From assembly GCF_020181615.1 (NCBI RefSeq), contig NZ_CP084029.1, positions 3,888,800-3,952,799 on the forward strand: a stretch of DNA of 64,000 bases, in the 5' to 3' direction. Position numbers and translations under genes: made by a program. Below are positions 1 through 64,000 of the stretch, in pieces. How positions within the stretch are numbered: the stretch's first letter is position 1; each line of letters begins with the position of its first letter. A model generated the notes under the pieces. That model was not told where the DNA came from and did no database searches. It was given only the letters and a program-made list of their open reading frames with translations. Source of the DNA: [Mycobacterium] crassicus (GTDB lineage Bacteria; Actinomycetota; Actinomycetes; Mycobacteriales; Mycobacteriaceae).

Positions 1-1033
1 CCGAGCCGGAGATCGACGGATGTTCGGTGCTGCCGTAGGACCGGAACACGAAGATCCCCAGGTCGGCCAGCCGGCGGGTGACCGCGGCGGGCACCGTCGA
101 CCCACCGAGGCCGACATGGCGGATATGACTCAGATGCTCGGTGGTGAAATCCGGATGATCGAGCAGACTGGTGACGAAATACGGCGGTCCGCCCCCGATC
201 GACACACCCTGGGCGGCCATCAACGCCAGCACCTGCGCGGGATCCCAGGTGTCGGCGAGGTCAATCGGCGAGCCCTCCAGCACCGGGATCAGGAAGGCGC
301 CGACCATGCCGATGAAGTGCCCGACTGGGGTTGCGGTGAGCTGCCGGCCACGATCCTTCGGGTAGTTGGCGAGCAACTGGCGCGTCTCGCAACACAACGT
401 CTGGTGGCTGTGGATGACGCCCTTGGGCTGCCGGGTGGTGCCCGAGGTGAAGGCGATCAGCGCCGGAGCACCGGGGTCGGTGGCCAACGTGCCCACCATG
501 GGCTCATCGGCGAGCAGGTCATCGAAATCGCGGCCCACCACGCTCGCCCCGCTCCCACCCACCACCCCGACGATCGGGACATCGGCGCTGAGTTCCGGGG
601 CGAAACGCATCCGGCCGAACTGCTCGGCGGTGATGAACACCTTGGGCCGGCTCGCGGTCAGGATGTAGCCCAGCTCCCGGGGGCCGTAGAAGTGCACAAC
701 GGGCACAACCACCGCACCGAGGAACGACGCCGCCCAGAAGGTGGCCGCGGCCTCCATCCAGTTGGGCAGCTGGAACGCCACCACGTCACCCGGTCCAACG
801 CCGCGCTCGCGCAGCCCGGCCGCCAGCCGGCGGGCGACACGCTCGACCGCGCCGAACGTGCCCCGCCACGGGCGGACCGCCGAATGGACCTCGAAGTGGA
901 TGTCGGTGGCCGCGGACAACCCGGTGCTGAGCACGTCACCGAGGGTTTCGCGGGTCCACCATCCCTCTGACTCGTAGCGGCGCACCAGATCGGCAGGAAT
1001 CTTTCGCATCTTGGCTGCGATGATATTCTCCAT
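1..1033 (-). CDS. Acyl-CoA synthetase (FadD-like AMP-binding ligase), 3' part cut by window edge
   Basis: ATP-dependent ligase expected to activate a carboxylic acid to its CoA ester. Reading the minus strand gives an N-terminus MRKIPADLVRRYESEGWW typical of cyclohexanecarboxylate/long-chain FadD ligases, followed by the adenylation P-loop FTSGTTRQPKGVIHSH (the usual TSGTTGxPKG carries Arg instead of the second Gly). A later YGSTEHPS block fits the YGxTE ATP-binding motif. The C-terminal subdomain lies beyond base 1. The start is uncertain: ATG at 1033 or in-frame ATG at 1009; neither has a clear ribosome site. It diverges from the crotonase at 1067 across a 33-bp gap holding a GAGAAT-type palindrome, so the two are probably co-regulated. 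Family is clear; the substrate is not. Confidence 0.85.
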   Translation of the reverse strand, partial: MENIIAAKMRKIPADLVRRYESEGWWTRETLGDVLSTGLSAATDIHFEVHSAVRPWRGTFGAVERVARRLAAGLRERGVGPGDVVAFQLPNWMEAAATFWAASFLGAVVVPVVHFYGPRELGYILTASRPKVFITAEQFGRMRFAPELSADVPIVGVVGGSGASVVGRDFDDLLADEPMVGTLATDPGAPALIAFTSGTTRQPKGVIHSHQTLCCETRQLLANYPKDRGRQLTATPVGHFIGMVGAFLIPVLEGSPIDLADTWDPAQVLALMAAQGVSIGGGPPYFVTSLLDHPDFTTEHLSHIRHVGLGGSTVPAAVTRRLADLGIFVFRSYGSTEHPSISGS

Positions 1034-1037
1034 TTTC

Positions 1038-1052
1038 GAGAATGCCAATATC
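1038..1052. promoter_or_regulatory. Putative operator, GAGAAT-N3-ATTCTC type (2 mismatches)
   Basis: GAGAATGCCAATATC matches the inverted repeat GAGAATNNNATTCTC in 10 of 12 arm positions. It sits between the divergent FadD and crotonase genes, 14 bp before the crotonase ATG, and an additional ATTCTC half-site lies at 1025-1030. Related sites occur at 30540, 47003, 53405 and 53529, all in promoter positions. Confidence 0.5.
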
Positions 1053-1066
1053 GTGAACGGAGAGCC

Positions 1067-1801
1067 ATGGCCGGGGCAGAGCTGAATGTGCAACTGGACG
1101 ACGGCCTCGCCGTCATCACCATCGACCGGCCGCAGGCCCGTAACGCCATCGCCCCCGAGACCATGGAGCAACTCGACCGGGCGCTGGATGAGGTCGCCGG
1201 AGCGCGGGCACTGGTCATCACCGGCGGTGGGGATCGGGCGTTCGTCTCCGGAGGAGACCTCAAGCAGCTCGCCGCCATCCGAACCGAGCCCGACGCGGCC
1301 GCCATGGCGTGGCGGATGCGCACGCTGTGCGACCGGATCGCGGCGTTCCCGGCGCCGGTGATCGCCGCCATGAACGGTCACGCGCTCGGTGGGGGCGCCG
1401 AGGTCGCGGTCGCCGCCGACATCAGGATCGCCGCCGCCGACGTCAAGATCGGGTTCAACCAGGTCTCGTTGGCGATCATGCCGGCCTGGGGCGGCGCCGA
1501 ACGCTTGGCCGCACTGGTCGGACGCAGCCAGGCGCTGCTGCTGGCGGGCACCGGCACCATGCTGGATGCCCCGGCGGCCGAGCGGATCGGGCTGGTGAAC
1601 CGGGTGGTGCCGCGGGAGTCGTTCGACGCCGAATGGCGGGCGCTGGCACGCTCGCTGGCCAATCCTTCGGCGGCCGAGATCAAACGGGTCATCGACGGCG
1701 CGTCACCGGACGAGGCGGTGGCCGCGTTCGCCCGGCTGTGGGTCTCCGACGAGCATTGGGCGGCCGCCGATCAACTACAGCAGCGCAGGGCACCGAACTA
1801 A
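1067..1801 (+). CDS. Enoyl-CoA hydratase/isomerase (crotonase) family protein, one catalytic Glu replaced
   Basis: A 244-residue crotonase acting on a CoA ester in beta-oxidation-like catabolism. The oxyanion-hole segment FVSGGDLKQLA (about residues 59-69) and ALGGGAEVAVAADI (106-119) are present, and Glu112 corresponds to the first catalytic Glu of enoyl-CoA hydratase. The second catalytic Glu, normally in a PExxLG block, is Gln132 in GFNQVSLAIMPAWGG. A simple hydratase reaction is therefore doubtful; isomerase, hydrolase or retro-aldol activity is possible. The ATG at 1067 follows GGAGAGCC. The gene diverges from the FadD gene and its stop overlaps the convergent TetR gene by 4 bp. Confidence 0.88.
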   Translation: MAGAELNVQLDDGLAVITIDRPQARNAIAPETMEQLDRALDEVAGARALVITGGGDRAFVSGGDLKQLAAIRTEPDAAAMAWRMRTLCDRIAAFPAPVIAAMNGHALGGGAEVAVAADIRIAAADVKIGFNQVSLAIMPAWGGAERLAALVGRSQALLLAGTGTMLDAPAAERIGLVNRVVPRESFDAEWRALARSLANPSAAEIKRVIDGASPDEAVAAFARLWVSDEHWAAADQLQQRRAPN

Positions 1802-2445
1802 TGCGCCGCCGGCTCCGACAGCAGTGCAGCACCGGGGACCGGCGGCGGCTCGCCCTCCAGTCGATGCAGCCAGCGCTCGACGAACTCGACCGTCTCGGCG
1901 TGACCGAGAGTCATGCCCAGCGCCTCCTGTTCGATGATCAGCATCCGCGACGCACTGGTCATCAACACCATCAACACCGTCGGCGGAAACTCCCCGGTGT
2001 CGATGCCGTAGCGCCTCAGCATCCCGGAGACCGCCTCGATCTGCTCCGCGCGAAGCCGCTCCGCGTAGCCGGCGATCTCGGCCCGCAGCGCCGCACGCTG
2101 ATTGGCCAGCGCCATGAACTGCATCGTCAGCGCGGTTCCGGCCGGGTCGGTGTTGAAGCGCCACAGCGCCCACAGCGGCTGCGGCGACGCGAGGACCGCG
2201 GCCTGATCGGCCAGCCCCTGATCGCCCCGCCGGCGAAACACCGCCAGGAAGAGGTCGTCCATGGTGCGGAAGTAGTAGTGCACCAGTTGGTGCTTGAGGC
2301 CGGCCTGCTCGGCCACCCGGCGGGAACTGACCGCGTTGGCACCGACCGTCACCAGAAGCTGTTCAGCGGCATCGAGCAGCAGCGTCCGATTCTTGGCGTC
2401 CGGGGCCCCAATCCTGCGCTGCCCCTTACCCGAATCGGACATCAT
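1798..2445 (-). CDS. TetR/AcrR family transcriptional regulator
   Basis: A 215-residue one-domain repressor. The N-terminal helix-turn-helix is TLLLDAAEQLLVTVGANAVS followed by SRRVAEQAGLKHQLVHYYF (about residues 22-60), with the usual HYYF recognition-helix ending; the C-terminal ligand domain is unassigned. ATG at 2445 follows GGAG with 5-nt spacing; GTG 2451 and ATG 2442 are alternatives. It diverges from the P450 operon at 2584. A near-perfect palindrome in the shared promoter (2539-2555) is the obvious operator, so it probably represses the two P450s and SDR, induced by a substrate or CoA ester. Confidence 0.9.
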   Translation of the reverse strand: MMSDSGKGQRRIGAPDAKNRTLLLDAAEQLLVTVGANAVSSRRVAEQAGLKHQLVHYYFRTMDDLFLAVFRRRGDQGLADQAAVLASPQPLWALWRFNTDPAGTALTMQFMALANQRAALRAEIAGYAERLRAEQIEAVSGMLRRYGIDTGEFPPTVLMVLMTSASRMLIIEQEALGMTLGHAETVEFVERWLHRLEGEPPPVPGAALLSEPAAH

Positions 2446-2538
2446 GTGCACTCCGCATCGTCACAATCCACCTTTACACGTCTCGCGGCCAGCGTAATGC
2501 CGCCCAACCCTTGACCCCCCAACCCCGCCCATGCTAAG

Positions 2539-2555
2539 CAGGTGCCCAGCACTTG
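2539..2555. promoter_or_regulatory. Putative TetR operator upstream of the P450 operon
   Basis: CAGGTGC-CCA-GCACTTG is a 7-3-7 inverted repeat with one mismatch, located 28 bp before the TTG start of the first P450 and in the only promoter region shared with the divergent TetR gene. Its sequence differs from the other palindromes in this window, consistent with a dedicated regulator. Confidence 0.5.
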
Positions 2556-2583
2556 TCAGGCAGTTCAGTAGAGAGGTCCACTC

Positions 2584-3894
2584 TTGTCCTCCCAGACGAC
2601 TCACTTCGACACGATCGACTTCTTCACCGATCAGACCCTGGTGCCCGACCCGCACCCGTACTTCGATCACCTGCGGGCCAAGGGTCCGGTCACCCCGCTG
2701 GGCGTCTACGACGTGATCGCGGTGACCGGCCACGAAGAGGCCAACGAGATCTACCGCGACTCCGACACCTACTCCAACCTGGTCGCCGTGGGCGGGCCCT
2801 TCCCGCCGCTGCCGTTCACCCCCGAGGGCGATGACATCAGCGAGCAGATCGAGGCGCACCGCCACCTGATGCCGATGACCGAACACATGGTCACCATGGA
2901 TCCGCCGATGCACACCAAGGCCCGGTCCCTGCTGAGCCGGCTGCTTACCCCGAAGCGGCTCAAGGAGAACCAGGACTTCATGTGGCAGTTGGCCGACCGC
3001 CAGCTGGACTACTTCGTCGACACCGGCAAGTGCGAGTTTCTGACCGAATACGCACGGCCATTCGCGCTTCTGGTGGTCGCCGACCTGCTCGGCGTGCCCG
3101 ATGAGGACCGGCCGGCGTTCCAGGAGGTGCTCGGTGCGCCGCAACCCGGCGCCCGCATCGGCGCGCTGGACCACGAAGAGCTGGCCCACGACCCCCTGGC
3201 CTGGCTGGACGACAAGTTCAGCCGCTATCTCAATGAGCGGCGCGAGAATCCGGGTGCCGACGTGCTGACCGACCTGGCCACCGCCACCTACGAGGACGGA
3301 TCGATCCCCGAGATCGGCGACGTCGTCAAAAGCGCCACCTTCCTGTTCGGCGCCGGGCAGGAGACCACCACCAAGCTGCTCAGCGCCGCCCTGCGTTTCC
3401 TCGCCGAGGACCCGGACCTGGTCGCGCAACTGCGCGCGGACCGCAGCAAGATCCCGAATTTCCTCGAGGAGACGCTGCGGATGGAGAGCCCGGTCAAGAC
3501 CGACCCGCGACTGGTCCGCAGGACCACCACACTGGGCGGGGTCACCTTGAAGGCCGGCACCGTCGTGGTCATGTTCCCCGGGGCGATCAACCGCGACCCC
3601 CGCAAGTTCGACAACCCCCACGAGTTCCGCATCGACCGGCCCAACGTGCGCGAGCACCTGGCGTTCGCTCGCGGCACCCATACCTGCCCGGGTTCACCTC
3701 TGGCACGCGCCGAGAGCCGAATCTCGTTGGAACGCATCCTGGATCGGATGACCGACATCCGGATCGACGAGCGTGTGCACGGCCCCGCCGATGCTCGACG
3801 CTTCACCTTCGAGCCGACCTTCATCCTGCGCGGACTGACCGACCTGCACCTGGAGTTCACTCCGGTCGCAGCTCCCGTCCCTGCCACCCTCTGA
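2584..3894 (+). CDS. Cytochrome P450
   Basis: A 436-residue soluble bacterial P450 monooxygenase. Seen: I-helix oxygen-activation motif GAGQETT (about residue 258), K-helix EETLR, and the heme-binding loop FARGTHTCPG followed by SPLARAE near residue 370; Cys is the heme ligand. TTG start at 2584 preceded by GAGAGG with 7-nt spacing. First gene of a P450-P450-SDR operon (35-bp gap to the next gene), facing a TetR regulator. It needs a ferredoxin, none of which is in this operon; the closest is at 14238 on the other strand. CYP subfamily and substrate cannot be assigned from the sequence alone. Confidence 0.95.
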   Translation: MSSQTTHFDTIDFFTDQTLVPDPHPYFDHLRAKGPVTPLGVYDVIAVTGHEEANEIYRDSDTYSNLVAVGGPFPPLPFTPEGDDISEQIEAHRHLMPMTEHMVTMDPPMHTKARSLLSRLLTPKRLKENQDFMWQLADRQLDYFVDTGKCEFLTEYARPFALLVVADLLGVPDEDRPAFQEVLGAPQPGARIGALDHEELAHDPLAWLDDKFSRYLNERRENPGADVLTDLATATYEDGSIPEIGDVVKSATFLFGAGQETTTKLLSAALRFLAEDPDLVAQLRADRSKIPNFLEETLRMESPVKTDPRLVRRTTTLGGVTLKAGTVVVMFPGAINRDPRKFDNPHEFRIDRPNVREHLAFARGTHTCPGSPLARAESRISLERILDRMTDIRIDERVHGPADARRFTFEPTFILRGLTDLHLEFTPVAAPVPATL

Positions 3895-3929
3895 CCGCAG
3901 CTCTCACCGACACCAGGGACGCCACGACC

Positions 3930-5135
3930 ATGACCGTGACCACCACCGAAGAAGCGCACTACGACCCGTACAACATCGAGCTCAACAACGATCCCTACCC
4001 GATGTTTCGCCGGCTCCGCGAAGAGGCGCCGCTGTACTACAACGCAGAGCACGACTTCTACGCGCTGAGCCGGTTCGATGATGTCCACGCCGCGTTCACC
4101 GACTACCAGACGTTCAGCTCGGCCAAGGGCGCCATTCTGGAGATCATCAAGTCCGGCATGGAGATTCCGCCGGGGATCATCGTGTTCGAGGACCCGCCGA
4201 TCCACGACATCCACCGGAATCTGATGGCCGGTATGTTCAGCCCGCGCCGGATGAACGCGCTGGAATCGCAGATCCGGGAGTACTGCGCGCGCTGCCTGGA
4301 CCCGTTGGTGGGAACCGGCAAGTTCGACTTCGTGGGCGACCTCGGTGCCGAAATGCCGATGCGGGTGATCGGCATGCTGCTGGGTATCCCCGAGGACGAC
4401 CAGAAGCACGTCACCGAGCACGGCGACGCCACCATCCGCACCGAACCGGGCCAGAAGATGACCGACAACCCGGACGGTCCGATCGCCACCGGTGACGTGT
4501 TCGCCGACTACATCGACTGGCGCGCCAAGAACCCCTCCGACGACCTGATCACCGAGCTGATGAACGCCGAGTTCGAGGACGAGCACGGTGTGCGGCGCAA
4601 GATGGGGCGCGAAGAACTGCACCTGTTCCTGACCGTGCTGGCCACCGCCGGAAGTGAGACCACCACCCGGCTGATCGGTTGGGCTGGAAAGGTTCTGGCC
4701 GAACACCCGGACCAGCGACGGGAGATGGCGACCAACTTCGCACTGATCCCGCGGGCGGTCGAGGAGCTGGTCCGGTACGAACCGCCGGCACCCCACGCGG
4801 CCCGCTACGTGACCCGCGACATCGAGTACTACGGCCAGACCGTGCCCGAGGGTTCGGCGATGCTGCTGCTGATCGGCGCCGCCAACCGGGACCACCGCAG
4901 GTTCCCGCCGGACGGCGACGTGTTCGACATCCACCGGGAACGCCGGCCGCACCTGGGATTCGGGCAGGGCACCCACTTCTGTGTGGGCAACGCGCTGGCC
5001 CGGTTGGAGGCGCGGATCGCCCTCGAGGAGATCCTCAAGCGCTTCCCCGACTGGGACGTCGACCTGGCCGCGACGTCGATCTCCCCGACGTCGACGGTGC
5101 GGGGCTGGGTCTCGATGCCGGCGATCATCCCCTGA
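3930..5135 (+). CDS. Cytochrome P450
   Basis: A 401-residue P450. The I-helix motif is TAGSETTT, the K-helix ExxR is EELVR, and the heme loop is GFGQGTHFCVGNALAR. The N-terminal block REEAPLYYNAEHDFYAL is nearly identical to that of the P450 at 62635 (REEAPLYYNAEEDFYAL), so the two are paralogues within the island. The ATG follows the first P450 by 35 bp and the mycofactocin-type SDR comes 55 bp after, suggesting sequential hydroxylation and alcohol oxidation of one substrate. This coupling is inferred from gene order. Confidence 0.95.
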   Translation: MTVTTTEEAHYDPYNIELNNDPYPMFRRLREEAPLYYNAEHDFYALSRFDDVHAAFTDYQTFSSAKGAILEIIKSGMEIPPGIIVFEDPPIHDIHRNLMAGMFSPRRMNALESQIREYCARCLDPLVGTGKFDFVGDLGAEMPMRVIGMLLGIPEDDQKHVTEHGDATIRTEPGQKMTDNPDGPIATGDVFADYIDWRAKNPSDDLITELMNAEFEDEHGVRRKMGREELHLFLTVLATAGSETTTRLIGWAGKVLAEHPDQRREMATNFALIPRAVEELVRYEPPAPHAARYVTRDIEYYGQTVPEGSAMLLLIGAANRDHRRFPPDGDVFDIHRERRPHLGFGQGTHFCVGNALARLEARIALEEILKRFPDWDVDLAATSISPTSTVRGWVSMPAIIP

Positions 5136-5190
5136 GCCCACTCCCCCACCTACCCGAGTTCCTCCAACACTTGAAAGAATTGAGGTTCCC

Positions 5191-6030
5191 ATGACCGGAC
5201 GCGTAGAAGGCAAGGTCGCATTCATCACCGGCGCGGCACACGGCCAGGGCCGCAGCCACGCGGTGCGGCTTGCCGAGGAGGGCGCCGACATCATCGCGAT
5301 CGACGTCTGTAAGCCGATAGTCGAGAACTCGCCCATTCCGCCGGCGACGCCTGAGGAACTCGCCGAGACCGTCGATCTGGTCAAGGCGCGCGGCCGCCGG
5401 ATCTTCACCGCCGAGGTCGATGTGCGCGACTTCGACGGCCTCAAGGCCGCGGTGGACGCCGGCGTGGAGGAGCTGGGCAAGCTCGACATCATCGTTGCCA
5501 ACGCCGGCATCGGCAACGGCGGCGACACCCTGGACCAGTGCAGCGAACACGACTGGCAGGAGATGATCGACATCAACCTGTCCGGTGTGTGGAAGACCGT
5601 CAAAGCCGGTGTGCCGCACCTCATCGCCGGCGGCAAAGGCGGCTCGATCATCCTGACCAGCTCGGTCGGCGGGTTGAAGGCCTACCCGCACTGCGGCAAC
5701 TACGTGGCCGCCAAGCACGGCGTGGTGGGCATCATGCGTTCGTTCGCCGTCGAGTTGGGCCACCAGAACATTCGGGTCAACACCGTGCACCCGACCCATG
5801 TCAGCACCGGGATGATCATGAACGAGGGCACCTGGAAGATGTTCCGCCCGGACCTGGAGAATCCGGGCCCGGACGACATGGCGCCGATCTGCCAGCTGTT
5901 CCACACCCTGCCCATCCCGTGGGTGGACGCGGTGGACATCAGCAACGCCGTGCTGTTCCTGGCCTCCGACGAGGCGCGCTACATCACCGGTGTCACCCTG
6001 CCGGTTGACGCGGGCAGCTGCTTGAAGTAA
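5191..6030 (+). CDS. Mycofactocin-coupled SDR family oxidoreductase
   Basis: A 279-residue short-chain dehydrogenase likely to oxidise an alcohol made by the preceding P450s. The N-terminus VEGKVAFITGAAHGQGRSHA and following RLAEEGADIIAIDVC is the signature of the actinobacterial SDR subfamily associated with the redox peptide mycofactocin (glycine-rich nucleotide loop plus an insertion after the second strand, roughly residues 40-65). Catalytic Tyr and Lys lie in NYVAAKHG (YxxxK) and NAG is conserved. In that subfamily NAD is tightly held and recycled through mycofactocin; this is family knowledge, not shown here. ATG at 5191 follows TGAGG. Last gene of the operon, ending in a hairpin shared with the convergent CoA-transferase. 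Confidence 0.9.
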   Translation: MTGRVEGKVAFITGAAHGQGRSHAVRLAEEGADIIAIDVCKPIVENSPIPPATPEELAETVDLVKARGRRIFTAEVDVRDFDGLKAAVDAGVEELGKLDIIVANAGIGNGGDTLDQCSEHDWQEMIDINLSGVWKTVKAGVPHLIAGGKGGSIILTSSVGGLKAYPHCGNYVAAKHGVVGIMRSFAVELGHQNIRVNTVHPTHVSTGMIMNEGTWKMFRPDLENPGPDDMAPICQLFHTLPIPWVDAVDISNAVLFLASDEARYITGVTLPVDAGSCLK

Positions 6031-6040
6031 CGGGTCTGGT

Positions 6041-6077
6041 CGTGGTGCTGCCGTCCGAGGGGTACGGCGGCACCACG
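6041..6077. terminator. Hairpin terminator between convergent genes
   Basis: CGTGGTGCTGCCGT (6041-6054) pairs with ACGGCGGCACCACG (6064-6077) through 14 bp, with one G-U wobble and a 9-nt loop. It lies in the 48-bp space between the convergent SDR and CoA-transferase stops, so it could end transcripts from both sides. No U-tract is evident, as is common in mycobacteria. Confidence 0.6.
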
Positions 6078-6078
6078 G

Positions 6079-8451
6079 CTAGCCGGGAGCGCTGCCGATC
6101 ACACCAGTGGTGGCCAGCTCCTCGATCTCGGCATCCGAGAAGCCGATTTCGCGCAGCAGCTCGTGGTTGTGCTCGCCGAGCAGGGGGGCGGGCCGGCGGT
6201 GGAACCGCTTGGGCCCGTGCGTCGGCCGCGCGGGCAGCGTGCTGTGCCGCACCGCCGGATTGACCGGATGGTCGACCACCTCGAAGAAGCCGCGGTGCTG
6301 CAGCTGCGCCAACTCGCCCTGCCGATGCGGCTGTATCGCCTTGGCCACCGGCACCCCGGCCGGCCACAACGCCTCGACGATCTCGTCGCCGCCGCGCTCG
6401 GCACACCACTGTGCCAGCCGGGCGTCGATGAGGTCGTGGTGCTTGCGGCGCCCAGTATGGGTGGCAAGGACCGGGTCGCCGGCCCAATCCGGCCGGCCCA
6501 ACGCCTCACCGAGTGCGGCCCACTGCTCGTCGGTGGCGATCGCGATGGCCACCCAGCTGTCGAGACGGCCGAACTCGTCGATATCGGCGGTGCGATAAAG
6601 GTTTTGCGGGGCGGCGGTCGGTCCGCGGTTGCCGTCACGCTGTAGCAGCGCGCCGTACGCCGAGTATTCGATGACCTGCTCGGCGGCGATGTTGAGTGCG
6701 GCGTCGACCATCGCCGCCTCCACCAGCAGGCCCTGCCCGGTGCGGCGGCGATGTTCCAGCGCGAGCAGCACCGCGTTGAGCGCGTGCACGCCCGCGTTGG
6801 GGTCACCCACCGAGTACGGCTCATACGGGTTGCGCTCCGGGAATCCGGTCAGCCAACTCACCCCGGACGCGGCCTCGATGACATAGGCGAACGCCGGGTT
6901 GTCCCGCCACGGACCGTCCAGGCCGAAACCGGGCATCCGCACCATGATTGCGCGAGGCTGCAGTTGCCGGACGGTGTCGAAGCCCAGCCCGATCTGCTCG
7001 AGGACCCGCGGGGTGAAATTCTCCACGATCACATCGGCGGTCGCGATCAATTTCCGCAGCACGGCCCGGCCGGCCTCCTGCTGCAGGTCGACGGTGAGGC
7101 CCTTCTTGTTGGTGTTCAGCGCCGAGAAGATCGGTGAGCATTCCCACCACTGCGGTTCGCTGACCGGAATCCCGGCGATCAAACGGGTTCCGTCCGGCCG
7201 GCGGGCGGACTCCACGTGGATGACGTCGGCGCCGAGCATCGCCAGCGGGTGCGTGCAACTCGGGCCGGCCCAGAACGTGGTCAGGTCCAGCACCCGCAGA
7301 CCGGCGAACGGCAGGATCTCGGCGCGGTCTTCGCCGACCGGAGCCGGTCGGGCCGGCAGCGCCGAGGACCGGTAGTGCTCGGTGTGCTCACCGAGGCGCG
7401 GCGCGGGCCCCGGCGGCCGGAGCTCGGCGGGTTCCAGCCGGTAGGGTCGGGCGGGTTGGGTGAAGCCATCGGGGTTGGTGACGAACGAGCGTCGCTCCAC
7501 GAAGTGGTCGAGTCCGGTGACGTTGGCGCCGTTGGCAACCGGGGCGTTCGGGATACGGAACGCGGTCGCCAGTTCGCGGATCTCCTGCACGGTCTGCTCT
7601 TTGACCCAGGCGTAGATCTGCTCGGCCTTCTCGTTGGCCTGCTGGGTGATCGACAGCGGCGAGTCCTCGTCGATCCACTCCGGATGCCCGGTCATCGCGC
7701 ACAGATCGAACCACTGCTGGGCGGTGCCGCATCCGACGTCGACGAGGCCGTCTTTGGCCGAGGCGATGCCGGGGACGGTGAGCTTGCGGGCGTCACGCCA
7801 GGGCCGGCCGAGCATCTCGAAGTAGGTGACCGGGAAATAGGTCAGTCCGAGGACCGCGGTCTCCAGCATCGACAGGTCCAGCAGCTCTCCGGCGCCGCCA
7901 TTGCCTCGGGCGTACCAACTGGCCAGCGTCATCGCACTGGCATACGCCCCGGCGAGGTATTCGCCGACCTGTCCGCCCACGAATGCCGGTGGCAGATCGG
8001 GTGATCCGCGCCCGATCCCGAAGACCCCGCCGGACCAGGCCTGCAGGGTGAACTCGGTGGCGGCCCGGTCGCACCACGGCCCGTCCAGCCCGAAGGGCGT
8101 GATGGCGGTGACGATCAGGTGCGGGTGGTCCCGGTGAATCCGCTCGGGCGCGAAATGTTCGGCCACCGTCGAGCCGCGCGACCACACCACCGCATCCGCC
8201 CCGGCCAGCAGTTTCTCGACGAGCTCGGGCGCGGCCGGGTCGCCGATGACGCTGTGTTTACCACCGGCCAGGAAGCTGAACAGGGCTCCCCCTGCACCCG
8301 CCCCGGAGGCCGACCAGGACCGCAGCGGATCACCCTGCGGTGGCTCGACTTTGATGACGTGGGCGCCGCCGTCGGACAGCAGCCTGGTGCAGTAGGCGCC
8401 CGCGATTCCGGTGGACAGATCGACGACGGTGAAACCGTCCAGCGGCATCAC
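6079..8451 (-). CDS. Two-domain CaiB/BaiF-type CoA-transferase (tandem fusion)
   Basis: A 790-residue protein made of two class III CoA-transferase units: residues about 1-360 (MMPLDGFTVVDLSTGIAG) and about 380-790 (PFAGLRVLDLTTFWAGPSC). Single-unit enzymes run about 400 residues and dimerise, so the fusion may form the interlocked dimer within one chain. The catalytic Asp of this family appears as Asp192 in ELLDLSMLETAV; the matching position in the second half is Glu578 (LLVEAAMVDAAL), so only the first half looks canonical. It would move CoA from one thioester to a free acid, or epimerise an alpha-methyl acyl-CoA. Last gene of the minus-strand operon starting at the TetR gene (15100), 3 bp after the crotonase stop. 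Confidence 0.9.
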   Translation of the reverse strand: MMPLDGFTVVDLSTGIAGAYCTRLLSDGGAHVIKVEPPQGDPLRSWSASGAGAGGALFSFLAGGKHSVIGDPAAPELVEKLLAGADAVVWSRGSTVAEHFAPERIHRDHPHLIVTAITPFGLDGPWCDRAATEFTLQAWSGGVFGIGRGSPDLPPAFVGGQVGEYLAGAYASAMTLASWYARGNGGAGELLDLSMLETAVLGLTYFPVTYFEMLGRPWRDARKLTVPGIASAKDGLVDVGCGTAQQWFDLCAMTGHPEWIDEDSPLSITQQANEKAEQIYAWVKEQTVQEIRELATAFRIPNAPVANGANVTGLDHFVERRSFVTNPDGFTQPARPYRLEPAELRPPGPAPRLGEHTEHYRSSALPARPAPVGEDRAEILPFAGLRVLDLTTFWAGPSCTHPLAMLGADVIHVESARRPDGTRLIAGIPVSEPQWWECSPIFSALNTNKKGLTVDLQQEAGRAVLRKLIATADVIVENFTPRVLEQIGLGFDTVRQLQPRAIMVRMPGFGLDGPWRDNPAFAYVIEAASGVSWLTGFPERNPYEPYSVGDPNAGVHALNAVLLALEHRRRTGQGLLVEAAMVDAALNIAAEQVIEYSAYGALLQRDGNRGPTAAPQNLYRTADIDEFGRLDSWVAIAIATDEQWAALGEALGRPDWAGDPVLATHTGRRKHHDLIDARLAQWCAERGGDEIVEALWPAGVPVAKAIQPHRQGELAQLQHRGFFEVVDHPVNPAVRHSTLPARPTHGPKRFHRRPAPLLGEHNHELLREIGFSDAEIEELATTGVIGSAPG

Positions 8452-8454
8452 CGG

Positions 8455-9408
8455 TTAGCTGTCCTTGTTGCGACTGGATTTGCTCAACCGGAAGTCCGGG
8501 GGGAACTTGGCGTCGTTGTCCTTGACCGCACCGGACAGGCCGGAGTCGATGGCCTCGTCGAGCATGAGGTCGTCGGCGTCCGGGGCGACGCCCGAGCCCA
8601 TCGATTCGAAGAATGCCGAGAGCAGACTGCCCATGTACTCGCCCTGGTGCTGCTTGTAGACCTCGAAGAACATCTTCTGCATGAACACCGTGTCCACCGG
8701 CCGGTTGCGCGCACAGGCCAGCGCATATTTGGCCACTTCGTCTTCCAGCTGGTCGCGGGGCACGACCCGGTTGAGGAAGTTGCACTTGTCCATGTCGGCG
8801 GCGGTGAACGGCCGCCCGGTGAACACCATTTCGGAGAACTTGCGCAAGCCCATCATCTGCACCCAGGTCCACATCCGCGGGCCCCAGCCGTAGTAGCGGA
8901 ACGACGGATGCCCGAACAGTGCGTCATCGCTGGAGATCACCAGGTCGGCGTCGGCGGCCTGGTAGAAGTGCCAGCCGTAGCAGTAGCCCTTGGCCTCGAC
9001 GATGCTGATCTTCTTGAGTTCCTGCAGCGGCCGGTTACCGGCTTGGACGTTGGCGTACCACGCGCTGATCGTGGCGCCGTTGCGGAAGGTGCCCTGGGGT
9101 GGGTAGTTGACATCCATGCCTTCCAAACGCAGCTCAGCTAGGCGCTTTTCGGGCTCATCGACGCCTTCCATGAACTCGGGCAGGTCGGCACCGCTGCCCA
9201 GATCGGCTCCGACACCGCGGATCACCACCACCTTGACGTCGTTGTCGACACTGGCGCCACGCAGCAGATCCGCGTAGCGCAGCCGTGCCGCCGACGTCGG
9301 CGCGTTCAGGTACTCCGGCCGGTCGAAGGTGATCGTGGCGATCTTGGTGTCGGGGTCCTTGTGGTACCGGATGATCTCTTCGGCCGACGGCCGCGCGGAT
9401 TCGCCCAT
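8455..9408 (-). CDS. Enoyl-CoA hydratase/isomerase family protein lacking both canonical Glu residues
   Basis: A 317-residue crotonase-fold protein, about 55 residues longer than a standard hydratase, with an insertion around residues 80-125. Crotonase landmarks are recognisable (IATITFDRPEYLN, SIVEAKGYCYGWHFYQAADADL, FGHPSFRYYGWGP). Aligning by eye with enoyl-CoA hydratase, the two catalytic Glu positions are Tyr149 and Ser169. Ordinary syn-hydration is therefore unlikely; C-C bond cleavage, dehydration with other residues or a binding role are possible. It lies between an M24-like gene (1 bp gap) and the double CoA-transferase (3 bp gap), so a role on a CoA ester in the same pathway is inferred. 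Confidence 0.82.
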   Translation of the reverse strand: MGESARPSAEEIIRYHKDPDTKIATITFDRPEYLNAPTSAARLRYADLLRGASVDNDVKVVVIRGVGADLGSGADLPEFMEGVDEPEKRLAELRLEGMDVNYPPQGTFRNGATISAWYANVQAGNRPLQELKKISIVEAKGYCYGWHFYQAADADLVISSDDALFGHPSFRYYGWGPRMWTWVQMMGLRKFSEMVFTGRPFTAADMDKCNFLNRVVPRDQLEDEVAKYALACARNRPVDTVFMQKMFFEVYKQHQGEYMGSLLSAFFESMGSGVAPDADDLMLDEAIDSGLSGAVKDNDAKFPPDFRLSKSSRNKDS

Positions 9409-9409
9409 G

Positions 9410-10543
9410 TCACTTCACTTCCGGCCGCAGTGGACTGGTGGACAGCACCTCGTGGCCGCCCTCGGTGATCAACACCGCTTCGCGGGCGAACACCGCACCC
9501 ACGCCGGGCTCGAACACGTATCCGGTGACGGCCAGCGCCATGCCCGGCTCGAGTTGTTCGGCTGCCGCCGTTGCCGGAAGTTGCGCCGACACCACCGGTG
9601 GGTCGAACCCGAGGCCGAGTCCGTGCGCCACCGGTACCGGCGGCAGTGGTTCGCCGGCGGCGGCGTAGGCGTCCAGCAGCTCGCTGCCTGCCACGCCCGG
9701 CCGCATCCGGTCGGCCAGCTTGCCCCACAACACATCCCACCGTCGGTACAGGCCTTCGGTTGCCTCGGTGACCGGTCCGACCGGATAGGTCCGGCCCACC
9801 TCACCGACGTAACCGCAGGCCAGCACACCGGCGGAGAACGCCACCAGGTCACCGGTCCGCACCCGGCCGCTGCCGGCGACCCGGCGCCACGGGTGTTCCC
9901 GCGACGTCACCCAGGCCACGTCCTGGGTGGCCGGGGTGCTGTAGCCGCCGGCGGTCATCGCCTCCAGCAGCACACCGGTCAGGGTCTGCTCGCTGACGCC
10001 GGGCTCCAGCGCGGCCACCGCGACGGCCATCGCAGACTCGGCGACCTGCACCGACGTCCGCAGTGCGGCCACCTCGTCGGGTGTCTTGATGCGGCGCGCG
10101 GCCCGCATCGCCAGTTCCCCGTCGACCAGCTCCGCCTTCGGGAAGGCCATCGGCAGCAGCTGGGCGAACAGCGGCGACATCGCGTCGGTGCCCACCCGCC
10201 GGGCGGTGGCCGCACCGTCGATGCGCGCCAGGTTCGCGATGGTGTTGGTGGGGTTCCAGGAGATGCCGTAGAGATTCTCGTGCGGAATGTCTTCGGGCAC
10301 ACCCTCATCCCAGGTGCTGAGCAGATGGATCGCCCCGGTGGCGCGCACCAGCACGCAGGTGGGCCCGAACGGGCGAGTGCCGGCCACCCAGAGCTGTGGC
10401 GCCCCGGTGATGTAGCGGACGTTGGCCTGCCGTCCCAGCACCAGCACATCCAGATCGTGGGCTTCCATCTGCGCCAGCGCGCGTTCGCGCCGCCCGCCGC
10501 GCAGCGCGACGGAGTCCGGCAGAACCTCGGCAGTCATCGTCAT
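9410..10543 (-). CDS. M24 (creatinase/aminopeptidase P)-like protein with degenerate metal site
   Basis: A 377-residue pita-bread-fold protein: N-terminal creatinase-like domain (about 15-150) and C-terminal M24 domain (about 160-375). The metal-ligand block reads GDLVAFSAGVLACGYVGEVGRT, so the first ligand Asp is Ser237 and the second is Glu248. HGLGLGF keeps the His, but the EPG block reads AVTGYVFEPG without the usual ligand Glu; only the final REAVLIT Glu seems kept. It is probably not a dinuclear metallopeptidase; it could be a non-metal creatinase-type hydrolase or a partner of the intact paralogue encoded immediately upstream. Its ATG (10543) overlaps that gene's stop by 4 bp, indicating translational coupling. 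Confidence 0.85.
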   Translation of the reverse strand: MTMTAEVLPDSVALRGGRRERALAQMEAHDLDVLVLGRQANVRYITGAPQLWVAGTRPFGPTCVLVRATGAIHLLSTWDEGVPEDIPHENLYGISWNPTNTIANLARIDGAATARRVGTDAMSPLFAQLLPMAFPKAELVDGELAMRAARRIKTPDEVAALRTSVQVAESAMAVAVAALEPGVSEQTLTGVLLEAMTAGGYSTPATQDVAWVTSREHPWRRVAGSGRVRTGDLVAFSAGVLACGYVGEVGRTYPVGPVTEATEGLYRRWDVLWGKLADRMRPGVAGSELLDAYAAAGEPLPPVPVAHGLGLGFDPPVVSAQLPATAAAEQLEPGMALAVTGYVFEPGVGAVFAREAVLITEGGHEVLSTSPLRPEVK

Positions 10544-11790
10544 GATCCTTCCCCGTAGGGCGTATACGGGTAGTCGGTCAACGCAATCCAGCCGTCCTCG
10601 GTGACCACGACCACTTCTTCGCCGCGGTAGCCGCCGGTGCCGTCCTCCCACACCACCGGCTCGAGCACCAGCACCATCCCGGGCTCGAAGGCGAAGTTGT
10701 TGTCGAACTCGTCACCCAGATCGGTTCCGATCATCGGCATCTCGGCGGCGTTCACCCCGATACCGTGACCGAGGTAGAAGTGCGGCAGCCAGGGCCGGGT
10801 TCCATCACCGTTGGCCGCGATCGCCGCCCGGGCCAGGTCACCGGAGGTCACTCCGGCCCGCAGCACCCCGCGCACGGCGTCGAGGATCTCCCGCCACTTG
10901 CGGAACTGGGCCTGCTGCCGGGGCGTCGGGTCGGTTCCCACCACCCAGGTGCGGCCGAAGTCCGAGCAGTACCCCCCGTAGGTGATCGAGACGTCGGTCC
11001 AGAGCACGTCGCCGGCCCGCAGCTCGCGTTCGGTGGACAGCAGCGGCAGCGCCAGGTCCCCGTGGGTGGTCCACACCCCGGATTCACGGGTGTCGGGCAT
11101 GACCTGCCAGATCGGTTCCAGCATGCTGGCGCTGGCCCCCAATTCGAAGGCGTGCCGCAGGAATTGGGCCGACAGGTCGATCTGGCGAATACCGGGAGCC
11201 AGTGCCGCCTGCACGTCGACCATCGCCTCGTCGGTGATCCGGCAGGCGGTGCGGATGCAGGCGAGCTCGTCGACGGTCTTGATCATCTTGGCGGCGCTGA
11301 CGACCTGGGACGCGTCCACCGGCCGGCCGCCCGCAAAGAGCCGGTCCTTGGCACGGCGCATCGCCCCGGTGCACTCGTCGATGCCGATCACCGCGTTACC
11401 GGGGATCAGCTCGGAAAGGACCCGGGCGAAATGCTCTACACCCTCGTCGAATTCGAGGTAGACCGGGCCGTGTACGTGGTCGGCCGGCAGGTCGGACTCA
11501 CCGCTTGCGCCCTCACGGAACGGCAGGAACAGATGCGGCCACTCGTCGGCGGCGAGCACGACGGCCACCGGACGTTCGACGTGCGACAGTCCGGCGTCGC
11601 CGAGCCGCCAGCTGGTGCCGGTGGCGTAGGTGACGGCGTTGTTTCCCAGCAGGATCAGCGCGTCGACGCCGCGGTCGGCCATCGCCGCCCGTAGTCGCGC
11701 CCCGGTCTCCCGGCGCAGCCGGGCCCGGTCCGGGACGTCGGGTATCTCGATGCCCCCGATGGTTGCGGTCGTGGATGTCGGTGCGGTCAT
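10540..11790 (-). CDS. M24 family metallopeptidase / Xaa-Pro dipeptidase-like protein
   Basis: A 416-residue creatinase/prolidase-like protein with an intact metal site: Asp266 and Asp277 in DVLWTDVSITYGGYCSDFGRT, His in LGHGIGVNAAEMP, Glu in LVLEPVVWEDG and Glu in YRGEEVVVVTEDG. The N-terminal creatinase-like domain covers about residues 20-165. The family cleaves Xaa-Pro peptides or C-N bonds of small molecules; in a lipid/aromatic catabolic operon, hydrolysis of an amide or amino-acid conjugate is conceivable (inference). ATG at 11790 overlaps the amidohydrolase stop, and its 3' end overlaps the degenerate paralogue. Confidence 0.9.
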   Translation of the reverse strand: MTAPTSTTATIGGIEIPDVPDRARLRRETGARLRAAMADRGVDALILLGNNAVTYATGTSWRLGDAGLSHVERPVAVVLAADEWPHLFLPFREGASGESDLPADHVHGPVYLEFDEGVEHFARVLSELIPGNAVIGIDECTGAMRRAKDRLFAGGRPVDASQVVSAAKMIKTVDELACIRTACRITDEAMVDVQAALAPGIRQIDLSAQFLRHAFELGASASMLEPIWQVMPDTRESGVWTTHGDLALPLLSTERELRAGDVLWTDVSITYGGYCSDFGRTWVVGTDPTPRQQAQFRKWREILDAVRGVLRAGVTSGDLARAAIAANGDGTRPWLPHFYLGHGIGVNAAEMPMIGTDLGDEFDNNFAFEPGMVLVLEPVVWEDGTGGYRGEEVVVVTEDGWIALTDYPYTPYGEGS

Positions 11791-12971
11791 CACAGCCCCA
11801 GGAATCTTTTGATGTTGCTGCCGACCACCTTCGCCGCGTCCTGCGGCCCCAGGGTCGCCACGACGTTGGCCAGTGACTTCTCCGAGTAGCCGAAGGTGCT
11901 CTCGTTGTGCGGGTAGTCCGACGACCACATCACCTTGTCCACCCCGATCTGGTCGATCAGCCGCAGGCCGAGCGGGTCGACCATGAACGACGCACTCATG
12001 TGGGTGTCCCAGTAGTGCCGGATGTCGTGCTGCAACTGGTGGGTGAACATGTGCTGGTAGGACGCGAGCAGGTGCTCGGCGTCCTGCAAAGCGGTGGGCA
12101 CCCAAGCGATCCCGCCTTCGAACCAGCCGACCCGCAATCCGGGGTGGCGGTCCAGAATGCCGGAGAAGATGTACTTGGCGAACTGCTCGCGGAACGAGTC
12201 GACATTGACCATCATGCCCACCACGACACTGTTGACCTCGCACGGCGTCTTCGGCGGGGTCTCACCGATGTGGTGGGTGATCGGCAGCCCGGCCTGCTCG
12301 ATCTCATCCCATACCGGATCCATCACCCGGGCGCCGAAGTCGATGATGTTGCCCTCGTCATCCTTACCGGGATTCAGCGGCAGCAGGAAGGTCTTGAGCC
12401 CCAAGGATTTCAGCTCTTCCAGGGTGCGCCGGGTGCCGGCGGGGTCCCACCAGTTGATCAGACCGACACCGTAGAAGTGGCCGTTCGAACGTTCCTGCAG
12501 CTCGGCCATGTACTCGTTGTAGATGCGGAAGACCCGCTCCCGCAGTTCCTTGTCGGGGAAGTGGAACAGTGCCAGGACCGCGTTGGGGAACGCCAGTTCC
12601 TTGTCCACGCCGTCGGTGGCCAGCTCCGCGATACGGGCCTCGATGTTGGTGCTGGCCGCGCCGGCCAGGTCGTCGTACTGCATCAGTACCGCCGAGAAGT
12701 CGCCCGGCAGGAACGACTGCCCCTTGCGGCCCACCATGTAAGCGCCGTCCTCGTACCAGATCCGGGGCGCCTTGTCCTTGAGGTCCTCGGGGAACCGCTC
12801 GAAGAAGATGTCGTCGGCGATCGAGATGTGGTTGTCGGCGGAGAACACCTCGGTTCCGGCCGGCAGGCCCACCCCGCTCAAGCCGCCCCCGGCCTGGCCG
12901 TGACGGTCTTTGGGCGCACCGTAACCACCGGGCGGATAGAACGCGACGTCGCGAGTTGATGTGCTGGACAT
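11790..12971 (-). CDS. Amidohydrolase-2 family metal-dependent hydrolase/decarboxylase
   Basis: A 393-residue TIM-barrel protein of the ACMSD/amidohydrolase-2 type. Visible: the N-terminal metal region VFSADNHIS, with Asp-x-His rather than HxH, a mid-barrel ITHHIGE and the C-terminal metal/active-site motif WSSDYPHNES. Related proteins hydrolyse or decarboxylate ring-derived acids. ATG at 12971 was chosen because GGAG stands 9 nt upstream; an upstream in-frame start would add five residues (MEWID). The gene overlaps the M24 gene start (TGATG) and follows the P450 by 24 bp. Similar proteins are encoded at 53602 and 54728. Confidence 0.85.
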   Translation of the reverse strand: MSSTSTRDVAFYPPGGYGAPKDRHGQAGGGLSGVGLPAGTEVFSADNHISIADDIFFERFPEDLKDKAPRIWYEDGAYMVGRKGQSFLPGDFSAVLMQYDDLAGAASTNIEARIAELATDGVDKELAFPNAVLALFHFPDKELRERVFRIYNEYMAELQERSNGHFYGVGLINWWDPAGTRRTLEELKSLGLKTFLLPLNPGKDDEGNIIDFGARVMDPVWDEIEQAGLPITHHIGETPPKTPCEVNSVVVGMMVNVDSFREQFAKYIFSGILDRHPGLRVGWFEGGIAWVPTALQDAEHLLASYQHMFTHQLQHDIRHYWDTHMSASFMVDPLGLRLIDQIGVDKVMWSSDYPHNESTFGYSEKSLANVVATLGPQDAAKVVGSNIKRFLGL

Positions 12972-12995
12972 GTCAATCCACTCCAATCGGGCGGG

Positions 12996-14234
12996 TTACC
13001 AGGTGACGGGGAGTTCGTAGACGCCGTAGGCGAGGCGGTCGTTCTTGAACGGGATCTCATCGACCCCGACGGCGAGGCGAAGCGTCGGGATCCGACGGAA
13101 CAGGGTGCGGAAGGCGATCACCATCTCGGCGCGGGCCAGCTGCTGCCCCACGCACTGGTGCGGGCCGAATCCGAACGCCATGTGCTGGCGGGCCGGCCGG
13201 GCCAGGTCGAGCAGTTCCGGCTCGGGGAAGACGGTGCCGTCCCAGTTGGCCGGCGCCAGGTCGATGATGATGCCGTCGCCGGCCCGGATGGTCTCCCCGC
13301 CGATCTCGATGTCCTCCAACGCGACTCGGCGCTGGCCGGTGTGGATGATCGACAGGTAGCGCAGCAGTTCCTCGACCGCGTTGGCGATCGCGGCGTCGTC
13401 GTCGCCGCGGAAGACCGCGGTGCGCTCGGCGATCTTGTCGGGCTCACCCAGCAGCGCCACGATGCCCAGGCCGATCATGTTCGCGGTGGTCTCGTGGCCG
13501 GCGATGAGCATCCCGGTGCCCAGTTGGGTGGCCTCGCGCACCGACAGGTCACCGTCTTTCACCCGCTTGCCCAGGTCGGTGACCATGTCGTCGGCCGGTT
13601 CGGCCATCCTGGCCTCCAGCAGCCGGACCAGGTACTTGGACAGTTCGGTGGCGCCCTCGGCGAGGTCGTCGGAGGTGGCGTTGCGGTCCACCCCCATGGT
13701 GGCGTGCTGCTGGAAGAACTCGTGGTCCTCATACGGCACGCCGAGCAGTTCACTGATCACCAGCGACGGGATCGGCAGCGCGAAACCCTCGATCAGGTCG
13801 GCCGGCTGCGGTCCGGCCAGGATCGAGTCGATGTGCTCGTCGGTGATGCGTTGCGCGACCGGGGTCAGCGCGTCGACCCGCTTCATGGTCAATGACGGCG
13901 ACAGGATTCGGCGGTACCGGATGTGCTCGGCGCCGTCGGTGGTGAACACCGACTTGGGCCGGTGATCGACACTGGCGCGCATCATCTCGTTCCAGTGCGG
14001 GAAGCCGGGCTGGTGGTCGTCGACGCTGACCCGGGGGTCGGAGAACAACGCGCGGACGGCGTCGTAACCGGTGATCAGCCACGGCGTGCTGCCGTCCCAG
14101 ATCCGCACCCGGCTCAGCGGCGCCTGCGCGGCCAGCGCCATGGTCTGCGGCGGCGGTGCGAACGGGCACCGGCCGTCACGGCTCATGGGGTACTCCGGTG
14201 TCGCGGTGGCCGCGATGGTGGTTGCGTCGGTCAC
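12996..14234 (-). CDS. Cytochrome P450 (CYP105-like)
   Basis: A 412-residue P450 with I-helix LIAGHETTANMIG, K-helix EELLR and heme loop FGFGPHQCVGQQLARAE. The FGFGPHQC(V/L)GQ heme loop and overall layout resemble the CYP105 group, which often acts with a 3Fe-4S ferredoxin encoded next door. Here a ferredoxin gene ends 3 bp upstream in the same operon and is the likely redox partner. GTG start at 14234 follows AGGAG with 6-nt spacing. Substrate unknown; position ahead of amidohydrolase, M24, crotonase and CoA-transferase genes suggests the first oxidation of their common substrate. Confidence 0.95.
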   Translation of the reverse strand: MTDATTIAATATPEYPMSRDGRCPFAPPPQTMALAAQAPLSRVRIWDGSTPWLITGYDAVRALFSDPRVSVDDHQPGFPHWNEMMRASVDHRPKSVFTTDGAEHIRYRRILSPSLTMKRVDALTPVAQRITDEHIDSILAGPQPADLIEGFALPIPSLVISELLGVPYEDHEFFQQHATMGVDRNATSDDLAEGATELSKYLVRLLEARMAEPADDMVTDLGKRVKDGDLSVREATQLGTGMLIAGHETTANMIGLGIVALLGEPDKIAERTAVFRGDDDAAIANAVEELLRYLSIIHTGQRRVALEDIEIGGETIRAGDGIIIDLAPANWDGTVFPEPELLDLARPARQHMAFGFGPHQCVGQQLARAEMVIAFRTLFRRIPTLRLAVGVDEIPFKNDRLAYGVYELPVTW

Positions 14235-14237
14235 GCT

Positions 14238-14435
14238 CTACTCCTCGACGATCTTGATAGCTCCGGACGGACAGACTGCGGCCGCCTGACGAACGGCGTC
14301 CGCCAGTTCTTCGGGCGGGTTCTCATCGAGCACGACGACGACGCCGTCCTCGTCGCGCTGGTCGAACACGCGGGGTGCGAAGCCGACACACTGCCCGGAG
14401 GACGCGCAGATGTTCTGGTCTGCGGTGACTTTCAT
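14238..14435 (-). CDS. Ferredoxin, P450-coupled 3Fe-4S/4Fe-4S type
   Basis: A 65-residue single-cluster ferredoxin, MKVTADQNICASSGQCVG onward. Cluster ligands are Cys in CASSGQC (CxxXxxC with Ser at the variable position) and the distal CPSGAI. Acidic patches fit docking to a P450. ATG at 14435 follows GGAGG and overlaps the TetR stop (ATGA). It sits between the TetR gene and a P450 and is presumably that P450's electron donor. Confidence 0.92.
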   Translation of the reverse strand: MKVTADQNICASSGQCVGFAPRVFDQRDEDGVVVVLDENPPEELADAVRQAAAVCPSGAIKIVEE

Positions 14436-15100
14436 TTCGAACCTCCCGTGACCGGGGCGCGCCACAACCCGACGATCGCGTCGATCAGGTTGGAACTCGC
14501 CTCATGCCAACTGGTTTTCGGCTTGCCGCCCCCGGCCAGCGTGCGTTCCCAGTCCGCGCAGGTGTGCATCAACAGGTTTCGCGCCATCACGTTGCGGGCC
14601 TGGCGGACCGGGGCCGGAAGGTCCGGTAGGCAACGGTTGATGCCCTCGATGACCTGCACCAGGGACGGCGAACTGAGCGCGTCCTGGACGACGATGTCGT
14701 GGTAGGCCGGGTCGGCCATCACCTGCGCGGCGAACCGCGCATACCAGGTCGGGTTGCCCAGCGCAGCAAGATGATCGGTGAGCGGCCGGACCAGACACGA
14801 CACCCAATCGCGCAGTTCGGCCGAATCCACGGCGCCGACGACCATCTGCTCACGTAACAGCTCGACCGGCGCCCGGTGGCGGCGCTCGATCTCTCGCACC
14901 AGGTCGGTTTTGGTGCCGAAGTGGTAGCCGACCGCGGCGTTGTTGCCCTGGCCGGCAGCCTCACTGACCTGACGGTTGGAGACCGCGAACACCCCGTGTT
15001 CGGCGAAGAGCCGTTCGGCAGCGGTCAAGATCGCGTCCCGCGTGCTGTTGGCCCGCTCAGCTCGCACGGCCTTGTCAGCGGTGGTCACCACGCCAGTCAA
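14432..15100 (-). CDS. TetR/AcrR family transcriptional regulator, leader gene of the P450 operon
   Basis: A 222-residue repressor: N-terminal HTH TRDAILTAAERLFAEHGVFA then SNRQVSEAAGQGNNAAVGYHF (about residues 20-62), followed by a helical ligand domain. TTG at 15100 opens the frame; GTG at 15091 or 15088 is possible. It is the first gene of the operon TetR-ferredoxin-P450-amidohydrolase-M24-M24-crotonase-CoA transferase. A 26-bp palindrome lies 12 bp upstream of its start and again before the neighbouring SDR, so autoregulation and control of the SDR and perhaps the adenylate cyclase are inferred. Confidence 0.9.
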   Translation of the reverse strand: MTGVVTTADKAVRAERANSTRDAILTAAERLFAEHGVFAVSNRQVSEAAGQGNNAAVGYHFGTKTDLVREIERRHRAPVELLREQMVVGAVDSAELRDWVSCLVRPLTDHLAALGNPTWYARFAAQVMADPAYHDIVVQDALSSPSLVQVIEGINRCLPDLPAPVRQARNVMARNLLMHTCADWERTLAGGGKPKTSWHEASSNLIDAIVGLWRAPVTGGSK

Positions 15101-15112
15101 TCGCGGATCACC

Positions 15113-15138
15113 AATTAAGTCAAGCGATTGATTTAATT
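15113..15138. promoter_or_regulatory. Palindromic operator, copy 1 (upstream of TetR operon)
   Basis: Inverted repeat with 11-bp arms AATTAAGTCAA and TTGATTTAATT around GCGA, one arm mismatch. The central 22 bp (arms TTAAGTCAA and TTGATTTAA plus spacer) are identical to copy 2 at 15982-16003. It overlaps the SDR stop codon and lies immediately ahead of the TetR start. Its AT content stands out from the GC-rich surroundings. Confidence 0.7.
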
Positions 15139-15954
15139 TGTCTGACCCTCGGGCCGGCGGCGCCGGATGGCCTTGCCCGCCACCGTCCCGCCGTCCACCG
15201 GCAACACGACACCGGTCACATAGCGGGATCGATCACCGGCGAGATACAGCGCGGCCTCGGCGACGTCGTCGGGGGTGCCTTCACGCTGCAACGGCCGATC
15301 GGCGCGCATGGTCTCGCGGATGCGCTCCTCGAACTGCCGGAGCTCGGCGGCCTCGGTCTCCGTGGACGCCGACTTCAACAGCGGGGTGGGGATGTTGCCG
15401 GGGGCGATCGCGTTGACCCGGACCTCATAGTGCGCCAGCTCGATCGCCGCGGACTTGGTGAACTGGATGACCGCCGCCTTGGAGGCGCGATAGGTCATCA
15501 CTCCGCCGCCGGCCTGAATTCCGCCGATCGAGGTCAGGTTGATGACCGAACCTCCCCCGCGGGAGGCCATGTGCCGGGCGGCGTCCCGGGTGCCGGCCAT
15601 CACCCCGAGCACGTTGACCGCCATGATCTTGTGAAAGTCGGCCAGGTCGTCGTCGAAGAAGCGATTGTGCATGGTGCCGGAGATCCCGGCGTTGTTCACC
15701 ATGATGTGCAGGCCGCCGAAGTGCTCGACGGCGACGTCGACCAGCGCGCCGACCTGCTCCTGGTCAGCCACATCGGCTGTGCGGAACAGCGCGTTGGCAC
15801 CCAGTCCCGCGGCCAGGCCGGCGCCACGCTCACCATCTCGGTCTGCGATGACGACCCGAGCTCCTTCTGCCACGAAGCGTTCGACGATCCCCCGACCGAT
15901 TCCCGATGCCCCGCCGGTGACGACGGCTACTTTCCCCGCTAGTTCATTGGCCAC
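15133..15954 (-). CDS. SDR family oxidoreductase
   Basis: A 273-residue short-chain dehydrogenase of the classical type: TGGASGIGRG nucleotide loop (about residues 13-22), VIADRD after the second strand (Asp suggests NAD), NNAGISG, Ser in NLTSIGG and YRASK catalytic motif. C-terminal VTGVVLPVDGG is standard for the FabG-like group. GTG at 15954 has no clear ribosome site on this strand. The gene is bracketed by two copies of one palindrome, so it is almost certainly under the adjacent TetR. Expected to oxidise or reduce a hydroxy/keto group of the pathway substrate. Confidence 0.9.
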   Translation of the reverse strand: MANELAGKVAVVTGGASGIGRGIVERFVAEGARVVIADRDGERGAGLAAGLGANALFRTADVADQEQVGALVDVAVEHFGGLHIMVNNAGISGTMHNRFFDDDLADFHKIMAVNVLGVMAGTRDAARHMASRGGGSVINLTSIGGIQAGGGVMTYRASKAAVIQFTKSAAIELAHYEVRVNAIAPGNIPTPLLKSASTETEAAELRQFEERIRETMRADRPLQREGTPDDVAEAALYLAGDRSRYVTGVVLPVDGGTVAGKAIRRRRPEGQTN

Positions 15955-15981
15955 CAGGAGAGTTAATCCATCCCAGGATTG

Positions 15982-16003
15982 TTAAGTCAAGCGATTGATT
16001 TAA
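15982..16003. promoter_or_regulatory. Palindromic operator, copy 2 (SDR / adenylate cyclase divergent promoter)
   Basis: Exact 22-bp copy of the palindrome core at 15113-15138 (arms TTAAGTCAA and TTGATTTAA, spacer GCGA), extended by a G-C pair. It stands 27 bp upstream of the SDR GTG and 34 bp upstream of the divergent adenylate cyclase GTG, so one bound TetR dimer could affect both. Confidence 0.7.
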
Positions 16004-16037
16004 CTAGTAGGCGGTACTGCCCCGCTACCGTCGTCGT

Positions 16038-17552
16038 GTGAGCAAAGCGGTCGACCCGGCGCGAGGCGCCGTCGCACGGACCTCGCTGCGCTACGCCGCC
16101 GGACTGGCGTCCGCACATCTGCTCAGCGTCGCCGAAGTGCTGATCGTCGTGGTCGCGCTCCGCAGCCACACCCCCGACAACCCGCAGTTCTCGGCGAACT
16201 ACGTCGGCACGGCGGTGACACTGTCGTTGCTGTCCACGCTCACCGTCCTGATCGGCGGGGCACTGATCATCGCCCGATCACTGCGGTGGTTCACCCGCGA
16301 CGACATGCCCACCCCCACCCAGCGGATCGCCGCGGTGAACATCATCCGGGACCAATCGCTGCTGCTGGGTGCGGCCTGGGCCACCGGCGGCGCGCTCTTC
16401 GTCCTGCTCGAACGCCGCGGTGGGGCCGGCATCGCGGTGGCGACCATCCTGGCCGTCACGCTGGGCGGTGCGGCCGCGACCGGGACCGGAGTGCTGTTCA
16501 GCCAACGCAGCATCCGTCCGATCATCGCCGCCGCGACCCGCGGCTTCGACGGATTTCTGACCGCTCCCGGGGTGCTGTCCCGACTGATCAACATGTGGTT
16601 GCTGTCCAGCGGACTGCCCAGCCTGACCATCGCCGCGCTGATCATCTTCCGGACCAACGGCTGGTTCATCCCCAAGACCGCATCGGTGGAGATACCCGTG
16701 CTGGTGCTGTCACTGGTCGCGGTGATGTTGGGCTGGCGAGGCATGGCCCTGGTCTCCCGCTCGATCGCCGACCCGATCCGCGAAGTCGTCGACGCGATGG
16801 CCGAGATCGAGCACGGCCGGATCGGCACCCTCGTCGATGTCTATGAGCGCTCCGAGATCGGCCGTCTGCAAAGCGGATTCAACCGGATGGTGGCCGGGTT
16901 GCGCGAACGCGACCGGCTGCGTGACCTGTTCGGCCGCTACGTCGGCACCGATGTCGCGCGTCGCGCAGTCGAGGACGGCGCCGCGCTCTCCGGTGAGGTA
17001 GCCGAGGCCGCGATCCTCTTCGTGGATCTTGCCGGGTCCACCCAGCTGACCATGAGCCGGCCGCCGCAGGAAGTCGCCGACGTGCTCAACGACTTCTTCC
17101 GGATCGTGGTCGGCGCCGTCGACGAACACGGTGGGCTGATCAACAAGTTCCAGGGCGATGCGGCGCTGGCCGTCTTCGGGGTGCCGTTGCGCAACGACGC
17201 AGCGGCATCAGCGGCGTTGGAGACCGCGCGCTGCCTGGCCATCCGGTTGCGCGACCTGCCGGTGGTCGACTTCGGTATCGGCGTCTCGGCCGGTTCGGTT
17301 TTCGCCGGGAACATCGGCGCCGAGAACCGCTACGAGTACACGGTGATCGGCGATGCGGTCAATGAGGCCGCCCGGTTGGCCGACCTGGCCAAGTCCGTCG
17401 ATCAGCGGGTGTTGTGTTCGGCCGCCGCCATCGAGCGCTCCGACGAAGCCGAAGGCAAGCAATGGGTCTCGCACAGCTCGGCGGTGCTGCGCGGCCGCTC
17501 CGAGCCGACCCGGATCTCGACTCCGGTATCCCGCGCGACTCCGCAACAGTAG
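16038..17552 (+). CDS. Membrane-bound class III adenylate cyclase with HAMP domain
   Basis: A 504-residue protein making cAMP at the membrane. The N-terminal half has about six hydrophobic segments (residues about 20-240), then a HAMP linker (SRSIADPIREVVDAMAEIEHG, about 235-290) and a C-terminal cyclase catalytic domain. Both metal Asp residues are present (LFVDLAGST and KFQGDAAL), as are substrate Lys (INKFQGD), Asp (VIGDAVNE) and the Asn/Arg pair in NEAARLA, so it should be active. The layout resembles the mycobacterial Rv1318c/Rv3645 type. GTG at 16038. It shares a promoter region, with an operator, with the divergent SDR gene; a SnoaL-like gene follows by 27 bp. Confidence 0.93.
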   Translation: MSKAVDPARGAVARTSLRYAAGLASAHLLSVAEVLIVVVALRSHTPDNPQFSANYVGTAVTLSLLSTLTVLIGGALIIARSLRWFTRDDMPTPTQRIAAVNIIRDQSLLLGAAWATGGALFVLLERRGGAGIAVATILAVTLGGAAATGTGVLFSQRSIRPIIAAATRGFDGFLTAPGVLSRLINMWLLSSGLPSLTIAALIIFRTNGWFIPKTASVEIPVLVLSLVAVMLGWRGMALVSRSIADPIREVVDAMAEIEHGRIGTLVDVYERSEIGRLQSGFNRMVAGLRERDRLRDLFGRYVGTDVARRAVEDGAALSGEVAEAAILFVDLAGSTQLTMSRPPQEVADVLNDFFRIVVGAVDEHGGLINKFQGDAALAVFGVPLRNDAAASAALETARCLAIRLRDLPVVDFGIGVSAGSVFAGNIGAENRYEYTVIGDAVNEAARLADLAKSVDQRVLCSAAAIERSDEAEGKQWVSHSSAVLRGRSEPTRISTPVSRATPQQ

Positions 17553-17579
17553 AGCCACCCGCGACCTAGACTCGACCGG

Positions 17580-18011
17580 GTGACCGCGCCTGTGCCGGCC
17601 GATGACCGGCTGGAGATCTCCGCGCTGCTCTACCGCTATGCGCGGGCCGTCGACGGCAAGGACTGGGCACTGTACCGCTCGGTGTTCACCGACGATGCCG
17701 TGATCGACTATTCCTCGGCCGGCGCCATCAGTGGCAGCCGCGAGGAGGTCGCCGATTGGCTCTCGACCGGCTTCACCGCCATCCCGATGTCCATGCACTA
17801 CATCATAAACATCGAAATACTGTCGTACACCGGTGATTCCGCGACCGTTCGGGCCATGTTCTACAACCCGATGCAGCTACCGGGGATGGCCGAACTGAGC
17901 TACTGCGGCGGCTACTACCACCATGAGCTCGTCCGCACCGCCGACGGCTGGCGCAGCGCCACCCTGCGCGAGGAGAACGTCTGGTTCAGCAATCCCCCGC
18001 CTCGCACTTAG
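17580..18011 (+). CDS. SnoaL-like / NTF2-fold protein
   Basis: A 143-residue protein with the SnoaL-like pattern: N-terminal LEISALLYRYARAVDGKDWALYRSVFTDDAVIDYSS, an aromatic pocket (MHYIINIEI, YCGGYYHHELV) and C-terminal DGWRSATLREEN. Relatives include small isomerases, cyclases, dehydratases and non-catalytic binders; the precise role cannot be read off. GTG start at 17580. It follows the adenylate cyclase by 27 bp and abuts the stop of the convergent hydrolase gene with no intervening base, leaving no room for a terminator. Confidence 0.8.
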   Translation: MTAPVPADDRLEISALLYRYARAVDGKDWALYRSVFTDDAVIDYSSAGAISGSREEVADWLSTGFTAIPMSMHYIINIEILSYTGDSATVRAMFYNPMQLPGMAELSYCGGYYHHELVRTADGWRSATLREENVWFSNPPPRT

Positions 18012-18839
18012 TCAGGCGTCGGCACAGAAGTCCAGCAACAGCTCGTTGACCTGCTCGGCCTGCTCGATCTGCGGGCAGTGGCCGGCGGCGTCGACGACGA
18101 CAGAACGTCCCTGCGGGATCTGGTCGGCGATCTGTTTCGACCAGCCGGGCGGCAGCAGTTTGTCGGCGGCACCCTCGATCACCAGCGTCGGTACCGAAAT
18201 ACGTTCGTAGGCGCGGCTGCTCGACACCGGTGGCGGGGGCTCGGCGCCCGGCCGGCGGAACCGGGCCGCCGCCACCGCCTCCCAGGCCCCGGGCGTGGTG
18301 CTCGACTCGTAGCGCCGCCGCACGTAGTGATCGTCGGCGGGGTAGGCCGGATCGTGGAACAGTGCCTCGACGATCCGGCGCATCGCGGGCACCGTGGCGT
18401 CGTAGTCGTAGAGCGCGGCCATGTGCTGGTTCTGCTGGATCTCGCCGCCGCCGCAGATGGCGACCAGCCGCCGCACCGGCAGCAGCGGGGCATCCGAGGT
18501 GGCATCGACGAGCAGCATGATCGCCCCCATCGAGTTACCCACGAAATCCGCCGATTCGACGCCCATCTCGGCGCAGAACCGGGCGAGGTGGCGGATGCGC
18601 ATCCCGCGCCCGTCGTTGAAGTCGATGACCTTCGCCGACGCCCCGAAGCCGAGCAGGTCCGGCGCCACTACCCGATGCCGCTGCGCCAGCACGGCGATAT
18701 TTCGCTCCCAACCGATTTCGGCGCTCGCCCCGAATTCGCCACCGTGCAGCAGCACCACCGGTGGGGCGGCCGGATCGCCGGCGTCGAGGTAGGACGTGCT
18801 CAGGCCGTCCACTGCGACGGTCTTGCGCGCAACCAGCAA
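18012..18839 (-). CDS. Alpha/beta hydrolase (C-C or ester hydrolase type)
   Basis: A 275-residue alpha/beta hydrolase: oxyanion loop LLHGGEFG, DLLGFGASAK, nucleophile elbow VGNSMGAI (Ser), acid region EGAADKLLPPG and catalytic His in AAGHCPQIEQ. The organisation resembles meta-cleavage-product hydrolases, but the substrate is unproven. TTG start at 18839 is supported by GAGGAG 6 nt upstream. It is the last gene of the minus-strand operon headed by the MhpC-type hydrolase at 28039. Confidence 0.88.
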   Translation of the reverse strand: MLVARKTVAVDGLSTSYLDAGDPAAPPVVLLHGGEFGASAEIGWERNIAVLAQRHRVVAPDLLGFGASAKVIDFNDGRGMRIRHLARFCAEMGVESADFVGNSMGAIMLLVDATSDAPLLPVRRLVAICGGGEIQQNQHMAALYDYDATVPAMRRIVEALFHDPAYPADDHYVRRRYESSTTPGAWEAVAAARFRRPGAEPPPPVSSSRAYERISVPTLVIEGAADKLLPPGWSKQIADQIPQGRSVVVDAAGHCPQIEQAEQVNELLLDFCADA

Positions 18840-18849
18840 GGTCGGCTCC

Positions 18850-19608
18850 TCAGTTCGGGTTCAGCGGGCCGGTCGGACGGGTCGTGGTGGCGTGCACCAG
18901 CAGTTCGGCCAGTTCGGCGGGTCGGCTCAAGAACGGTGAGTGGGAAGCGTCGATGGTCAGCGGTTCGACGCCGAGTCGCTCGCAGACCACGTCGGCGAGC
19001 CAGCGTGGATAGGCGCGATCCTGTTCGCAGCGAATGAAACTGCGCGGCAGGTCCGCGGCCCAGAAGCTCGGCACCGAGACCGGCGCGACGGTGGTGTCCC
19101 CGAAGCGTTCCGGCCCGAGTCGCTCGAAGGCCCACCGCAGCGTCTCGTCGTCGCAGTCGTGGTAGAAGTACTGCCGCGCACCCTCGATGCTGCCGAACGT
19201 CATCGCGCCGTCGTCGGCGAAGTGCAGATGCGACAGCATGTCGCCGGCCGCGGTGTCGAAGAACTCCGCGTCCTGGCTGCCCATCGTCATCGCGTCGGTG
19301 TAGCTGTAGCCCTCGCGGGGCAGGGCCGCGGCCAGATAGACGATGTGGCGCACCAGTTCCGGCGCGGCATCGGCACCCAGGGTGGCGTCGAATCCCCCGC
19401 CGGAATGCCCCACCAGCACATCCCCGGACTGCAGCACCGAGGCGACGGCCTCCCGGCGGTTGACCAGGGTGGACTCCTCATCCAGGCGTGCACCGTGGCC
19501 GGGCAGGTCGATGGCGATGCCGTGGTGGCCGAGTTTCTCCAGCTCCGCGATGGTGCGACTCCAGCACCAGCCGGCATGGAATCCGCCGTGCACGAACACG
19601 AATCTCAT
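18850..19608 (-). CDS. Alpha/beta hydrolase (methylesterase/hydroxynitrile lyase-like)
   Basis: A 252-residue small alpha/beta hydrolase. The N-terminus MRFVFVHGGFHAGWCW, the DLPGHG turn and nucleophile elbow VGHSGGG match the methylesterase/hydroxynitrile-lyase subgroup; the C-terminal IDASHSPFLSRPAEL supplies the His. No signal peptide, so cytoplasmic. It lies between the cyclase-like gene (12-bp gap) and a second hydrolase (10-bp gap). Ester or lactone opening in the ring-degradation pathway is inferred from context only. Confidence 0.85.
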   Translation of the reverse strand: MRFVFVHGGFHAGWCWSRTIAELEKLGHHGIAIDLPGHGARLDEESTLVNRREAVASVLQSGDVLVGHSGGGFDATLGADAAPELVRHIVYLAAALPREGYSYTDAMTMGSQDAEFFDTAAGDMLSHLHFADDGAMTFGSIEGARQYFYHDCDDETLRWAFERLGPERFGDTTVAPVSVPSFWAADLPRSFIRCEQDRAYPRWLADVVCERLGVEPLTIDASHSPFLSRPAELAELLVHATTTRPTGPLNPN

Positions 19609-19620
19609 CGCTGCCCCGCT

Positions 19621-20610
19621 CTATTTGATGGCGATCGGGTTCACCGGTGATCCGACCCCGCCGGTCACCCGCAACGGTGGTGCCACCAACTGGAATTCGT
19701 ACACACCGTCGGCGGCGCAGTCAGCGGCCAGCGCTTCCAGGTCCCAGTACTCCCCCAGCATCATGCCCATGTCCCGCAGGCACAGCATGTGCATCGGCAG
19801 GAAGGTGCCCTCCACGCCGGACACCGGGTCCTCGACCATCAGGTTGTCGGCGGCCACCGCGGCCACCTGCCGTTCGTGCAGCCAGGTGGCACACCGCCAG
19901 TCCAGACCGGCGCCCGGCTCGGCGCCGTCACCGGTCGCAGAAAACCTTGCCCACCAACCGGTTCGCACCAGCACGATGTCGCCGGGCTCGATGCTGACCT
20001 GCTGTGCCCGCGCGACGTCGTCCAGTTCGTCGCAGGTGATCGGGCTCCCCAGCTCCAGGAAAGTGTCGGCGCCGCGGTGGGCGACCACATCCAGCAGCAC
20101 CCCGCGGGAGGTGATGCCCTTGGCGTCCACCTTGTCGATGCCGCAGTGGTAGGCGCCGAAACTGGTGACCGAGCTCGCCGGGAATCCGTTGTACAACTGG
20201 TCGTCGTAGTAGACGTGCGACAGTGCATCCCACTGGGTGGCCGCCTGCAACGGCATCACGATCATGTCGTCGTTGAACCGGAACGGGTTGTCCACGAAGA
20301 ATTCGCTCACCTGCTGCGCGACGACATTGCGTGCCCACGGCGGGCCGTAGCGGGCCAGGGTTCGGGCGTCACCGCCGTCGACGGTCATGGTGTGAATCGG
20401 ATTGTGCCGGAATGCGAACGCACCCTGCGGCCCCGACGAGCCGAAGTCGACCCCGAGCGGAAAGACTTTGCCGTGCCGGACCAGGGCGGCGGCTTCGGCG
20501 ACCTTATCCGGCGTGATGAGGTTCAAGGTGCCCAGTTCGTCGTCGTCCCCCCAGCGTCCCCAGTTGCGCACCTGATCGCCGATCCGGCGGAACTCGGTCA
20601 GGCCGGCCAT
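19621..20610 (-). CDS. Cyclase family protein (kynurenine formamidase-like fold)
   Basis: A 329-residue member of the cyclase/KynB-like family. The usual metal motif HxGTHxDxxxH reads QAATQWDALSH here, so the first His and the His after Thr are Gln while Asp and the last His remain; other ligands must be used or metal binding is altered. Further blocks: DELGTLNLITPDKV near the N-terminus, RGVLLDVVAHRG, VEPGD-like SIEPGDIVLVRTGWW, and DNLMVED. ATG at 20610 follows AGGAG; the upstream open frame is not coding. It overlaps the SDR stop by 13 bp. Such enzymes hydrolyse lactones, amides or cyclic diketones. Confidence 0.85.
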   Translation of the reverse strand: MAGLTEFRRIGDQVRNWGRWGDDDELGTLNLITPDKVAEAAALVRHGKVFPLGVDFGSSGPQGAFAFRHNPIHTMTVDGGDARTLARYGPPWARNVVAQQVSEFFVDNPFRFNDDMIVMPLQAATQWDALSHVYYDDQLYNGFPASSVTSFGAYHCGIDKVDAKGITSRGVLLDVVAHRGADTFLELGSPITCDELDDVARAQQVSIEPGDIVLVRTGWWARFSATGDGAEPGAGLDWRCATWLHERQVAAVAADNLMVEDPVSGVEGTFLPMHMLCLRDMGMMLGEYWDLEALAADCAADGVYEFQLVAPPLRVTGGVGSPVNPIAIK

Positions 20611-21452
20611 GGCACTCCTGCGTTTCCGAGCGTGGCGGCGGTGCGGGCGGCGATATTGCCGCCGTCGACCCAGAGCACCTGACCACAGATGTAGCCGGCG
20701 GCCGGGCTGTTCAGGAATACCAGCGGGGCGGCCTGTTCGGCCGGGCTGGCAACCCGTCCCAGCGGCTTGGGGATGTCGTCGAGAAAACCCTGCCCGTAGC
20801 TGCTGCGCAACTGGTCGAGGATCGGGGTTTCGGTGACCCCGGGGGCGGTGCAGTTGATCCGGATACCCTGCGACGCCAGCCGGCCGGCATTGACCATCCC
20901 GTAGAGAATGATCGCCTCCTTGGACAGTCGATAGCCGCCGTCGGCGAGCGCCTCGGGATGCGCCCGACACCAATGCAATCCGGCGGTCATGGTGTCGGTG
21001 TTCAACAGACCCGACGTGGTCTCGGCGTTCTCCAGGTAGGACGCGGCGGCCAGCGACGAGACATTGGCGATCGCCGATCCCGCCGGCATCGACGGCAACA
21101 GTGCCTCGGTGAGATGGCGGGTGCCCAGGAAGTTGATCGCGACCACCAATTCCGGATCACCGATGCCCGAGGACACCCCGGCGACGTTGAACAGCGCGTC
21201 TACCCGGTCCGGGCCGGGCCGGCAGATCGCCTCCACGGCCTTGTCGATCGACGCCGGATCGGCCAGATCGATCGGGTGGAACTCGTCGACGTCCCCCGCG
21301 GGTCGCACCCGGTCCAGGCCGACGACGTACGCCCCGAGCTCGTGAAGCTGGGTCACCAGTTCCGCGCCGATTCCCGACGCGACACCGGTGACCACGGTCC
21401 GTCGACCGTCATAGCTGCACAGCCCGGCGCGCGGGGTCCCAGCGGTTGTCAT
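20598..21452 (-). CDS. SDR family oxidoreductase (coniferyl-alcohol / 3-alpha-hydroxysteroid dehydrogenase-like)
   Basis: A 284-residue SDR. The nucleotide loop is TGVASGIGAE, followed by LDRVRP, NVAGVSSG, Ser in ANVSSLAA and the active-site YRLSKEA. A long insert (ASYLENAETTSGLLNTDTMT onward, before the Tyr) is characteristic of the 3-alpha-HSD/coniferyl-alcohol dehydrogenase subgroup. ATG at 21452 is coupled to the LLM stop (TGATG); GTG at 21455 is an alternative. It presumably interconverts a hydroxyl and ketone before or after ring oxidation. Confidence 0.88.
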   Translation of the reverse strand: MTTAGTPRAGLCSYDGRRTVVTGVASGIGAELVTQLHELGAYVVGLDRVRPAGDVDEFHPIDLADPASIDKAVEAICRPGPDRVDALFNVAGVSSGIGDPELVVAINFLGTRHLTEALLPSMPAGSAIANVSSLAAASYLENAETTSGLLNTDTMTAGLHWCRAHPEALADGGYRLSKEAIILYGMVNAGRLASQGIRINCTAPGVTETPILDQLRSSYGQGFLDDIPKPLGRVASPAEQAAPLVFLNSPAAGYICGQVLWVDGGNIAARTAATLGNAGVPWPA

Positions 21453-22771
21453 CACCGTTGGCCGCGTTCCCGCTCTGCTCGTTCTTCTTTGGCACGCTGC
21501 GCGGCCTGCACCCGGCCCTCGTTGATCTCGGCCATCGCCTCGGGAATCTCGGTGGCGGTGAACTTGTCTCGGCCGGTGGGCAGTCCACCGAACGAGTAGT
21601 CCTCGTCGAACGCGGGAGCAGTGGACTTCGGCCGGCGGGCCTCCAGCTTCTCCAGCACCGGAGCCAGCCTCTTGGCCTTGTCGGCCACCGCCTTCTCATC
21701 GCGCTCGATGAACTCCGGCAACACCTGGGTCCCCATCAGCTCGATGGTCTCCATGGTCGCCTCGTGGCTGCGCGGGTTGAGCAGCAGGATGATCTCGTCA
21801 ACGCCGCTTTCCTCGTAGCCACGCAGGAATTCTCGCACCATCGCCGGGGTTCCGATGGCACCTCGGCCGGGTCCGTAGGCCAGCGTCGGATCCTTCTCGA
21901 CCTCTTGCAGGTAGCGTTCCCACACCCCGGTCCGCCCGGGTGTGTGCTGGCCGGTCATGTAGTAGTGCATGATCCCGAAGGAGAAGAAGCCGCCGCCGAC
22001 GCCGAGACGGTCCAGCGCCTGCTTCTCGGTCGGGGCCACCATCATCGACAGGTCGCCACCGATCGCCAGGATGTTCGGGTTCACCTGGGGGGTGGCCGGG
22101 ACACCTATCTCTTCGAGTTGCTTGTAGTAGCCGTTGACCCGCTCGGCCAGCGGTCCCGGGCCGGTGTAGGCGAAACTCAGTGCGCCGATGCATTTCTCGG
22201 CGGCCATCTGGATCGACGCCGGCCGGGTGCAGGCCACCCAGACCGGCGGGTGCGGCCGTTGCAGGGGTTTGGGGACGACGTTGCGGGCCGGCATCTGCAC
22301 GTGCTGGCCCTCGAAGCCGGTGAAGGGCGTCTCGGTCATGCAGCGGATCGACACCTCCAGCGCCTCCTCCCACTGGGCGCGCTTGTCGGCCGGGTCGATA
22401 CCGAACCCGCCGAGCTCGGCGATCGAGGACCCCTCCCCCGTACCGAACTCGACACGGCCGCCCGACAGCAGGTCCAACGTGGCCACCCGCTCGGCCACCC
22501 GGGCCGGATGGTTCACCACCGGCGGCAGGTGCATGATCCCGAAGCCGAGCCGAATGTCCTTGGTCCGCTGACTGGCGGCCGCCAAGAAAATCTCGGGTGC
22601 GGTGGCGTGGCAGTACTCCTCGAGGAAGTGGTGCTCGGTGACCCAGACCGTCGAGAATCCGGCCTTGTCGGCGGCTTCCACCTCGTCGAGGCCGTCTTGA
22701 AACAGACGGTGCTCGTCGTCGTCGGACCACGGCCGGGGCAGCGCGAATTCGTAGAACAGTGAGATCTTCAC
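21452..22771 (-). CDS. LLM-class flavin-dependent oxidoreductase (luciferase-like monooxygenase)
   Basis: A 439-residue TIM-barrel flavoprotein of the bacterial luciferase superfamily: [15 protein letters not shown] start, TVWVTEHHFLEEYC, GFGIMHLPPVVNHPARVAERVATLDLLSGGRVEFGTGEGSS block, and PHPPVWVACTRPASI. It may use FMNH2 or F420 for hydroxylation or Baeyer-Villiger type oxidation. The C-terminal about 90 residues are charged (KEERAERERGQR end) and longer than in minimal family members. ATG at 22771 overlaps the KstD-like gene stop (ATGA). Confidence 0.9.
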   Translation of the reverse strand: MKISLFYEFALPRPWSDDDEHRLFQDGLDEVEAADKAGFSTVWVTEHHFLEEYCHATAPEIFLAAASQRTKDIRLGFGIMHLPPVVNHPARVAERVATLDLLSGGRVEFGTGEGSSIAELGGFGIDPADKRAQWEEALEVSIRCMTETPFTGFEGQHVQMPARNVVPKPLQRPHPPVWVACTRPASIQMAAEKCIGALSFAYTGPGPLAERVNGYYKQLEEIGVPATPQVNPNILAIGGDLSMMVAPTEKQALDRLGVGGGFFSFGIMHYYMTGQHTPGRTGVWERYLQEVEKDPTLAYGPGRGAIGTPAMVREFLRGYEESGVDEIILLLNPRSHEATMETIELMGTQVLPEFIERDEKAVADKAKRLAPVLEKLEARRPKSTAPAFDEDYSFGGLPTGRDKFTATEIPEAMAEINEGRVQAAQRAKEERAERERGQR

Positions 22772-24516
22772 GAGTTACCTCCTGGGAGATTGGTTGCGGC
22801 TTGGGTGGGGCTCGATTGGTCGCGGTCTGCGATGTGCTGGGCGGCGACGTAGCCGAATGTCATCGCCGGGCCGATGGTGGCGCCGGCGCCGGCGTAGCTG
22901 CGGCCCATCACCGCCGCCGAGGCGTTGCCCACCACGTACAGGCCGTCGATGACGGTGCCGTCGGCGCGCAGGGCGCGGGCGAATTCATCGGTGCGCAGGC
23001 CGCCGGAGGTGCCCAGGTCCCCCAGGATGATCCGGAACGCGTAGTACGGCGGTTTGCCGAGCGGATGCAGGTTGGGGTTGGGCAGCGTGGGGTCGCCGTA
23101 GTAGTTGTCGTAGACGCTGTCACCACGGTTGAAGTCGTCGTCGTGGCCCGCCTTGGCCAACTGGTTGAACCGTTCGGCGGTGCTGTGCAGCCGCGCCGCC
23201 GGAACACCGATGGCGGTGGCCAATTCGTCGAACGAGGCGCCGGACTTGACCACCCCGGAGTCCAGCCAGGCCTGCGGCACCCGGCGGCCGGTGGGCACCG
23301 GGGCGCCCGGAATCTTGGGGATGGGCAGGTGACCGGCCACCACATACCGGTTGAACGACCGTTGATCGGTGATGAGCCAGCACGGGATGTGCTCGACCCC
23401 GGATCGCTGGCCGTCGATCATCGCGTGCGCGAAGTCCATATAGGGCGCCGCCTCGTTGACGAACCGGTCCCCGGCGGCGTTGACGATGAACTGCGACGGC
23501 ATCATCCGCTCGTTCAGCATGAACTGCAGGCGGCCGTCGGGCCAGCACAGCGCGGGGAACCACCAGGCCTCATCCATCAGGTCGGTGTCCGCACCGGCCC
23601 GCATCCCCGCCCGGATCCCGTCGCCGTCGGCCAGCGGGTTGCCGAAGCTCCAGTCGTGCTCCAGCACCGGCTGGTGCTCGCGGCGCCAGGCCAGGTCGTG
23701 ATCGAAACCTCCGGTGGCCAGGATGACACCGCAGCGAGCCGAGATGCGTTGCGGTGCACCGTCGCGTTCCACCAGTGCGCCGATGACCGCCCCGGACTCA
23801 TCGGTGATCAGCTCGGTCATCGGGGTGTCCAGCCACAGCGGGATGCCGCGCTGCTTCATCGCCAGGCGCAGTCGCGCCGACAGCGACTGGCCGATCGCGG
23901 CCATCCGGTCGCCGAAGACCCGGGCGCGCAGCATCCGCCACAGCAGCTTGACCAGCACCGCCTTGCCCCGCCAGGACTGCCGGACCTGGTAGAACAGTCG
24001 GAGGTCCTTCGGTCCCAGCCAGATTCCCTTGGGCGCCAACGCCAGTGGCGCCAGCAGATGCTGTTCTTCGTCGCCGAGCCCGCGCAGATCCATCGCCGGC
24101 ACGTTGATGGTGCTGCCCAACGCCGATCCCCCCGGCAGCTCCGGGTAGTAGTCGGCATAGCCGGGCTTCCAGACGAACTCGAACCAGTCACTGGTCTGTT
24201 CGAGGAACTCCATCATCTCCGGCGCCGAATCCACGTACCGGCGCAGCCTGGCCTCGCTCACCAGACCGTCGGTGATCGTGCGCAGGTAGGCCACCACCCC
24301 GTCGGGGTCGGGGCGGTAGCCCTCGCGACGTTGCGCCGGCGCACCGGGCACCCAGATGCCACCCCCGGACAGCGCGGTGGATCCGCCGAAGAACGCCGAC
24401 TTCTCGATCAGCAGGGTGTCCAGACCGCGGGCCTGCGCAGCCAGCGCGGCAGTCATGCCGCCACCGCCCGAGCCGATCACCAGGACGTCCACGACGTGTT
24501 CGGCGGCCGCTGTCAT
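22768..24516 (-). CDS. FAD-dependent 3-ketosteroid-delta1-dehydrogenase-like flavoprotein
   Basis: A 582-residue member of the succinate dehydrogenase/KstD flavoprotein family. FAD-binding [17 protein letters not shown] (about residues 11-27), [22 protein letters not shown], then ATGGFDHD and C-terminal [26 protein letters not shown]. In KstD a Tyr followed four residues later by Gly in this last segment is catalytic, and SYAGAG keeps that spacing. Dehydrogenation of a cyclic ketone is the inferred reaction. Its start overlaps the mhpB stop by 4 bp and its stop overlaps the LLM start, placing it inside the meta-cleavage operon. Confidence 0.9.
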
Positions 24517-25460
24517 CGCTGCTCCACAGGTAGTGCGGTTCGGGTGGCGAACCCGGCGATCAACTCCGGTGCGGCCCGGTAGTAGCGGTTGTCGGTCCGG
24601 TATTCACCGGCTGCGGCCATCGCGGCGAATGCGGCTACCCAGGTGCGGATCTCGTGCGCGGAGTTACCGCCGGCGTCGGTGATGTACCCGTTCGTCCAGT
24701 CGTCGAAGTCGGCCAGCGCCCCGTTGTCGACGATGTCCAGGAACCGCTGGTCGAAGTCGGGGTTCAGCGGGGCGATCGTGCTGCGGCCCGCGGCGAAGTC
24801 ACGCGCCGCGGCGATCACCGTGTCCTGGCGGGCGGCACGCTGTTCGGGGCTCATCGGGGCGCCGTGCACGATCCGCTCGCGCACCTGCTCGGTGGCGGTG
24901 GCCAGGGTGGGCAGCGGCGGATCATGCGACAGCCCACCGGATCCCAACACCAGGACCCGCCGGTCGAGGGTGGCCAGGTAGTCGCCGATTGCGGCGCCCA
25001 GAGCACGCGCCCGGTGAATCGGTCCCAGCGGGGCGGCCACGGCGTTGATGAAGATCGGGATCACCGGGCGGGCCGTGGCGTCGCCGAACAACCGCTCCAA
25101 CGGCTGCATCACGGCGTGATCGACATCCATGGCGGCCGAAACAGCAACATCCACACCGTGTTCCAGTACCGCCGCGGCACATTGTTCGGCCAGATCCGCG
25201 GCGACGTTCAAGGCGCCGGCATAGGTGCCGTAGTCACCGACCCCGTGCGCTGCGGTACCGATGCAGAACGGCGGCATCAGTCGATAGAAGAACCCGTTGT
25301 AGTGGTCCGGCGCGAACACCACCACCAGGTCGGGGTCGAAGGCGGCGACGAAGCGCCGGGCGTCGGCGATCGCGGCCTCGACGTCGGCCATCAGATCAGG
25401 GGGCGGTCCCGGCAGATTCAGCAGCGGGCTGTGGGACATGCAGCACAGGGCCAATGGCAT
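24513..25460 (-). CDS. mhpB: 2,3-dihydroxyphenylpropionate 1,2-dioxygenase-type extradiol dioxygenase
   Basis: A 315-residue class III extradiol ring-cleavage dioxygenase, matching the usual length (about 314) of MhpB. Recognisable: [67 protein letters not shown] and [10 protein letters not shown]; the His residues in the first and third blocks are iron ligand/catalytic positions in the family. It would open a 3-substituted catechol with O2. ATG at 25460 is chosen because AAGGGGG lies 11 nt upstream and the length then fits; GTG 25472 is possible. The start lies inside the mhpA 3' end (65-bp overlap). Confidence 0.94.
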
Positions 25461-27123
25461 CGGCGTGATCACCCCCTTGCGCGGTCAGGGACAGCACGTC
25501 AAAGAGCCGGGCAGAGGTCTCGCCGGCGCGCTGGGCGATGCAGGCCGCGGCGATGCAGCGGTCCGGGCGCAGGAACAGCACCGACTCGGCATGCCGGTCG
25601 AACCACGCCTTCAGCTCACCGGTGCGATCACCGACGATGGTGACCGCCGGGTCGTCCACCGCTCCCGGCGGCGTCCAGTGCAGTTGAGTCAGCGGCCGCA
25701 CGGCGACGAAGGCGGCCCCCAACGCCTGCCACCGCCCGAACGCCTTGTCCCCGAGCAGGGTGCGGGGATTGTTGTTCCAGGCCAGCACCGCGAAACCGGT
25801 GCCGAGGACGTCGTCGAGCAGCAGGCCCGAGCCGCTGCGGGTGTCGACGCGGGGCTGGATGAACAGAGTGCCCGTCGGGGAGTCGGGGCGGCGAGGCTGG
25901 TCATGGGCGACCGCACCCTGCTCGTAGCGCGGCATCGGCTTGAACCGCATCTCGAGCACGTAGCGCTTGAGGCTCGGCACCGCCGAGGCCGCCCGGATCA
26001 GCCCGTCGCGCAGCGCGGCGACGCGCCGGTTCGTCGGCGAGATCACCCGGCCGACCATCGTCGACAGGTCGATCATCGCGCGGGCGTGCTTGCGTCGTTC
26101 GGTGTCGTAGCTGTCCAACAGGTCCGCATCCGCCTGACCGCGCACCACCGCGGCCAACTTCCAGCCCAGGTTCGCCGCGTCCCGGATGCCGCTGTTGTAG
26201 CCCTGCCCCTGCCACACCGGCATCAGATGCGCCGCATCGCCGGCCAGCAGCAGCCGGCCGCGACGGAACGCCCCGGCGATCCGCGAGTGATGGGTGTAGA
26301 CCCGGTGCCGGATCACCTCGACGTCGCGCGGGTGCGGCACGAACGGGGCGAGCATGGCCGCCACGAAGTCCGGGTCCTGCGCCTGTTCGTCGGTTTCGTC
26401 GGGGTGGATCATGAACTCGAAGCGCCGGATGCCGTGCGCGATCGAGATCGAGGCGTAGGGCCGCGCCGGGTCGGCGCCGACTTCGCTGTTGGGATGCCCC
26501 AGCGGGTCGTCGGCGAGGTCGATGACCAGCCAGCGGGTGGCCGAGGTGGTGCCGTCGAAGGACACCCCCATCAGCCGCCGCGTCATGCTGCGGCCGCCGT
26601 CGCAGCCGACCAGGTAGCGTGCGCTCACCTCGGCCGGTTTCCCCGGATCGCCGCCCAGTTGCACGGTGACGCCGTCGGGCGTCTCGACGCAGCCCGTCAT
26701 GGGCCGGCCCCACAGCACCCGGACGTGGTCGAAGCGTTCCAGGCCGCGCAGCAGTTCGGCGTCGACCAGGGGCTGCACGAATCCGTTGCGTTTGGGCCAG
26801 CCGAAACACGCGTCTGCGGGCGCCATCTCGGCCAACAGCCGGCGGCGGCCGTCGTAGAACCGCAGGATCTGGTTGGGCACGGTGTGCGGCAGGACGGCGT
26901 CCGCCAGGCCGATCGCCTGGAATGTGCGCAGCGACTCGTCGTCGAGCCCGACTCCCCGGGGATAGTCGATGAGTGTGTCGCGATCCTCGACCACCAGGGT
27001 GCGAACCCCTTGCAGCCCAAGGATATTGGCTAATGTCAGGCCCACCGGTCCGGCACCGACGACGATGACGTCGACGTCGGTGGGTGCGCCGGCTTCGGGG
27101 GCCGGGCCCGATTTGGTCGTCAC
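25396..27123 (-). CDS. mhpA: 3-(3-hydroxyphenyl)propionate hydroxylase-type flavoprotein monooxygenase
   Basis: A 575-residue class A flavin monooxygenase of the MhpA type. FAD loop [16 protein letters not shown] (about 21-36), the acidic end [28 protein letters not shown] (DG motif), and [35 protein letters not shown] (GD motif) are all present, as is a thioredoxin-like C-terminal domain. It hydroxylates a 3-hydroxyphenyl-alkanoate ortho to the OH, making the catechol for MhpB. ATG at 27123 is 1 bp after the hydrolase stop; its end overlaps mhpB by 65 bp. Confidence 0.95.
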
Positions 27124-27124
27124 G

Positions 27125-28039
27125 CTAGCGCCCCAACAGGAATTCCAGGTGCAGGCGGTTGAAGGTCTCCGGGTCCTCGTACTGCGGCCAGTGGCCGCAG
27201 CCGGCCATCAGCTCGAACCGGGCGCCGGGGATCATCGACGCGATCCGCTTGCCCTCCTCGACATCGGCCGTCGGGTCGTCGCTGGTCCAGACCACCAGGG
27301 TCGGGGCGGTGATCCGGCCGTACTCGGCCGGGCCGAGTAGGTTGCGGGCCCGGATCTGCGGGTCCTGCAAGGCCATGATGTCGCGCATCGCATCGACGAA
27401 TCCGGGCAGCTGATAGATCCGCTGACGGCTCGCCACGATGTCGTCGTAGTCCTTGGACTTGTCGGCCATCAGCCACTTGATCCGGGCCTGGACGGTCTCC
27501 CAGGTAGGGTTCTCGACGGCGGCCATCGACAGCGTGATGATCCGCTTCATCACCTCCGGATCAGCCTGGGAGCCGCCCGCGGTGTTGAGCACCAGGCGGT
27601 CGATGCGGTCCGGGTGGCCGATGGCGGCGCGGGCGGCAACCCAACCCCCCAGGGACTCGCCGCTGATACTCGCCCGCTGAGCGCCGATGGTGTCCAGCAC
27701 CGCCATCAGGTGCGTCACGTAGTGCGCGATCTCCAGCGGATGCCCGGGCTTGTCGGTGTAGCCATGGCCGAGCATGTCGATCGACCAGGTACAGAAGTGC
27801 TCGGCGTGCGCGGCGAGGTTGCGTACGTAGGCTTCGGCGTGCCCGCCGGACCCGTGCAGCAGCACCAGCGCGGGCAACGCCGGGTCACCGGCCCGCAGGT
27901 AGCGGGTCCGCACTCCCGCGGCGTCGAGATAGCCCTGCGTGAATGCGACTCCCTGCAGGTCACTCCAGATGCTCTCGAAGCCCGGCACCGGCCACCTCGT
28001 CCCCGTCGTCGAATGGTCGGAAATGTATGGAAATGTCAT
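27125..28039 (-). CDS. Alpha/beta hydrolase, MhpC/HsaD-type meta-cleavage product hydrolase
   Basis: A 304-residue hydrolase with the meta-cleavage-hydrolase pattern: [26 protein letters not shown], nucleophile elbow [14 protein letters not shown] (Ser), acid region [11 protein letters not shown] and [21 protein letters not shown] (His). With mhpB and mhpA just downstream it most likely cleaves the C-C bond of the ring-opened product. ATG at 28039 lies inside the palindrome 28029-28043; a GTG at 27988 with GAGG 5 nt upstream gives 287 residues, closer to the family norm, and may be the true start. First gene of the operon reaching 18012. Confidence 0.88.
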
Positions 28040-28043
28040 TTCC
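28019..28043. promoter_or_regulatory. Putative IclR operator: GGAAATG repeats and palindrome
   Basis: GGAAATG-T-CATTTCC (28029-28043) is a perfect 7-1-7 palindrome, and an extra direct GGAAATG copy lies 10 bp away at 28019-28025, one helical turn. It is in the promoter region between the meta-cleavage operon and the divergent IclR gene and is the clear candidate binding site for that regulator. Confidence 0.65.
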
Positions 28044-28140
28044 GTTTTACGATAGTAATACGTGCTTTTATCGCACACATATGTACGTTATATTCAAGAG
28101 CATCACTCTCCACGGGATGGATGTCAAGGAGTTCGCGCAG

Positions 28141-28836
28141 ATGCCGACCGCCACCGCCGACAACGGCGTCGCTCCGGGTTCGCAGACCCTGGCCAGGGGG
28201 CTGGCCGCACTGCAGGCGGTGGCCGCCACTCCCGACGGCCTGACCATCGCCCAGATCGCCGACCGGGTCGGCGTGCACCGCACCATCGCCTACCGCCTGC
28301 TGAACACGCTGACGAGTTTTCGGCTGGTGGCCCGGGGCGAGGACAGTCGCTACCGCTCGGCGGCCGGACTGGCCGTGCTCGGCGCCTCGTTCGACAACAA
28401 CGTGCGTCAGCTGAGCCTGCCGATCCTGCGCACTCTGGCCGACGAACTCGGGTCCACCGTGTCGCTGCTGGTGGCCGAGGGCGATCAACAGGTGGCGGTC
28501 GCCGTCATCGTGCCCACCCAGGTCGGCTACCAACTCGCGTTCCACGAGGGCAGCCGTCATCCGCTCAACCGCGGGGCGGCCGGGATCGCACTGTCGGCCG
28601 GTATGCCGGCGCACGCCGACGAACGCGAGATCGTCGGGCAGACCCGCAAACTCGGTTGGGTCGTCACCCACGGCGAGATCGAACCGGGGCTCTACGGGCT
28701 CGCGGTTCCGGTCCGGCGCCGGCCCCCGGCACCGGCCACCTGCATCAACCTGATCTCGCATCGCGAAGACGTGGTGCTAGGTGGTCGCGACGCGGTGCTG
28801 GCCGCCGCGGACCGGCTCTCGGAGATCCTCAGCTGA
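28141..28836 (+). CDS. IclR family transcriptional regulator (MhpR-like position)
   Basis: A 231-residue IclR-type regulator: N-terminal winged helix LARGLAALQAVAATPDGLTI then AQIADRVGVHRTIAYRLLNTL (about residues 15-60), and a C-terminal effector domain (RQLSLPILRTLADELGSTVSLL, HPLNRGAAGIALSAG, GWVVTHGEIEPGLYGLAVPV). ATG at 28141 was preferred over in-frame ATG 28117 because AAGGAG lies 9 nt upstream. It diverges from the mhpC-type/mhpA/mhpB operon exactly as mhpR does in enterobacteria, so control of that operon by an aromatic effector is inferred. A KstD-like gene follows 38 bp downstream. Confidence 0.92.
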   Translation: MPTATADNGVAPGSQTLARGLAALQAVAATPDGLTIAQIADRVGVHRTIAYRLLNTLTSFRLVARGEDSRYRSAAGLAVLGASFDNNVRQLSLPILRTLADELGSTVSLLVAEGDQQVAVAVIVPTQVGYQLAFHEGSRHPLNRGAAGIALSAGMPAHADEREIVGQTRKLGWVVTHGEIEPGLYGLAVPVRRRPPAPATCINLISHREDVVLGGRDAVLAAADRLSEILS

Positions 28837-28874
28837 ATCAGCCACTGCCGCAGCGGCCGGAAAGGAAGCCCGCC

Positions 28875-30563
28875 ATGCCAACTGGTGCGCATCCCGATTG
28901 GGACGAGCCCGAGTGGGACAACACTGTCGATGTGGTCGTGTTGGGCACCGGCGGCGCCGGGCTCACCGCGGCCCTGGCCGCCGCGATCGGCGGCGCGTCG
29001 GTCGGCCTCTACGAGAAGGCCGCCACCGTCGGGGGCACCACCGCGGTCTCCGGCGGTATCGCCTGGATCCCCGCCCACGACCGGGCGCCCGGGCTGACCG
29101 TCGACGCCGCGTTGGACTACCTGCGGGCACAGTCCTTCGGCGCCATGGACGACGAGCTGGTGACGACGTTCGTGCGCAGCGGTCCGGCGATGGTCGAGTT
29201 CGTCGAAGCGCACAGCGACGTCCGGTTCGAGGTGGCCACCGGTTTCCCGGACTACAAGCCGGAGTTGCCGGGGGGACGTCCGTCCGGCGGGCGCTCGCTG
29301 AGCCCGCTGCCCTACGACCTGTCCCGGCTGGGATCGTGGCGCGACCGGATCACGGCGTTCCCGGCCGACTACAGCAATGTCGGATTCGATGCCGAGACCC
29401 GGGCCCGGCTGCATGCCGACGTAGCGGGGTCAGACACCGCAGGCGATTTGTGCGTGGCCGGCACCGCGTTGATCGCCGGGCTGCTGCGCGGCGTGCTCGA
29501 TGCCGGTATCACGCCCCAGACCGACTGTCGCGGCGTCGAACTCATCGCCCGCCCGGCCGGGGAACCGGCGGGCGTGGCCGGGGTGCGCGTTGAGGGTGAG
29601 CACGGCTCGACCCGGGTGCGGGCCCGGCGCGGTGTCGTTCTGGCCAACGGCGGCTTCGAGTGGGACAGCACCCTGGTGGAAGCCTTCCTGCGGGGCCCGA
29701 TGCGGGGGGCGGTGTCGCCACCGAACAACACCGGCGACGCGCTGCGCATGGCGATGGCACACGGCGCCGACCTGGCCAACATGGGTGAGGCGTGGTGGGT
29801 GCCGATCGTGCGGATCCCCGGTGACACCATCGACGGCCGGCAGCGCAGCCGCAGTGTCCGACTCGAGCGCACCCGGCCACGCAGCATCATCGTCAACCGG
29901 GCCGGCCGGCGGTTCGTCAACGAGGCCTGCGACTACAACTCGATGGCCGGTGCCTTCCACTACCTGGACCCGCGCGGCGGATACGTCAACGATCCGGCCT
30001 GGATCGTGTTCGACGCCGAGCACCTGCGCCGCTACGGATTCCTCGGCACCGCGCCCGGCGAACGGGTGCCGGACTGGTTCGCCCAAGCCCCCGACCTGGC
30101 CGGCCTGGCCGCCAAGACCGGCATCGACCCGCAGGGGCTGGCGAGCACGGTGGCCGCCTGGAACCGCGGGGTGGCCGCGGACCGCGATCCCGAGTTCGGG
30201 CGCGGCGCCAGCGCCTACGACGGCTACTGGGGCGACGACCAGGCGGCCACACCGGCCGGCCGCACCCTGGGTCCGCTCGACACCGCCCCCTACTACGCCG
30301 TGCCGTTGTCAGTCGGCTCGATGGGCACCAAGGGTGGGCCGCGCACCGACGGCGACGGGCGCGTCCTGCACGTGAACGGGCACCCGATTCCGGGCCTGTT
30401 CGCCGCGGGCAACGCGATGGCCGGAGTGACCGGCCGGGCCTACGGTGGAGCGGGCGGCACCATCGGCCCGGCGATGGTCTTCGGCTTCCGGGCGGGGCGG
30501 GCCGCCGCCGGGTCGGCGATCGCTGGGGAGAGCGAGCACGGAAATGCTATTCTCATTCATTAA
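28875..30563 (+). CDS. FAD-dependent KstD/fumarate reductase-like flavoprotein
   Basis: A 562-residue flavoprotein paralogous to the one at 22768. FAD loop VVVLGTGGAGLTAALAAAIGG (about residues 18-38), EKAATVGGTTAVSGGIAWIP, NGGFEWD and C-terminal AAGNAMAGVTGRAYGGAGGTIGPAM; the Tyr-x3-Gly spacing associated with KstD catalysis is kept (AYGGAG). ATG at 28875 follows AAAGGAAG with a 7-nt gap; the longer open frame upstream is another frame of the IclR gene. Likely co-transcribed with the IclR gene. Dehydrogenation of a ring ketone is the family-based guess. Confidence 0.9.
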   Translation: MPTGAHPDWDEPEWDNTVDVVVLGTGGAGLTAALAAAIGGASVGLYEKAATVGGTTAVSGGIAWIPAHDRAPGLTVDAALDYLRAQSFGAMDDELVTTFVRSGPAMVEFVEAHSDVRFEVATGFPDYKPELPGGRPSGGRSLSPLPYDLSRLGSWRDRITAFPADYSNVGFDAETRARLHADVAGSDTAGDLCVAGTALIAGLLRGVLDAGITPQTDCRGVELIARPAGEPAGVAGVRVEGEHGSTRVRARRGVVLANGGFEWDSTLVEAFLRGPMRGAVSPPNNTGDALRMAMAHGADLANMGEAWWVPIVRIPGDTIDGRQRSRSVRLERTRPRSIIVNRAGRRFVNEACDYNSMAGAFHYLDPRGGYVNDPAWIVFDAEHLRRYGFLGTAPGERVPDWFAQAPDLAGLAAKTGIDPQGLASTVAAWNRGVAADRDPEFGRGASAYDGYWGDDQAATPAGRTLGPLDTAPYYAVPLSVGSMGTKGGPRTDGDGRVLHVNGHPIPGLFAAGNAMAGVTGRAYGGAGGTIGPAMVFGFRAGRAAAGSAIAGESEHGNAILIH

Positions 30564-30576
30564 GAATCAGAATCTT
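30540..30576. promoter_or_regulatory. Two GAGAAT-N3-ATTCTC-type sites before the exported-protein gene
   Basis: GGAAATGCTATTCTC (30540-30554; 2 mismatches to GAGAATNNNATTCTC) and AAGAATCAGAATCTT (30562-30576; 3 mismatches) lie in tandem across the KstD-like stop codon and just ahead of the next start at 30582. They resemble the operator-like repeats at 1038, 47003, 53405 and 53529, but are the weakest members. Confidence 0.35.
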
Positions 30577-30581
30577 GGAGG

Positions 30582-31022
30582 GTGGTGCTGCAGCCCGTGA
30601 AAGCCCCGGTCCCGCACCCGGCCGCACTGGCCCTGCTGGTCAGCGCCGGCCTGCTGACGGCGGCCCCGACGGGCGCCGACGAACCGGCTGCGCATCACGT
30701 GCGCTACAGCGTCAGCGCAACCCAGACCGCACAGGCGCTGGTCTACTACCGCGAGGTCCAGCCGCCGAACTTCGGCGAGTACAGCCACAACCCATATCAA
30801 TACAGTCCGCGTGCCGACGTCACCATCGGACCGAACCAGCCCTGGATATTCGACACGACGCTGGCCGACCCGCAGGACTGGGCGATGGTGGTGGTGTCCC
30901 TTCCCGGGCTCCATAAGGAGCTCGCCGCACCCGGGTTCGTCTGCGAACTGCGCGTCGACGATGTGGTCGTCGCGACCGATGCCGGCACCAAGGGTGCGCT
31001 CTGTTCGATGCGGACCTGGTGA
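30582..31022 (+). CDS. Exported small protein, MmpS-like
   Basis: A 146-residue protein with an N-terminal signal sequence (hydrophobic AALALLVSAGLLTAAPTGADE, likely cleavage after GAD or TGA). The mature part HHVRYSVSATQTAQALVYYREVQ and FVCELRVDDVVVATDAGTKGALCSM, with two Cys that could form a disulfide, recalls the beta-sandwich of mycobacterial MmpS proteins, but the match is by pattern only. The start is uncertain: GTG 30582, 30585 or 30597; GGAGG lies at 30577-30581. It stands alone between the KstD-like gene and the Mce-associated genes, beneath two operator-like repeats. Confidence 0.6.
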   Translation: MVLQPVKAPVPHPAALALLVSAGLLTAAPTGADEPAAHHVRYSVSATQTAQALVYYREVQPPNFGEYSHNPYQYSPRADVTIGPNQPWIFDTTLADPQDWAMVVVSLPGLHKELAAPGFVCELRVDDVVVATDAGTKGALCSMRTW

Positions 31023-31030
31023 GATACGCC

Positions 31031-31079
31031 GGTGCTACCGTTTTGGATCGGTCCTGCCCGGGCCTTCCGGTAGAGCACC
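31031..31079 (+). other. Long imperfect inverted repeat upstream of the Mce-associated genes
   Basis: GGTGCTACCG (31031-31040) can pair with CGGTAGAGCACC (31068-31079), leaving a 2-nt bulge and a loop of 27 nt that includes a GC-rich CCCGGG core. It occupies the 93-bp gap after the exported-protein stop and could be a weak terminator or leader structure. No function can be claimed. Confidence 0.3.
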
Positions 31080-31115
31080 TTGTCAGACTTGGGTGGACAA
31101 CGGACAGGAGGCGCT

Positions 31116-31916
31116 ATGCCGTCGCGTGATCCGGCGAAACCGGACGCCACCATCAAGGACGCGCTGACTCTGGCGGAGGCCGAGGCGCAGGCCGCCGAGG
31201 CCGAGGCGGAGGCCGCCCGGGCACGCGCGAACCTGCTCAAGCTGCAACGGGACAGCGCGCAGGCCGAGGTGGCCGCCGAGGAGCCCGAATCCGACGCTGA
31301 TGACGCTGGGGGCGCCGAAGACGTCGCCGAATCCGACGCCGAAGACTCTGAAGCCGGCGGTAAAGACGGCGAAGACGGCAACCCGGACAGCGCCGAGCCG
31401 AACGAAACGCCCCGCGGTCTCGGCCGCATCTGGAAGCAGCTGCCGTGGGTGGCGGCGACGCTGGCGGTGCTCGCCGTCGGCGGACTCGTCGTAAGCGATG
31501 TGCTGATGACCATCCAGCACCGCGGTGTCGCGCAGCGCCAGCACCAGGCCGCCGAGTACGCCGCGGCTGCCCGCCAAGGCGTGGTGACGTTGATGTCACT
31601 GAACTACGAGACCGTCGACGACGACGTCAAGCGGATCATCGACAACTCGACCGGCGAATTCAAGAAGGACTTCGAGACCCACGCCGAGGATTTCATCAAG
31701 ACGGCCCAGGCGGCGAAGACCATCACCGAGGCGACCGCGACCGTCTCGGGCGTGGAGTCGATGTCGGCCAACGAGGCGGTGGTGCTGGTGGCGGCCAGCA
31801 CCAAGGTCACCAATAGGGCCGGCGCCAAGGACGAGCCGCGCAGCTGGCGCCTTGCCGTACACCTGACCCGCGAGGACGACCAGGTCAAGATGTCGAAGGT
31901 GGACTTCGCGACATGA
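31116..31916 (+). CDS. Mce-associated membrane protein (Mas family)
   Basis: A 266-residue protein: charged, Ala/Glu-rich coiled-coil stretch (about residues 15-55), acidic linker (55-100), one transmembrane helix (about 110-131, LPWVAATLAVLAVGGLVVSDVL) and an extracytoplasmic domain (QRQHQAAEYAAAARQGVVTLMSLNYETVDDDVKRIIDNSTGEFKKDF) typical of Mce-associated proteins. ATG at 31116 is supported by ACAGGAGG 4 nt upstream. Mas proteins are thought to stabilise Mce transport complexes. The gene overlaps the next Mas gene (ATGA) and faces the mce operon. Confidence 0.9.
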   Translation: MPSRDPAKPDATIKDALTLAEAEAQAAEAEAEAARARANLLKLQRDSAQAEVAAEEPESDADDAGGAEDVAESDAEDSEAGGKDGEDGNPDSAEPNETPRGLGRIWKQLPWVAATLAVLAVGGLVVSDVLMTIQHRGVAQRQHQAAEYAAAARQGVVTLMSLNYETVDDDVKRIIDNSTGEFKKDFETHAEDFIKTAQAAKTITEATATVSGVESMSANEAVVLVAASTKVTNRAGAKDEPRSWRLAVHLTREDDQVKMSKVDFAT

Positions 31917-32506
31917 GCCGATCCGACGAGAACGACGTGACAGCTGAGACGGCCGCCGAAGAGTACGCGTCTTTGGAGCAGAACCCGCCCGCCCCGGCCG
32001 AACCCGTCGAACCACCCGTGTCACGCACACGTCGGGTGGCGATCACGCTCGCCGCGCTGTTGGCGGTCTCGGTCGCCCTGACCTGCTGGCTCTACTTCGG
32101 GACATACCGGGCCGACCAGCGGCTCGGGGTCGAGGCCGAGCAGGCCGCCATGGCCGCAGCAGCCGACGGCGCGGTCGCCGTCCTGACGTACTCGCCGAAA
32201 ACGCTGGAGAAGGACTTCGCGGCCGCCGAACGGCACCTCACCGGCGACTTCCTGTCCTACTACACCGATTTCACCCAGAAGGTGGTCACCCCGGCGGCCA
32301 AGCAGAAGGAAGTGCAGACGATGGCCTCGGTGGTCCGCAAGGGCATCGTCAGCCTGCAGCCCACCCACGCCGAAGTGCTGGTCTTCATCAACCAGACCAC
32401 GATCAGCAAGTCGAATCCGGACGGCGCCTTCTCGATGAGCAGCGTCAAGGTGGGGCTGGAGAAACACGACGGCCGGTGGCTGATCTCCTCATTCGATCCG
32501 GTCTGA
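31913..32506 (+). CDS. Mce-associated membrane protein (Mas family)
   Basis: A 197-residue second Mas protein: Pro/Glu-rich N-terminal tail (about 1-38), one transmembrane helix (about 42-63, AITLAALLAVSVALTCWLYFG) and a domain with AVLTYSPKTLEKDFAAAERHLTGDFLSYYTDFTQKVV and TISKSNPDGAFSMSSVKVGLEKHDGRWLISSFDPV, the NTF2-like signature of this family. Start overlaps the preceding stop by 4 bp. It ends 8 bp from the stop of the convergent exported-protein gene, the last gene of the mce operon. Confidence 0.9.
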   Translation: MSRSDENDVTAETAAEEYASLEQNPPAPAEPVEPPVSRTRRVAITLAALLAVSVALTCWLYFGTYRADQRLGVEAEQAAMAAAADGAVAVLTYSPKTLEKDFAAAERHLTGDFLSYYTDFTQKVVTPAAKQKEVQTMASVVRKGIVSLQPTHAEVLVFINQTTISKSNPDGAFSMSSVKVGLEKHDGRWLISSFDPV

Positions 32507-32514
32507 CCGCGGCG

Positions 32515-32973
32515 CTACATGCGCACCAGGGCGAACGTCCAGGTGTTCATGCCCGGCGGTCCGTTGAAACAACCCACGTCGAAACGTGATTCGACCACAC
32601 CGGACAGCGTGTTGGCGTCCCAGGTGTAGGTGTCGCGGGTCGGCAGGTACTGCCCCATCGGGCAATGCAGGCCGTCGCCGACGTCGCTGCTGAACGAATA
32701 CTGGCCGTCCACCAGCCGGGCGGTGCCGCCGTAGTAACTGCGGCCGAAGAAATGCGGCCGGTCGATCGCGCTCACCGTCACGCAGCCGGGCGGCAGCTCG
32801 TCGAACTTGCCGGGCGTCTCGCACGGGTAGGCCGCCCACACCCAGGAGGCGTCGGTCCAGCGGTTGCTCAGCACCTCGTAGTTGCCGTAGGGCATGTCTG
32901 CCGCGGCCCGGGGCGCCATGACGGTGGAGACGGCCAGCGCGGCGAACGCCGCACCGACAGCGACTCGAAACAT
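32515..32973 (-). CDS. Small exported protein, third of a trio after mceF
   Basis: A 152-residue secreted protein: signal peptide MFRVAVGAAFAALAVSTVMAPRAAA with a cleavage site near AAA-D (about residue 25). The mature part has four Cys (YPCETPG, PGCVTV, HCPMG, GCFNGP), suggesting two disulfides, and many aromatic residues. GGGAG precedes the ATG. Family not recognised. It resembles the 33450 protein in its opening phrase (YEVLSN-W here, YRVVSNGG there), so the two may be distant paralogues. Position at the end of the mce operon suggests a cell-envelope role in substrate uptake. Confidence 0.75.
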   Translation of the reverse strand: MFRVAVGAAFAALAVSTVMAPRAAADMPYGNYEVLSNRWTDASWVWAAYPCETPGKFDELPPGCVTVSAIDRPHFFGRSYYGGTARLVDGQYSFSSDVGDGLHCPMGQYLPTRDTYTWDANTLSGVVESRFDVGCFNGPPGMNTWTFALVRM

Positions 32974-33009
32974 TGCTTACTCCCTCACCTGTTCAAAACC
33001 ACTGGGGCA

Positions 33010-33435
33010 CTATAGATCCCCGCGGCGCCATCTGGTCTCGCCGTCCGGGATGCAGGTCAAAAACAGGCCGTCGGGCGCCTGGGCCACCTCGAAGTCATAG
33101 GCATCACATTTGCTGCCCTCCTCCTTGACGCCGTGCATCTCCGGGGATCGGAACCAGCGCGGCTCATAGCGGCGCGGCGAGGTGCAGAACACCAGCCGGC
33201 CCGGCAGGGTCGAGGGCCCTTCGACAGCGGACCCGAAGACGAAATAGGTGGTGTTCGAGCACGGCGCACCCTGCACGACATTCGGCATGATTCCGGGTGT
33301 GCACGCCGGGACGTCGCACTGCGGCACGAAGGGCTCGGGGGCGGGATCCGCGGAGGACGGGCCCGCTGTCGCCAGTGCGCCGGCAACCGCGGCCACCGCG
33401 ACGGCCGCGTGCGCCAGCATCCGGAGTTTCTGCAT
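33010..33435 (-). CDS. Small exported Cys-rich protein, second of the trio
   Basis: A 141-residue secreted protein: signal peptide MQKLRMLAHAAVAVAAVAGALATAGPSSADP, cleaved about residue 30. The mature part carries six Cys (CDVPAC, PC, FC, KCDAY, TC), enough for three disulfides. ATG at 33435 is preferred over GTG 33447 because GGGAGA lies 4 nt upstream. No family recognised. It lies 14 bp after the preceding gene in the mce operon. Confidence 0.75.
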   Translation of the reverse strand: MQKLRMLAHAAVAVAAVAGALATAGPSSADPAPEPFVPQCDVPACTPGIMPNVVQGAPCSNTTYFVFGSAVEGPSTLPGRLVFCTSPRRYEPRWFRSPEMHGVKEEGSKCDAYDFEVAQAPDGLFLTCIPDGETRWRRGDL

Positions 33436-33449
33436 GATCTCTCCCACCG

Positions 33450-33950
33450 CTACAACCGCTGAACGGTCAACGGCATCTGAACCACCGTGGGCTGGTTACG
33501 CCCACAGGCGCCCGAGACGCCGATCGTCCTGTCGTAGCCGACAAGTCGGTCGATGTTCAGTTTGTCCCACTGCCCGTTGGCATCACTGCCCTGGAACTGG
33601 TAACGCTGCTTGCCCGACGAGGTGGTGCCGTCCGGACAGGTCTGCCAATCCGGGTGGAACCGGTCGACGATCCAGCGCGAGGTGCGGAACTCCAGTGGCG
33701 CGCTCCAACCCGCGTCACTGCTGACCTGGCCGGTGCACTCGTGGGCGTTGGTGCAACTGGAGCTGAACGTCCACACCGACACGACGGTCCGCTCGTCCAT
33801 GAAGACCTCGTTGGTCTTCGCCATGCCCCCGTTGGAGACGACGCGGTAGGGGCCGTTGAGCTCAAAACCCAGTCCGGCCTGCGCCGGCGGTGCGGTGATC
33901 GCCCCGGCGATCAGCACCGCTGCCCCGACGATGAGTTCCACTGCACGCAT
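33450..33950 (-). CDS. Small exported protein, first of the trio
   Basis: A 166-residue secreted protein: signal peptide MRAVELIVGAAVLIAGAITAPPAQA, cleavage near residue 25, then GLGFELNGPYRVVSNGGMAKTNEVFMDERTV. The mature part contains four Cys (SSCTNAHECTG, TCPDG, GACGRN). The pattern (PYRVVSNG, later FRTSRWIVDRFHPDW) is seen in mycobacterial exported proteins of unknown function. GGAGGG precedes the ATG. It follows mceF by 18 bp, so the trio is probably co-transcribed with the mce genes. Confidence 0.75.
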   Translation of the reverse strand: MRAVELIVGAAVLIAGAITAPPAQAGLGFELNGPYRVVSNGGMAKTNEVFMDERTVVSVWTFSSSCTNAHECTGQVSSDAGWSAPLEFRTSRWIVDRFHPDWQTCPDGTTSSGKQRYQFQGSDANGQWDKLNIDRLVGYDRTIGVSGACGRNQPTVVQMPLTVQRL

Positions 33951-33968
33951 GATCTGCCCTCCTTCACC

Positions 33969-35543
33969 TCAGTTCGGCATCAGGTCGGTCCATGACTTGG
34001 CCGCGGAACCGGTCACCAAGTTCGTCTGCTGTTCGTAGCGCCCATCGGGAGTCAGGTACTTACCGGTGTTCGGGTCGTAGGGCACCGCCGCGACCGACGG
34101 CCCGGATCCGCCGTCGGCGTGCCCCGACGGCGCGACGCCGGGTGTCGGCAGGGGTGTGGGCCACACGTCCGGCGGCGCCGGCACCGGTGGACGCGGGGCA
34201 TCCGGCGGAGTCCCGGATCTGATGGCACCCGGCGGCATCGGGGTGCCCTCGGTCGGCGCGAAGATCCGGTCCCCGAAATCCACCCGGTCGTCGACCGGGA
34301 CGCCCTGCTTGATCAGGTTCGGGTCGAACGCACCCGGGCCGGTCAGGTGCGGGCGCATCGCGATCGGGACGAATCCCCTGGGGTCATCGCAGAGCTCGAC
34401 GGTCGGCGCCCGCTTGCCCGGATGCTCGATGCAGGGGAAGTTGCGGGCACCGCGCACCGAGGTCGGCGAGTCCTGCGGCAGCTTGCAGTACAGCCCGTCC
34501 GGGGTGTCGATGGTGGTGGTGTCCGCCGGGGACCGCCACGACGACGGCGGCAGGAACCCGACCGTGCAGGGGTTGGGGTCACCGAACGTCAGCGTGAAGT
34601 CGCCCTGCGGCAGACCGGTCGCATTGTTCTTCGGCAAGCCGAAAGACTGCTGCGCCGCAATGTATCCGGGCAGCAGCACCAGCAACTGTTCGATCGCCGG
34701 GTTGTAGGCCAGCAATACCTGCCCGACGGTGTTCATGTTCGCCAGCAGGATCGGCAGCGTCGGCTTGAGATCCTGCATCAGACCGGAGACTTCGTCGGCG
34801 AAGCCGGGCCCGCGCTGCAGGATGGCGCGCAGTTGCGGATCGTTGACGGCGACCTGTTCGGTGATCCCGGCCATGCTGCGAGCGAAGGTCCGGATCGCAT
34901 CGGTGCTCTGGTGCTGGGAGTCGAGCAGTCTTTCGCCGTCATCGATCAGGGTGCGCAGCCGACCCGAAACACCCTTGGCGTCGCCGCTGATGGTGGCTGC
35001 CGAGTCCAGCAGGGACTGGAAGTCGTAGCCGGCGCCGTCGAAGGCCAGGTAGGTCTCATCGAGCAGGTTGCTGACCTTCTCTTTGGGAATGCTGTCGACC
35101 AGCGCGCTGACCTGATCGAGCATCGGCCCGACCTGTTGCGGCACTTCGGTGTTCGACGCCGCGATCACCGAGCCGTTCTCCAGGTACGGCGCTCCGTCGC
35201 TGCGGGGCAACAGGTCGACATACTGCTCGCCGACCGCCGAAACACTGCGCACGGCGGCGAGCAGGTCCGCCGGCACTCGAGGGGATCGGTCCAGCGACAG
35301 CGTGGCGCGCACCCCGGCCGGCGTCAGTGCGACATCGGTGACCGTTCCGATCTGCACCCCGTTGTAGGTGACATTGGCGAACCGGTATAGCCCGCCGGTC
35401 TCGGGCAGGTCCAATTTGACCGTCACGCGGCCGATCCCGAGCATGGTCGGCACCCGCATGTAACCGAAGACCATCGCACCCACGCCGATCACCGAGGCGA
35501 CCAGGAACAGGATCAGCTGGATTCGGACGAACCGCGTCAGCAC
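33969..35543 (-). CDS. mceF: Mce family protein, MceF position
   Basis: A 524-residue MCE/MlaD protein. An N-terminal transmembrane helix (about residues 7-28, LILFLVASVIGVGAMVFGY) is followed by the MCE domain (KLDLPETGGLYRFANVTYNGVQIGTVTDVALTPAGVRATL, about 42-115), a long alpha-helical needle region (about 120-290), a Cys-containing segment and a Pro-rich tail. In the current model MceA-F form a hexameric channel spanning the periplasm. GTG at 35543 directly follows the mceE stop. Sixth and last mce gene. Confidence 0.93.
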   Translation of the reverse strand: MLTRFVRIQLILFLVASVIGVGAMVFGYMRVPTMLGIGRVTVKLDLPETGGLYRFANVTYNGVQIGTVTDVALTPAGVRATLSLDRSPRVPADLLAAVRSVSAVGEQYVDLLPRSDGAPYLENGSVIAASNTEVPQQVGPMLDQVSALVDSIPKEKVSNLLDETYLAFDGAGYDFQSLLDSAATISGDAKGVSGRLRTLIDDGERLLDSQHQSTDAIRTFARSMAGITEQVAVNDPQLRAILQRGPGFADEVSGLMQDLKPTLPILLANMNTVGQVLLAYNPAIEQLLVLLPGYIAAQQSFGLPKNNATGLPQGDFTLTFGDPNPCTVGFLPPSSWRSPADTTTIDTPDGLYCKLPQDSPTSVRGARNFPCIEHPGKRAPTVELCDDPRGFVPIAMRPHLTGPGAFDPNLIKQGVPVDDRVDFGDRIFAPTEGTPMPPGAIRSGTPPDAPRPPVPAPPDVWPTPLPTPGVAPSGHADGGSGPSVAAVPYDPNTGKYLTPDGRYEQQTNLVTGSAAKSWTDLMPN

Positions 35544-36722
35544 CTACCTACCGCCTTCCGGAGCAGGGGCGGCCGGCGCGGAGTTGACCGGCGCGGGTTC
35601 TTGCGCCGAGGACTGCAGGACCGGTCCTTGCAGCGGATCGTAGGAGTAGTTCAGGTACCACGGATCACCGGGCGCTGGAACCAGTTTGGTGTCTTCATCA
35701 CCCCACTGGGTGCCGGCGAACAGCGACCGCTTGAGCCGCGGCTTGGTGAGGTCGAAGATCGCGAACAGGTTCAGGAAGTCGCCCCGCACGGCGCGCTCGA
35801 TGGCGTTGGGCCCGTAAGGGAAGGCGCTCGCGTAGGCCACCGCGGCATTGAGGTCCGGGCCGATGTCGGCCAGCGCCTCCAGTGCCGGTTCCAGGTGGAC
35901 GAGGTCGGAGACCAGTTGGCTGCCGGCATCGTCGACCAGACCCGCCGACAGATCGCCGAATTTGCCCAGTTTGGTCAGCGCGGTGGTGAACTTGGGCCGC
36001 TCCTTGATCAGCACGTCGATGGCCGGGGGGATCTTGTCCAGCGCGCGATCGATGGTGTCGCGCTGCCCGGCGAAGGTACCGGCCACCCGGTTCATCTCTT
36101 GAAGGGCCACAACGATGTTGTCGCGCTGCCGGTCCAGCGCCGCGGTGAAGCGGTCCAACCGGACGAGCAGGTCGCGGATGTCGTCTTCGCGGCCCGCCAT
36201 AGTGGCGCTGAAGTTGTGGATGATGTCACCGATCTGGCCCAAACCGCCGCCGTTGACCAGCACCGCCAGCGACGACAGCGTCTGCTCGGTGGACGGATAC
36301 GTCGAGGAGTCACTCATGCCGATGGTCGCGCCGGAGGCCAGCCGCCCCGACGGAGCCTGGCCCACCGGCGGATTCAGCGCCAGGTGCATCGACCCCAGCA
36401 GGCTGGTCTGCCCCACGGTGGCCACCGCGTTGGCCGGGACTTCGACACCCGGGTTGACCGCGATCTCGACGTTGGCGTGCCAGTTGGTGACGGTCATCTT
36501 GCCGACGCTGCCGATCACCACGTCGGAGAGCATGACCGGTGAATTGGATTCCAGGGTCCCGACATTGGCCAGTTCGACACGGAAGTGCTGCGCCCCCGGA
36601 CCGCGGCCCTGGACACCGGGCAACGCTATCGAGTTCGCGCCGCCGAAGGCGCAGCCGGTGGCGGTGCAGGCGATCAGGCCGGCTAGCGCCAGACCCCGCC
36701 GCAATGACTTCAGACCGATCAT
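35544..36722 (-). CDS. mceE: Mce family lipoprotein, MceE position
   Basis: A 392-residue MCE protein with a lipoprotein signal: LALAGLIACTATGCAF offers two lipobox choices, LIAC (Cys19) and ATGC (Cys24). MCE domain FRVELANVGTLESNSPVMLSDVVIGSVGKMTV (about 48-120) is followed by helical segments (LDRQRDNIVVALQEMNRVAGTFAGQRDTIDRAL) and a Pro/Ala-rich end. MceE is the lipoprotein member in characterised mce operons (LprK/LprN type). ATG at 36722 overlaps the mceD stop (ATGA); the longer upstream frame is noise. Confidence 0.93.
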   Translation of the reverse strand: MIGLKSLRRGLALAGLIACTATGCAFGGANSIALPGVQGRGPGAQHFRVELANVGTLESNSPVMLSDVVIGSVGKMTVTNWHANVEIAVNPGVEVPANAVATVGQTSLLGSMHLALNPPVGQAPSGRLASGATIGMSDSSTYPSTEQTLSSLAVLVNGGGLGQIGDIIHNFSATMAGREDDIRDLLVRLDRFTAALDRQRDNIVVALQEMNRVAGTFAGQRDTIDRALDKIPPAIDVLIKERPKFTTALTKLGKFGDLSAGLVDDAGSQLVSDLVHLEPALEALADIGPDLNAAVAYASAFPYGPNAIERAVRGDFLNLFAIFDLTKPRLKRSLFAGTQWGDEDTKLVPAPGDPWYLNYSYDPLQGPVLQSSAQEPAPVNSAPAAPAPEGGR

Positions 36723-38170
36723 GGCGCGGGCGCTCCTTCCGCGGGCAGCGGCGAGCCCGGCGGCGGCCCCGGCTGTGGTGGGCCGCCCGGCAACAGCATC
36801 CCGTCGAAGGTGGTCGGGCTCGGCAGGGGCGCCCCGGGGAGCAGCGGTGGCGTCGCCGCGGCGGGCAGGCCGTCCGGCACCAGCGAGCCGCGCGGTTGCG
36901 GTGGGTCGGTCCAGCCCGGCGGTTGCGCGACATCGCCGTTCAGACCGGTGTAGGCGGAGATCGACGGTGTCTGTTCTGGGAGGTCCGGCGGATGCTGATT
37001 GTGCGGCATCAGTGCCGGGTCGGTGTAGATCAGCTTGTCCGGGCTGCCCGACTTGGTCAGGTACGGGGCTATCGGCAGCGGAAATCCGTTGAAGTTCAAC
37101 AGGCGCATGGCCGGCCCGAGGTAGTGCGTGCACAGCTTGCCGGTCTCGGCCGCTGTCACGTTGCCGACGCCGCCGATCATCGCGCAGATCGCCTGCACGG
37201 GGTTGGAGAAGTTGGCGAATGCGAACGACCCCAGCGGGGTTCCGCTGGTGACGTTGTACATGTTGAGGGTGTTGGCGATCGCGTTCGGGGTGATGTGCAA
37301 GATGTTGCGGATCGCGTTCTTGGAGTCGGCCAGCGTCTGGGTCACCTTCGCCAGGCCGTCTACCGCTTCGACGGTCTCGGCGCGACTGCCCGCCACGAAA
37401 TCCTTCACTTTGTCGATGGCGCCGGCGAATTCGTTGAGGGCGGAGTCCAGGCTCGAACGGCTGTCGTTGACCACGCTGGTCAGTGTCGCCAGCCGTGATT
37501 CGAACACCACGATCTGCTGATCGCTGTCACGCATCGCGGTCACGAAGGTCTGCATGCCCTCGATGATGTCGACGATGTTCCCGCTGCCCTCGGCGAAGAT
37601 CCGGGCCACCCCGGACAGTTGCGCCAATGTTTCGCGCAGCTTGGCGCCGTTGCCGTCCATCGCGGCGGCAGCGGTGTCGATGAACCGCGCGGCCGAGGTC
37701 TCGTCGATGCCGCTGCGGGGACCCAGCTCGGTGGCCAGCCGGTTGAGTTGGGTCTTGACCTCGTCCCACTCCACCGGAACGGCGGTGCGCTCCCGCGGTA
37801 TCACCGCGCCGTCTCTCATGGTGGGGCCGTCACCGCGGTGATATGCCGGGGTCAACTGCACGAAGCGGGCGGCCACCAGGTTGGGTGCGACGATGACGGC
37901 CTTGGCGTCGGCCGGGATCGGCACCTTGCGGTCCACTCGCAGGGTGAGCTTGGCCTGGGTGCCCTGCGGTTCGATGCGGTCGATGGTGCCGACCTTCACC
38001 CCGGAGATCCGGACCTCGTCGCCGGCGTAAATGGCGGTGGCGGTGGGGAAATAGGCGCTGATCGTGGTCGGCTTCAGCACCGTCTGCCGGACCAGGGTCG
38101 CCGCACCCGCGAGCAACGCCACGGCCAGCAGTGCGGCCCCGGCGATCTGCAGTGGTTTTCGAGTCGTCAT
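36719..38170 (-). CDS. mceD: Mce family protein, MceD position
   Basis: A 483-residue MCE protein: N-terminal membrane anchor (IAGAALLAVALLAGAATLV, about 9-27), MCE domain (ISAYFPTATAIYAGDEVRISGVKVGTIDRIEPQGTQAKLTL), a helical region to about residue 300, then a conserved C-terminal segment (YLGPAMRLLNFNGFPLPIAPYL) and a strongly Pro-rich tail (PGGPPQPGPPPGSPLP) typical of MceD. ATG overlaps the mceC stop. Confidence 0.93.
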   Translation of the reverse strand: MTTRKPLQIAGAALLAVALLAGAATLVRQTVLKPTTISAYFPTATAIYAGDEVRISGVKVGTIDRIEPQGTQAKLTLRVDRKVPIPADAKAVIVAPNLVAARFVQLTPAYHRGDGPTMRDGAVIPRERTAVPVEWDEVKTQLNRLATELGPRSGIDETSAARFIDTAAAAMDGNGAKLRETLAQLSGVARIFAEGSGNIVDIIEGMQTFVTAMRDSDQQIVVFESRLATLTSVVNDSRSSLDSALNEFAGAIDKVKDFVAGSRAETVEAVDGLAKVTQTLADSKNAIRNILHITPNAIANTLNMYNVTSGTPLGSFAFANFSNPVQAICAMIGGVGNVTAAETGKLCTHYLGPAMRLLNFNGFPLPIAPYLTKSGSPDKLIYTDPALMPHNQHPPDLPEQTPSISAYTGLNGDVAQPPGWTDPPQPRGSLVPDGLPAAATPPLLPGAPLPSPTTFDGMLLPGGPPQPGPPPGSPLPAEGAPAP

Positions 38171-39261
38171 CGCGGCGGTAGGTCTCCTGGTTGCGGAATC
38201 CCGTTGACCGGGAACGGCAGCTCGGCACGCGGCCCGGCATTGTCGGCCGGCTGGCCGGCATCGACACCGCGCCGGAAGCCGAAGGCATAGTCGAAGAACG
38301 GCTGGAACAGCTGCGGCAGCATCAGGTTCGGCACATAGGCGCTGTAGTAGGCGCCGTTGGACACCGTCTCGCCCTGGGTGAGTTCATATTTGGCCAGGCC
38401 GGGCAGGGCCTTGGCCAGGTTGTCGCGGTTCTTCACCAGGATCTTGTTCAGCGAGTTGATCTCGTCCAGCGTCGGTTTGAGCTGTTCGTTGTTCTGATCG
38501 ACCAGTTCGGACAACTGCCGCGACACCGCCGAGGTACTGACGAGCAGGTTGACGATCGCCTGCCGGCGGGTGTTGAGCACCTCGACGAGGCTGTTGGCGT
38601 CCAGGATCAGCGTGTTGATCTGCTGGCTGCGTTCGGAGAACACCCCGGTCACCTCGGCTGCGGACTTCAACAACTCGGCGAGGCTTTCGTTGCGGTTGTT
38701 CAGCGAGCGCGACAGCCGGCTCAAGCCGTCGAAGGTCGGGCCCAGCCGCGGGGCGATCTGGTCGATCGTCTCCGAGAGGGTGTCCAACGAGCGGTTGAGC
38801 GACTCGGTATCGGTGCCGGCCGTGTTGGAGGTCAGCTCACCGACCACGTCGGTCAGCGAGTACGGCGACGAGGTGCGGGTGACCGGGATGACGTCGAGCG
38901 GGTGCATCTTGCCGCTGCCCGCCGGCTCCACCGTCAGCACCCGGTCACCGAGCAGCGATCCGGTGCGGATGTGCGCGGCGGTCTGCAGGCCCAGCGGATA
39001 CTTGCCGGCCATCGAGAACGTCACCAGGGCGTCACCGTCGTCGAGCCTCACGTCGGTGACCGAACCCACCTTGATCCCCGACAGCGTGACGTCGTCGCCG
39101 GTGCCCAGCCCGCCGGCCTCGGTGAACTTCGCCTGGTAGCGCACCGAAGTGGCCCATTGCAGCAGTTGTTCGGGTTGCAGTCCGATCGCGACGACGAATC
39201 CGATCAGGATCATGCCGATCAGGCCCATCCGGGCCAGTTGCGCACCACGGTATTTCAGCAT
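38167..39261 (-). CDS. mceC: Mce family protein, MceC position
   Basis: A 364-residue MCE protein: anchor MLKYRGAQLARMGLIGMILIGFVVAIGLQP, MCE domain (YQAKFTEAGGLGTGDDVTLSGIKVGSVTDVRLDDGDALVTF), helical region (LSETIDQIAPRLGPTFDGLSRLSRSLNNRNESLAELL), and C-terminal NLMLPQLFQPFFDYAFGFRRG seen in MceC proteins. ATG at 39261 was chosen as the start of the anchor; the open frame runs 99 codons further upstream through mceB sequence and is not coding there. A 43-bp gap separates it from mceB. Confidence 0.92.
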   Translation of the reverse strand: MLKYRGAQLARMGLIGMILIGFVVAIGLQPEQLLQWATSVRYQAKFTEAGGLGTGDDVTLSGIKVGSVTDVRLDDGDALVTFSMAGKYPLGLQTAAHIRTGSLLGDRVLTVEPAGSGKMHPLDVIPVTRTSSPYSLTDVVGELTSNTAGTDTESLNRSLDTLSETIDQIAPRLGPTFDGLSRLSRSLNNRNESLAELLKSAAEVTGVFSERSQQINTLILDANSLVEVLNTRRQAIVNLLVSTSAVSRQLSELVDQNNEQLKPTLDEINSLNKILVKNRDNLAKALPGLAKYELTQGETVSNGAYYSAYVPNLMLPQLFQPFFDYAFGFRRGVDAGQPADNAGPRAELPFPVNGIPQPGDLPPR

Positions 39262-39304
39262 CGGCGGCCCCCGTGCTCTGGTGAAGCGCCGCGCAGCACA
39301 GTGG

Positions 39305-40333
39305 TCAGTCGGTGTCGCTGCATCGACCCACCTCCTGCTTGATCCACGGGAACACCGCCGTGCGGCCCTGGGTGTCGCTGACCCGGATCTGGACCGCGCA
39401 CAGGTAGTACTGGATGAACCCGCCGTAGGCGCCGAGCCGAATGGCCTTGCGGTAGTTCTCCGGCGCTTTCTGCAGCGACATGTCGAGACCGGCTTGGTCG
39501 GCGTTGACGGCCTTGGCCAGCCGGTTGGTCTGCGCAATGGTGTCGGTGAGCGGATCACGTGCTTTGCCCAGCAGATCGGCCAGCGACGAGGTGCCGCGGT
39601 CCAGCGCCGTCACCGCCGTACCGATCGGGTCGCGGTCGGCGGCCAGTCCTTCGACCAGCTTGCCCAGGCGGTCGATCGCCCCGGACAGTCGCTTGTCACC
39701 GCTGGTCGCGGTGGCCAGCACCGCACGCAGTTGGTCGATCAGGGATTCGATCACCTGGTTGTTGTCGGCCAGCGAGTTGGAGAACGACGACGACTGCGAC
39801 ATCAGCGAGTCGAGGGTGCCGCCCTGGCCCTGCATGATCTGGATCAGCGACGCGGTGAGCGCGTTGACGTCCTGCGGGTTGAGCCCCCGGATCACCGGCT
39901 TGAGTCCGTTGAGCAACAGGTCCAGGTCCAACGCGGGTGCGGTCCGTTCCAGCGGGATCTGGGCCCCGGCCGGCAGCAGGCGGGTCGAGCCCGGCCCGTC
40001 CGCCAGCTCCAGGTAGCGGTCCCCGACCAGGTTCAGGTACCGCACCGCGGCCTGGGTGCCGGTGGTCAGCGCGATGTTCCGGTCGGCCTGGAACTTCACC
40101 AGCACCGTGCCGTCCGGTCGCAGGGCCACACCGCCGACGGTGCCGACCCGCACCCCGGCGACCCGCACGCTGTCGCCCGACTTCAGCCGGGACGCATCAC
40201 TGAACACCGCGCTGTAGCCGGTGGTCGGCCCGGTGCGCACCTCGGCGAAGATCGCGAACAGCAACGCCGTCGCCAGCAGCATCACCACGGCGAAGCTGCC
40301 GAACTTCAGGATGGTTCCGGCGGTGCCCCTCAT
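39305..40333 (-). CDS. mceB: Mce family protein, MceB position
   Basis: A 342-residue MCE protein: anchor FGSFAVVMLLATALLFAIFAEV (about 11-32), MCE domain (YSAVFSDASRLKSGDSVRVAGVRVGTVGGVALRPDGTVLVKF), helical needle (LLLNGLKPVIRGLNPQDVNALTASLIQIMQGQGGTLDSLM is the classic MceB block) and C-terminal YLCAVQIRVSDTQGRTAVFPWIKQEVGRC. ATG at 40333 overlaps the mceA stop by 4 bp. Confidence 0.94.
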   Translation of the reverse strand: MRGTAGTILKFGSFAVVMLLATALLFAIFAEVRTGPTTGYSAVFSDASRLKSGDSVRVAGVRVGTVGGVALRPDGTVLVKFQADRNIALTTGTQAAVRYLNLVGDRYLELADGPGSTRLLPAGAQIPLERTAPALDLDLLLNGLKPVIRGLNPQDVNALTASLIQIMQGQGGTLDSLMSQSSSFSNSLADNNQVIESLIDQLRAVLATATSGDKRLSGAIDRLGKLVEGLAADRDPIGTAVTALDRGTSSLADLLGKARDPLTDTIAQTNRLAKAVNADQAGLDMSLQKAPENYRKAIRLGAYGGFIQYYLCAVQIRVSDTQGRTAVFPWIKQEVGRCSDTD

Positions 40334-41628
40334 CCCGGCATCCCGACCTGGGCGGTGTTGCGGGGCGGGCCGCCGAGCGGCCCGAACAGCGCCTGCTTGA
40401 GACCCTCGGAATTGAGCAGGATGCCCTGGTTGCCGTACTCGTAGGGGTCGGCCCCCACGTCGCCGATCAGGGCCGGCACCCGGAACTCGGGTGGAACGTC
40501 GGGCAGGCCCAGTTCCGCACAGTAGGACCGTTCGGCGGTGGCAGCCACCTTCGGCAGGTGATCGGGATAGCGGTAACGCTCCCGGCCCAGGGTGAAGCTG
40601 GCGGTGATCACGATGCCGGGCACGGTGAACGGAGGCGACTTGGCGAACGGCACCAAGCCGCCGATCGAGCAGCCGAGGTGCTCGTGGTACTTGTCCACCA
40701 ACTGCGCCGTCGGCTCCAGATCCCGGGTCAGGTCGGTCAAGGCCTGCCGGTTGTCGCCCAGCACCTCATTGCCGGTGTCGGCCAGCCCGATGGCACTGAG
40801 CAGGAAGGTGTCCAGGCTGTTGTGCTCCTGTACGATGCTGTCGCTCATGACGGCGGTGTTGGCGAGGGTCGCGGTGAGATCCGGCGCCGCGTCGGCGTAG
40901 GACGCGAATACCGGTGCCATGGTGGCGGTCTCGCGCTCCAGGGTGCCCAGGCTGGGTTCGATGTCGGCGAGCAGCTTGTCGAAGTCGGTGAGCGCCTGCC
41001 CGATCTTGTGGCCGCGGCCGTTGAACGCCGTCGAGACGGCGCCCAACGTCTCGTTGAGCTTCTTCGGGTCGATCTTGTCCAGCACCCGCACGAGTTGCTG
41101 GAACACCGTGTTGATCTCCACCGTGACGTGTTGTCCCGCCAGGGTCTGACCGGCGTGCATCCGGGTCGCGGTGGGATCCGGCGGCTCCACCAGCTCGACG
41201 AACTTGGCGCCGAACACCGTTGATGAGCCGATGCGAGCGGTGGCGTTCGCCGGAATCAACCGCAGCTGATCGGGCTGCAACTCCAGCCGCAGGGCCGCGG
41301 TGCCGTCCGGCAGGGTGTCGATGGCCCCGACCTTGCCCACCTGCACGCCGCGCACCTTGACCTTGGCGTCGGGGTACATCACCAGACCGGCTCGTGGCGA
41401 CAGCACGGTGATCCCCACGGTGCGGGTGAAGCTGCCCCGGAACAGGCCGATCGGCAACCCGACCAGGGCCACGATGACCGCGACCGTCGCCAGCCCGATC
41501 AGCGGCCGCACGTAGGCCGGCTGCGCCCGCCGCTCCCCGATGGGCCGATGCCGGCCCGCGGCGGAACCCCGCTGGCCCGGAAGTTCGTCCCGTTCCAACG
41601 GTGGATCTGCAGTCGCCCCGAGAACCAT
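40330..41628 (-). CDS. mceA: Mce family protein, MceA position
   Basis: A 432-residue MCE protein. A basic, disordered N-terminal tail (about 1-40) is followed by a transmembrane helix (about 41-62), MCE domain (ITVLSPRAGLVMYPDAKVKVRGVQVGKVGAIDTLPDG), long helical region (LDKIDPKKLNETLGAVSTAFNGRGHKIGQALTDFDKLL) and a C-terminal domain with two Cys (LGCSIGG, YCAEL). In known actinobacterial mce operons two permease genes, yrbEA and yrbEB, directly precede mceA; here the 37 bp upstream lead straight into a thiolase gene. ATG at 41628 has only a weak ribosome site (GAGG 13 nt upstream). Confidence 0.93.
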   Translation of the reverse strand: MVLGATADPPLERDELPGQRGSAAGRHRPIGERRAQPAYVRPLIGLATVAVIVALVGLPIGLFRGSFTRTVGITVLSPRAGLVMYPDAKVKVRGVQVGKVGAIDTLPDGTAALRLELQPDQLRLIPANATARIGSSTVFGAKFVELVEPPDPTATRMHAGQTLAGQHVTVEINTVFQQLVRVLDKIDPKKLNETLGAVSTAFNGRGHKIGQALTDFDKLLADIEPSLGTLERETATMAPVFASYADAAPDLTATLANTAVMSDSIVQEHNSLDTFLLSAIGLADTGNEVLGDNRQALTDLTRDLEPTAQLVDKYHEHLGCSIGGLVPFAKSPPFTVPGIVITASFTLGRERYRYPDHLPKVAATAERSYCAELGLPDVPPEFRVPALIGDVGADPYEYGNQGILLNSEGLKQALFGPLGGPPRNTAQVGMPG

Positions 41629-41665
41629 TACTCAGCCATCACCTCGACGTCAGCGCGACCCATCG

Positions 41666-42823
41666 CTACCGGTCCCCTTCCACGATGGTGACTGCCGAGA
41701 CCGCCGTCGGTCCCCCGATGTTGTGCGCCAAGCCAATCCGAGCGCCGTCGACCTGATTGACCGCCGTTCCCCGCAACTGCTCGAAGAGTTCTACGCACTG
41801 TGCCACACCGGTGGCGCCCGGCGGGTGGCCTTTGGACTTCAAGCCACCGCTGGGGTTCACCGGCAGTGCGCCGCCGACGCTGGTCACCTCGGCCTCCAGC
41901 AGCTTGTGTGCCTCGAACCGGTCGGCGAAGCCGAGATCTTCGTAGCTGATCAGCTCCACACCGGTGAAATAGTCGTGTACCTCGGCGACATCGATGTCGG
42001 CGGGCGTCAACCCGGCCATGGCGAACGCCTGTTTCGCGGCGCGCACCGTCGCCGGAAACGTCGTCATGTCGCGCTTGTGCTGATGCATCACCGAGTCCAG
42101 TCCCAGCCCGACCCCGCGGATCCACACCGGTCGATCGGTGAAGCGGTCGACGACATCCTCGCCGGCCAAAATCAGGGCGGCCGCGCCGTCGCTCTGCGGT
42201 GCACAGTCGTACACCCCGAACGGGGTCACCACGGTGGGTGCGTCGAGCGCCTGTTGGGCGGTGATCTCGAATCGCAGCCGGGCGCGGGGGTTGTTCACGC
42301 CGTGCCGGTGGTTCTTGACCGCCACCATCGCCAGGTGCTCGCGGCTGGCCGGCGACTCGTGCAGGTAGCGCCGCACATGCAGCGCGAAACCGGCCGGGGC
42401 GACCAACCCGAGCGGATAGTCCCAGGCCATGTCGCGGGCGGTTCCCTCCCAGGCCCACAGCATGTCCTTGGTGGCGTTCTCCCGCAGCTTGTCCGCACCC
42501 ATGACCAGGGCCACGTCGATCGCCCCGGAGGCGACCCCGAACAGGGCATTGCGCACGGCGTCGTTGCCGGTGGCACAGGAGTTCTCCACCCGGGTGACCG
42601 GCAGATCCGGCAGCCCGAGGCTGTCGGCGAGGATCCCGGAGGGAAACCCGTCGGTGGTGCCGAGCGCTCCGAACCAGGCCGCCTGGACGTCGGTCTTGGC
42701 CAGCCCCTTGTCGACGCTGGCGGCGCAGTCGGCGAACGCCATCGGCAGCAGGTCCTTGATGCCCAGGGCGAAATGCTCACGGAACGGGGTCATCCCCGCA
42801 CCGACGATCGCGACACGCTTCAC
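41666..42823 (-). CDS. Thiolase family protein (acetyl-CoA acetyltransferase/SCP2-thiolase type)
   Basis: A 385-residue thiolase superfamily protein: MKRVAIVGAGMTPF start, active-site Cys in VENSCATGND, His in GLKSKGHPPGATG, and LAHNIGG near the C-terminus. The HDYF segment (AEVHDYFTGVE) is characteristic of the SCP2-thiolase/lipid-transfer group, which works with DUF35 partners. It overlaps the upstream HMG-CoA-synthase-like/DUF35 gene (GTGA), strongly suggesting a complex of the two. Expected to carry out thiolytic or retro-Claisen cleavage of a 3-keto-acyl-CoA. The 37-bp gap to mceA implies co-transcription with the mce genes. Confidence 0.93.
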   Translation of the reverse strand: MKRVAIVGAGMTPFREHFALGIKDLLPMAFADCAASVDKGLAKTDVQAAWFGALGTTDGFPSGILADSLGLPDLPVTRVENSCATGNDAVRNALFGVASGAIDVALVMGADKLRENATKDMLWAWEGTARDMAWDYPLGLVAPAGFALHVRRYLHESPASREHLAMVAVKNHRHGVNNPRARLRFEITAQQALDAPTVVTPFGVYDCAPQSDGAAALILAGEDVVDRFTDRPVWIRGVGLGLDSVMHQHKRDMTTFPATVRAAKQAFAMAGLTPADIDVAEVHDYFTGVELISYEDLGFADRFEAHKLLEAEVTSVGGALPVNPSGGLKSKGHPPGATGVAQCVELFEQLRGTAVNQVDGARIGLAHNIGGPTAVSAVTIVEGDR

Positions 42824-44085
42824 GCCACCGCCTCCGGTTGCTGCGCCGGCTCGAACGGTTCGAAGGCATAGCCGTAATCCGGGACCCCCGAGCGCACCGC
42901 GACGCGGCGCAGCACCATCCGGCCCCGGTCGCCGATCCAGACGCCGCCTGCCGGGGCGCCGGTCACCTTCACCAGTGCGCGGACCGCGACGTCGTCGAGT
43001 TCCACGATGACCAGCGAATACGGCGTCAACAGCCCGGGCACCGGCATCTGCACCGTGACCTCGGTGTAGACCGTGCCGACCCGCGGCAGCTCGACCAACT
43101 CGTAGCTGGTGCTCAAGGCGCAGTCGTCACCGACCCGGTAGCGCGGGGGGAAGTCGAGTTCGTCGCTGCCGGGCTGCTTGCCGGCCTCCCAGCGGACCTT
43201 GGCCTCGAAGGCGCGCTCGTAGGCGGCGAGCGAAATCGGCAGGTCCGCTCCGGGGGTGCTCACGTGGTCGGGAAGCGGCCGGGCCACCGGTTCGCGGCGG
43301 TGCACCCGCACTTGAGTTTCGGGGGCCTCAGGCCCCTCGGCGACGATGATCCCGGACAGGTTGGCCTGCTCGACGGCCAGCAGCGGACCCGGCGTGCGGG
43401 TTTCGGCGAGCGTTGCCAGCGCGAACAGCCCCGAGCTGGCGCCGATGGTGGGCAGCGGATCCGGATCGCCGCTGCACATCTCGGCGGCCCGGGCGTGTTC
43501 CAGCCCGGCCAGCATGACCGGGGTCTGGACCCACGCCGCGCCCAGCGACGCCACCACGCCGCGCTCGTGCAACAGCCGCGGGTCGCCGTAGTCGTGCACC
43601 ACCCCGGCATTGCGGGTGCGCACCGGCAGGCTGCGCGCGATGCGGGCCGCGGTGCGGATCCGCAGCCCGTCCTCGGCGGTCAGCACCGCGACCGCGCCCG
43701 CCCCACACGGCGGTCCCAGCTTCGCCTCTCCTCCGTCGAGCCTCGCTGAACCGCCGGCGGGGTCCACGTCCGCCCCGATGATCAGGGTGCGCGGCCGCGC
43801 CGAACTCAGAGCGTCCAGCGCGGCGGGTGCGCCGCCGAGTCGTTCGACCACCTCCAGCTCGGGGTCCAAACCCAGGCCCGCCAACAACACCGCCGCGTTG
43901 CTGCTCTCGGTGAGCGGGAGATCGCGGCTCACCAGCACCAGTCGCTCGACCGCACCGCCGTCGGTCAGGGCGGCCCGGCCGGCCTCGACGGCCATGGTGA
44001 TGGCGTCCTCGTCGTCACCGGCGACACGGCGCACGGGCACACCCCAGCACGGAAGGTACGTGCCAATCGAAGCAACGTGCGGCAT
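42820..44085 (-). CDS. HMG-CoA-synthase-like domain fused to a DUF35 OB-fold
   Basis: A 421-residue two-domain protein: N-terminal HMG-CoA-synthase/thiolase-like fold (about 1-300; MPHVASIGTYLPCWGVP, ADVDPAGGSARLDGGEAKLGPPCGAGAVAVL) and C-terminal DUF35-like OB-fold (about 320-415; LPRVGTVYTEVTVQMPVPGLLTPYSLVIVEL). The nucleophile Cys expected in an ACxGG motif is absent (ERLGGA, residues 81-86), and the Cys pairs of the DUF35 zinc ribbon are missing. It is therefore probably a non-catalytic or channelling partner for the thiolase it overlaps by 4 bp. ATG at 44085 follows AGGGG. Confidence 0.8.
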   Translation of the reverse strand: MPHVASIGTYLPCWGVPVRRVAGDDEDAITMAVEAGRAALTDGGAVERLVLVSRDLPLTESSNAAVLLAGLGLDPELEVVERLGGAPAALDALSSARPRTLIIGADVDPAGGSARLDGGEAKLGPPCGAGAVAVLTAEDGLRIRTAARIARSLPVRTRNAGVVHDYGDPRLLHERGVVASLGAAWVQTPVMLAGLEHARAAEMCSGDPDPLPTIGASSGLFALATLAETRTPGPLLAVEQANLSGIIVAEGPEAPETQVRVHRREPVARPLPDHVSTPGADLPISLAAYERAFEAKVRWEAGKQPGSDELDFPPRYRVGDDCALSTSYELVELPRVGTVYTEVTVQMPVPGLLTPYSLVIVELDDVAVRALVKVTGAPAGGVWIGDRGRMVLRRVAVRSGVPDYGYAFEPFEPAQQPEAVA

Positions 44086-44113
44086 CGCGATCCCCTTGCC
44101 CCTACCCGATCGC

Positions 44114-45319
44114 CTAGGTGACCGCGCCGAGGGTTTTGAGTTCGATGATCCGGTCCCAGTCCAGGCCGAGGTCGACCAGGATCTCGTCGGTCTGCTCGGC
44201 GAACCCGGGGGCCGGACCGGTTTCGGGGGCGGCGACATCGAACTGGACCGGGTTGGCGACCAATTCGAGCTCACCGGCCCGCACGATGTATTCGTTGGCG
44301 CGGATCTGCGCGTCCTGGGCCGCCTGCAGGGTGTCCTGGACCGGTGCCCACGGGCCGGCCAGGGTGGCGAAGCGCCCGCTCCACTCGGGCAGCGTCCGCT
44401 TGGCCATCGCCGCGCGCAGGATCTCCACGGCGGCCGGGGTGTGCTCGGCGAACGACTGCGCGGTGGCGAACCGTGGATCGTCGATGTAGTCGTGCAGTTC
44501 CATGTGTGTGCACACGTCGGCCCAGAACTTGGTGGGCTGCATCATGACAAACGAGATGTAGCGCTCGTCGGCGGTCGCGTAGACCCCGACCAGCGGGTTG
44601 ATCGGCGAGCCGTGCACACCGGGCGGCTGCTGGATCAGGCGCTCGCCCAGATGACTGGTCAACGCGACGGTGTGGCCCATGGCCCACAGGCCACTGCCCA
44701 GCAGGGACACGTCCACCACCGACGGCTCACCGGTGCGCTCGCGCTTGAACAGCGCCGCCGCGATACCGCCGGCCAGGTTGGTTCCGGAGATGGTGTCGCC
44801 GTAGGCCGGTCCGGGCGGGCCGATCATGCCTTCGATACCGGGTGGGGTGATGGTGGCGGCGGTACCGGCACGACACCAGAAGGCGGTCATGTCGTAGCCG
44901 CCCTTTTCCGATTCGATGCCGCGGGGGCCCAGTGCGCTGCCGCGGGCGTAGACGATCTTCGGGTTGACCGCGCGGATGTCCTCGACGTCCATGGCGAACT
45001 TGCGGCGGTGACCGGGAAGGAAACTGGTCAGGAAGACGTCTGCACGCTTCGCCAGTTCGAGCAACACCTCACGGCCCTCGGCCACCGAGATGTCCAGGCC
45101 GATACTGCGTTTGCCGCGGTTGGCGTGCTCGATGTTGGGGTTGGGGTCGCCCTCGACCCGCAACATGCCGGTCTGCCGCAGCCCGCGCTGCGGATCACCG
45201 GTGACCGCGTGCTCGACCTTGATGACCTCGGCGCCCCACTCGGCCAGCACCGCGCCGGCCGACGGGACGAAGCCGTACATCGCGACCTCGAGCACCCGGA
45301 TGCCCTCCAGCGGCTTCAT
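44114..45319 (-). CDS. CaiB/BaiF CoA-transferase family protein
   Basis: A 401-residue class III CoA-transferase of normal single-unit length: MKPLEGIRVLEVAMYGFVPSAGAVLAEWGAEVIKVE start, NRGKRSIGLDIS, and VVDVSLLGSGLWAMG, where the first Asp matches the catalytic Asp forming an aspartyl-CoA anhydride. Activates a free acid with CoA from a pathway thioester or racemises an alpha-methyl-branched acyl-CoA. ATG at 45319 overlaps the ALDH stop, so aldehyde oxidation and CoA activation are coupled genetically. Confidence 0.92.
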   Translation of the reverse strand: MKPLEGIRVLEVAMYGFVPSAGAVLAEWGAEVIKVEHAVTGDPQRGLRQTGMLRVEGDPNPNIEHANRGKRSIGLDISVAEGREVLLELAKRADVFLTSFLPGHRRKFAMDVEDIRAVNPKIVYARGSALGPRGIESEKGGYDMTAFWCRAGTAATITPPGIEGMIGPPGPAYGDTISGTNLAGGIAAALFKRERTGEPSVVDVSLLGSGLWAMGHTVALTSHLGERLIQQPPGVHGSPINPLVGVYATADERYISFVMMQPTKFWADVCTHMELHDYIDDPRFATAQSFAEHTPAAVEILRAAMAKRTLPEWSGRFATLAGPWAPVQDTLQAAQDAQIRANEYIVRAGELELVANPVQFDVAAPETGPAPGFAEQTDEILVDLGLDWDRIIELKTLGAVT

Positions 45320-46821
45320 CCGGCCTGCCCGGCGGCCGGCGTGGCGAATGTCTTGGACTCCAGGAACTCCTCCAGGCCGGCGACGCCCATCTCCCGGCCG
45401 ATGCCGGACTGCTTGTATCCCCCGAACGGGGCGTCGGGACTGAAGTAGTTGCCGCCGTTGATCGAGAACGTTCCGGTCCGGATCCGGCGGGCCATGGCCA
45501 CCGCTCGGTCCTGTCCGCCGAAGATCGCGCCGGAGAGCCCGTAGATGGAGTTGTTCGCGATGCGCACCGCATCCTCGTCGTCGTCGTAGCCGATCACGGT
45601 CAGGACCGGCCCGAAGACCTCCTCCTGAGCGATCTCGCTGTCCGGGTCGACATTCGTCAGCAGTGTCGGGGTGTAGAAGAAGCCGGGGTCGACCTTCTCG
45701 CCGCCGGCCACCAGGGTGGCGCCGGCGGCGACCGCGCGCTGCACCATGCCGTCGACCTTGTCGCGCTGGCGGGCGCTGATCAGCGGGCCCATGTAGGTCT
45801 TGGGGTCGGTCGGGTCGCCGTAGCGCACGTGGGAGAAGTTGGTCTTGATCAGCTCGACGATCTCGTCGTGATGACTGTTGGGCACCAGCAGTCGTGAGGT
45901 CAGCGCGCAGCCCTGGCCGGCGTGCGTGACCATAGAGAACGAGGCGAAGACCGCGGCCATGTTGAAGTCGGCGTCGTCGAGCACGATCGCCGCGGACTTA
46001 CCGCCCAGTTCCAGGAAGACGCGCTTGAGTGTCCCGCTGGCGGCGGCCATGATCGCCCGCCCGGTCGGGGTGGATCCGGTGAAGGTGACCATGTCCACGT
46101 CCGGATCGGTGGTCAGCACCGCTCCGACCTCGGGGTCCGACGAGCTCAGTACATTGACCACCCCGGCCGGAATGTCGGTGTGGTTGGCGATCAGCTCGCC
46201 GAGGGCCAGGGTGACCAGCGGGGTGTCGGGCGCGGCCTTGAGCACCACGGTGCAGCCGGCGGCCAGCGCGGGGGCCAGCTTCGCCAGTGCCAGTTGGTTG
46301 GGATAGTTGTAGGCGATGATCGCGGCGACGACGCCGGCGCCTTCCTTCTCCACCCAGCGGTGGTGCAGCATCCCGCGACTCTCGATGTTGCCGAGGTCTT
46401 CGGTCATCGGATAGTCCTCGAGCAGATCGGCGTAGTAGCGCACGATCGCGATCGGCCCGTCCAGTTGTGCGCCCTGGGTCAGCGCCGCGGTGGCGCCGAC
46501 CTCGGCGATGGTGAGCTCGGCGAACTCCTCGCGGTGTTCGACCAGAGCCTTGTGCAGCTGATCGAGGCAGCGGATTCGCAGTGCGGTGTCGGTGGCCCAG
46601 CCGCTGGTGTCGTAGGCCCGCCGCGCCGCTGCGACGGCCTCGGCGGCCTGCTCGATGGTCGCCTCGGGGGCGTAACCCAGCACTTCTCCGGTGGCGGGGT
46701 TGAGCGACGCGAACGTGCGGTCGGCATCGACCAGCTTGCCGTCGATCAGCAGCCGCCGCCCAGCGACCTGCCCAGGGTCGGTACCACCGGTGCTGGTCCC
46801 TGCCGTGTCCTGCGATCGCAT
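45316..46821 (-). CDS. Aldehyde dehydrogenase family protein
   Basis: A 501-residue NAD(P)-dependent aldehyde dehydrogenase. Seen: TFTGSTPTGRAI (cofactor loop), LELGGKSAAIVLDDAD with the general-base Glu, the nucleophile Cys in THAGQGCALTSRLLV, and EEVFGPVLTVIGYDD. GGAGG 5 nt before the ATG at 46821. First gene of the operon that runs through CoA-transferase, thiolase and the mce genes to 32515; the promoter region is shared with a divergent SDR at 47041. Likely oxidises an aldehyde produced from the transported substrate. Confidence 0.94.
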   Translation of the reverse strand: MRSQDTAGTSTGGTDPGQVAGRRLLIDGKLVDADRTFASLNPATGEVLGYAPEATIEQAAEAVAAARRAYDTSGWATDTALRIRCLDQLHKALVEHREEFAELTIAEVGATAALTQGAQLDGPIAIVRYYADLLEDYPMTEDLGNIESRGMLHHRWVEKEGAGVVAAIIAYNYPNQLALAKLAPALAAGCTVVLKAAPDTPLVTLALGELIANHTDIPAGVVNVLSSSDPEVGAVLTTDPDVDMVTFTGSTPTGRAIMAAASGTLKRVFLELGGKSAAIVLDDADFNMAAVFASFSMVTHAGQGCALTSRLLVPNSHHDEIVELIKTNFSHVRYGDPTDPKTYMGPLISARQRDKVDGMVQRAVAAGATLVAGGEKVDPGFFYTPTLLTNVDPDSEIAQEEVFGPVLTVIGYDDDEDAVRIANNSIYGLSGAIFGGQDRAVAMARRIRTGTFSINGGNYFSPDAPFGGYKQSGIGREMGVAGLEEFLESKTFATPAAGQAG

Positions 46822-47002
46822 CCAAGCCTCCCCGCCGGGTAACTACGTTCTCATGTGCGGCGAATCTTACATCGCGACAGTGAGAATTCAAGGGGAGCAC
46901 GAATACCGCCGACACCGCCCTGCGGCATCGTCGGTCGGCTACCGTTCGACATATTCCCTGCTGAGGGCCGGTCTGCGCGATCCTTGCCAGAAACGGCCCT
47001 GC

Positions 47003-47017
47003 GAGAGTACGATTCTC
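47003..47017. promoter_or_regulatory. Putative operator GAGAAT-N3-ATTCTC type (1 mismatch)
   Basis: GAGAGTACGATTCTC differs from the perfect 6-3-6 repeat by one base. It lies 23 bp upstream of the SDR GTG start (47041) within the 219-bp intergenic region that also serves the ALDH-mce operon; isolated half-sites (GTTCTC near 46847, GAGAAT near 46882) lie closer to the ALDH start. Confidence 0.55.
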
Positions 47018-47040
47018 ATCGTTCGGGAAGGGGATTCTTT

Positions 47041-47760
47041 GTGACCGAGACGGGCCTCGTGAGGACTGCTGTCGTGACCGGGGGCGCCTCGGGCATCGGC
47101 GCGGCGGTGGTGAACCGTCTGCGCGCCGCCGGCCATCGCGTGGCAGCCATCGACCTCAAACCTGGCGACCAGGAGTTGGCCTTCGCCGCCGACGTGACCG
47201 ATCGCGGGCAGATCGACGCCGCACTGACCCAGATCCGGGACCAGCTCGGCCCCGTCGAGATTCTCGTCAACGCCGCCGGGCTGGACGGCTTCAAGAAGTT
47301 CAGCCATATCAGCTTCGAGGACTGGCAACGCGTCATCGACGTCAACCTCAACGGCGTCTTCCACACCATCCAGGCGGTGCTGCCCGACATGCTGGCCGCC
47401 GGCTGGGGGCGCATCGTCAACATCTCCTCGTCCAGTACGCATTCCGGCACTCCCTATATGGCGCACTACGTCGCGGCCAAGTCCGCCGTGAACGGACTCA
47501 CCAAGACCCTGGCGCTGGAGTACGGGCCGAACGGGATCACCGTCAATGCCGTGCCCCCCGGTTTCATCGACACCCCCATGCTGCGCAACGCCGAGAGCCG
47601 CGGCTTCCTGGGCGACATCGACGACAACATCGCCCGGACTCCGGTGCGCCGCATGGGCAAACCCGAAGACATCGCAGCGGCATGCGCATTCCTGGCGTCC
47701 GAGGAAGCCGGTTACATAACCGGGCAGATCCTGGGCGTCAACGGCGGCCGTAACACCTGA
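47041..47760 (+). CDS. SDR family oxidoreductase (FabG-like)
   Basis: A 239-residue classical SDR: TGGASGIGAAVV nucleotide loop, AIDLKPG (Asp favours NAD), NAAGLDG, Ser in NISSSSTHSG and YVAAKSA catalytic motif, ending in ITGQILGVNGG. GTG at 47041 has GGAAGGGG about 9 nt upstream; a longer open frame to 46855 runs through the promoter and lacks family sequence. It leads an operon of two SDRs, a ferredoxin and a P450 and diverges from the ALDH-mce operon. Confidence 0.92.
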   Translation: MTETGLVRTAVVTGGASGIGAAVVNRLRAAGHRVAAIDLKPGDQELAFAADVTDRGQIDAALTQIRDQLGPVEILVNAAGLDGFKKFSHISFEDWQRVIDVNLNGVFHTIQAVLPDMLAAGWGRIVNISSSSTHSGTPYMAHYVAAKSAVNGLTKTLALEYGPNGITVNAVPPGFIDTPMLRNAESRGFLGDIDDNIARTPVRRMGKPEDIAAACAFLASEEAGYITGQILGVNGGRNT

Positions 47761-47801
47761 CACTCCCCGCACCGAGGTGTGCGACAACGAAAGGAACAAC
47801 C

Positions 47802-48662
47802 GTGGGACGCGTTGCCGGAAAGGTCGCATTCATCACGGGCGCAGCCCGCGGACAGGGTCGTAGCCACGCGCTGCGCCTGGCCGAAGAAGGCGCCGACATC
47901 ATCGCCGTCGACCTGTGTCAGGACATCGAGACGATCGGCTACCCGATGGCGCGGCCCGAGGACCTCGAGGAGACCGCCAAACTGGTCGAGAAGACCGGCC
48001 GCGGCATTGTCACCGCACAGGCCGACGTGCGCGACGCCGCCGCGCTCAAGACCGCTCTCGACGCCGGGATCGCCGAGTTCGGCAAGCTCGACATCGTTGT
48101 CGCCCAGGCCGGTGTGGCCGGCATGAAGGGCAACCCCCCGCTGCAGGCGTGGATCGATGTCATCAACACCAACCTGATCGGCACCATCAACGGCATCCAG
48201 GTCTCGCTGCCGCACCTGGGCGAGGGCGCCTCGATCATCGCAACCTCATCGGCGGCGGCGTTGATGGACGCCCACCAGAAGGCCAACCCGGGCGCCGACC
48301 CGGGCGGGATGGCATACATGACCTCCAAGCGGCTGATGGCACAGTACGTACACGACCTGGCCACCGAGTTGGCGGTACGCGGCATCCGCGCCAACGTCAT
48401 TCACCCGACCAACTGCAACACCGACATGCTGCAGAGCGAGCCGATGTACCGGTCCTTCCGGCCCGATCTGGAGCACCCGACCCGCGCCGACGCCGAGCCG
48501 GTGTTCTACGTGCAGCAGGCGATGAAGGTGCCGTTCATCGAGCCCGAGGACATCTCCAACGCGGTGCTCTGGCTCGCATCCGACGAGGCCCGCTACGTCA
48601 CCGGCATGCAGTTGCGAGTCGACGCCGGTGGATATCTCAAGTGGTACGACTACCACGTCTGA
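47802..48662 (+). CDS. Mycofactocin-coupled SDR family oxidoreductase
   Basis: A 286-residue SDR with the mycofactocin-subfamily start VAGKVAFITGAARGQGRSHA and RLAEEGADIIAVDLCQD, the extra segment after the second strand, and catalytic YMTSKRL. The C-terminus ends WYDYHV after the conserved ITG-like VTGMQLRVDAGGYLK. GTG at 47802 follows AAAGGA. Like its relative at 5191, it sits next to a P450. In this subfamily bound NAD is reoxidised through mycofactocin; genes for making mycofactocin are not in this window. Confidence 0.92.
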   Translation: MGRVAGKVAFITGAARGQGRSHALRLAEEGADIIAVDLCQDIETIGYPMARPEDLEETAKLVEKTGRGIVTAQADVRDAAALKTALDAGIAEFGKLDIVVAQAGVAGMKGNPPLQAWIDVINTNLIGTINGIQVSLPHLGEGASIIATSSAAALMDAHQKANPGADPGGMAYMTSKRLMAQYVHDLATELAVRGIRANVIHPTNCNTDMLQSEPMYRSFRPDLEHPTRADAEPVFYVQQAMKVPFIEPEDISNAVLWLASDEARYVTGMQLRVDAGGYLKWYDYHV

Positions 48663-48703
48663 TGGCCAACGACACGGATTCGCCCGCCTTGGATAGGAGC
48701 AGC

Positions 48704-48907
48704 ATGAAAGTTTGGGTCGACCCGCAGCGCTGTCAGGGCCACGGCCTCTGCAAGATGATCGCACCCGACTCGTTCGAGCTCGATGACATCGACGGACACT
48801 CCACCGCGGTCAGCGAGATCGTCGCCGCCGACCAATACGACGTGGTCCGCGAAGCCGTCCGGTCCTGCCCGGAACAGGCCATCATCCTCACCGACGACGA
48901 CAGTTAG
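48704..48907 (+). CDS. Ferredoxin, P450-coupled 3Fe-4S/4Fe-4S type
   Basis: A 67-residue ferredoxin, MKVWVDPQRCQGHGLCKM onward. Ligand motif CQGHGLC (His at the variable position) and distal CPEQAI. ATG at 48704 has AGGAG 4 nt upstream; an in-frame ATG at 48662, overlapping the SDR stop, would add 14 residues. It lies 19 bp before the P450 and should be its direct electron donor. Confidence 0.93.
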   Translation: MKVWVDPQRCQGHGLCKMIAPDSFELDDIDGHSTAVSEIVAADQYDVVREAVRSCPEQAIILTDDDS

Positions 48908-48926
48908 TAACAAGGGAGACAACGCC

Positions 48927-50291
48927 TTGAGCATCGACGAAGCCGTCACCAACAGCGCCCACAAGAAGGAACGGGCCTACCACTTCGACCGGCACACCCC
49001 GGAGTATCGGCTGAACTTCTCCTCCATCACCGAGGAGATGCAGGACAAGTGCCCGATGGCCTGGAGCGACACCTACGACGGGCACTGGGTCGCGGCCGGC
49101 GCCCAGGAGGTCTTCGAGCTGGCCCGCTGCCCGCACGTGTCCAACGACCACGACATCCACAATGAGCGGCGCGGCTACCAGGGCATCTCGATCCCGCCGG
49201 CCAAACGCGCCCAGGCCCGCGGCGGCGTGCTCGAAATGGACGGGGATGAGCAGCAGTTCTACCGTGACCTGCTCAACCCGTATATGTCCCCGGCCGCCAT
49301 CAAGCGCTGGATCCCGTTGATCGACGACGTCACGCGTGCCGCCATCAACGAGAAGATCGAGGACGGACGCATCGACTTCGTCGATGACCTGGCCAACATC
49401 GTTCCGGCCGTCTTCACCCTGGCGATACTCGGTATCCCGCTGAAGAATTGGACGATCTACTGCGAGCCGGTGCACGCGGCGGTGTACACGCCCGAACACG
49501 ACCCGGACTCGGTGCGGGTCGCCGAGATGCACCGCCAGATGGGCCTGGATCTGCTCACCAACTACGTCGAGATCAAGCAGAATCCGCGACCGGGCATCGT
49601 CAGCGCGCTCGCCCAGGCCCAGCGCAACGGCGAACCGATTCCCGACATCGACGGCCTGTCGATGGTGGGCGTGGTGATCGGGGGTGGCTTCGACACCACC
49701 ACCGCACTGACCGCGCACACCCTGGAGTGGCTGGCGAGCAACCCGGAGGAACGCGAGCGGTTGAGTCGCGAACGCGACAAGCTGTTCAATCACGCCACCG
49801 AGGAGTTCCTGCGCTACTTCACCCCGGCACCCGGCGACGGGCGCACCTTCTCAGAAGATGTCGAGGTGGCGGGCGTGCAGGTCAAGGAGGGCGAACGGCT
49901 GTGGCTGTCGTGGGCGATGGCAAACCGCGACCCGTCGGTGTTCGATGAGCCCAACCGGCTGATCATGGATCGAAAGGGAAACCGGCACTTCAGTTTCGGC
50001 CTCGGCGTGCACCGCTGCATCGGCTCGCATGTCGCACGTGCGGTGTTCCGGTCGATGGTGACCGCGGTGCTCGATCGGATGCCGGACTACCGCTGCGACT
50101 CCGACGGCGCGGTGCACTACGACACCATCGGCGTCATCCAGGGCATGCGGCACCTGCCGGCGACCTTCACCCCCGGCAAGCGGATCGGGCCGGGGCTTGA
50201 TGAGACGCTGGAGAAGCTGCAGCGGATCTGCGATGAGCAGCAGGCCGCCCGGCCGATCACCGAACTCAAGGACACCATCGTCATCGACTAG
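48927..50291 (+). CDS. Cytochrome P450
   Basis: A 454-residue P450, longer than the others here because of an N-terminal extension (MSIDEAVTNSAHKKERAYHF) and C-terminal tail. I-helix VIGGGFDTTTALT, K-helix EEFLR, heme loop FSFGLGVHRCIGSHVAR. TTG at 48927 is chosen over the frame's earlier ATG because AAGGGAG stands 8 nt upstream and the ferredoxin gene occupies the sequence before it. Last gene of the SDR-SDR-ferredoxin-P450 operon, followed by a strong hairpin. Confidence 0.94.
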   Translation: MSIDEAVTNSAHKKERAYHFDRHTPEYRLNFSSITEEMQDKCPMAWSDTYDGHWVAAGAQEVFELARCPHVSNDHDIHNERRGYQGISIPPAKRAQARGGVLEMDGDEQQFYRDLLNPYMSPAAIKRWIPLIDDVTRAAINEKIEDGRIDFVDDLANIVPAVFTLAILGIPLKNWTIYCEPVHAAVYTPEHDPDSVRVAEMHRQMGLDLLTNYVEIKQNPRPGIVSALAQAQRNGEPIPDIDGLSMVGVVIGGGFDTTTALTAHTLEWLASNPEERERLSRERDKLFNHATEEFLRYFTPAPGDGRTFSEDVEVAGVQVKEGERLWLSWAMANRDPSVFDEPNRLIMDRKGNRHFSFGLGVHRCIGSHVARAVFRSMVTAVLDRMPDYRCDSDGAVHYDTIGVIQGMRHLPATFTPGKRIGPGLDETLEKLQRICDEQQAARPITELKDTIVID

Positions 50292-50309
50292 GTCCCCGCT
50301 GCGCGAGCA

Positions 50310-50355
50310 GACGCGAAAGCCCCCATTTCACCGTCGAAATGGGGGCTTTCGCGTC
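50310..50355. terminator. Bidirectional terminator, 20-bp perfect stem
   Basis: GACGCGAAAGCCCCCATTTC (50310-50329) and its exact reverse complement (50336-50355) flank a 6-nt loop ACCGTC. It lies between the convergent P450 and LLM-protein stops, 18 bp after one and 11 bp before the other. The A-rich and T-rich runs inside the stem give U-richness to both transcripts. Confidence 0.9.
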
Positions 50356-50366
50356 CGCTCACCGGT

Positions 50367-51203
50367 TCAGCCGAACCCGGCGATGACGGTCTCCCCGAAC
50401 TCGGCGATCGACTCCGGCGCGGGATTCGAGAACCAGACGTAGAACCGCTGAGCGCCTTGGTCGTGCAGGCCGCCGAAGTGGTCGATGAGTTTCTCGGCAC
50501 GTCCGCACACCAGTCCGGCTCCGAAATGACCGTAGCGGCGCAGGGCTTTGCTGGTGACGGCCTCGGCGTCGCCATCTTCGCCGATGAAGCCGACCATCTG
50601 CTGCACCGATGCACGCGCGTTGCCGATCTGCGGCACCAGGCTCGGCAGGTCGTGGACGTGAGTTGCGGGCAGGTTCCACCAATCGGCATGGCGGCGAACC
50701 AGTTCCAGCATCCGGGGCCCGCGGCCGCCGAGCAGCAGTGGAATGGGCCGGCTCGGCGCGGGTACCTGCGCCGCTTCGTCACCGGCCCAATAGCGCTTGA
50801 GGTCGATCAAGGTCCGTTCCAGCGCGGTGACCCGGTCGCGTGCCGTGGCGGTACCGAAGCCGAACTTCACCAGCTCGTCGGGCATCGATCCAGACCCGAG
50901 CCCCAGTTCGAACCGGCCGCCGGAGACCTCGGCCAGGGTGACGGCCTGTTTGGCCAGCACGGCGGAATGACGGAACGGGTCACAGAGCACCAGATGGCCG
51001 ATCCGCAGCCGTTCGGTTCGCGCCGCGACCCAGGTGGCGAGCGTCATCGCCTCCCAGATCGGGCTCGCCGGCGCCATCGGTGTCTCAAGATGGTCGAGGA
51101 ACGCCACCCCGTCGAAATTGCTTGTCTCAGCAGTACAGGCGCGCAGCGTCAGCTCGTCGACGCCGAGCCCGACCTGTGGCAGGAAGAGGTACCACTCGAT
51201 CAC
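50367..51203 (-). CDS. LLM-class flavin/F420-dependent oxidoreductase
   Basis: A 278-residue luciferase-like TIM-barrel oxidoreductase: MIEWYLFLPQVG start, GVAFLDHLETP, RIGHLVLCDPFRHSAVLAKQAVTLAEVSGGRFELGLGSGS (the hallmark block), and IPLLLGGRGPRMLELVRRHADWWN. Length and the LGLG.GS motif fit the F420-dependent branch, but FMN use is possible. GTG at 51203; 7 bp after the acyl-CoA dehydrogenase stop, so it is the last gene of the ACAD operon. Confidence 0.88.
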   Translation of the reverse strand: MIEWYLFLPQVGLGVDELTLRACTAETSNFDGVAFLDHLETPMAPASPIWEAMTLATWVAARTERLRIGHLVLCDPFRHSAVLAKQAVTLAEVSGGRFELGLGSGSMPDELVKFGFGTATARDRVTALERTLIDLKRYWAGDEAAQVPAPSRPIPLLLGGRGPRMLELVRRHADWWNLPATHVHDLPSLVPQIGNARASVQQMVGFIGEDGDAEAVTSKALRRYGHFGAGLVCGRAEKLIDHFGGLHDQGAQRFYVWFSNPAPESIAEFGETVIAGFG

Positions 51204-51210
51204 GGTCGCC

Positions 51211-52386
51211 TCAGCCGCGGGGCAGGCCCAGTACCTGCTGGGCGACGATGTTGCGGTGGATCTCCGAGGTGCCCCCGGCGATGGTGCCCGAGAAACTGCG
51301 GGCGTGCCGTTCGAACCAGCTGGCGAAGTAGCTGTCGAGGTTCATCGGCGCGTAGGGCCCCGAGTTCGCGGGGTGCACCAGGCCTGACGTCCCGGCCGCG
51401 TCCAGGGCGTGGCCGGAGGCGAACATCTCGGCTTCCGATCCGAGCAGCTTGAGCACCGACAGTGCGGGCACGTCTTCCTCGCCGCGCGCGGCCCGGGCCA
51501 GCGCCGCCGACCCCATCAGCCGCAGCGCCTGGTAATCCATGACCGCCGTAGCGAATTGGTCGCGTTGCAGCTCCCCTTCGGGGCGGAAGTCGGCGATGAC
51601 ATTGTCCAGCCGGTCGGCGAAGCCCAGCCACATCATGGTGCGCTCGTGGCCGAGGGAGCCGTTGGCCACCCGCCAGCCGCCGCCCCGCGGGCCGACCAGG
51701 TTGGCCGCCGGCACCCGCACGTCGGTGAAGAACACCTCGTTGAAGTCTTTGTCGTCGATCCCGCAGATGGTCGGGAACGGCCGGCACACCACCCCCGGGG
51801 TGTCGGTGGGGATCAGCAGCACGCTGATGCCCTTGTGCTTGGGCGCGTCGGGATCGGTGCGCACGAACGTCAGCAGCACATCGGCGTCGTGTGCACCGGA
51901 GGTCCACACCTTCTGGCCGTTGACGATGAAGTCGTCTCCATCGCGATCGGCCCGGGTCCGCAGCGACGCCAGATCCGAGCCGGCGCTCGGCTCGCTCATG
52001 CCCAGCGACGCGGTCATCTCGGCACGCAGGATCGGCACCGCCCAGCGCTGCTTCTGCTCATCAGTGCCGAACGAAAGCAGCGAGGCCGCAATGATGTTCA
52101 CGCCCTGCGGATTGAAGCTGTGATAAATCCGCCGCCGGCACAGCTCCTCCAGGTGCACGAACTGCTGCAGCAGAGTCGCATTGCGGCCGCCGAATTCGGG
52201 TGGATTTCCGGGCAGCAACCAGCCGTTGTCGAACAGCAGCCGCTGCCAGCGGCGCGCCCAGTCCGGCATGTGCGACACCGATCGGGGACGCTCGGCGGTG
52301 TCGGCCTCGTCGGGCAGATTCGCATCGAGGAAGGCCGCGAACTCGGCGCGGAACTCCTCGACCTCGGGATCAAAGGTGAGCTGCAA
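51211..52386 (-). CDS. Acyl-CoA dehydrogenase, subunit 1 of a heteromeric pair
   Basis: A 391-residue ACAD-fold protein. The acyl/FAD block ASLGMSEPSAGSDLASLRTRA and the GQKVWTSGAHDADVLLTFVRTD segment are well kept, and the C-terminal GGTSEIHRNIVAQQVLG matches the FAD adenine end. The RxQFGxxxxxxQ motif that donates the other half of the FAD site is degenerate here (RDQFATAVMDYQALRLM). TTG at 52386 (GAGG 6 nt upstream) overlaps the partner gene by 17 bp; TTG 52401 is possible. The pattern resembles the alpha2beta2 steroid ACADs (ChsE type), which dehydrogenate bulky side chains. Confidence 0.9.
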   Translation of the reverse strand: MQLTFDPEVEEFRAEFAAFLDANLPDEADTAERPRSVSHMPDWARRWQRLLFDNGWLLPGNPPEFGGRNATLLQQFVHLEELCRRRIYHSFNPQGVNIIAASLLSFGTDEQKQRWAVPILRAEMTASLGMSEPSAGSDLASLRTRADRDGDDFIVNGQKVWTSGAHDADVLLTFVRTDPDAPKHKGISVLLIPTDTPGVVCRPFPTICGIDDKDFNEVFFTDVRVPAANLVGPRGGGWRVANGSLGHERTMMWLGFADRLDNVIADFRPEGELQRDQFATAVMDYQALRLMGSAALARAARGEEDVPALSVLKLLGSEAEMFASGHALDAAGTSGLVHPANSGPYAPMNLDSYFASWFERHARSFSGTIAGGTSEIHRNIVAQQVLGLPRG

Positions 52387-53377
52387 GGTATTCCTCGGCA
52401 ATCGCCGCGCGGTGCTGGGCCGCGCCGCCGAGCATCAGCTCACCGGCCTTGGCCCGCTTGAGCGCGAACTGCAGGTCGTTCTCCCAGGTGAATCCCATCG
52501 CACCGAACAGCTGCAGGCCGTGCCGGAATACGACGGACTGGCATTCGCCGGCGGCCGCCTTGGCCATCGCCGACGCCATCCGCCGCCGCGGGTCGTCGGC
52601 GGCGATCGTCAGCGCCGCGAAATACGCCAGCGCGCGGGCCCGTTCGATCGCCACGTGCATGTCGGCCGCCTTGTGCTGGACGGCCTGGAACGACCCGATG
52701 GGCACGCCGAACTGCTGACGGCCTCGCACGTGTTCGAGCGCCAGATCGAGGATGCGCTGGCAGGCACCGACCATCGTCATCGCCATCCCGGTCAGCGCGA
52801 CATGCCTGGCCGCCTCGACGTCGACACGTATCCGGGCACTGTCGGGAAGCTCAACCCCGGCGAAGGACAGGTCGGCCACGTGCAGTGTCGGGTCGAAGAC
52901 CGCCACATTGCGGATCGTCACCGCGGTGGCGTCGACCAGGAAGACTCCGGCGTCGGTGACCACGGCCAGCCGGTCGGCCCGGTCGCCGTCGAGCACGTGC
53001 AGGGCGGTCCCGTCCAGCACCCATCCGGCGGCGTTACGGTGGGCGGTCACACCGCTGTAGACCGCCGCGCCTGTCGAGCCGTCCGGGCGATGATGCTCAC
53101 CGACCAGCGGAGCGAACTGTGTCATGGTGGCCAGAAACGGGGTCGGGTCGGTGGCGCGTCCCAGTTCTTCGAGGACGATCGCCAACTCCACCGCGGTCTC
53201 GGGTTCGTGCAGTTCGGTCCAGCCCAGATCGACATAGACCTTCCACAGCGGGTCGATCAGCTCGTGCGCTCCGCCCTCGGCCACACTGCGCACCAGCGAC
53301 GGCGAGCACTGCTTGCCCACCACGTCGCGCACCGTGCCCTGCCACAGTCGCTGATCCTCGTCGAACTCCAACAGCAT
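52370..53377 (-). CDS. Acyl-CoA dehydrogenase, subunit 2 of a heteromeric pair
   Basis: A 335-residue ACAD-fold protein. The FAD-binding motif RGRQQFGVPIGSFQAVQHKAADM is intact, while the middle beta-domain (GWVLDGTALHVLDGDRADRLAVVTDAG) has lost the usual substrate and flavin contacts, and no GGTSEI end is present. This is complementary to subunit 1. ATG at 53377 follows GGAGGAGG. It heads the operon and faces, across a 224-bp promoter with two GAGAAT-type palindromes, the amidohydrolase operon. Confidence 0.9.
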   Translation of the reverse strand: MLLEFDEDQRLWQGTVRDVVGKQCSPSLVRSVAEGGAHELIDPLWKVYVDLGWTELHEPETAVELAIVLEELGRATDPTPFLATMTQFAPLVGEHHRPDGSTGAAVYSGVTAHRNAAGWVLDGTALHVLDGDRADRLAVVTDAGVFLVDATAVTIRNVAVFDPTLHVADLSFAGVELPDSARIRVDVEAARHVALTGMAMTMVGACQRILDLALEHVRGRQQFGVPIGSFQAVQHKAADMHVAIERARALAYFAALTIAADDPRRRMASAMAKAAAGECQSVVFRHGLQLFGAMGFTWENDLQFALKRAKAGELMLGGAAQHRAAIAEEYLAAHL

Positions 53378-53404
53378 TGCAGTCACCTCCTCCACACGCC
53401 GGTC

Positions 53405-53419
53405 GAGAATAACATTCTC
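53405..53419. promoter_or_regulatory. Perfect GAGAAT-N3-ATTCTC operator
   Basis: GAGAATAACATTCTC is a perfect 6-3-6 inverted repeat and extends to 7-bp arms (CGAGAAT / ATTCTCG). It lies 28 bp upstream of the ACAD subunit 2 ATG in the divergent promoter region. Confidence 0.7.
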
Positions 53420-53528
53420 GCAATCGAATGTAACGATCTCAAACTGAGATATCGTGCTGTCCAAGCGTATCGCGAGGTCCGCCGCTCCGCGACGGCGTCT
53501 ACCTGCCGCAGTCCGGCGAACCGTTGAT

Positions 53529-53543
53529 GAGAATCCAATTCTT
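53529..53543. promoter_or_regulatory. Second GAGAAT-N3-ATTCTC operator (1 mismatch)
   Basis: GAGAATCCAATTCTT matches the repeat at 53405 with one arm mismatch. It is 58 bp upstream of the amidohydrolase start at 53602, so each divergent operon appears to have its own site; centre-to-centre distance is 124 bp. The remaining intergenic sequence is unusually AT-rich for this window. Confidence 0.6.
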
Positions 53544-53601
53544 GCATACCAAGAACACAGCTATACAATGGGTGTCGTCGACACGGCGAAGGGCGGCGTA
53601 G

Positions 53602-54699
53602 ATGATCGAACACCCGGACGGCACCCGGTCTCCCGTCATCGACGCCAGCGTGCACATTTTCGCGGCGTCGAACTCCGATCTGCGCGAGTTCCTGCGGGAG
53701 CCCTACCGCAGCCGGGGCTTCCCCGACTACGAGATGGACTGGTACGGCGCCCCGGGCGGTGAATACGCGCCCGGCACCGACGGGCCCGACCGCCAATACC
53801 CCGGTTCGGACCCCAATGTGGTCGCCCGGCATCTGTTCACCGAGCGCGGTGTCGACGTCGCGGTGCTGCACCCGATGACCCGGGGCGTCATGCCCGACCG
53901 GCATCTGGGGTCGGCGATCGCCGCGGCGCACAACGAGATCCTGGTGTCGCGCTGGCTGGACCACCCCGAGCACGGCGAACGCTTCCGCGGCACCATCCGG
54001 GTCAATCCCGATGACATCTCCGGCGCGCTCCGTGAGATCGACCGGTGGAAGGACCATCCCCGGGTGGTGCAGATCGGCATCCCGCTGCAATCCCGGGAGT
54101 TGTTCGGCAAGCCGCAGTTCTGGCCGCTGTGGGAGGCGGCCATCGACGCCGGTCTGCCGGTCGCGGCCCACATCGAGGTCGGCACGGGTATCGCCGCGGC
54201 CCCGACGCCGTCGGGTAACACCCGCACCTACGAGCAGTACGTCAGTTTCATGGCCTGCAACTACATCTATCACCTGATGAACATGATCGCCGAGGGCGTC
54301 TTCGAGCGGATGCCCGAACTCAAGTTCGTCTGGGCCGACGGCGGCGCGGACCTGCTGACGCCGTTCATCTGGCGGATGGACACCTTCGGCCGGCCGCACC
54401 TGGAACAGACGCCGTGGGCGCCGGAGATGCCCAGCGACTACCTACCGGGGCACGTGTTCTTCGTGCAGGGCGAGATGGACGGTCCCGGCGACACCGACTT
54501 CGCCGGTGAGTGGTTCGGATTCACCGGCAAAGAGGACATGGTCATGTACGGATCGAGCTACCCGCACTGGCAGCTCAACGAACTGACCGTGCCGAGCGCG
54601 CTGCGCGCCGAACAACGCGACAAGTTGTGCTGGCGCAACGCCAGCGGGCTCTACGGCATAGAAGTGCCTGCCGTCCCGACCGTCGCGGGCGCACACTAG
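53602..54699 (+). CDS. Amidohydrolase-2 family metal-dependent hydrolase
   Basis: A 365-residue TIM-barrel protein of the ACMSD-like family. The N-terminal metal motif is reduced to VIDASVHIF (HxH reads S-x-H). Mid-barrel AAHIEVG gives a His, and GSSYPHW stands where SDYPH is usual, so the metal Asp is Ser; metal binding looks compromised. Other family blocks: VDVAVLHPMTRGV and FVWADGGADLLTPFIWRMD. First gene of a plus-strand operon with a second amidohydrolase 28 bp downstream, which is intact, so a mixed oligomer is possible. Confidence 0.85.
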   Translation: MIEHPDGTRSPVIDASVHIFAASNSDLREFLREPYRSRGFPDYEMDWYGAPGGEYAPGTDGPDRQYPGSDPNVVARHLFTERGVDVAVLHPMTRGVMPDRHLGSAIAAAHNEILVSRWLDHPEHGERFRGTIRVNPDDISGALREIDRWKDHPRVVQIGIPLQSRELFGKPQFWPLWEAAIDAGLPVAAHIEVGTGIAAAPTPSGNTRTYEQYVSFMACNYIYHLMNMIAEGVFERMPELKFVWADGGADLLTPFIWRMDTFGRPHLEQTPWAPEMPSDYLPGHVFFVQGEMDGPGDTDFAGEWFGFTGKEDMVMYGSSYPHWQLNELTVPSALRAEQRDKLCWRNASGLYGIEVPAVPTVAGAH

Positions 54700-54727
54700 A
54701 TAACAGTTGGGATCAAGGGAGATCACG

Positions 54728-55870
54728 ATGTCTGTGACAGCCACCGAGCGCAAGCCGGCAGCGGAGCGGATCGCCGTCCGGTGCGTCGACTCCGACGTTC
54801 ATCCAGTACCCCGCCGCGGCGAACTGGCCCAGTACATTCCGGAGCCGTGGCGCAGTAAGTATTTCCTGCCCCGCCGGGTCGGTGAGCTCATCTACTACGA
54901 CGCACCCGACTATGCGCACGCCTTCGCGATGCGGGTCGATGCGTTTCCCGCCGACGGCGAATTCCCGGGCAGCGACCCGGATCTGGCGTTCAAGCAACTG
55001 ATCATGGACGCCGGTTCGGACTTTGTGATCCTGGAGCCCGGCGCGTATCCGGCACGTATCCCCGAAGCTCAGCAGGCGATGTCGTCCGCACTCAACGACT
55101 GGCAGGCCAACCACTGGCTGGACGCCAAGAACAACTGGCATCAGCGCTGGCGCGGATCGATCTGCGCGTCCATCGAGGACCCGTTCGGTGCTGCCGCCGA
55201 GATCGAGAAGTGGGCGGGCCACCCGTATATGGCGCAGATCCTGATCAAGGCCGAACCCCGCCCGTCGTGGGGCGACCCGAAGTACGACCCGATCTGGGCG
55301 GCCGCCACCAAGCATGACATCACGGTCAGCTGCCACCTGTCCCGCAGCCACCACGAAGAGCTGCCGATGCCGCCGGTCGGGATGCCCAGCTACAACCACG
55401 ACTTCATGGTCACCTACTCGCTGCTGGCGGCCAACCAGGTGATGAGCCTGATCTTTGACGGAGTGTTCGACCGGTTCCCGACGCTGCGGATCGTGTTCGT
55501 CGAGCACGCCTTCACCTGGATCCTGCCGCTGATGTGGCGGATGGACGCCATCTACGAAGCACGCAGATCGTGGCTGGACATCAAGCGCAAGCCCAGCGAA
55601 TACGTCAAGGACCACATCAAGTTCACCACCCAGCCGCTGGACTACCCGGAGGACAAGACCGAGCTGACCCGGATGCTCGAGTGGATGGAGTGCGACAAGA
55701 TCCTGTTGTACTCCTCGGACTACCCGCACTGGACCTTCGACGACCCGCGCTGGCTGGTCAAGCACCTGCCCAAGGCGGCCCGGGAAGCGGTGATGTTCCG
55801 CAACGGCCTGGCCACCTACCACCTGCCCGACACCGTTCCGGCCCTCGAGGGACAGGTGCGGGTGTTCTAG
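54728..55870 (+). CDS. Amidohydrolase-2 family metal-dependent hydrolase/decarboxylase
   Basis: A 380-residue ACMSD-like TIM-barrel protein. VRCVDSDVHPVP gives the N-terminal Asp-x-His, VSCHLSRSHHEE the barrel His, FVEHAFTWILPLMWRMD the central block and LLYSSDYPHWTFDDP the canonical Ser-Asp-Tyr-Pro-His end. ATG at 54728 with AAGGGAG 7 nt upstream. A Rieske protein gene begins 1 bp after its stop. Hydrolysis or decarboxylation of a ring-derived acid is the family-based expectation. Confidence 0.88.
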   Translation: MSVTATERKPAAERIAVRCVDSDVHPVPRRGELAQYIPEPWRSKYFLPRRVGELIYYDAPDYAHAFAMRVDAFPADGEFPGSDPDLAFKQLIMDAGSDFVILEPGAYPARIPEAQQAMSSALNDWQANHWLDAKNNWHQRWRGSICASIEDPFGAAAEIEKWAGHPYMAQILIKAEPRPSWGDPKYDPIWAAATKHDITVSCHLSRSHHEELPMPPVGMPSYNHDFMVTYSLLAANQVMSLIFDGVFDRFPTLRIVFVEHAFTWILPLMWRMDAIYEARRSWLDIKRKPSEYVKDHIKFTTQPLDYPEDKTELTRMLEWMECDKILLYSSDYPHWTFDDPRWLVKHLPKAAREAVMFRNGLATYHLPDTVPALEGQVRVF

Positions 55871-55871
55871 G

Positions 55872-56264
55872 ATGAGCCAGGACGAACAGCAGCCCCGGCT
55901 GGCCCAGGGCCGTGAGCACATTGTCGCCACCGTCGATGAAATCCCCCCCGGCACAAAAAAGCTCGTGCCGATCGGGCATCACGGCGTCGGGGTGTACAAC
56001 ATCAACGGCACGTTCTATGCGATCGCCAACTTCTGCCCGCATCAGGGCGGCCCGCTGTGCTCCGGCCGGTTGCGCGGACGCACCGTCGTCGACGAGACCG
56101 CCCCCGGCGACGCCACCATGGTCCGCGACCTGGAATACATCTACTGCCCCTGGCATCAATGGGGTTTCGAGCTCGCCACCGGCACCACCGCGGTCAAGCC
56201 CGAGTGGAGCATCCGCACCTATCCGGTTCGGGTGGTCGGCAACGACGTCCTGGTCCAGGCCTAA
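55872..56264 (+). CDS. Rieske [2Fe-2S] ferredoxin-like protein
   Basis: A 130-residue protein consisting of one Rieske domain. Both cluster boxes are intact: CPHQGGPLC (Cys-x-His) and CPWHQWGF (Cys-x2-His). No oxygenase catalytic domain is attached and no large-subunit gene lies nearby, so it may act as an electron carrier for an oxygenase elsewhere or in complex with the neighbouring amidohydrolases or NuoF-like protein. ATG at 55872 lies 1 bp after the preceding stop. Confidence 0.92.
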   Translation: MSQDEQQPRLAQGREHIVATVDEIPPGTKKLVPIGHHGVGVYNINGTFYAIANFCPHQGGPLCSGRLRGRTVVDETAPGDATMVRDLEYIYCPWHQWGFELATGTTAVKPEWSIRTYPVRVVGNDVLVQA

Positions 56265-56278
56265 CACAGGAGTAATCG

Positions 56279-57145
56279 GTGGCCTCTGTCGAAATCAACG
56301 GTGGAAACGTCGTCTACGAAATCCTCGGCGACACCGGTGATCTGATCGTCCTGACACCCGGGGGACGGTTCTCCAAGGAGATCCCCGGACTTCGCCCGCT
56401 GGCGCAGGCACTGGTCGACGGCGGCCACCGGGTGCTGTTGTGGGACCGGCCGAACTGCGGGGCCTCCGATGTGCAGTTCTACGGCCAGTCCGAGTCGCAC
56501 ATGCGCGCCGAGACCCTGCACGGACTGCTCACCGCACTCGACACCGGGCCCTGCATTCTGGCCGGCGGGTCCGGCGGCGCCCGGGATTCGATGCTGACCA
56601 CCATGCTCTACCCCGAGCTGGTCACCAAGCTGGTGCTGTGGAACATCGTCGGGGGTATCTACGGCACCTTCGTGCTCGGCTCCTACTACATCGTGCCCAA
56701 CATTCTGGCGGTCCGCGGCACCGGAATGGACGCGGTGGTCAACATCGCAGAGTGGCGTGACCGCATCGAGGAGAACCCGAACAACAAGCAGCGGTTCCTC
56801 GCCTTCGACCGCGACGCATTCCTCACGGTGATGCTGCGCTGGTTGGGCGCGTTCGTGTCCAAGCCGGGTCAGACCATCCCCGGAGTCGACGACGAGATGT
56901 TCGATGCCATAACGGTTCCCACCCTGATCATCCGCGGCGGCGAGAATGACCTGGACCACCCCAAGCGCACGTCCTTGGAGGTCAGCTGCCTGATCAGGGG
57001 TTCCGAGCTGATCGACCCGCCGTGGCCGGAGGATGCCTGGGAGCGGGCTTCCGAGGACCGTGCGTCGGGGAAGGTGAAACACTTCAACATGTTCGACACC
57101 TGGGTACAGGCCGCCCCGGCGATCCTGGAATTCCTGGGCCGCTGA
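56279..57145 (+). CDS. Alpha/beta hydrolase
   Basis: A 288-residue alpha/beta hydrolase: VLTPGGRFSKE at the oxyanion strand, LLWDRPNCGASD, nucleophile elbow LAGGSGGARDS (Ser), IIRGGENDLDHP acid region and a late His in KVKHFNMFDTW. The GGSGG elbow and RPNCGASD are typical of mycobacterial hydrolases in steroid and lipid gene clusters. GTG at 56279 with AGGAG 7 nt upstream. Its stop is 5 bp from the convergent unknown gene at 57151. Confidence 0.88.
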   Translation: MASVEINGGNVVYEILGDTGDLIVLTPGGRFSKEIPGLRPLAQALVDGGHRVLLWDRPNCGASDVQFYGQSESHMRAETLHGLLTALDTGPCILAGGSGGARDSMLTTMLYPELVTKLVLWNIVGGIYGTFVLGSYYIVPNILAVRGTGMDAVVNIAEWRDRIEENPNNKQRFLAFDRDAFLTVMLRWLGAFVSKPGQTIPGVDDEMFDAITVPTLIIRGGENDLDHPKRTSLEVSCLIRGSELIDPPWPEDAWERASEDRASGKVKHFNMFDTWVQAAPAILEFLGR

Positions 57146-57150
57146 TGAAC

Positions 57151-57621
57151 TCAGCGACTGTGGATGTGGACTTCGCAGTTCAGCGATGCCTCCAGCGCGG
57201 TGTGGATGCGGCTCTCCCCGACCCGCTGCAGGTCCGGCTCGGCCAGCGTCACCTTCACCACGTCGAGGCCGTCGGCTCCGGGCGTGCGGACGACCTCACC
57301 GGTCAGCCCCAGACCGGCCAGCACGCCGTGTACGTCGGCATCGGTGCCCCGGCTCAGATAGGTGACCACTCCGGCCGCGGGAACGGTACCGAATGCGCTG
57401 GCGCACAGCCGCATCCCGATGTCGATGACGTCCGCCTCGGCACCGGTGATCAGCAGCCGGGCCTGACGGCGACCCACCGGCATCGCCGCAACGCTGGCGT
57501 CAACCACCTCGGCACCGGCGCCGTCGGCCAGGTCACGCAGCGTTGCCATCCCGGCCGTCAACTGCTCGGGGGTCAGCTGCCCGGTCGGGTCGACGTCGAT
57601 GCGCACCACCGCTGTTCTCAC
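57151..57621 (-). CDS. Conserved-looking protein of unknown function
   Basis: A 156-residue protein read from GTG 57621 (VRTAVVRIDVDPTGQLTPEQLTAGMATL). It is not recognised. No signal peptide, membrane helix or Cys cluster; the composition and codon pattern (GC-rich third positions) look coding, and it fills the 500 bp between two plus-strand genes on the opposite strand. A mixed alpha/beta pattern (VVRIDVD, ARLLITGAEADVIDIGMRL, DVVKVTLAEPD) ends in an His-rich VHIHSR. Longer upstream starts would intrude on the NuoF-like gene and are rejected. Confidence 0.6.
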   Translation of the reverse strand: MRTAVVRIDVDPTGQLTPEQLTAGMATLRDLADGAGAEVVDASVAAMPVGRRQARLLITGAEADVIDIGMRLCASAFGTVPAAGVVTYLSRGTDADVHGVLAGLGLTGEVVRTPGADGLDVVKVTLAEPDLQRVGESRIHTALEASLNCEVHIHSR

Positions 57622-57650
57622 GTTCGCGAGCCTAGCCAAATGAGGTGGCA

Positions 57651-58949
57651 ATGACGACAACTGCTGCGAATCCGGCGATCTCGATCGCCTTCTGGCCGGA
57701 TTGCACACCTCGCCTGCTGAGCCGGGGTGTCGAGGACGGCGCGAGCTACCTGGCCGGCGGTGGCTACCGTGAACTCACCGACGCCGAGGAGTTTCTCGCC
57801 GAGGTGAAACGCAGCGGACTGCTGGGTCGTGGTGGGGCGGCATTTCCGCTGGCGGTCAAACTAGCTTCGGTGCGCGAATCGGCGGCGCGGCGCGGCTTGG
57901 AGGCCGTGGCCATCGCCAACGGCGAGGAGGGCGAGCCGGCCTCGGTCAAGGACCGCTGGCTGCTGCGCAACCGCCCGCATCTGGTGCTCGACGGCCTGCG
58001 GCTGGCGGCGGCGACCGTAGGCGCCACCCGCGGCTACGTGTATGTCTCCGATCCGGCAGCGGCCCGCGGTGTCGAGGCTGCGCTGAACGAGATCGGCCCG
58101 GAAACCCTTGGTGGGCTGGCGGTCAGCGTGTTCACCGTGGGCCCCGGGTATGTGGCCGGTGAGGAGACCGCCGCCATCCGCGCGATCAACGGCGGCCCGG
58201 CCAAGCCGACCGACAAGCCGCCGCGCCCCTACCAGAAGGGCGTCGCGCAGCGCCCGACGCTGGTCTCCAATGTCGAGACGCTGGCGAATCTTCCGTACCT
58301 GGCCCGCAACGGTGCCGCCGCGTTTCGCTCGGTGGGTACCGCGTCCTCGCCGGGCACCTTCTTGGCGACGGTGTCCGGTGGCGGACAGCCGCCGGTGCTC
58401 TACGAATTGCCGCACGGCACCGTGCTTGCCGACCTGCTCGGCGCACACGGGGTTCCGCTGGACCGGGTACGTGGGGTTCTGATGGGCGGCTACTTCGCGG
58501 GGCTGCTGAACCGCGACGTGCTCGAAGTGACCCTGGACCATGACACGCTGCGCGCGGGCGGCAGCGGCCTGGGCTGCGGGGCGATATCCGTGCTGACCGA
58601 CGACTGTCCGGTCGCGGTGGCGGCGTCGGTGCTGGCCTACTTCGGGCGGGAGAACGCCGGACAGTGCGGGTCATGCTTCAACGGCACCGCGGCCATGGCG
58701 GCGGTGGCCGAGGCACTGCGCGACGGCGTGGCGACCACCGAAGACGTTGAGCGACTGCAGCGCTGGGCCGGGGTACTGCCCGGACGCGGCGCCTGCGGCA
58801 CGCTGGACGGCGCCACCAATATGGCAGCGAGCTTTCTGACCCAGTTCCCGGAGTTGGTCGCAACCCACCTGGCCGGCACATGTGACACCTGCCGCGGCGG
58901 CGCATTCCACGCCGAACGTCCGTACGCGATCGAGGAGGTACCGGTATGA
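57651..58949 (+). CDS. NuoF-like NADH:acceptor flavoprotein with altered Fe-S site
   Basis: A 432-residue stand-alone relative of the 51-kDa subunit of complex I. FMN/NADH-binding GRGGAAFPLAVKLASVR (about 59-75) and ANGEEGEPASVKDRWLL, the SLBB-like middle domain and a C-terminal Fe-S region are present. The cluster motif CxxCxxC reads C339-GS-C342-FN-G345, so the third Cys is Gly; C382 is the fourth, and an extra C411-DT-C414 pair follows. It probably moves electrons from NADH to the ferredoxin whose ATG overlaps its stop, and onward to P450s (inference). ATG at 57651 follows GAGG; GTG 57645 is possible. Confidence 0.88.
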   Translation: MTTTAANPAISIAFWPDCTPRLLSRGVEDGASYLAGGGYRELTDAEEFLAEVKRSGLLGRGGAAFPLAVKLASVRESAARRGLEAVAIANGEEGEPASVKDRWLLRNRPHLVLDGLRLAAATVGATRGYVYVSDPAAARGVEAALNEIGPETLGGLAVSVFTVGPGYVAGEETAAIRAINGGPAKPTDKPPRPYQKGVAQRPTLVSNVETLANLPYLARNGAAAFRSVGTASSPGTFLATVSGGGQPPVLYELPHGTVLADLLGAHGVPLDRVRGVLMGGYFAGLLNRDVLEVTLDHDTLRAGGSGLGCGAISVLTDDCPVAVAASVLAYFGRENAGQCGSCFNGTAAMAAVAEALRDGVATTEDVERLQRWAGVLPGRGACGTLDGATNMAASFLTQFPELVATHLAGTCDTCRGGAFHAERPYAIEEVPV

Positions 58950-59158
58950 GGATCCGGCTGGATCGCACGCTGTGCGACGGGTTCGGCTACTGCGCCAAGC
59001 ACGCACCGAAGTATTTCTCGTTGGACGACTGGGGATATGCGTCCATGACCGGCGACGGAACGGTGGCCGCCGGCGACGAGGACGATGTCATGCGGGCGCT
59101 GATGGACTGCCCGATTCACGCCATCATCGAGATCAACGAGGAAGGCGACGACATATGA
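58946..59158 (+). CDS. Ferredoxin, P450-coupled 3Fe-4S/4Fe-4S type
   Basis: A 70-residue ferredoxin with CDGFGYC (Phe at the variable position) and distal CPIHAI. It overlaps the NuoF-like stop and the DUF35-thiolase start by 4 bp each, so its synthesis is coupled to both. Nearest plausible roles are acceptor of the NuoF-like protein and donor to a P450. Confidence 0.93.
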   Translation: MRIRLDRTLCDGFGYCAKHAPKYFSLDDWGYASMTGDGTVAAGDEDDVMRALMDCPIHAIIEINEEGDDI

Positions 59159-60810
59159 GCACCCCCGGACGCCCGCTGCCCACGATCACCCCGGAGAACG
59201 AATTCTTCTGGACCGCAGGCGCCGACGGTGTACTGCGACTGCAGGAGTGCGGTGACTGCTCCGCGCTGATCCATCCGCCGCAGCCGGTATGCCGGTACTG
59301 CCGGGGCACGAACATGGGGGTGCGTGACGTCTCGGGGCGGGCCACCCTGGCCGGGTTCACCGTCAACCACCGATTCAGCCTGCCCGGCATGCCGGCACCG
59401 TATGTGGTGGCGCAGGTGGCCATCGACGAGGATCCGCGAGTCCGGCTGACCACCAACATCATCGACTGCGACCCGGAGCGCCTCGAGCTGGGCCAGCAGG
59501 TCGACGTGACGTTCGAACAGCACGACGACGTGTGGCTGCCGCTGTTTCGCCCGGCGCCCGGCAACACCGGTTCCAAGCCGCTGCCCGACGACGAGATCGC
59601 GCCGCAGGACTACGCCCGGCACGTGCGCCCGATGGTGACGACCGACAAGTTCGAGGACAAGGTCGCGCTCACCGGGATCGGCATGTCCACGCTGGGACGG
59701 CGTCAGATGGTGGACCCGCTGTCCCTGACCGTGGCGGCGTGCCAGGCGGCCGTCGCCGATGCCGGGCTGAGCCTGGACGATATCGACGGCCTCTCAACGT
59801 ATCCCGGAGCCGGCCTGCCGGGCCCGTTCGGTGAGGGCGGGGCGACCGCGGTCGAGGCGGCACTGGGTCTGCGACCCACCTGGCACAACGGCGGTCTTGA
59901 GACGTTCGGGCCGGGTGGCTCGGTGATCGCCGCCATGCTCGCGGTGGCCACCGGGCTGGCCCGCCACGTCTTGTGCTTCCGCACGCTGTGGGAAGCCACC
60001 TACAACGAGCTGATGAAGCAGGGCAAGATCATCCCGCACGGTGGGCGCACCACCAGTTGGCAGATGCCGTTCGGCGGTGTCTCGGCGGCGCACACCCTGG
60101 CACAGAACGCCCAGCGACACTTCCACCGCTACGGCACCACCCGCGAGACACTGGGCTGGATCGCGCTGAACCAGCGGGCCAATGCCCAGCTGAACCCGAC
60201 GGCGATCTACCGCGATCCGATGACCATGGACGACTATCTGTCCGCTCGGATGATCACCACACCGTTCGGGCTCTATGACTGCGACGTGCCCTGCGACGGC
60301 GCGGTGGCGGTGATCGTCTCCGCCGTCGACGCCGCCCGTGATCTGGCCAAGCCGCCGGTGCTGGTGGAGGCGGTCGGCACCCAGATCATCGAGCGGATCG
60401 ACTGGGACCAGAGCACGCTGACCCACGAGCCGCAGGTGCTCGGCCAGGCCGCCCATCTGTGGTCGCGAACGTCTTTGCGCCCGTCCGACGTCGACGTCGC
60501 CGAACTCTACGACGGGTTCAGCTTCAACTGCCTGTCCTGGATCGAGGCGCTGGGCTTCTGCGGCATCGGCGAATCCAAGAGCTTCCTGGACGGCGGCGCC
60601 AACATCGCCCGGGACGGGGTGCTTCCACTGAACACGCACGGCGGTCAGCTCTCCCACGGTCGCACCCACGGGATGGGGCTGATCCATGAGGCCGTCACCC
60701 AGTTGCGCGGCGAAGCAGGAGAGCGGCAGGTGGCCGGCGCGCGGGTTGCGGTGGCCAGCAGCGGCGGACTGACACCGAGCGGGGTCATACTGCTGCGGGC
60801 CGACGCATGA
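59155..60810 (+). CDS. DUF35 OB-fold fused to SCP2-type thiolase/aldolase
   Basis: A 551-residue fusion: residues about 1-150 form a DUF35 domain with a complete zinc ribbon (C32, C35, C46, C49 in CGDC and CRYC) and OB-fold; residues about 165-550 form a thiolase-like domain of the lipid-transfer (Ltp) group (VALTGIGMSTLGRR, YDCDVPCDGAVAVIV, VAELYDGFSFNCLSWIEALGFCG, HGGQLSHGRTHGMGLIHEA). In steroid side-chain degradation an Ltp aldolase works with a separate DUF35 protein; here both are on one chain. Retro-aldol cleavage of a beta-hydroxy acyl-CoA is the inferred reaction. ATG at 59155 overlaps the ferredoxin stop. Confidence 0.88.
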   Translation: MSTPGRPLPTITPENEFFWTAGADGVLRLQECGDCSALIHPPQPVCRYCRGTNMGVRDVSGRATLAGFTVNHRFSLPGMPAPYVVAQVAIDEDPRVRLTTNIIDCDPERLELGQQVDVTFEQHDDVWLPLFRPAPGNTGSKPLPDDEIAPQDYARHVRPMVTTDKFEDKVALTGIGMSTLGRRQMVDPLSLTVAACQAAVADAGLSLDDIDGLSTYPGAGLPGPFGEGGATAVEAALGLRPTWHNGGLETFGPGGSVIAAMLAVATGLARHVLCFRTLWEATYNELMKQGKIIPHGGRTTSWQMPFGGVSAAHTLAQNAQRHFHRYGTTRETLGWIALNQRANAQLNPTAIYRDPMTMDDYLSARMITTPFGLYDCDVPCDGAVAVIVSAVDAARDLAKPPVLVEAVGTQIIERIDWDQSTLTHEPQVLGQAAHLWSRTSLRPSDVDVAELYDGFSFNCLSWIEALGFCGIGESKSFLDGGANIARDGVLPLNTHGGQLSHGRTHGMGLIHEAVTQLRGEAGERQVAGARVAVASSGGLTPSGVILLRADA

Positions 60811-60820
60811 GGTCCGATCT

Positions 60821-61705
60821 GTGAGCACAGCAGTGCGTCCGCGGATGGTCAACGCCGGCGGCGTCCCGATGTCGGCGCTGGTGGCCGAGGTGCCCGATCC
60901 ACACGCGGTCGTGGTCGCACTGCACGGCGGCCGGACCACCTCGGTGTATTTCGACTGTCCGGGACAACCGCAGTTGTCCCTGCTGAGAACCGGTGCGGCG
61001 CTGGGCTACACCGTGATCGCCCTGGACCGGCCGGGCTATGGCTCCTCGGCACTGTATCCGGAGTCGATAACCGAACCTGCACAACGCGTCGAGCTGGCCT
61101 ACCGGGCCGTCGAGGCGATCCTCGCCGACCGGGCGAGGGGCGCCGGCCTGTTCGTGCTCGGCCATTCCAACGGCTGCGAACTGGCACTGCGAATGGCAGC
61201 CGATGACCGGGGCGCCGATCTGCTCGGGATCGAGCTGGCCGGAACCGGACTGCGTTATCAGGATGCCGCGCAACAGGTCCTGAGCACCGCCCGGCCCGAC
61301 AGCAGGCCGGTCGGTCTGCGTGAACTGTTGTGGGAGCCGGCATCGCTGTATCCGGAGGCGGTCCAACGCGGCCTCACCAACGCACCGGCGGGCGCACCCT
61401 ATGAGGCCGCCATGGTGATGGGCTGGCCGCGCACCGACTTCCCGACACTGGCCGGCCGCGTTCGGGTTCCGGTGCGGTTCACCTTCGCCGAGCACGAGAA
61501 GATCTGGCAGTCAGACCCGGAGGCGCGGCGCGACATCCGCGCCATCTTCACCTCCGCGGAAAGTTTCACCAGCAACGACCAGACCGGGTCCGGACACAAT
61601 CTCAGCGTGGGATTCGGCGCCCCGGAATACCACCGGTCGGTGCTGTCATTCGTCAACGAGTGCGCGGCCGCCGCTGCGGCCGAACGGGATTCGGAGGTCA
61701 GCTGA
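60821..61705 (+). CDS. Alpha/beta hydrolase
   Basis: A 294-residue alpha/beta hydrolase: VVVALHGGRTTSVYFD, ALDRPGYGSSALYP, nucleophile elbow LGHSNGCELALRMA (Ser), FTFAEHEKIWQ near the acid position and His in GSGHNLSVGFG. No signal peptide. GTG at 60821, 10 bp after the DUF35-thiolase stop; its stop overlaps the next start (TGATG). A thioesterase or ester hydrolase role is possible. Confidence 0.87.
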   Translation: MSTAVRPRMVNAGGVPMSALVAEVPDPHAVVVALHGGRTTSVYFDCPGQPQLSLLRTGAALGYTVIALDRPGYGSSALYPESITEPAQRVELAYRAVEAILADRARGAGLFVLGHSNGCELALRMAADDRGADLLGIELAGTGLRYQDAAQQVLSTARPDSRPVGLRELLWEPASLYPEAVQRGLTNAPAGAPYEAAMVMGWPRTDFPTLAGRVRVPVRFTFAEHEKIWQSDPEARRDIRAIFTSAESFTSNDQTGSGHNLSVGFGAPEYHRSVLSFVNECAAAAAAERDSEVS

Positions 61706-62523
61706 TGCGCGTCGGTTTCATCGGGTTGGGCAGCCAGGGCGCGCCGATGGCGCGACGCATCGTCGAGGGTGGATACCCGACGACGCTGTGGGCCCGACGG
61801 GACGGCACGCTGGAGCCCTTCTCCGACACCGAGGCACGGGTCGCCGACTCTCCCGCGGAGCTGGGCAGCCAGAGCGACCTGGTCTGCCTGTGCGTGGTCG
61901 GCGACGCCGACGTCGACGAGGTGGTCCGCGGCGAGAACGGTGTGCTGTCCGGACTGCAGTCCGGCGGCGTCATCGCGATTCACTCCACCGTGCATCCCGA
62001 CACCTGCCGTCGACTGGCAGAACACTGTGCAGAACGGGGTGTTTCGGTGATCGACGCACCGGTCAGCGGTGGTGGCCCGGCTGCCGCGGCCGGGACGCTG
62101 TTGGTGATGGCCGGCGGCGAGGCCGACGTCGTCGAGCGGTGCCGACCGGTCTTCGAGACCTACGCCAACCCGGTCGTTCACCTCGGCGATCTCGGCTCGG
62201 GCCAGCTGACCAAGCTGCTCAACAATCTGTTGTTCACCGCCAATCTCGCCACCGCGGCGACCGCCCTGGCCCTGGGCGAACAACTGGGGGTGTCCACCGA
62301 TCGGCTCGCCGAGGTGGCGACCCGGGGCAGCGCGAACAGTTTCGCACTGAACAGTATTCGGGGCTCCGGCGGAACCCTGGACCGGCTGGCCGGCCTGGCG
62401 GGGGCGCTGCTGCAGAAGGATGTGCGACTGGTGGCCGATCTCGCGCAGCGGGCGGCGGCGGCTCCGGGGGCGGTGCTCGACGCCGCCGATGCGGCGCTCG
62501 CCCTGATGGAGCACCCCCGGTGA
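61705..62523 (+). CDS. NAD(P)-dependent beta-hydroxyacid (3-hydroxyisobutyrate-type) dehydrogenase
   Basis: A 272-residue dehydrogenase: N-terminal Rossmann loop [19 protein letters not shown], the substrate-loop signature [23 protein letters not shown], and the catalytic Lys in [14 protein letters not shown] (K-x3-N). Cofactor residue after the second strand is ARRD, with Arg favouring NADP. GGAGG 7 nt before the ATG. Last gene before the 111-bp promoter gap preceding the terminal P450. Confidence 0.92.
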
Positions 62524-62634
62524 CCGCCGTTGAAAATGGGCCTGTCAACGAGTTGCCGAATGCCTTACAGTATTGGAAATAGTCGATTGTCCGAGCGCCG
62601 GGATTCGCATCGCCCTGCGCACTGAGGAGGTTCG

Positions 62635-63837
62635 ATGACCAAGGCGGAGCTCATCTTCGACCCGTTCTCCGAGGCGTATTACGACAATCCGTTCGACACG
62701 TATCGGCGGATGCGCGAGGAGGCGCCGCTGTACTACAACGCCGAGGAGGACTTCTACGCGCTGACGCGCCACGAGGATGTGGCAGCGGCGTTCAAGGACT
62801 TCGAGACCTACTCCTCGGCCCGCGGCTGCGATCTGTCGATGGTGCGCTCGCCCGAGGCTCCGCCGAAATCCATCATCTTCATGGATCCGCCGGATCACCG
62901 GCACATGCGCAGCCTGCTCAACAAGGCGTTCACGCCCCGCGCGATGCAGGCCCAGCGCGCCACGGTCGTCGAACAGGTCGAGCGATTTCTGGGCGACGTC
63001 GACCCCGACCGATTCGACGTGGTGCAGGACTTCTCCGGTCCGTTCCCGGTGGAGGTCATCACCCGGATGGTCGGGGTTCCCGACGAGTACCACCAGCAGG
63101 TGCGGCACTGGATCGACGCCTCACTGCACCGGGAGCCGGGCCAGGTCGAAATCAGCGAAGCCGGCATGAAGGCCACCATCGATACCGCGACCTATTACTA
63201 CGGGCTGGTGCAGGAACGCCGCGCCGAGCCGCGCGACGACATGCTCAGCAGGCTGATCGCCGCCGAGATCCCCGGCGAGGACGGCCAGATGCGGCGCCTT
63301 GACGACATCGAGATCACCGGTTTCGCCACACTATTGGGTGGCGCCGGCGCCGAGACGGTGACCAAGCTGATCGGCAACGCCGCGGTCATCTTCGCCCGGC
63401 AACCCGACCAGTGGCGCAAGTTACTCGATGACCGCAGCAAGATCCCGGCGGCCGTGGAAGAACTGCTGCGCTATGAGGGCCCGGTGCAGTACAACGTCCG
63501 CTACACGCTCAAAGAGGCGCAGGTGGCCGGCGGGACCATCCCGGCGGGCAAGCCGGTGTTCCTGATCGCCGCCGCCGCCAACCGGGATCCGGATGCGTTC
63601 ACCGATGCGGACACCTTCGACATCGACCGGGATCAGACCGAGGCGCAGCACCTGGGTCTGGGCTACGGGATTCACAGCTGCCTCGGCGCGGCTCTGGCCC
63701 GGATGGAAAGCGCTATCGCACTGGAGCATCTGCTGGATTTCATGCCGCGCTACGAGGTGGACTGGTCCGGCCTGCAGCGGGTCAACATGCAGAACGTCTC
63801 CGGATTCAAGAACGTTCCGGTCCGCGTGTTGCGATAG
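62635..63837 (+). CDS. Cytochrome P450
   Basis: A 400-residue P450 paralogous to the one at 3930 (shared REEAPLYYNAE-DFYAL block). I-helix LLGGAGAETVTKLIG has Val in place of the second Thr of the ETT motif. K-helix EELLRYEGP and heme loop LGLGYGIHSCLGAALAR are normal. ATG at 62635 follows GAGG. A ferredoxin gene starts 8 bp after its stop, forming a P450-ferredoxin pair; the 111-bp gap upstream probably holds its promoter. Confidence 0.95.
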   Translation: MTKAELIFDPFSEAYYDNPFDTYRRMREEAPLYYNAEEDFYALTRHEDVAAAFKDFETYSSARGCDLSMVRSPEAPPKSIIFMDPPDHRHMRSLLNKAFTPRAMQAQRATVVEQVERFLGDVDPDRFDVVQDFSGPFPVEVITRMVGVPDEYHQQVRHWIDASLHREPGQVEISEAGMKATIDTATYYYGLVQERRAEPRDDMLSRLIAAEIPGEDGQMRRLDDIEITGFATLLGGAGAETVTKLIGNAAVIFARQPDQWRKLLDDRSKIPAAVEELLRYEGPVQYNVRYTLKEAQVAGGTIPAGKPVFLIAAAANRDPDAFTDADTFDIDRDQTEAQHLGLGYGIHSCLGAALARMESAIALEHLLDFMPRYEVDWSGLQRVNMQNVSGFKNVPVRVLR

Positions 63838-63845
63838 GAGTGTCG

Positions 63846-64000
63846 ATGACCAAGCGACGGCAGGTGGTGGTCGATTACGGGCTGTGCGAGGCCAACGCGA
63901 TCTGCATGGGCATCAACCCGGAGATCTTCGACCTCGACGACGAGGACACCTTGCACATTCTCAAGCCCGATGTCACACCGGAGACCGAACACGACATCAG
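63846..64000 (+). CDS. Ferredoxin, P450-coupled type, 3' part beyond window
   Basis: The first 51 residues of a ferredoxin, MTKRRQVVVDYGLCEANAICMG onward, with ligand motif CEANAIC (Asn at the variable position). The distal CP motif lies beyond base 64000. GGAG precedes the ATG. The 8-bp spacing to the P450 stop marks it as that enzyme's electron donor. Confidence 0.9.
   Translation, partial: MTKRRQVVVDYGLCEANAICMGINPEIFDLDDEDTLHILKPDVTPETEHDI

Follow-up and report, generated by a model that had tools for sequence, protein, structure and literature searches.

Comparison of genes and genomes indicates that a Mycolicibacter-like bacterium probably encodes one of its Mce lipid transporters in two separate parts, an mceA-F set without yrbE in the window (the whole 64-kb stretch of DNA analyzed) and YrbE permeases that would be supplied in trans after relocation of their genes. 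The comparisons behind this reading show the split itself, its clade-wide conservation, full-strength family matches and purifying selection for both halves, and similar operator-like sites at the two loci.

A compact array with mceA-F and without yrbE

The window region 32515-46821 contains, on the minus strand, a compact array of 13 genes which runs from an aldehyde dehydrogenase (ALDH) through CaiB, an HMG-CoA synthase (HMGS)-like/DUF35 protein, a thiolase and mceA-F to three exported proteins, and which bears out the tight array without yrbE described in the initial annotation. Gaps between genes are 37 bp or less and, with the chosen starts, five neighbors overlap by 4 bp; three start codons (HMGS-like/DUF35, mceC and mceE) were picked by eye. 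The features, in window positions, are:

45316..46821, minus strand, aldehyde dehydrogenase, first gene of the array (PF00171, E 2.6e-145)
44114..45319, minus strand, family III CoA-transferase, CaiB (PF02515, E 2.3e-76)
42820..~44085, minus strand, KAS-III/HMGS-like domain fused to a DUF35 OB domain (Pfam OB_ChsH2_C)
41666..42823, minus strand, thiolase of the DUF35-partner type (Thiolase_C_1; PDB 7yvy_A, E 2.1e-61; 6esq_A, E 1.1e-56)
41629..41665, minus strand, thiolase-mceA junction, position of yrbEA-yrbEB in relatives (locus comparison)
40330..41628, minus strand, mceA (TIGR00996, 215 bits)
39305..40333, minus strand, mceB (TIGR00996, 203 bits)
38167..~39267, minus strand, mceC (TIGR00996, 199 bits; start by eye)
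36719..38170, minus strand, mceD (TIGR00996, 229 bits)
35544..~36722, minus strand, mceE (TIGR00996, 194 bits; start by eye)
33969..35543, minus strand, mceF (TIGR00996, 231 bits)
33450..33950, minus strand, exported protein with an Rv2253/PknI-type domain (NF052447, 86.7 bits, cut-off 35)
33010..33447, minus strand, small exported protein (signal-like N terminus by eye)
32515..32973, minus strand, small exported protein, last gene of the array (signal-like N terminus by eye)

All six Mce proteins exceed the TIGR00996 cut-off, and mceA-F are found in order. The N terminus of MceE is lipobox-like by eye. The closest NCBIfam model of the ALDH is TIGR04284 (aldehy_Rv0768), with 652 bits, under its cut-off of 775, and the exported proteins at 33010-33447 and 32515-32973 matched no family among NCBIfam/TIGRFAM-type and Pfam models. 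The pair yrbEA-yrbEB is absent directly before mceA and, as the initial annotation had stated, no YrbE-like gene was found in the window, which gave no PF02405 (MlaE/YrbE) match along its 64 kb. Inspection by eye and family matches did not reveal a multi-pass permease among the array genes. A simple scan found no terminator-like site in the thiolase-mceA gap; on account of this and of the close spacing, we infer that thiolase through mceA, and the array with them, are carried on one transcript.

An orphan yrbE pair in the genome

Mce sets and yrbE pairs number eight each in the genome, which gave 16 PF02405 matches overall. Seven mce sets are linked to yrbE, which leaves exactly one unpaired set, that of the window, and one unpaired pair, found at 0.853 Mb by the genome search for orphan pairs that had been proposed as a check. 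The operon lacks yrbE; the genome does not. The pair is located as follows:

852752-854227 (genome positions), orphan yrbEA-yrbEB pair (PF02405, conserved in 16/16)

It lies about 1.5 Mb or more from the window mce set, in the gene order enoyl-CoA hydratase (ECH)-yrbEA-yrbEB-mutase (methylmalonyl-CoA-mutase-like). Orphan YrbEB matches chain J of 8FED (E 1e-91), whose chain I is named YrbE1A. The EExDA loop by which YrbE is coupled to the ATPase is named in an excerpt of PMC1810536; by eye, orphan YrbEB shows EEIDA and orphan YrbEA shows EEIEA, with E for D. The sequence evidence leads us to infer that this pair is cognate to the window mce set.

The orphan region (0.840-0.892 Mb) was compared with the window plus 3.953-3.968 Mb. 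The only common protein (at least 45% identity, at least 120 aa) is a TetR repressor, besides two other short DNA matches of 67-69%. With no other protein in common in the compared stretches, the two clusters look like complementary parts rather than copies, and a duplication of the entire supercluster is rejected.

Distribution across the clade and the genus

The same operon in Mycolicibacterium and relatives has the pair yrbEA-yrbEB after the thiolase and before mceA. The suggestion that a thiolase takes the place of yrbE must therefore be abandoned: the thiolase is already present in the operon of the relatives, where synteny rules it out as a substitute, and what has gone is the pair between it and mceA. 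In the locus survey, which kept 80 loci of 237, yrbE was found in the operon in none of 15 further clade loci (14 named Mycolicibacter and one Mycobacterium sp. UM_WGJ) and in none of four additional loci beyond those 15. Outside the clade it was present in 58 of 65 loci; in six of the other seven the contig breaks off no more than about 125 bp from the mceA match, and the last is a solitary mceA.

The orphan pair was found in all 16 clade genomes, with at least 93% identity and unchanged gene order, and also in three more closed genomes. Orphan YrbEA and window-type MceA occur in the same 12 of 248 sampled genomes of the genus, with cut-offs fixed beforehand from the clade loci and the orphan-pair results; this co-occurrence is not independent evidence, because all cases fall within one clade. 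A yrbE pair located elsewhere and always accompanying this mce type, which the initial annotation had named as an outcome against its reading, thus exists as far as sampled.

Two options had been put forward for the permease, and borrowing from another locus is the one supported, by an orphan pair that is conserved and tracks the mce type. The other, a Mce complex without YrbE that uses a different inner-membrane partner, for example an operon protein, is unsupported. The sole point for it is that yrbE is missing from the operon; against it, the array offers no permease candidate, a conserved YrbE pair is present elsewhere in the genome, and the thiolase adjoined yrbE before the loss and is itself dispensable, as seven of the 16 clade loci have lost it. 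We consider this partner exceedingly improbable.

Permeases might also be borrowed from another operon, most likely that of the closest linked paralogue at 4.14 Mb, while the orphan pair serves something else, for instance an MlaE-type transporter that has no needle and belongs to the mutase cluster, or several Mce sets at a time. Nine of the 16 clade genomes do have a second yrbEA with 85-89% identity to the orphan. Furthermore, some other mycobacteria carry nearly identical yrbE pairs inside two diverged mce operons, which suggests that YrbE permeases are exchangeable between mce operons. However, a second yrbEA with at least 85% identity did not appear in seven of the 16 genomes, some of which are drafts, although these seven retain the window mce set; no mce gene turned up in the 15-19 kb inspected on and about the orphan pair in each of 16 genomes; and across the sampled genomes of the genus the pair and the window mce type match one to one. 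Such borrowing is therefore judged unlikely.

Selection and phylogeny

Both the orphan yrbE and the mceA-F genes are under purifying selection as estimated from the sequences of 11 genomes, with dN/dS of 0.07-0.08 for orphan YrbE and 0.15-0.21 for MceA-F. This bears on the possibility that decay has left only a remnant, in the mce set or in the orphan pair, through two unrelated losses in one clade. The region does decay, since the neighboring thiolase and the HMGS-like gene have been lost in seven of 16 clade loci, where the DNA before mceA resembles thiolase remnants by eye, and in three of four further ones. In contrast, all six Mce proteins score above 600 bits in 15 of 15 clade loci and both orphan YrbE proteins above 500 bits in 16 of 16 genomes, which together with the selection on all these genes makes a remnant very improbable.

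In M. talmoniae, thiolase, yrbEA, yrbEB and mceA are adjacent. Both FastTree trees place this species as the sister of the clade (support 0.89 for YrbE, 1.0 for Mce); the UFBoot value for the M. talmoniae grouping is 69. None of four placements was rejected by AU tests on the YrbE proteins, which gave p 0.72 for a sister relationship to M. talmoniae, 0.31 for slow growers, 0.19 for the neoaurum type and 0.18 for the type of the own linked paralogue. When DNA was used, with a fast tree search, the placement with the own paralogue was the only one rejected (p 0.038), and slow growers fitted slightly better than M. talmoniae (0.65 vs 0.44). The YrbE trees agree with relocation but fall short of proof, the AU tests on proteins and DNA being too weak for the phylogeny to establish the origin.

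TetR repressor and operator-like sites

Both loci belong to one apparent TetR regulon. The TetR twins are 78% identical, each with a one-mismatch operator beside it, and the repressor is present in two copies in all eight clade genomes compared and in one copy in nine of 10 others. Sites in the window are:

46847..47019, no strand, divergent ALDH/SDR promoter region with three RTGAGAAY operator-like sites at 46847, 46880 and 47012 (motif search)
30549..30556, no strand, RTGAGAAY operator-like site, shortly before 30582-31022

Two mismatches separate the site at 47012 from the full palindrome, and none of the eight best operator sites of the genome is inside the window. A YGAGAAY half-site is found 90-107 bp before orphan yrbEA in 19 of 19 cases; this promoter shows one operator half-site only.

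Thiolase and HMGS-like/DUF35 protein

The claim of an HMGS-like/DUF35 gene held for DUF35, detected by Pfam just above threshold (OB_ChsH2_C, 28.5 bits, cut-off 27.1), while the HMGS-like domain is weakly supported by sequence. In profile comparison with PDB chains, the protein matched the DUF35 chain 6esq_E (E 3.2e-4) and, weakly, KAS III chains (E about 0.03), and no HMGS chain. Across 17 sequences, the invariant ERLGGAPA segment, presumably the active-site segment of the HMGS-like domain, lacks cysteine. The thiolase falls in the 6ESQ-type branch. The array resembles the 6ESQ thiolase/HMG-CoA synthase/DUF35 complex, which we take to be archaeal, in that its thiolase and DUF35 domain each match chains of that complex; it differs in the fusion of the HMGS-like and DUF35 parts in one protein, and in an HMGS-like part without HMGS chain match or cysteine at the likely active site.

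Proposed explanation and significance

The ancestral operon would have been ALDH-CaiB-HMGS-like/DUF35-thiolase-yrbEA-yrbEB-mceA-F. In the Mycolicibacter ancestor, yrbEA-yrbEB would have left it, to stand now alone between the genes for the hydratase and the mutase-like protein, at least 1.5 Mb off. YrbEAB made from the orphan locus may join the MceA-F needle and a MceG-type ATPase in the membrane, and the assembled complex may import a hydrophobic compound that the co-encoded CoA enzymes then degrade, with the TetR repressor present in both halves keeping the two loci co-expressed. As a guess, the yrbEB-mutase junction and the second TetR would follow from a tandem duplication that started at the mutase gene and ended at yrbEB; against it, ECH and not thiolase precedes the orphan pair.

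A broader and more tentative possibility is that YrbEAB is, in this mce family, a common, exchangeable module and that the MceA-F needle selects the cargo. In several mycobacteria, gene conversion would keep the permease sequences of two diverged operons the same, and Mycolicibacter would have gone a step beyond by separating the pair from the genes of the needle, whereby a stand-alone permease locus under a duplicated repressor could feed the window Mce set and perhaps others.

The natural uncoupling of needle and permease across this clade bears on how Mce needles are matched to YrbE permeases. Both halves have been retained and appear to be co-regulated, and other species have near-identical yrbE pairs next to Mce sets that have diverged; together this opens permease sharing to direct tests. 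Furthermore, annotation that seeks only adjacent yrbE would label such mce sets incomplete.

Comparison with known systems

Among the papers listed from the open-licence literature on mce, yrbE, Mycolicibacter, the M. terrae complex, gene conversion and relocated or unlinked loci, titles and abstract starts contain no report of a yrbE/mce split as described here. The canonical actinobacterial mce operon has two yrbE and six mce genes (Casali and Riley 2007, PMC1810536, in excerpt). The window set resembles it in its six ordered Mce proteins, the exported proteins downstream and a same-family YrbE pair in the genome, but its yrbE genes are not linked. In the light of the split, the published view that shuffling has no part in the evolution of mce operons needs qualification, and relocation and nearly identical yrbE tracts do not, for this mce family, fit the statement in PMC1810536. 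An mce set without yrbE was already published in 2007: the six-gene set MAP2189-MAP2194 of M. avium subsp. paratuberculosis is listed with blank yrbE cells (PMC1810536, Table 3; PMC6830979); unlike for the window set, the excerpts of both papers give no explanation or orphan pair.

Mycobacterium sp. VKM Ac-1817D has a phytosterol regulon with a "motif X" and an Rv0767c orthologue (PMC6593523, in excerpt). The likeness lies in a TetR and a palindromic, possibly autoregulatory site before P450, SDR and aldehyde dehydrogenase operons; a link of the present regulon to Rv0767c or motif X was looked for and none was established. In that strain only one mce operon of at least nine, mce4-like, was induced, 3-4-fold. 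Phytosterol is not favored by PMC6593523 as cargo of the window Mce set, assuming that VKM Ac-1817D carries the window operon.

For M. smegmatis Mce1, excerpts of PMC10517005 and PMC9882608 describe YrbE1A/B-MceG as the core ABC transporter, with MceG and the Mce1A paralogue MSMEG_6540 encoded away from the operon. This is a precedent for Mce subunits acting in trans; however, yrbE stays in the Mce1 operon, whereas in the window set the permease pair itself is unlinked.

Genome-wide inventory of mce sets and yrbE pairs

The genome is one contig of 4.87 Mb, of which the window covers 3,888,800-3,952,799. Gene calls and family profile matches agree with the minus-strand array that the initial annotation described at 32515-46821, which runs from ALDH through CaiB, HMGS-like/DUF35 and thiolase to mceA-F and three exported proteins. 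A whole-genome domain search found 48 MCE and 16 MlaE/YrbE domains. Grouped by position, these make up eight mce sets and the same number of yrbE pairs, with a linked pair for seven of the sets. The search for an orphan yrbE pair, suggested by the same annotation, found one pair without a set, at 852,752-854,227, and the window set is the only one without a pair. The yrbE-less mce operon first noted is genuine, and its best explanation is that the yrbE pair would have been relocated out of an ancestral operon and would now be supplied in trans to the window Mce set.

Gene order in relatives

Relatives were collected by a MceA scan of named genomes, from which the best 80 of 237 loci were kept. 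The Mycolicibacter clade was defined as the first 14 loci listed for the window MceA (13 named Mycolicibacter plus Mycobacterium sp. UM_WGJ, which is 93% identical to Mycolicibacter sp. MYC340) and the locus L044. Among these best 80 of 237, yrbE was found in 58 of 65 non-clade loci and in none of the 15 clade loci. For six of the seven non-clade loci without yrbE, no more than about 125 bp separates the mceA match from the contig end; the seventh (L081) is a lone mceA. The draft contigs concerned (L042, L046, L055, L078, L083 and L088) stop as if a repeated yrbE pair had broken the assembly. The lone mceA (L081:6650-7906) is 57% identical, shows no yrbE or further mce gene in the surrounding 17.9 kb, and may be compared with the M. 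smegmatis Mce1A paralogue, likewise an orphan.

Thiolase and yrbEA occur together in 23 of the best 80 of 237 loci, and most of those with sufficient contig reach show the order ALDH-CaiB-HMGS-like/DUF35-thiolase-yrbEA-yrbEB-mceA. Given this order and the absence of yrbE in the clade, the window operon corresponds to the known arrangement minus the yrbE pair. Thiolase and HMGS-like genes are kept in the window and in eight of the 15 clade loci, and lost in the other seven (L031-L036 and L038), where the DNA upstream of mceA resembles thiolase remnants. They are also missing in three further loci (L205-L207), therefore the operon can do without these genes. In M. talmoniae, a thiolase frame without its own start (L040:5369-7645) continues out of an unrelated upstream frame, which points to either rearrangement or faulty assembly.

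Distribution and origin of the orphan yrbE pair

The orphan YrbEA has a match of 93-100% identity in all 16 clade genomes, and its best match in ten other genomes is 86-89% identical. The order ECH-yrbEA-yrbEB-mutase-luciferase-like-CaiB, on a single strand, is found in 16/16 clade genomes, with no mce genes in the 15-19 kb examined around the pair. Three more closed genomes show the same arrangement, and yrbE is absent at four of four further mceA loci. Using cut-offs derived from earlier match scores and chosen to set the clade apart, the orphan YrbEA (E 1e-148) and the window MceA (E 1e-200) co-occur in an identical 12 among 248 genomes sampled from the genus. In all eight clade genomes with both loci on one chromosome-sized contig, the shorter distance between the two, assuming circular contigs, is 1.5 Mb or more.

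Trees built from concatenated YrbE proteins (77 rows) and Mce proteins (83 rows) place the clade as sister to M. talmoniae (support of 0.89 and 1.0, respectively), in which thiolase, yrbE pair and mceA are adjacent. The AU test rejected none of four placements with YrbE proteins; with YrbE DNA, the sole placement rejected was that with the linked paralogue of the same genome (the yrbE pair inside another mce operon), and a slow-grower placement fits as well as the M. talmoniae one. The YrbE tree signal on the pair's origin is weak, and therefore relocation rests mainly on synteny and the one-to-one pattern. By NG86 (55 pairs, 11 genomes), dN/dS was 0.08 and 0.07 for the two orphan genes, and MceA-F fell at 0.15-0.21.

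Near-identical yrbE tracts in diverged mce operons

Two mce operons of Mycobacterium sp. M26 have in common a 1651 bp tract of 99.8% DNA identity, which spans yrbEA-yrbEB and terminates at the pair's end, while the adjoining mce genes are about 72-73% identical. Including M26, five tract pairs of 97-99.8% DNA identity were found, and the tract end coincides with the yrbEB end in the first four listed.

Tract pairs (stretches of the genomes compared)
L045:8318-9968 and L094:8321-9971, M26 tract copies
L180/L191, further tract pair
L182/L192, further tract pair
L184/L194, further tract pair
L186/L195, further tract pair

A YrbEB search of 13 genomes, picked for contig breaks here or for this operon group and not at random, found two equal-scoring copies in six. 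Their DNA was 97.1-99.8% identical over 1639-1738 bp in four genomes, among them M. litorale F4, which is complete. A fifth genome, made up of short contigs, showed 98.1% over 1361 bp, and the sixth gave a single 77.7% alignment. The mceA genes next to the tract are 68-81% identical in the four, and in two of these one yrbE copy follows thiolase, with none seen beside the other copy in the stretch compared. In M. litorale F4, the likeness takes in an additional 390 bp upstream block, and the mceA gene of one operon spans two frames, which may mean damage to that set. The tracts are likely caused by gene conversion, and no other observation hints as strongly that a single permease sequence may serve two Mce sets.

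Putative TetR regulon

Three copies of the operator-like half-site RTGAGAAY lie in the divergent ALDH-SDR intergenic region, and 51 of 54 loci have at least one TGAGAA upstream of ALDH. The pattern built from these sites has 16 matches in the genome, of which nine are at 3.888-3.975 Mb; the reversed pattern has three. With up to one mismatch, the palindrome TGAGAAY-NNN-RTTCTCA is found at eight distinct places. Five of these flank the window at 3.888-3.975 Mb, two are close to the orphan pair (0.862-0.890 Mb), and one is elsewhere. None of the eight is inside the window, whose ALDH/SDR site has two mismatches. At up to three mismatches there are 188 palindromes versus 42 reversed per strand. 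Seven other genomes show 7, 6, 5, 6, 5, 7, and 1 one-mismatch palindromes and none of the reversed form. Whole or half sites are also spread across 0.84-0.89 and 3.888-3.975 Mb, and several in the window are shortly upstream of predicted genes.

Operator-like sites, whole or half, in the window, and TetR genes
14319, site
30549, site
46847, site
46880, site
47012, site
53527, site
57614, site
L201:3936-4586 (-), TetR twin
L202:10723-11511 (+), TetR twin, 78% identical to the former

Each cluster has one of these TetR genes adjoining a one-mismatch site. Two copies are present in 8/8 clade genomes tested and one in 9/10 other mycobacteria; the tenth, M. litorale F4, lacks this TetR, and it is this genome that has just one palindrome site. 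Upstream of the orphan yrbEA (-90 to -107), a YGAGAAY half-site, and only a half-site, is found in 19/19 genomes (TGAGAAY in 15). The mutase promoter shows TATTGGCATTCTC in 16/16 clade loci, with a complete TTCTCA in 12, and TGAGAA/TTCTCA is near the mutase start in seven of 14 other genomes. From sequence, these sites apparently mark one TetR regulon.

The mutase is present in 14 of 15 non-clade genomes searched: 12 share a contig with this mce operon type, 46 to about 124 kb apart (contig identity taken in part from matching lengths), and two, in draft genomes, are on a different contig. In the stretches compared, the TetR repressor is the only gene that both clusters share at an identity of 45% or higher. 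Mutase proximity outside the clade, together with the regulon pattern, suggests one catabolic supercluster that appears to have been split within the clade.

Enzymes, cargo and known systems

Around the array, the window carries an extensive cluster of catabolic genes, among them those for P450s, amidohydrolases, acyl-CoA dehydrogenases, a LigB-type dioxygenase and flavin oxygenases, and the cargo is probably, as a guess, a hydrophobic ring compound. Two further genes in the window are:
58882-60810, second DUF35-thiolase gene (a single 642 aa frame encoding a zinc ribbon, an OB domain and a C-terminal thiolase domain)
6079-8451, protein of 790 aa, two stretches of which are CoA-transferase family III

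Sequence support for the HMGS-like part is weak, and 17 aligned members have in common a segment without cysteine, presumably the place of the active cysteine; HMG-CoA synthase identity was not adopted on these grounds. The thiolase and DUF35 domains resemble those of the thiolase/HMGCS/DUF35 complex 6ESQ. A yrbE-less mce set, MAP2189-2194, is already in print as blank yrbE cells in Table 3 of PMC1810536, therefore the class is not wholly new; the surprise is the cleanness and breadth with which the split is kept.
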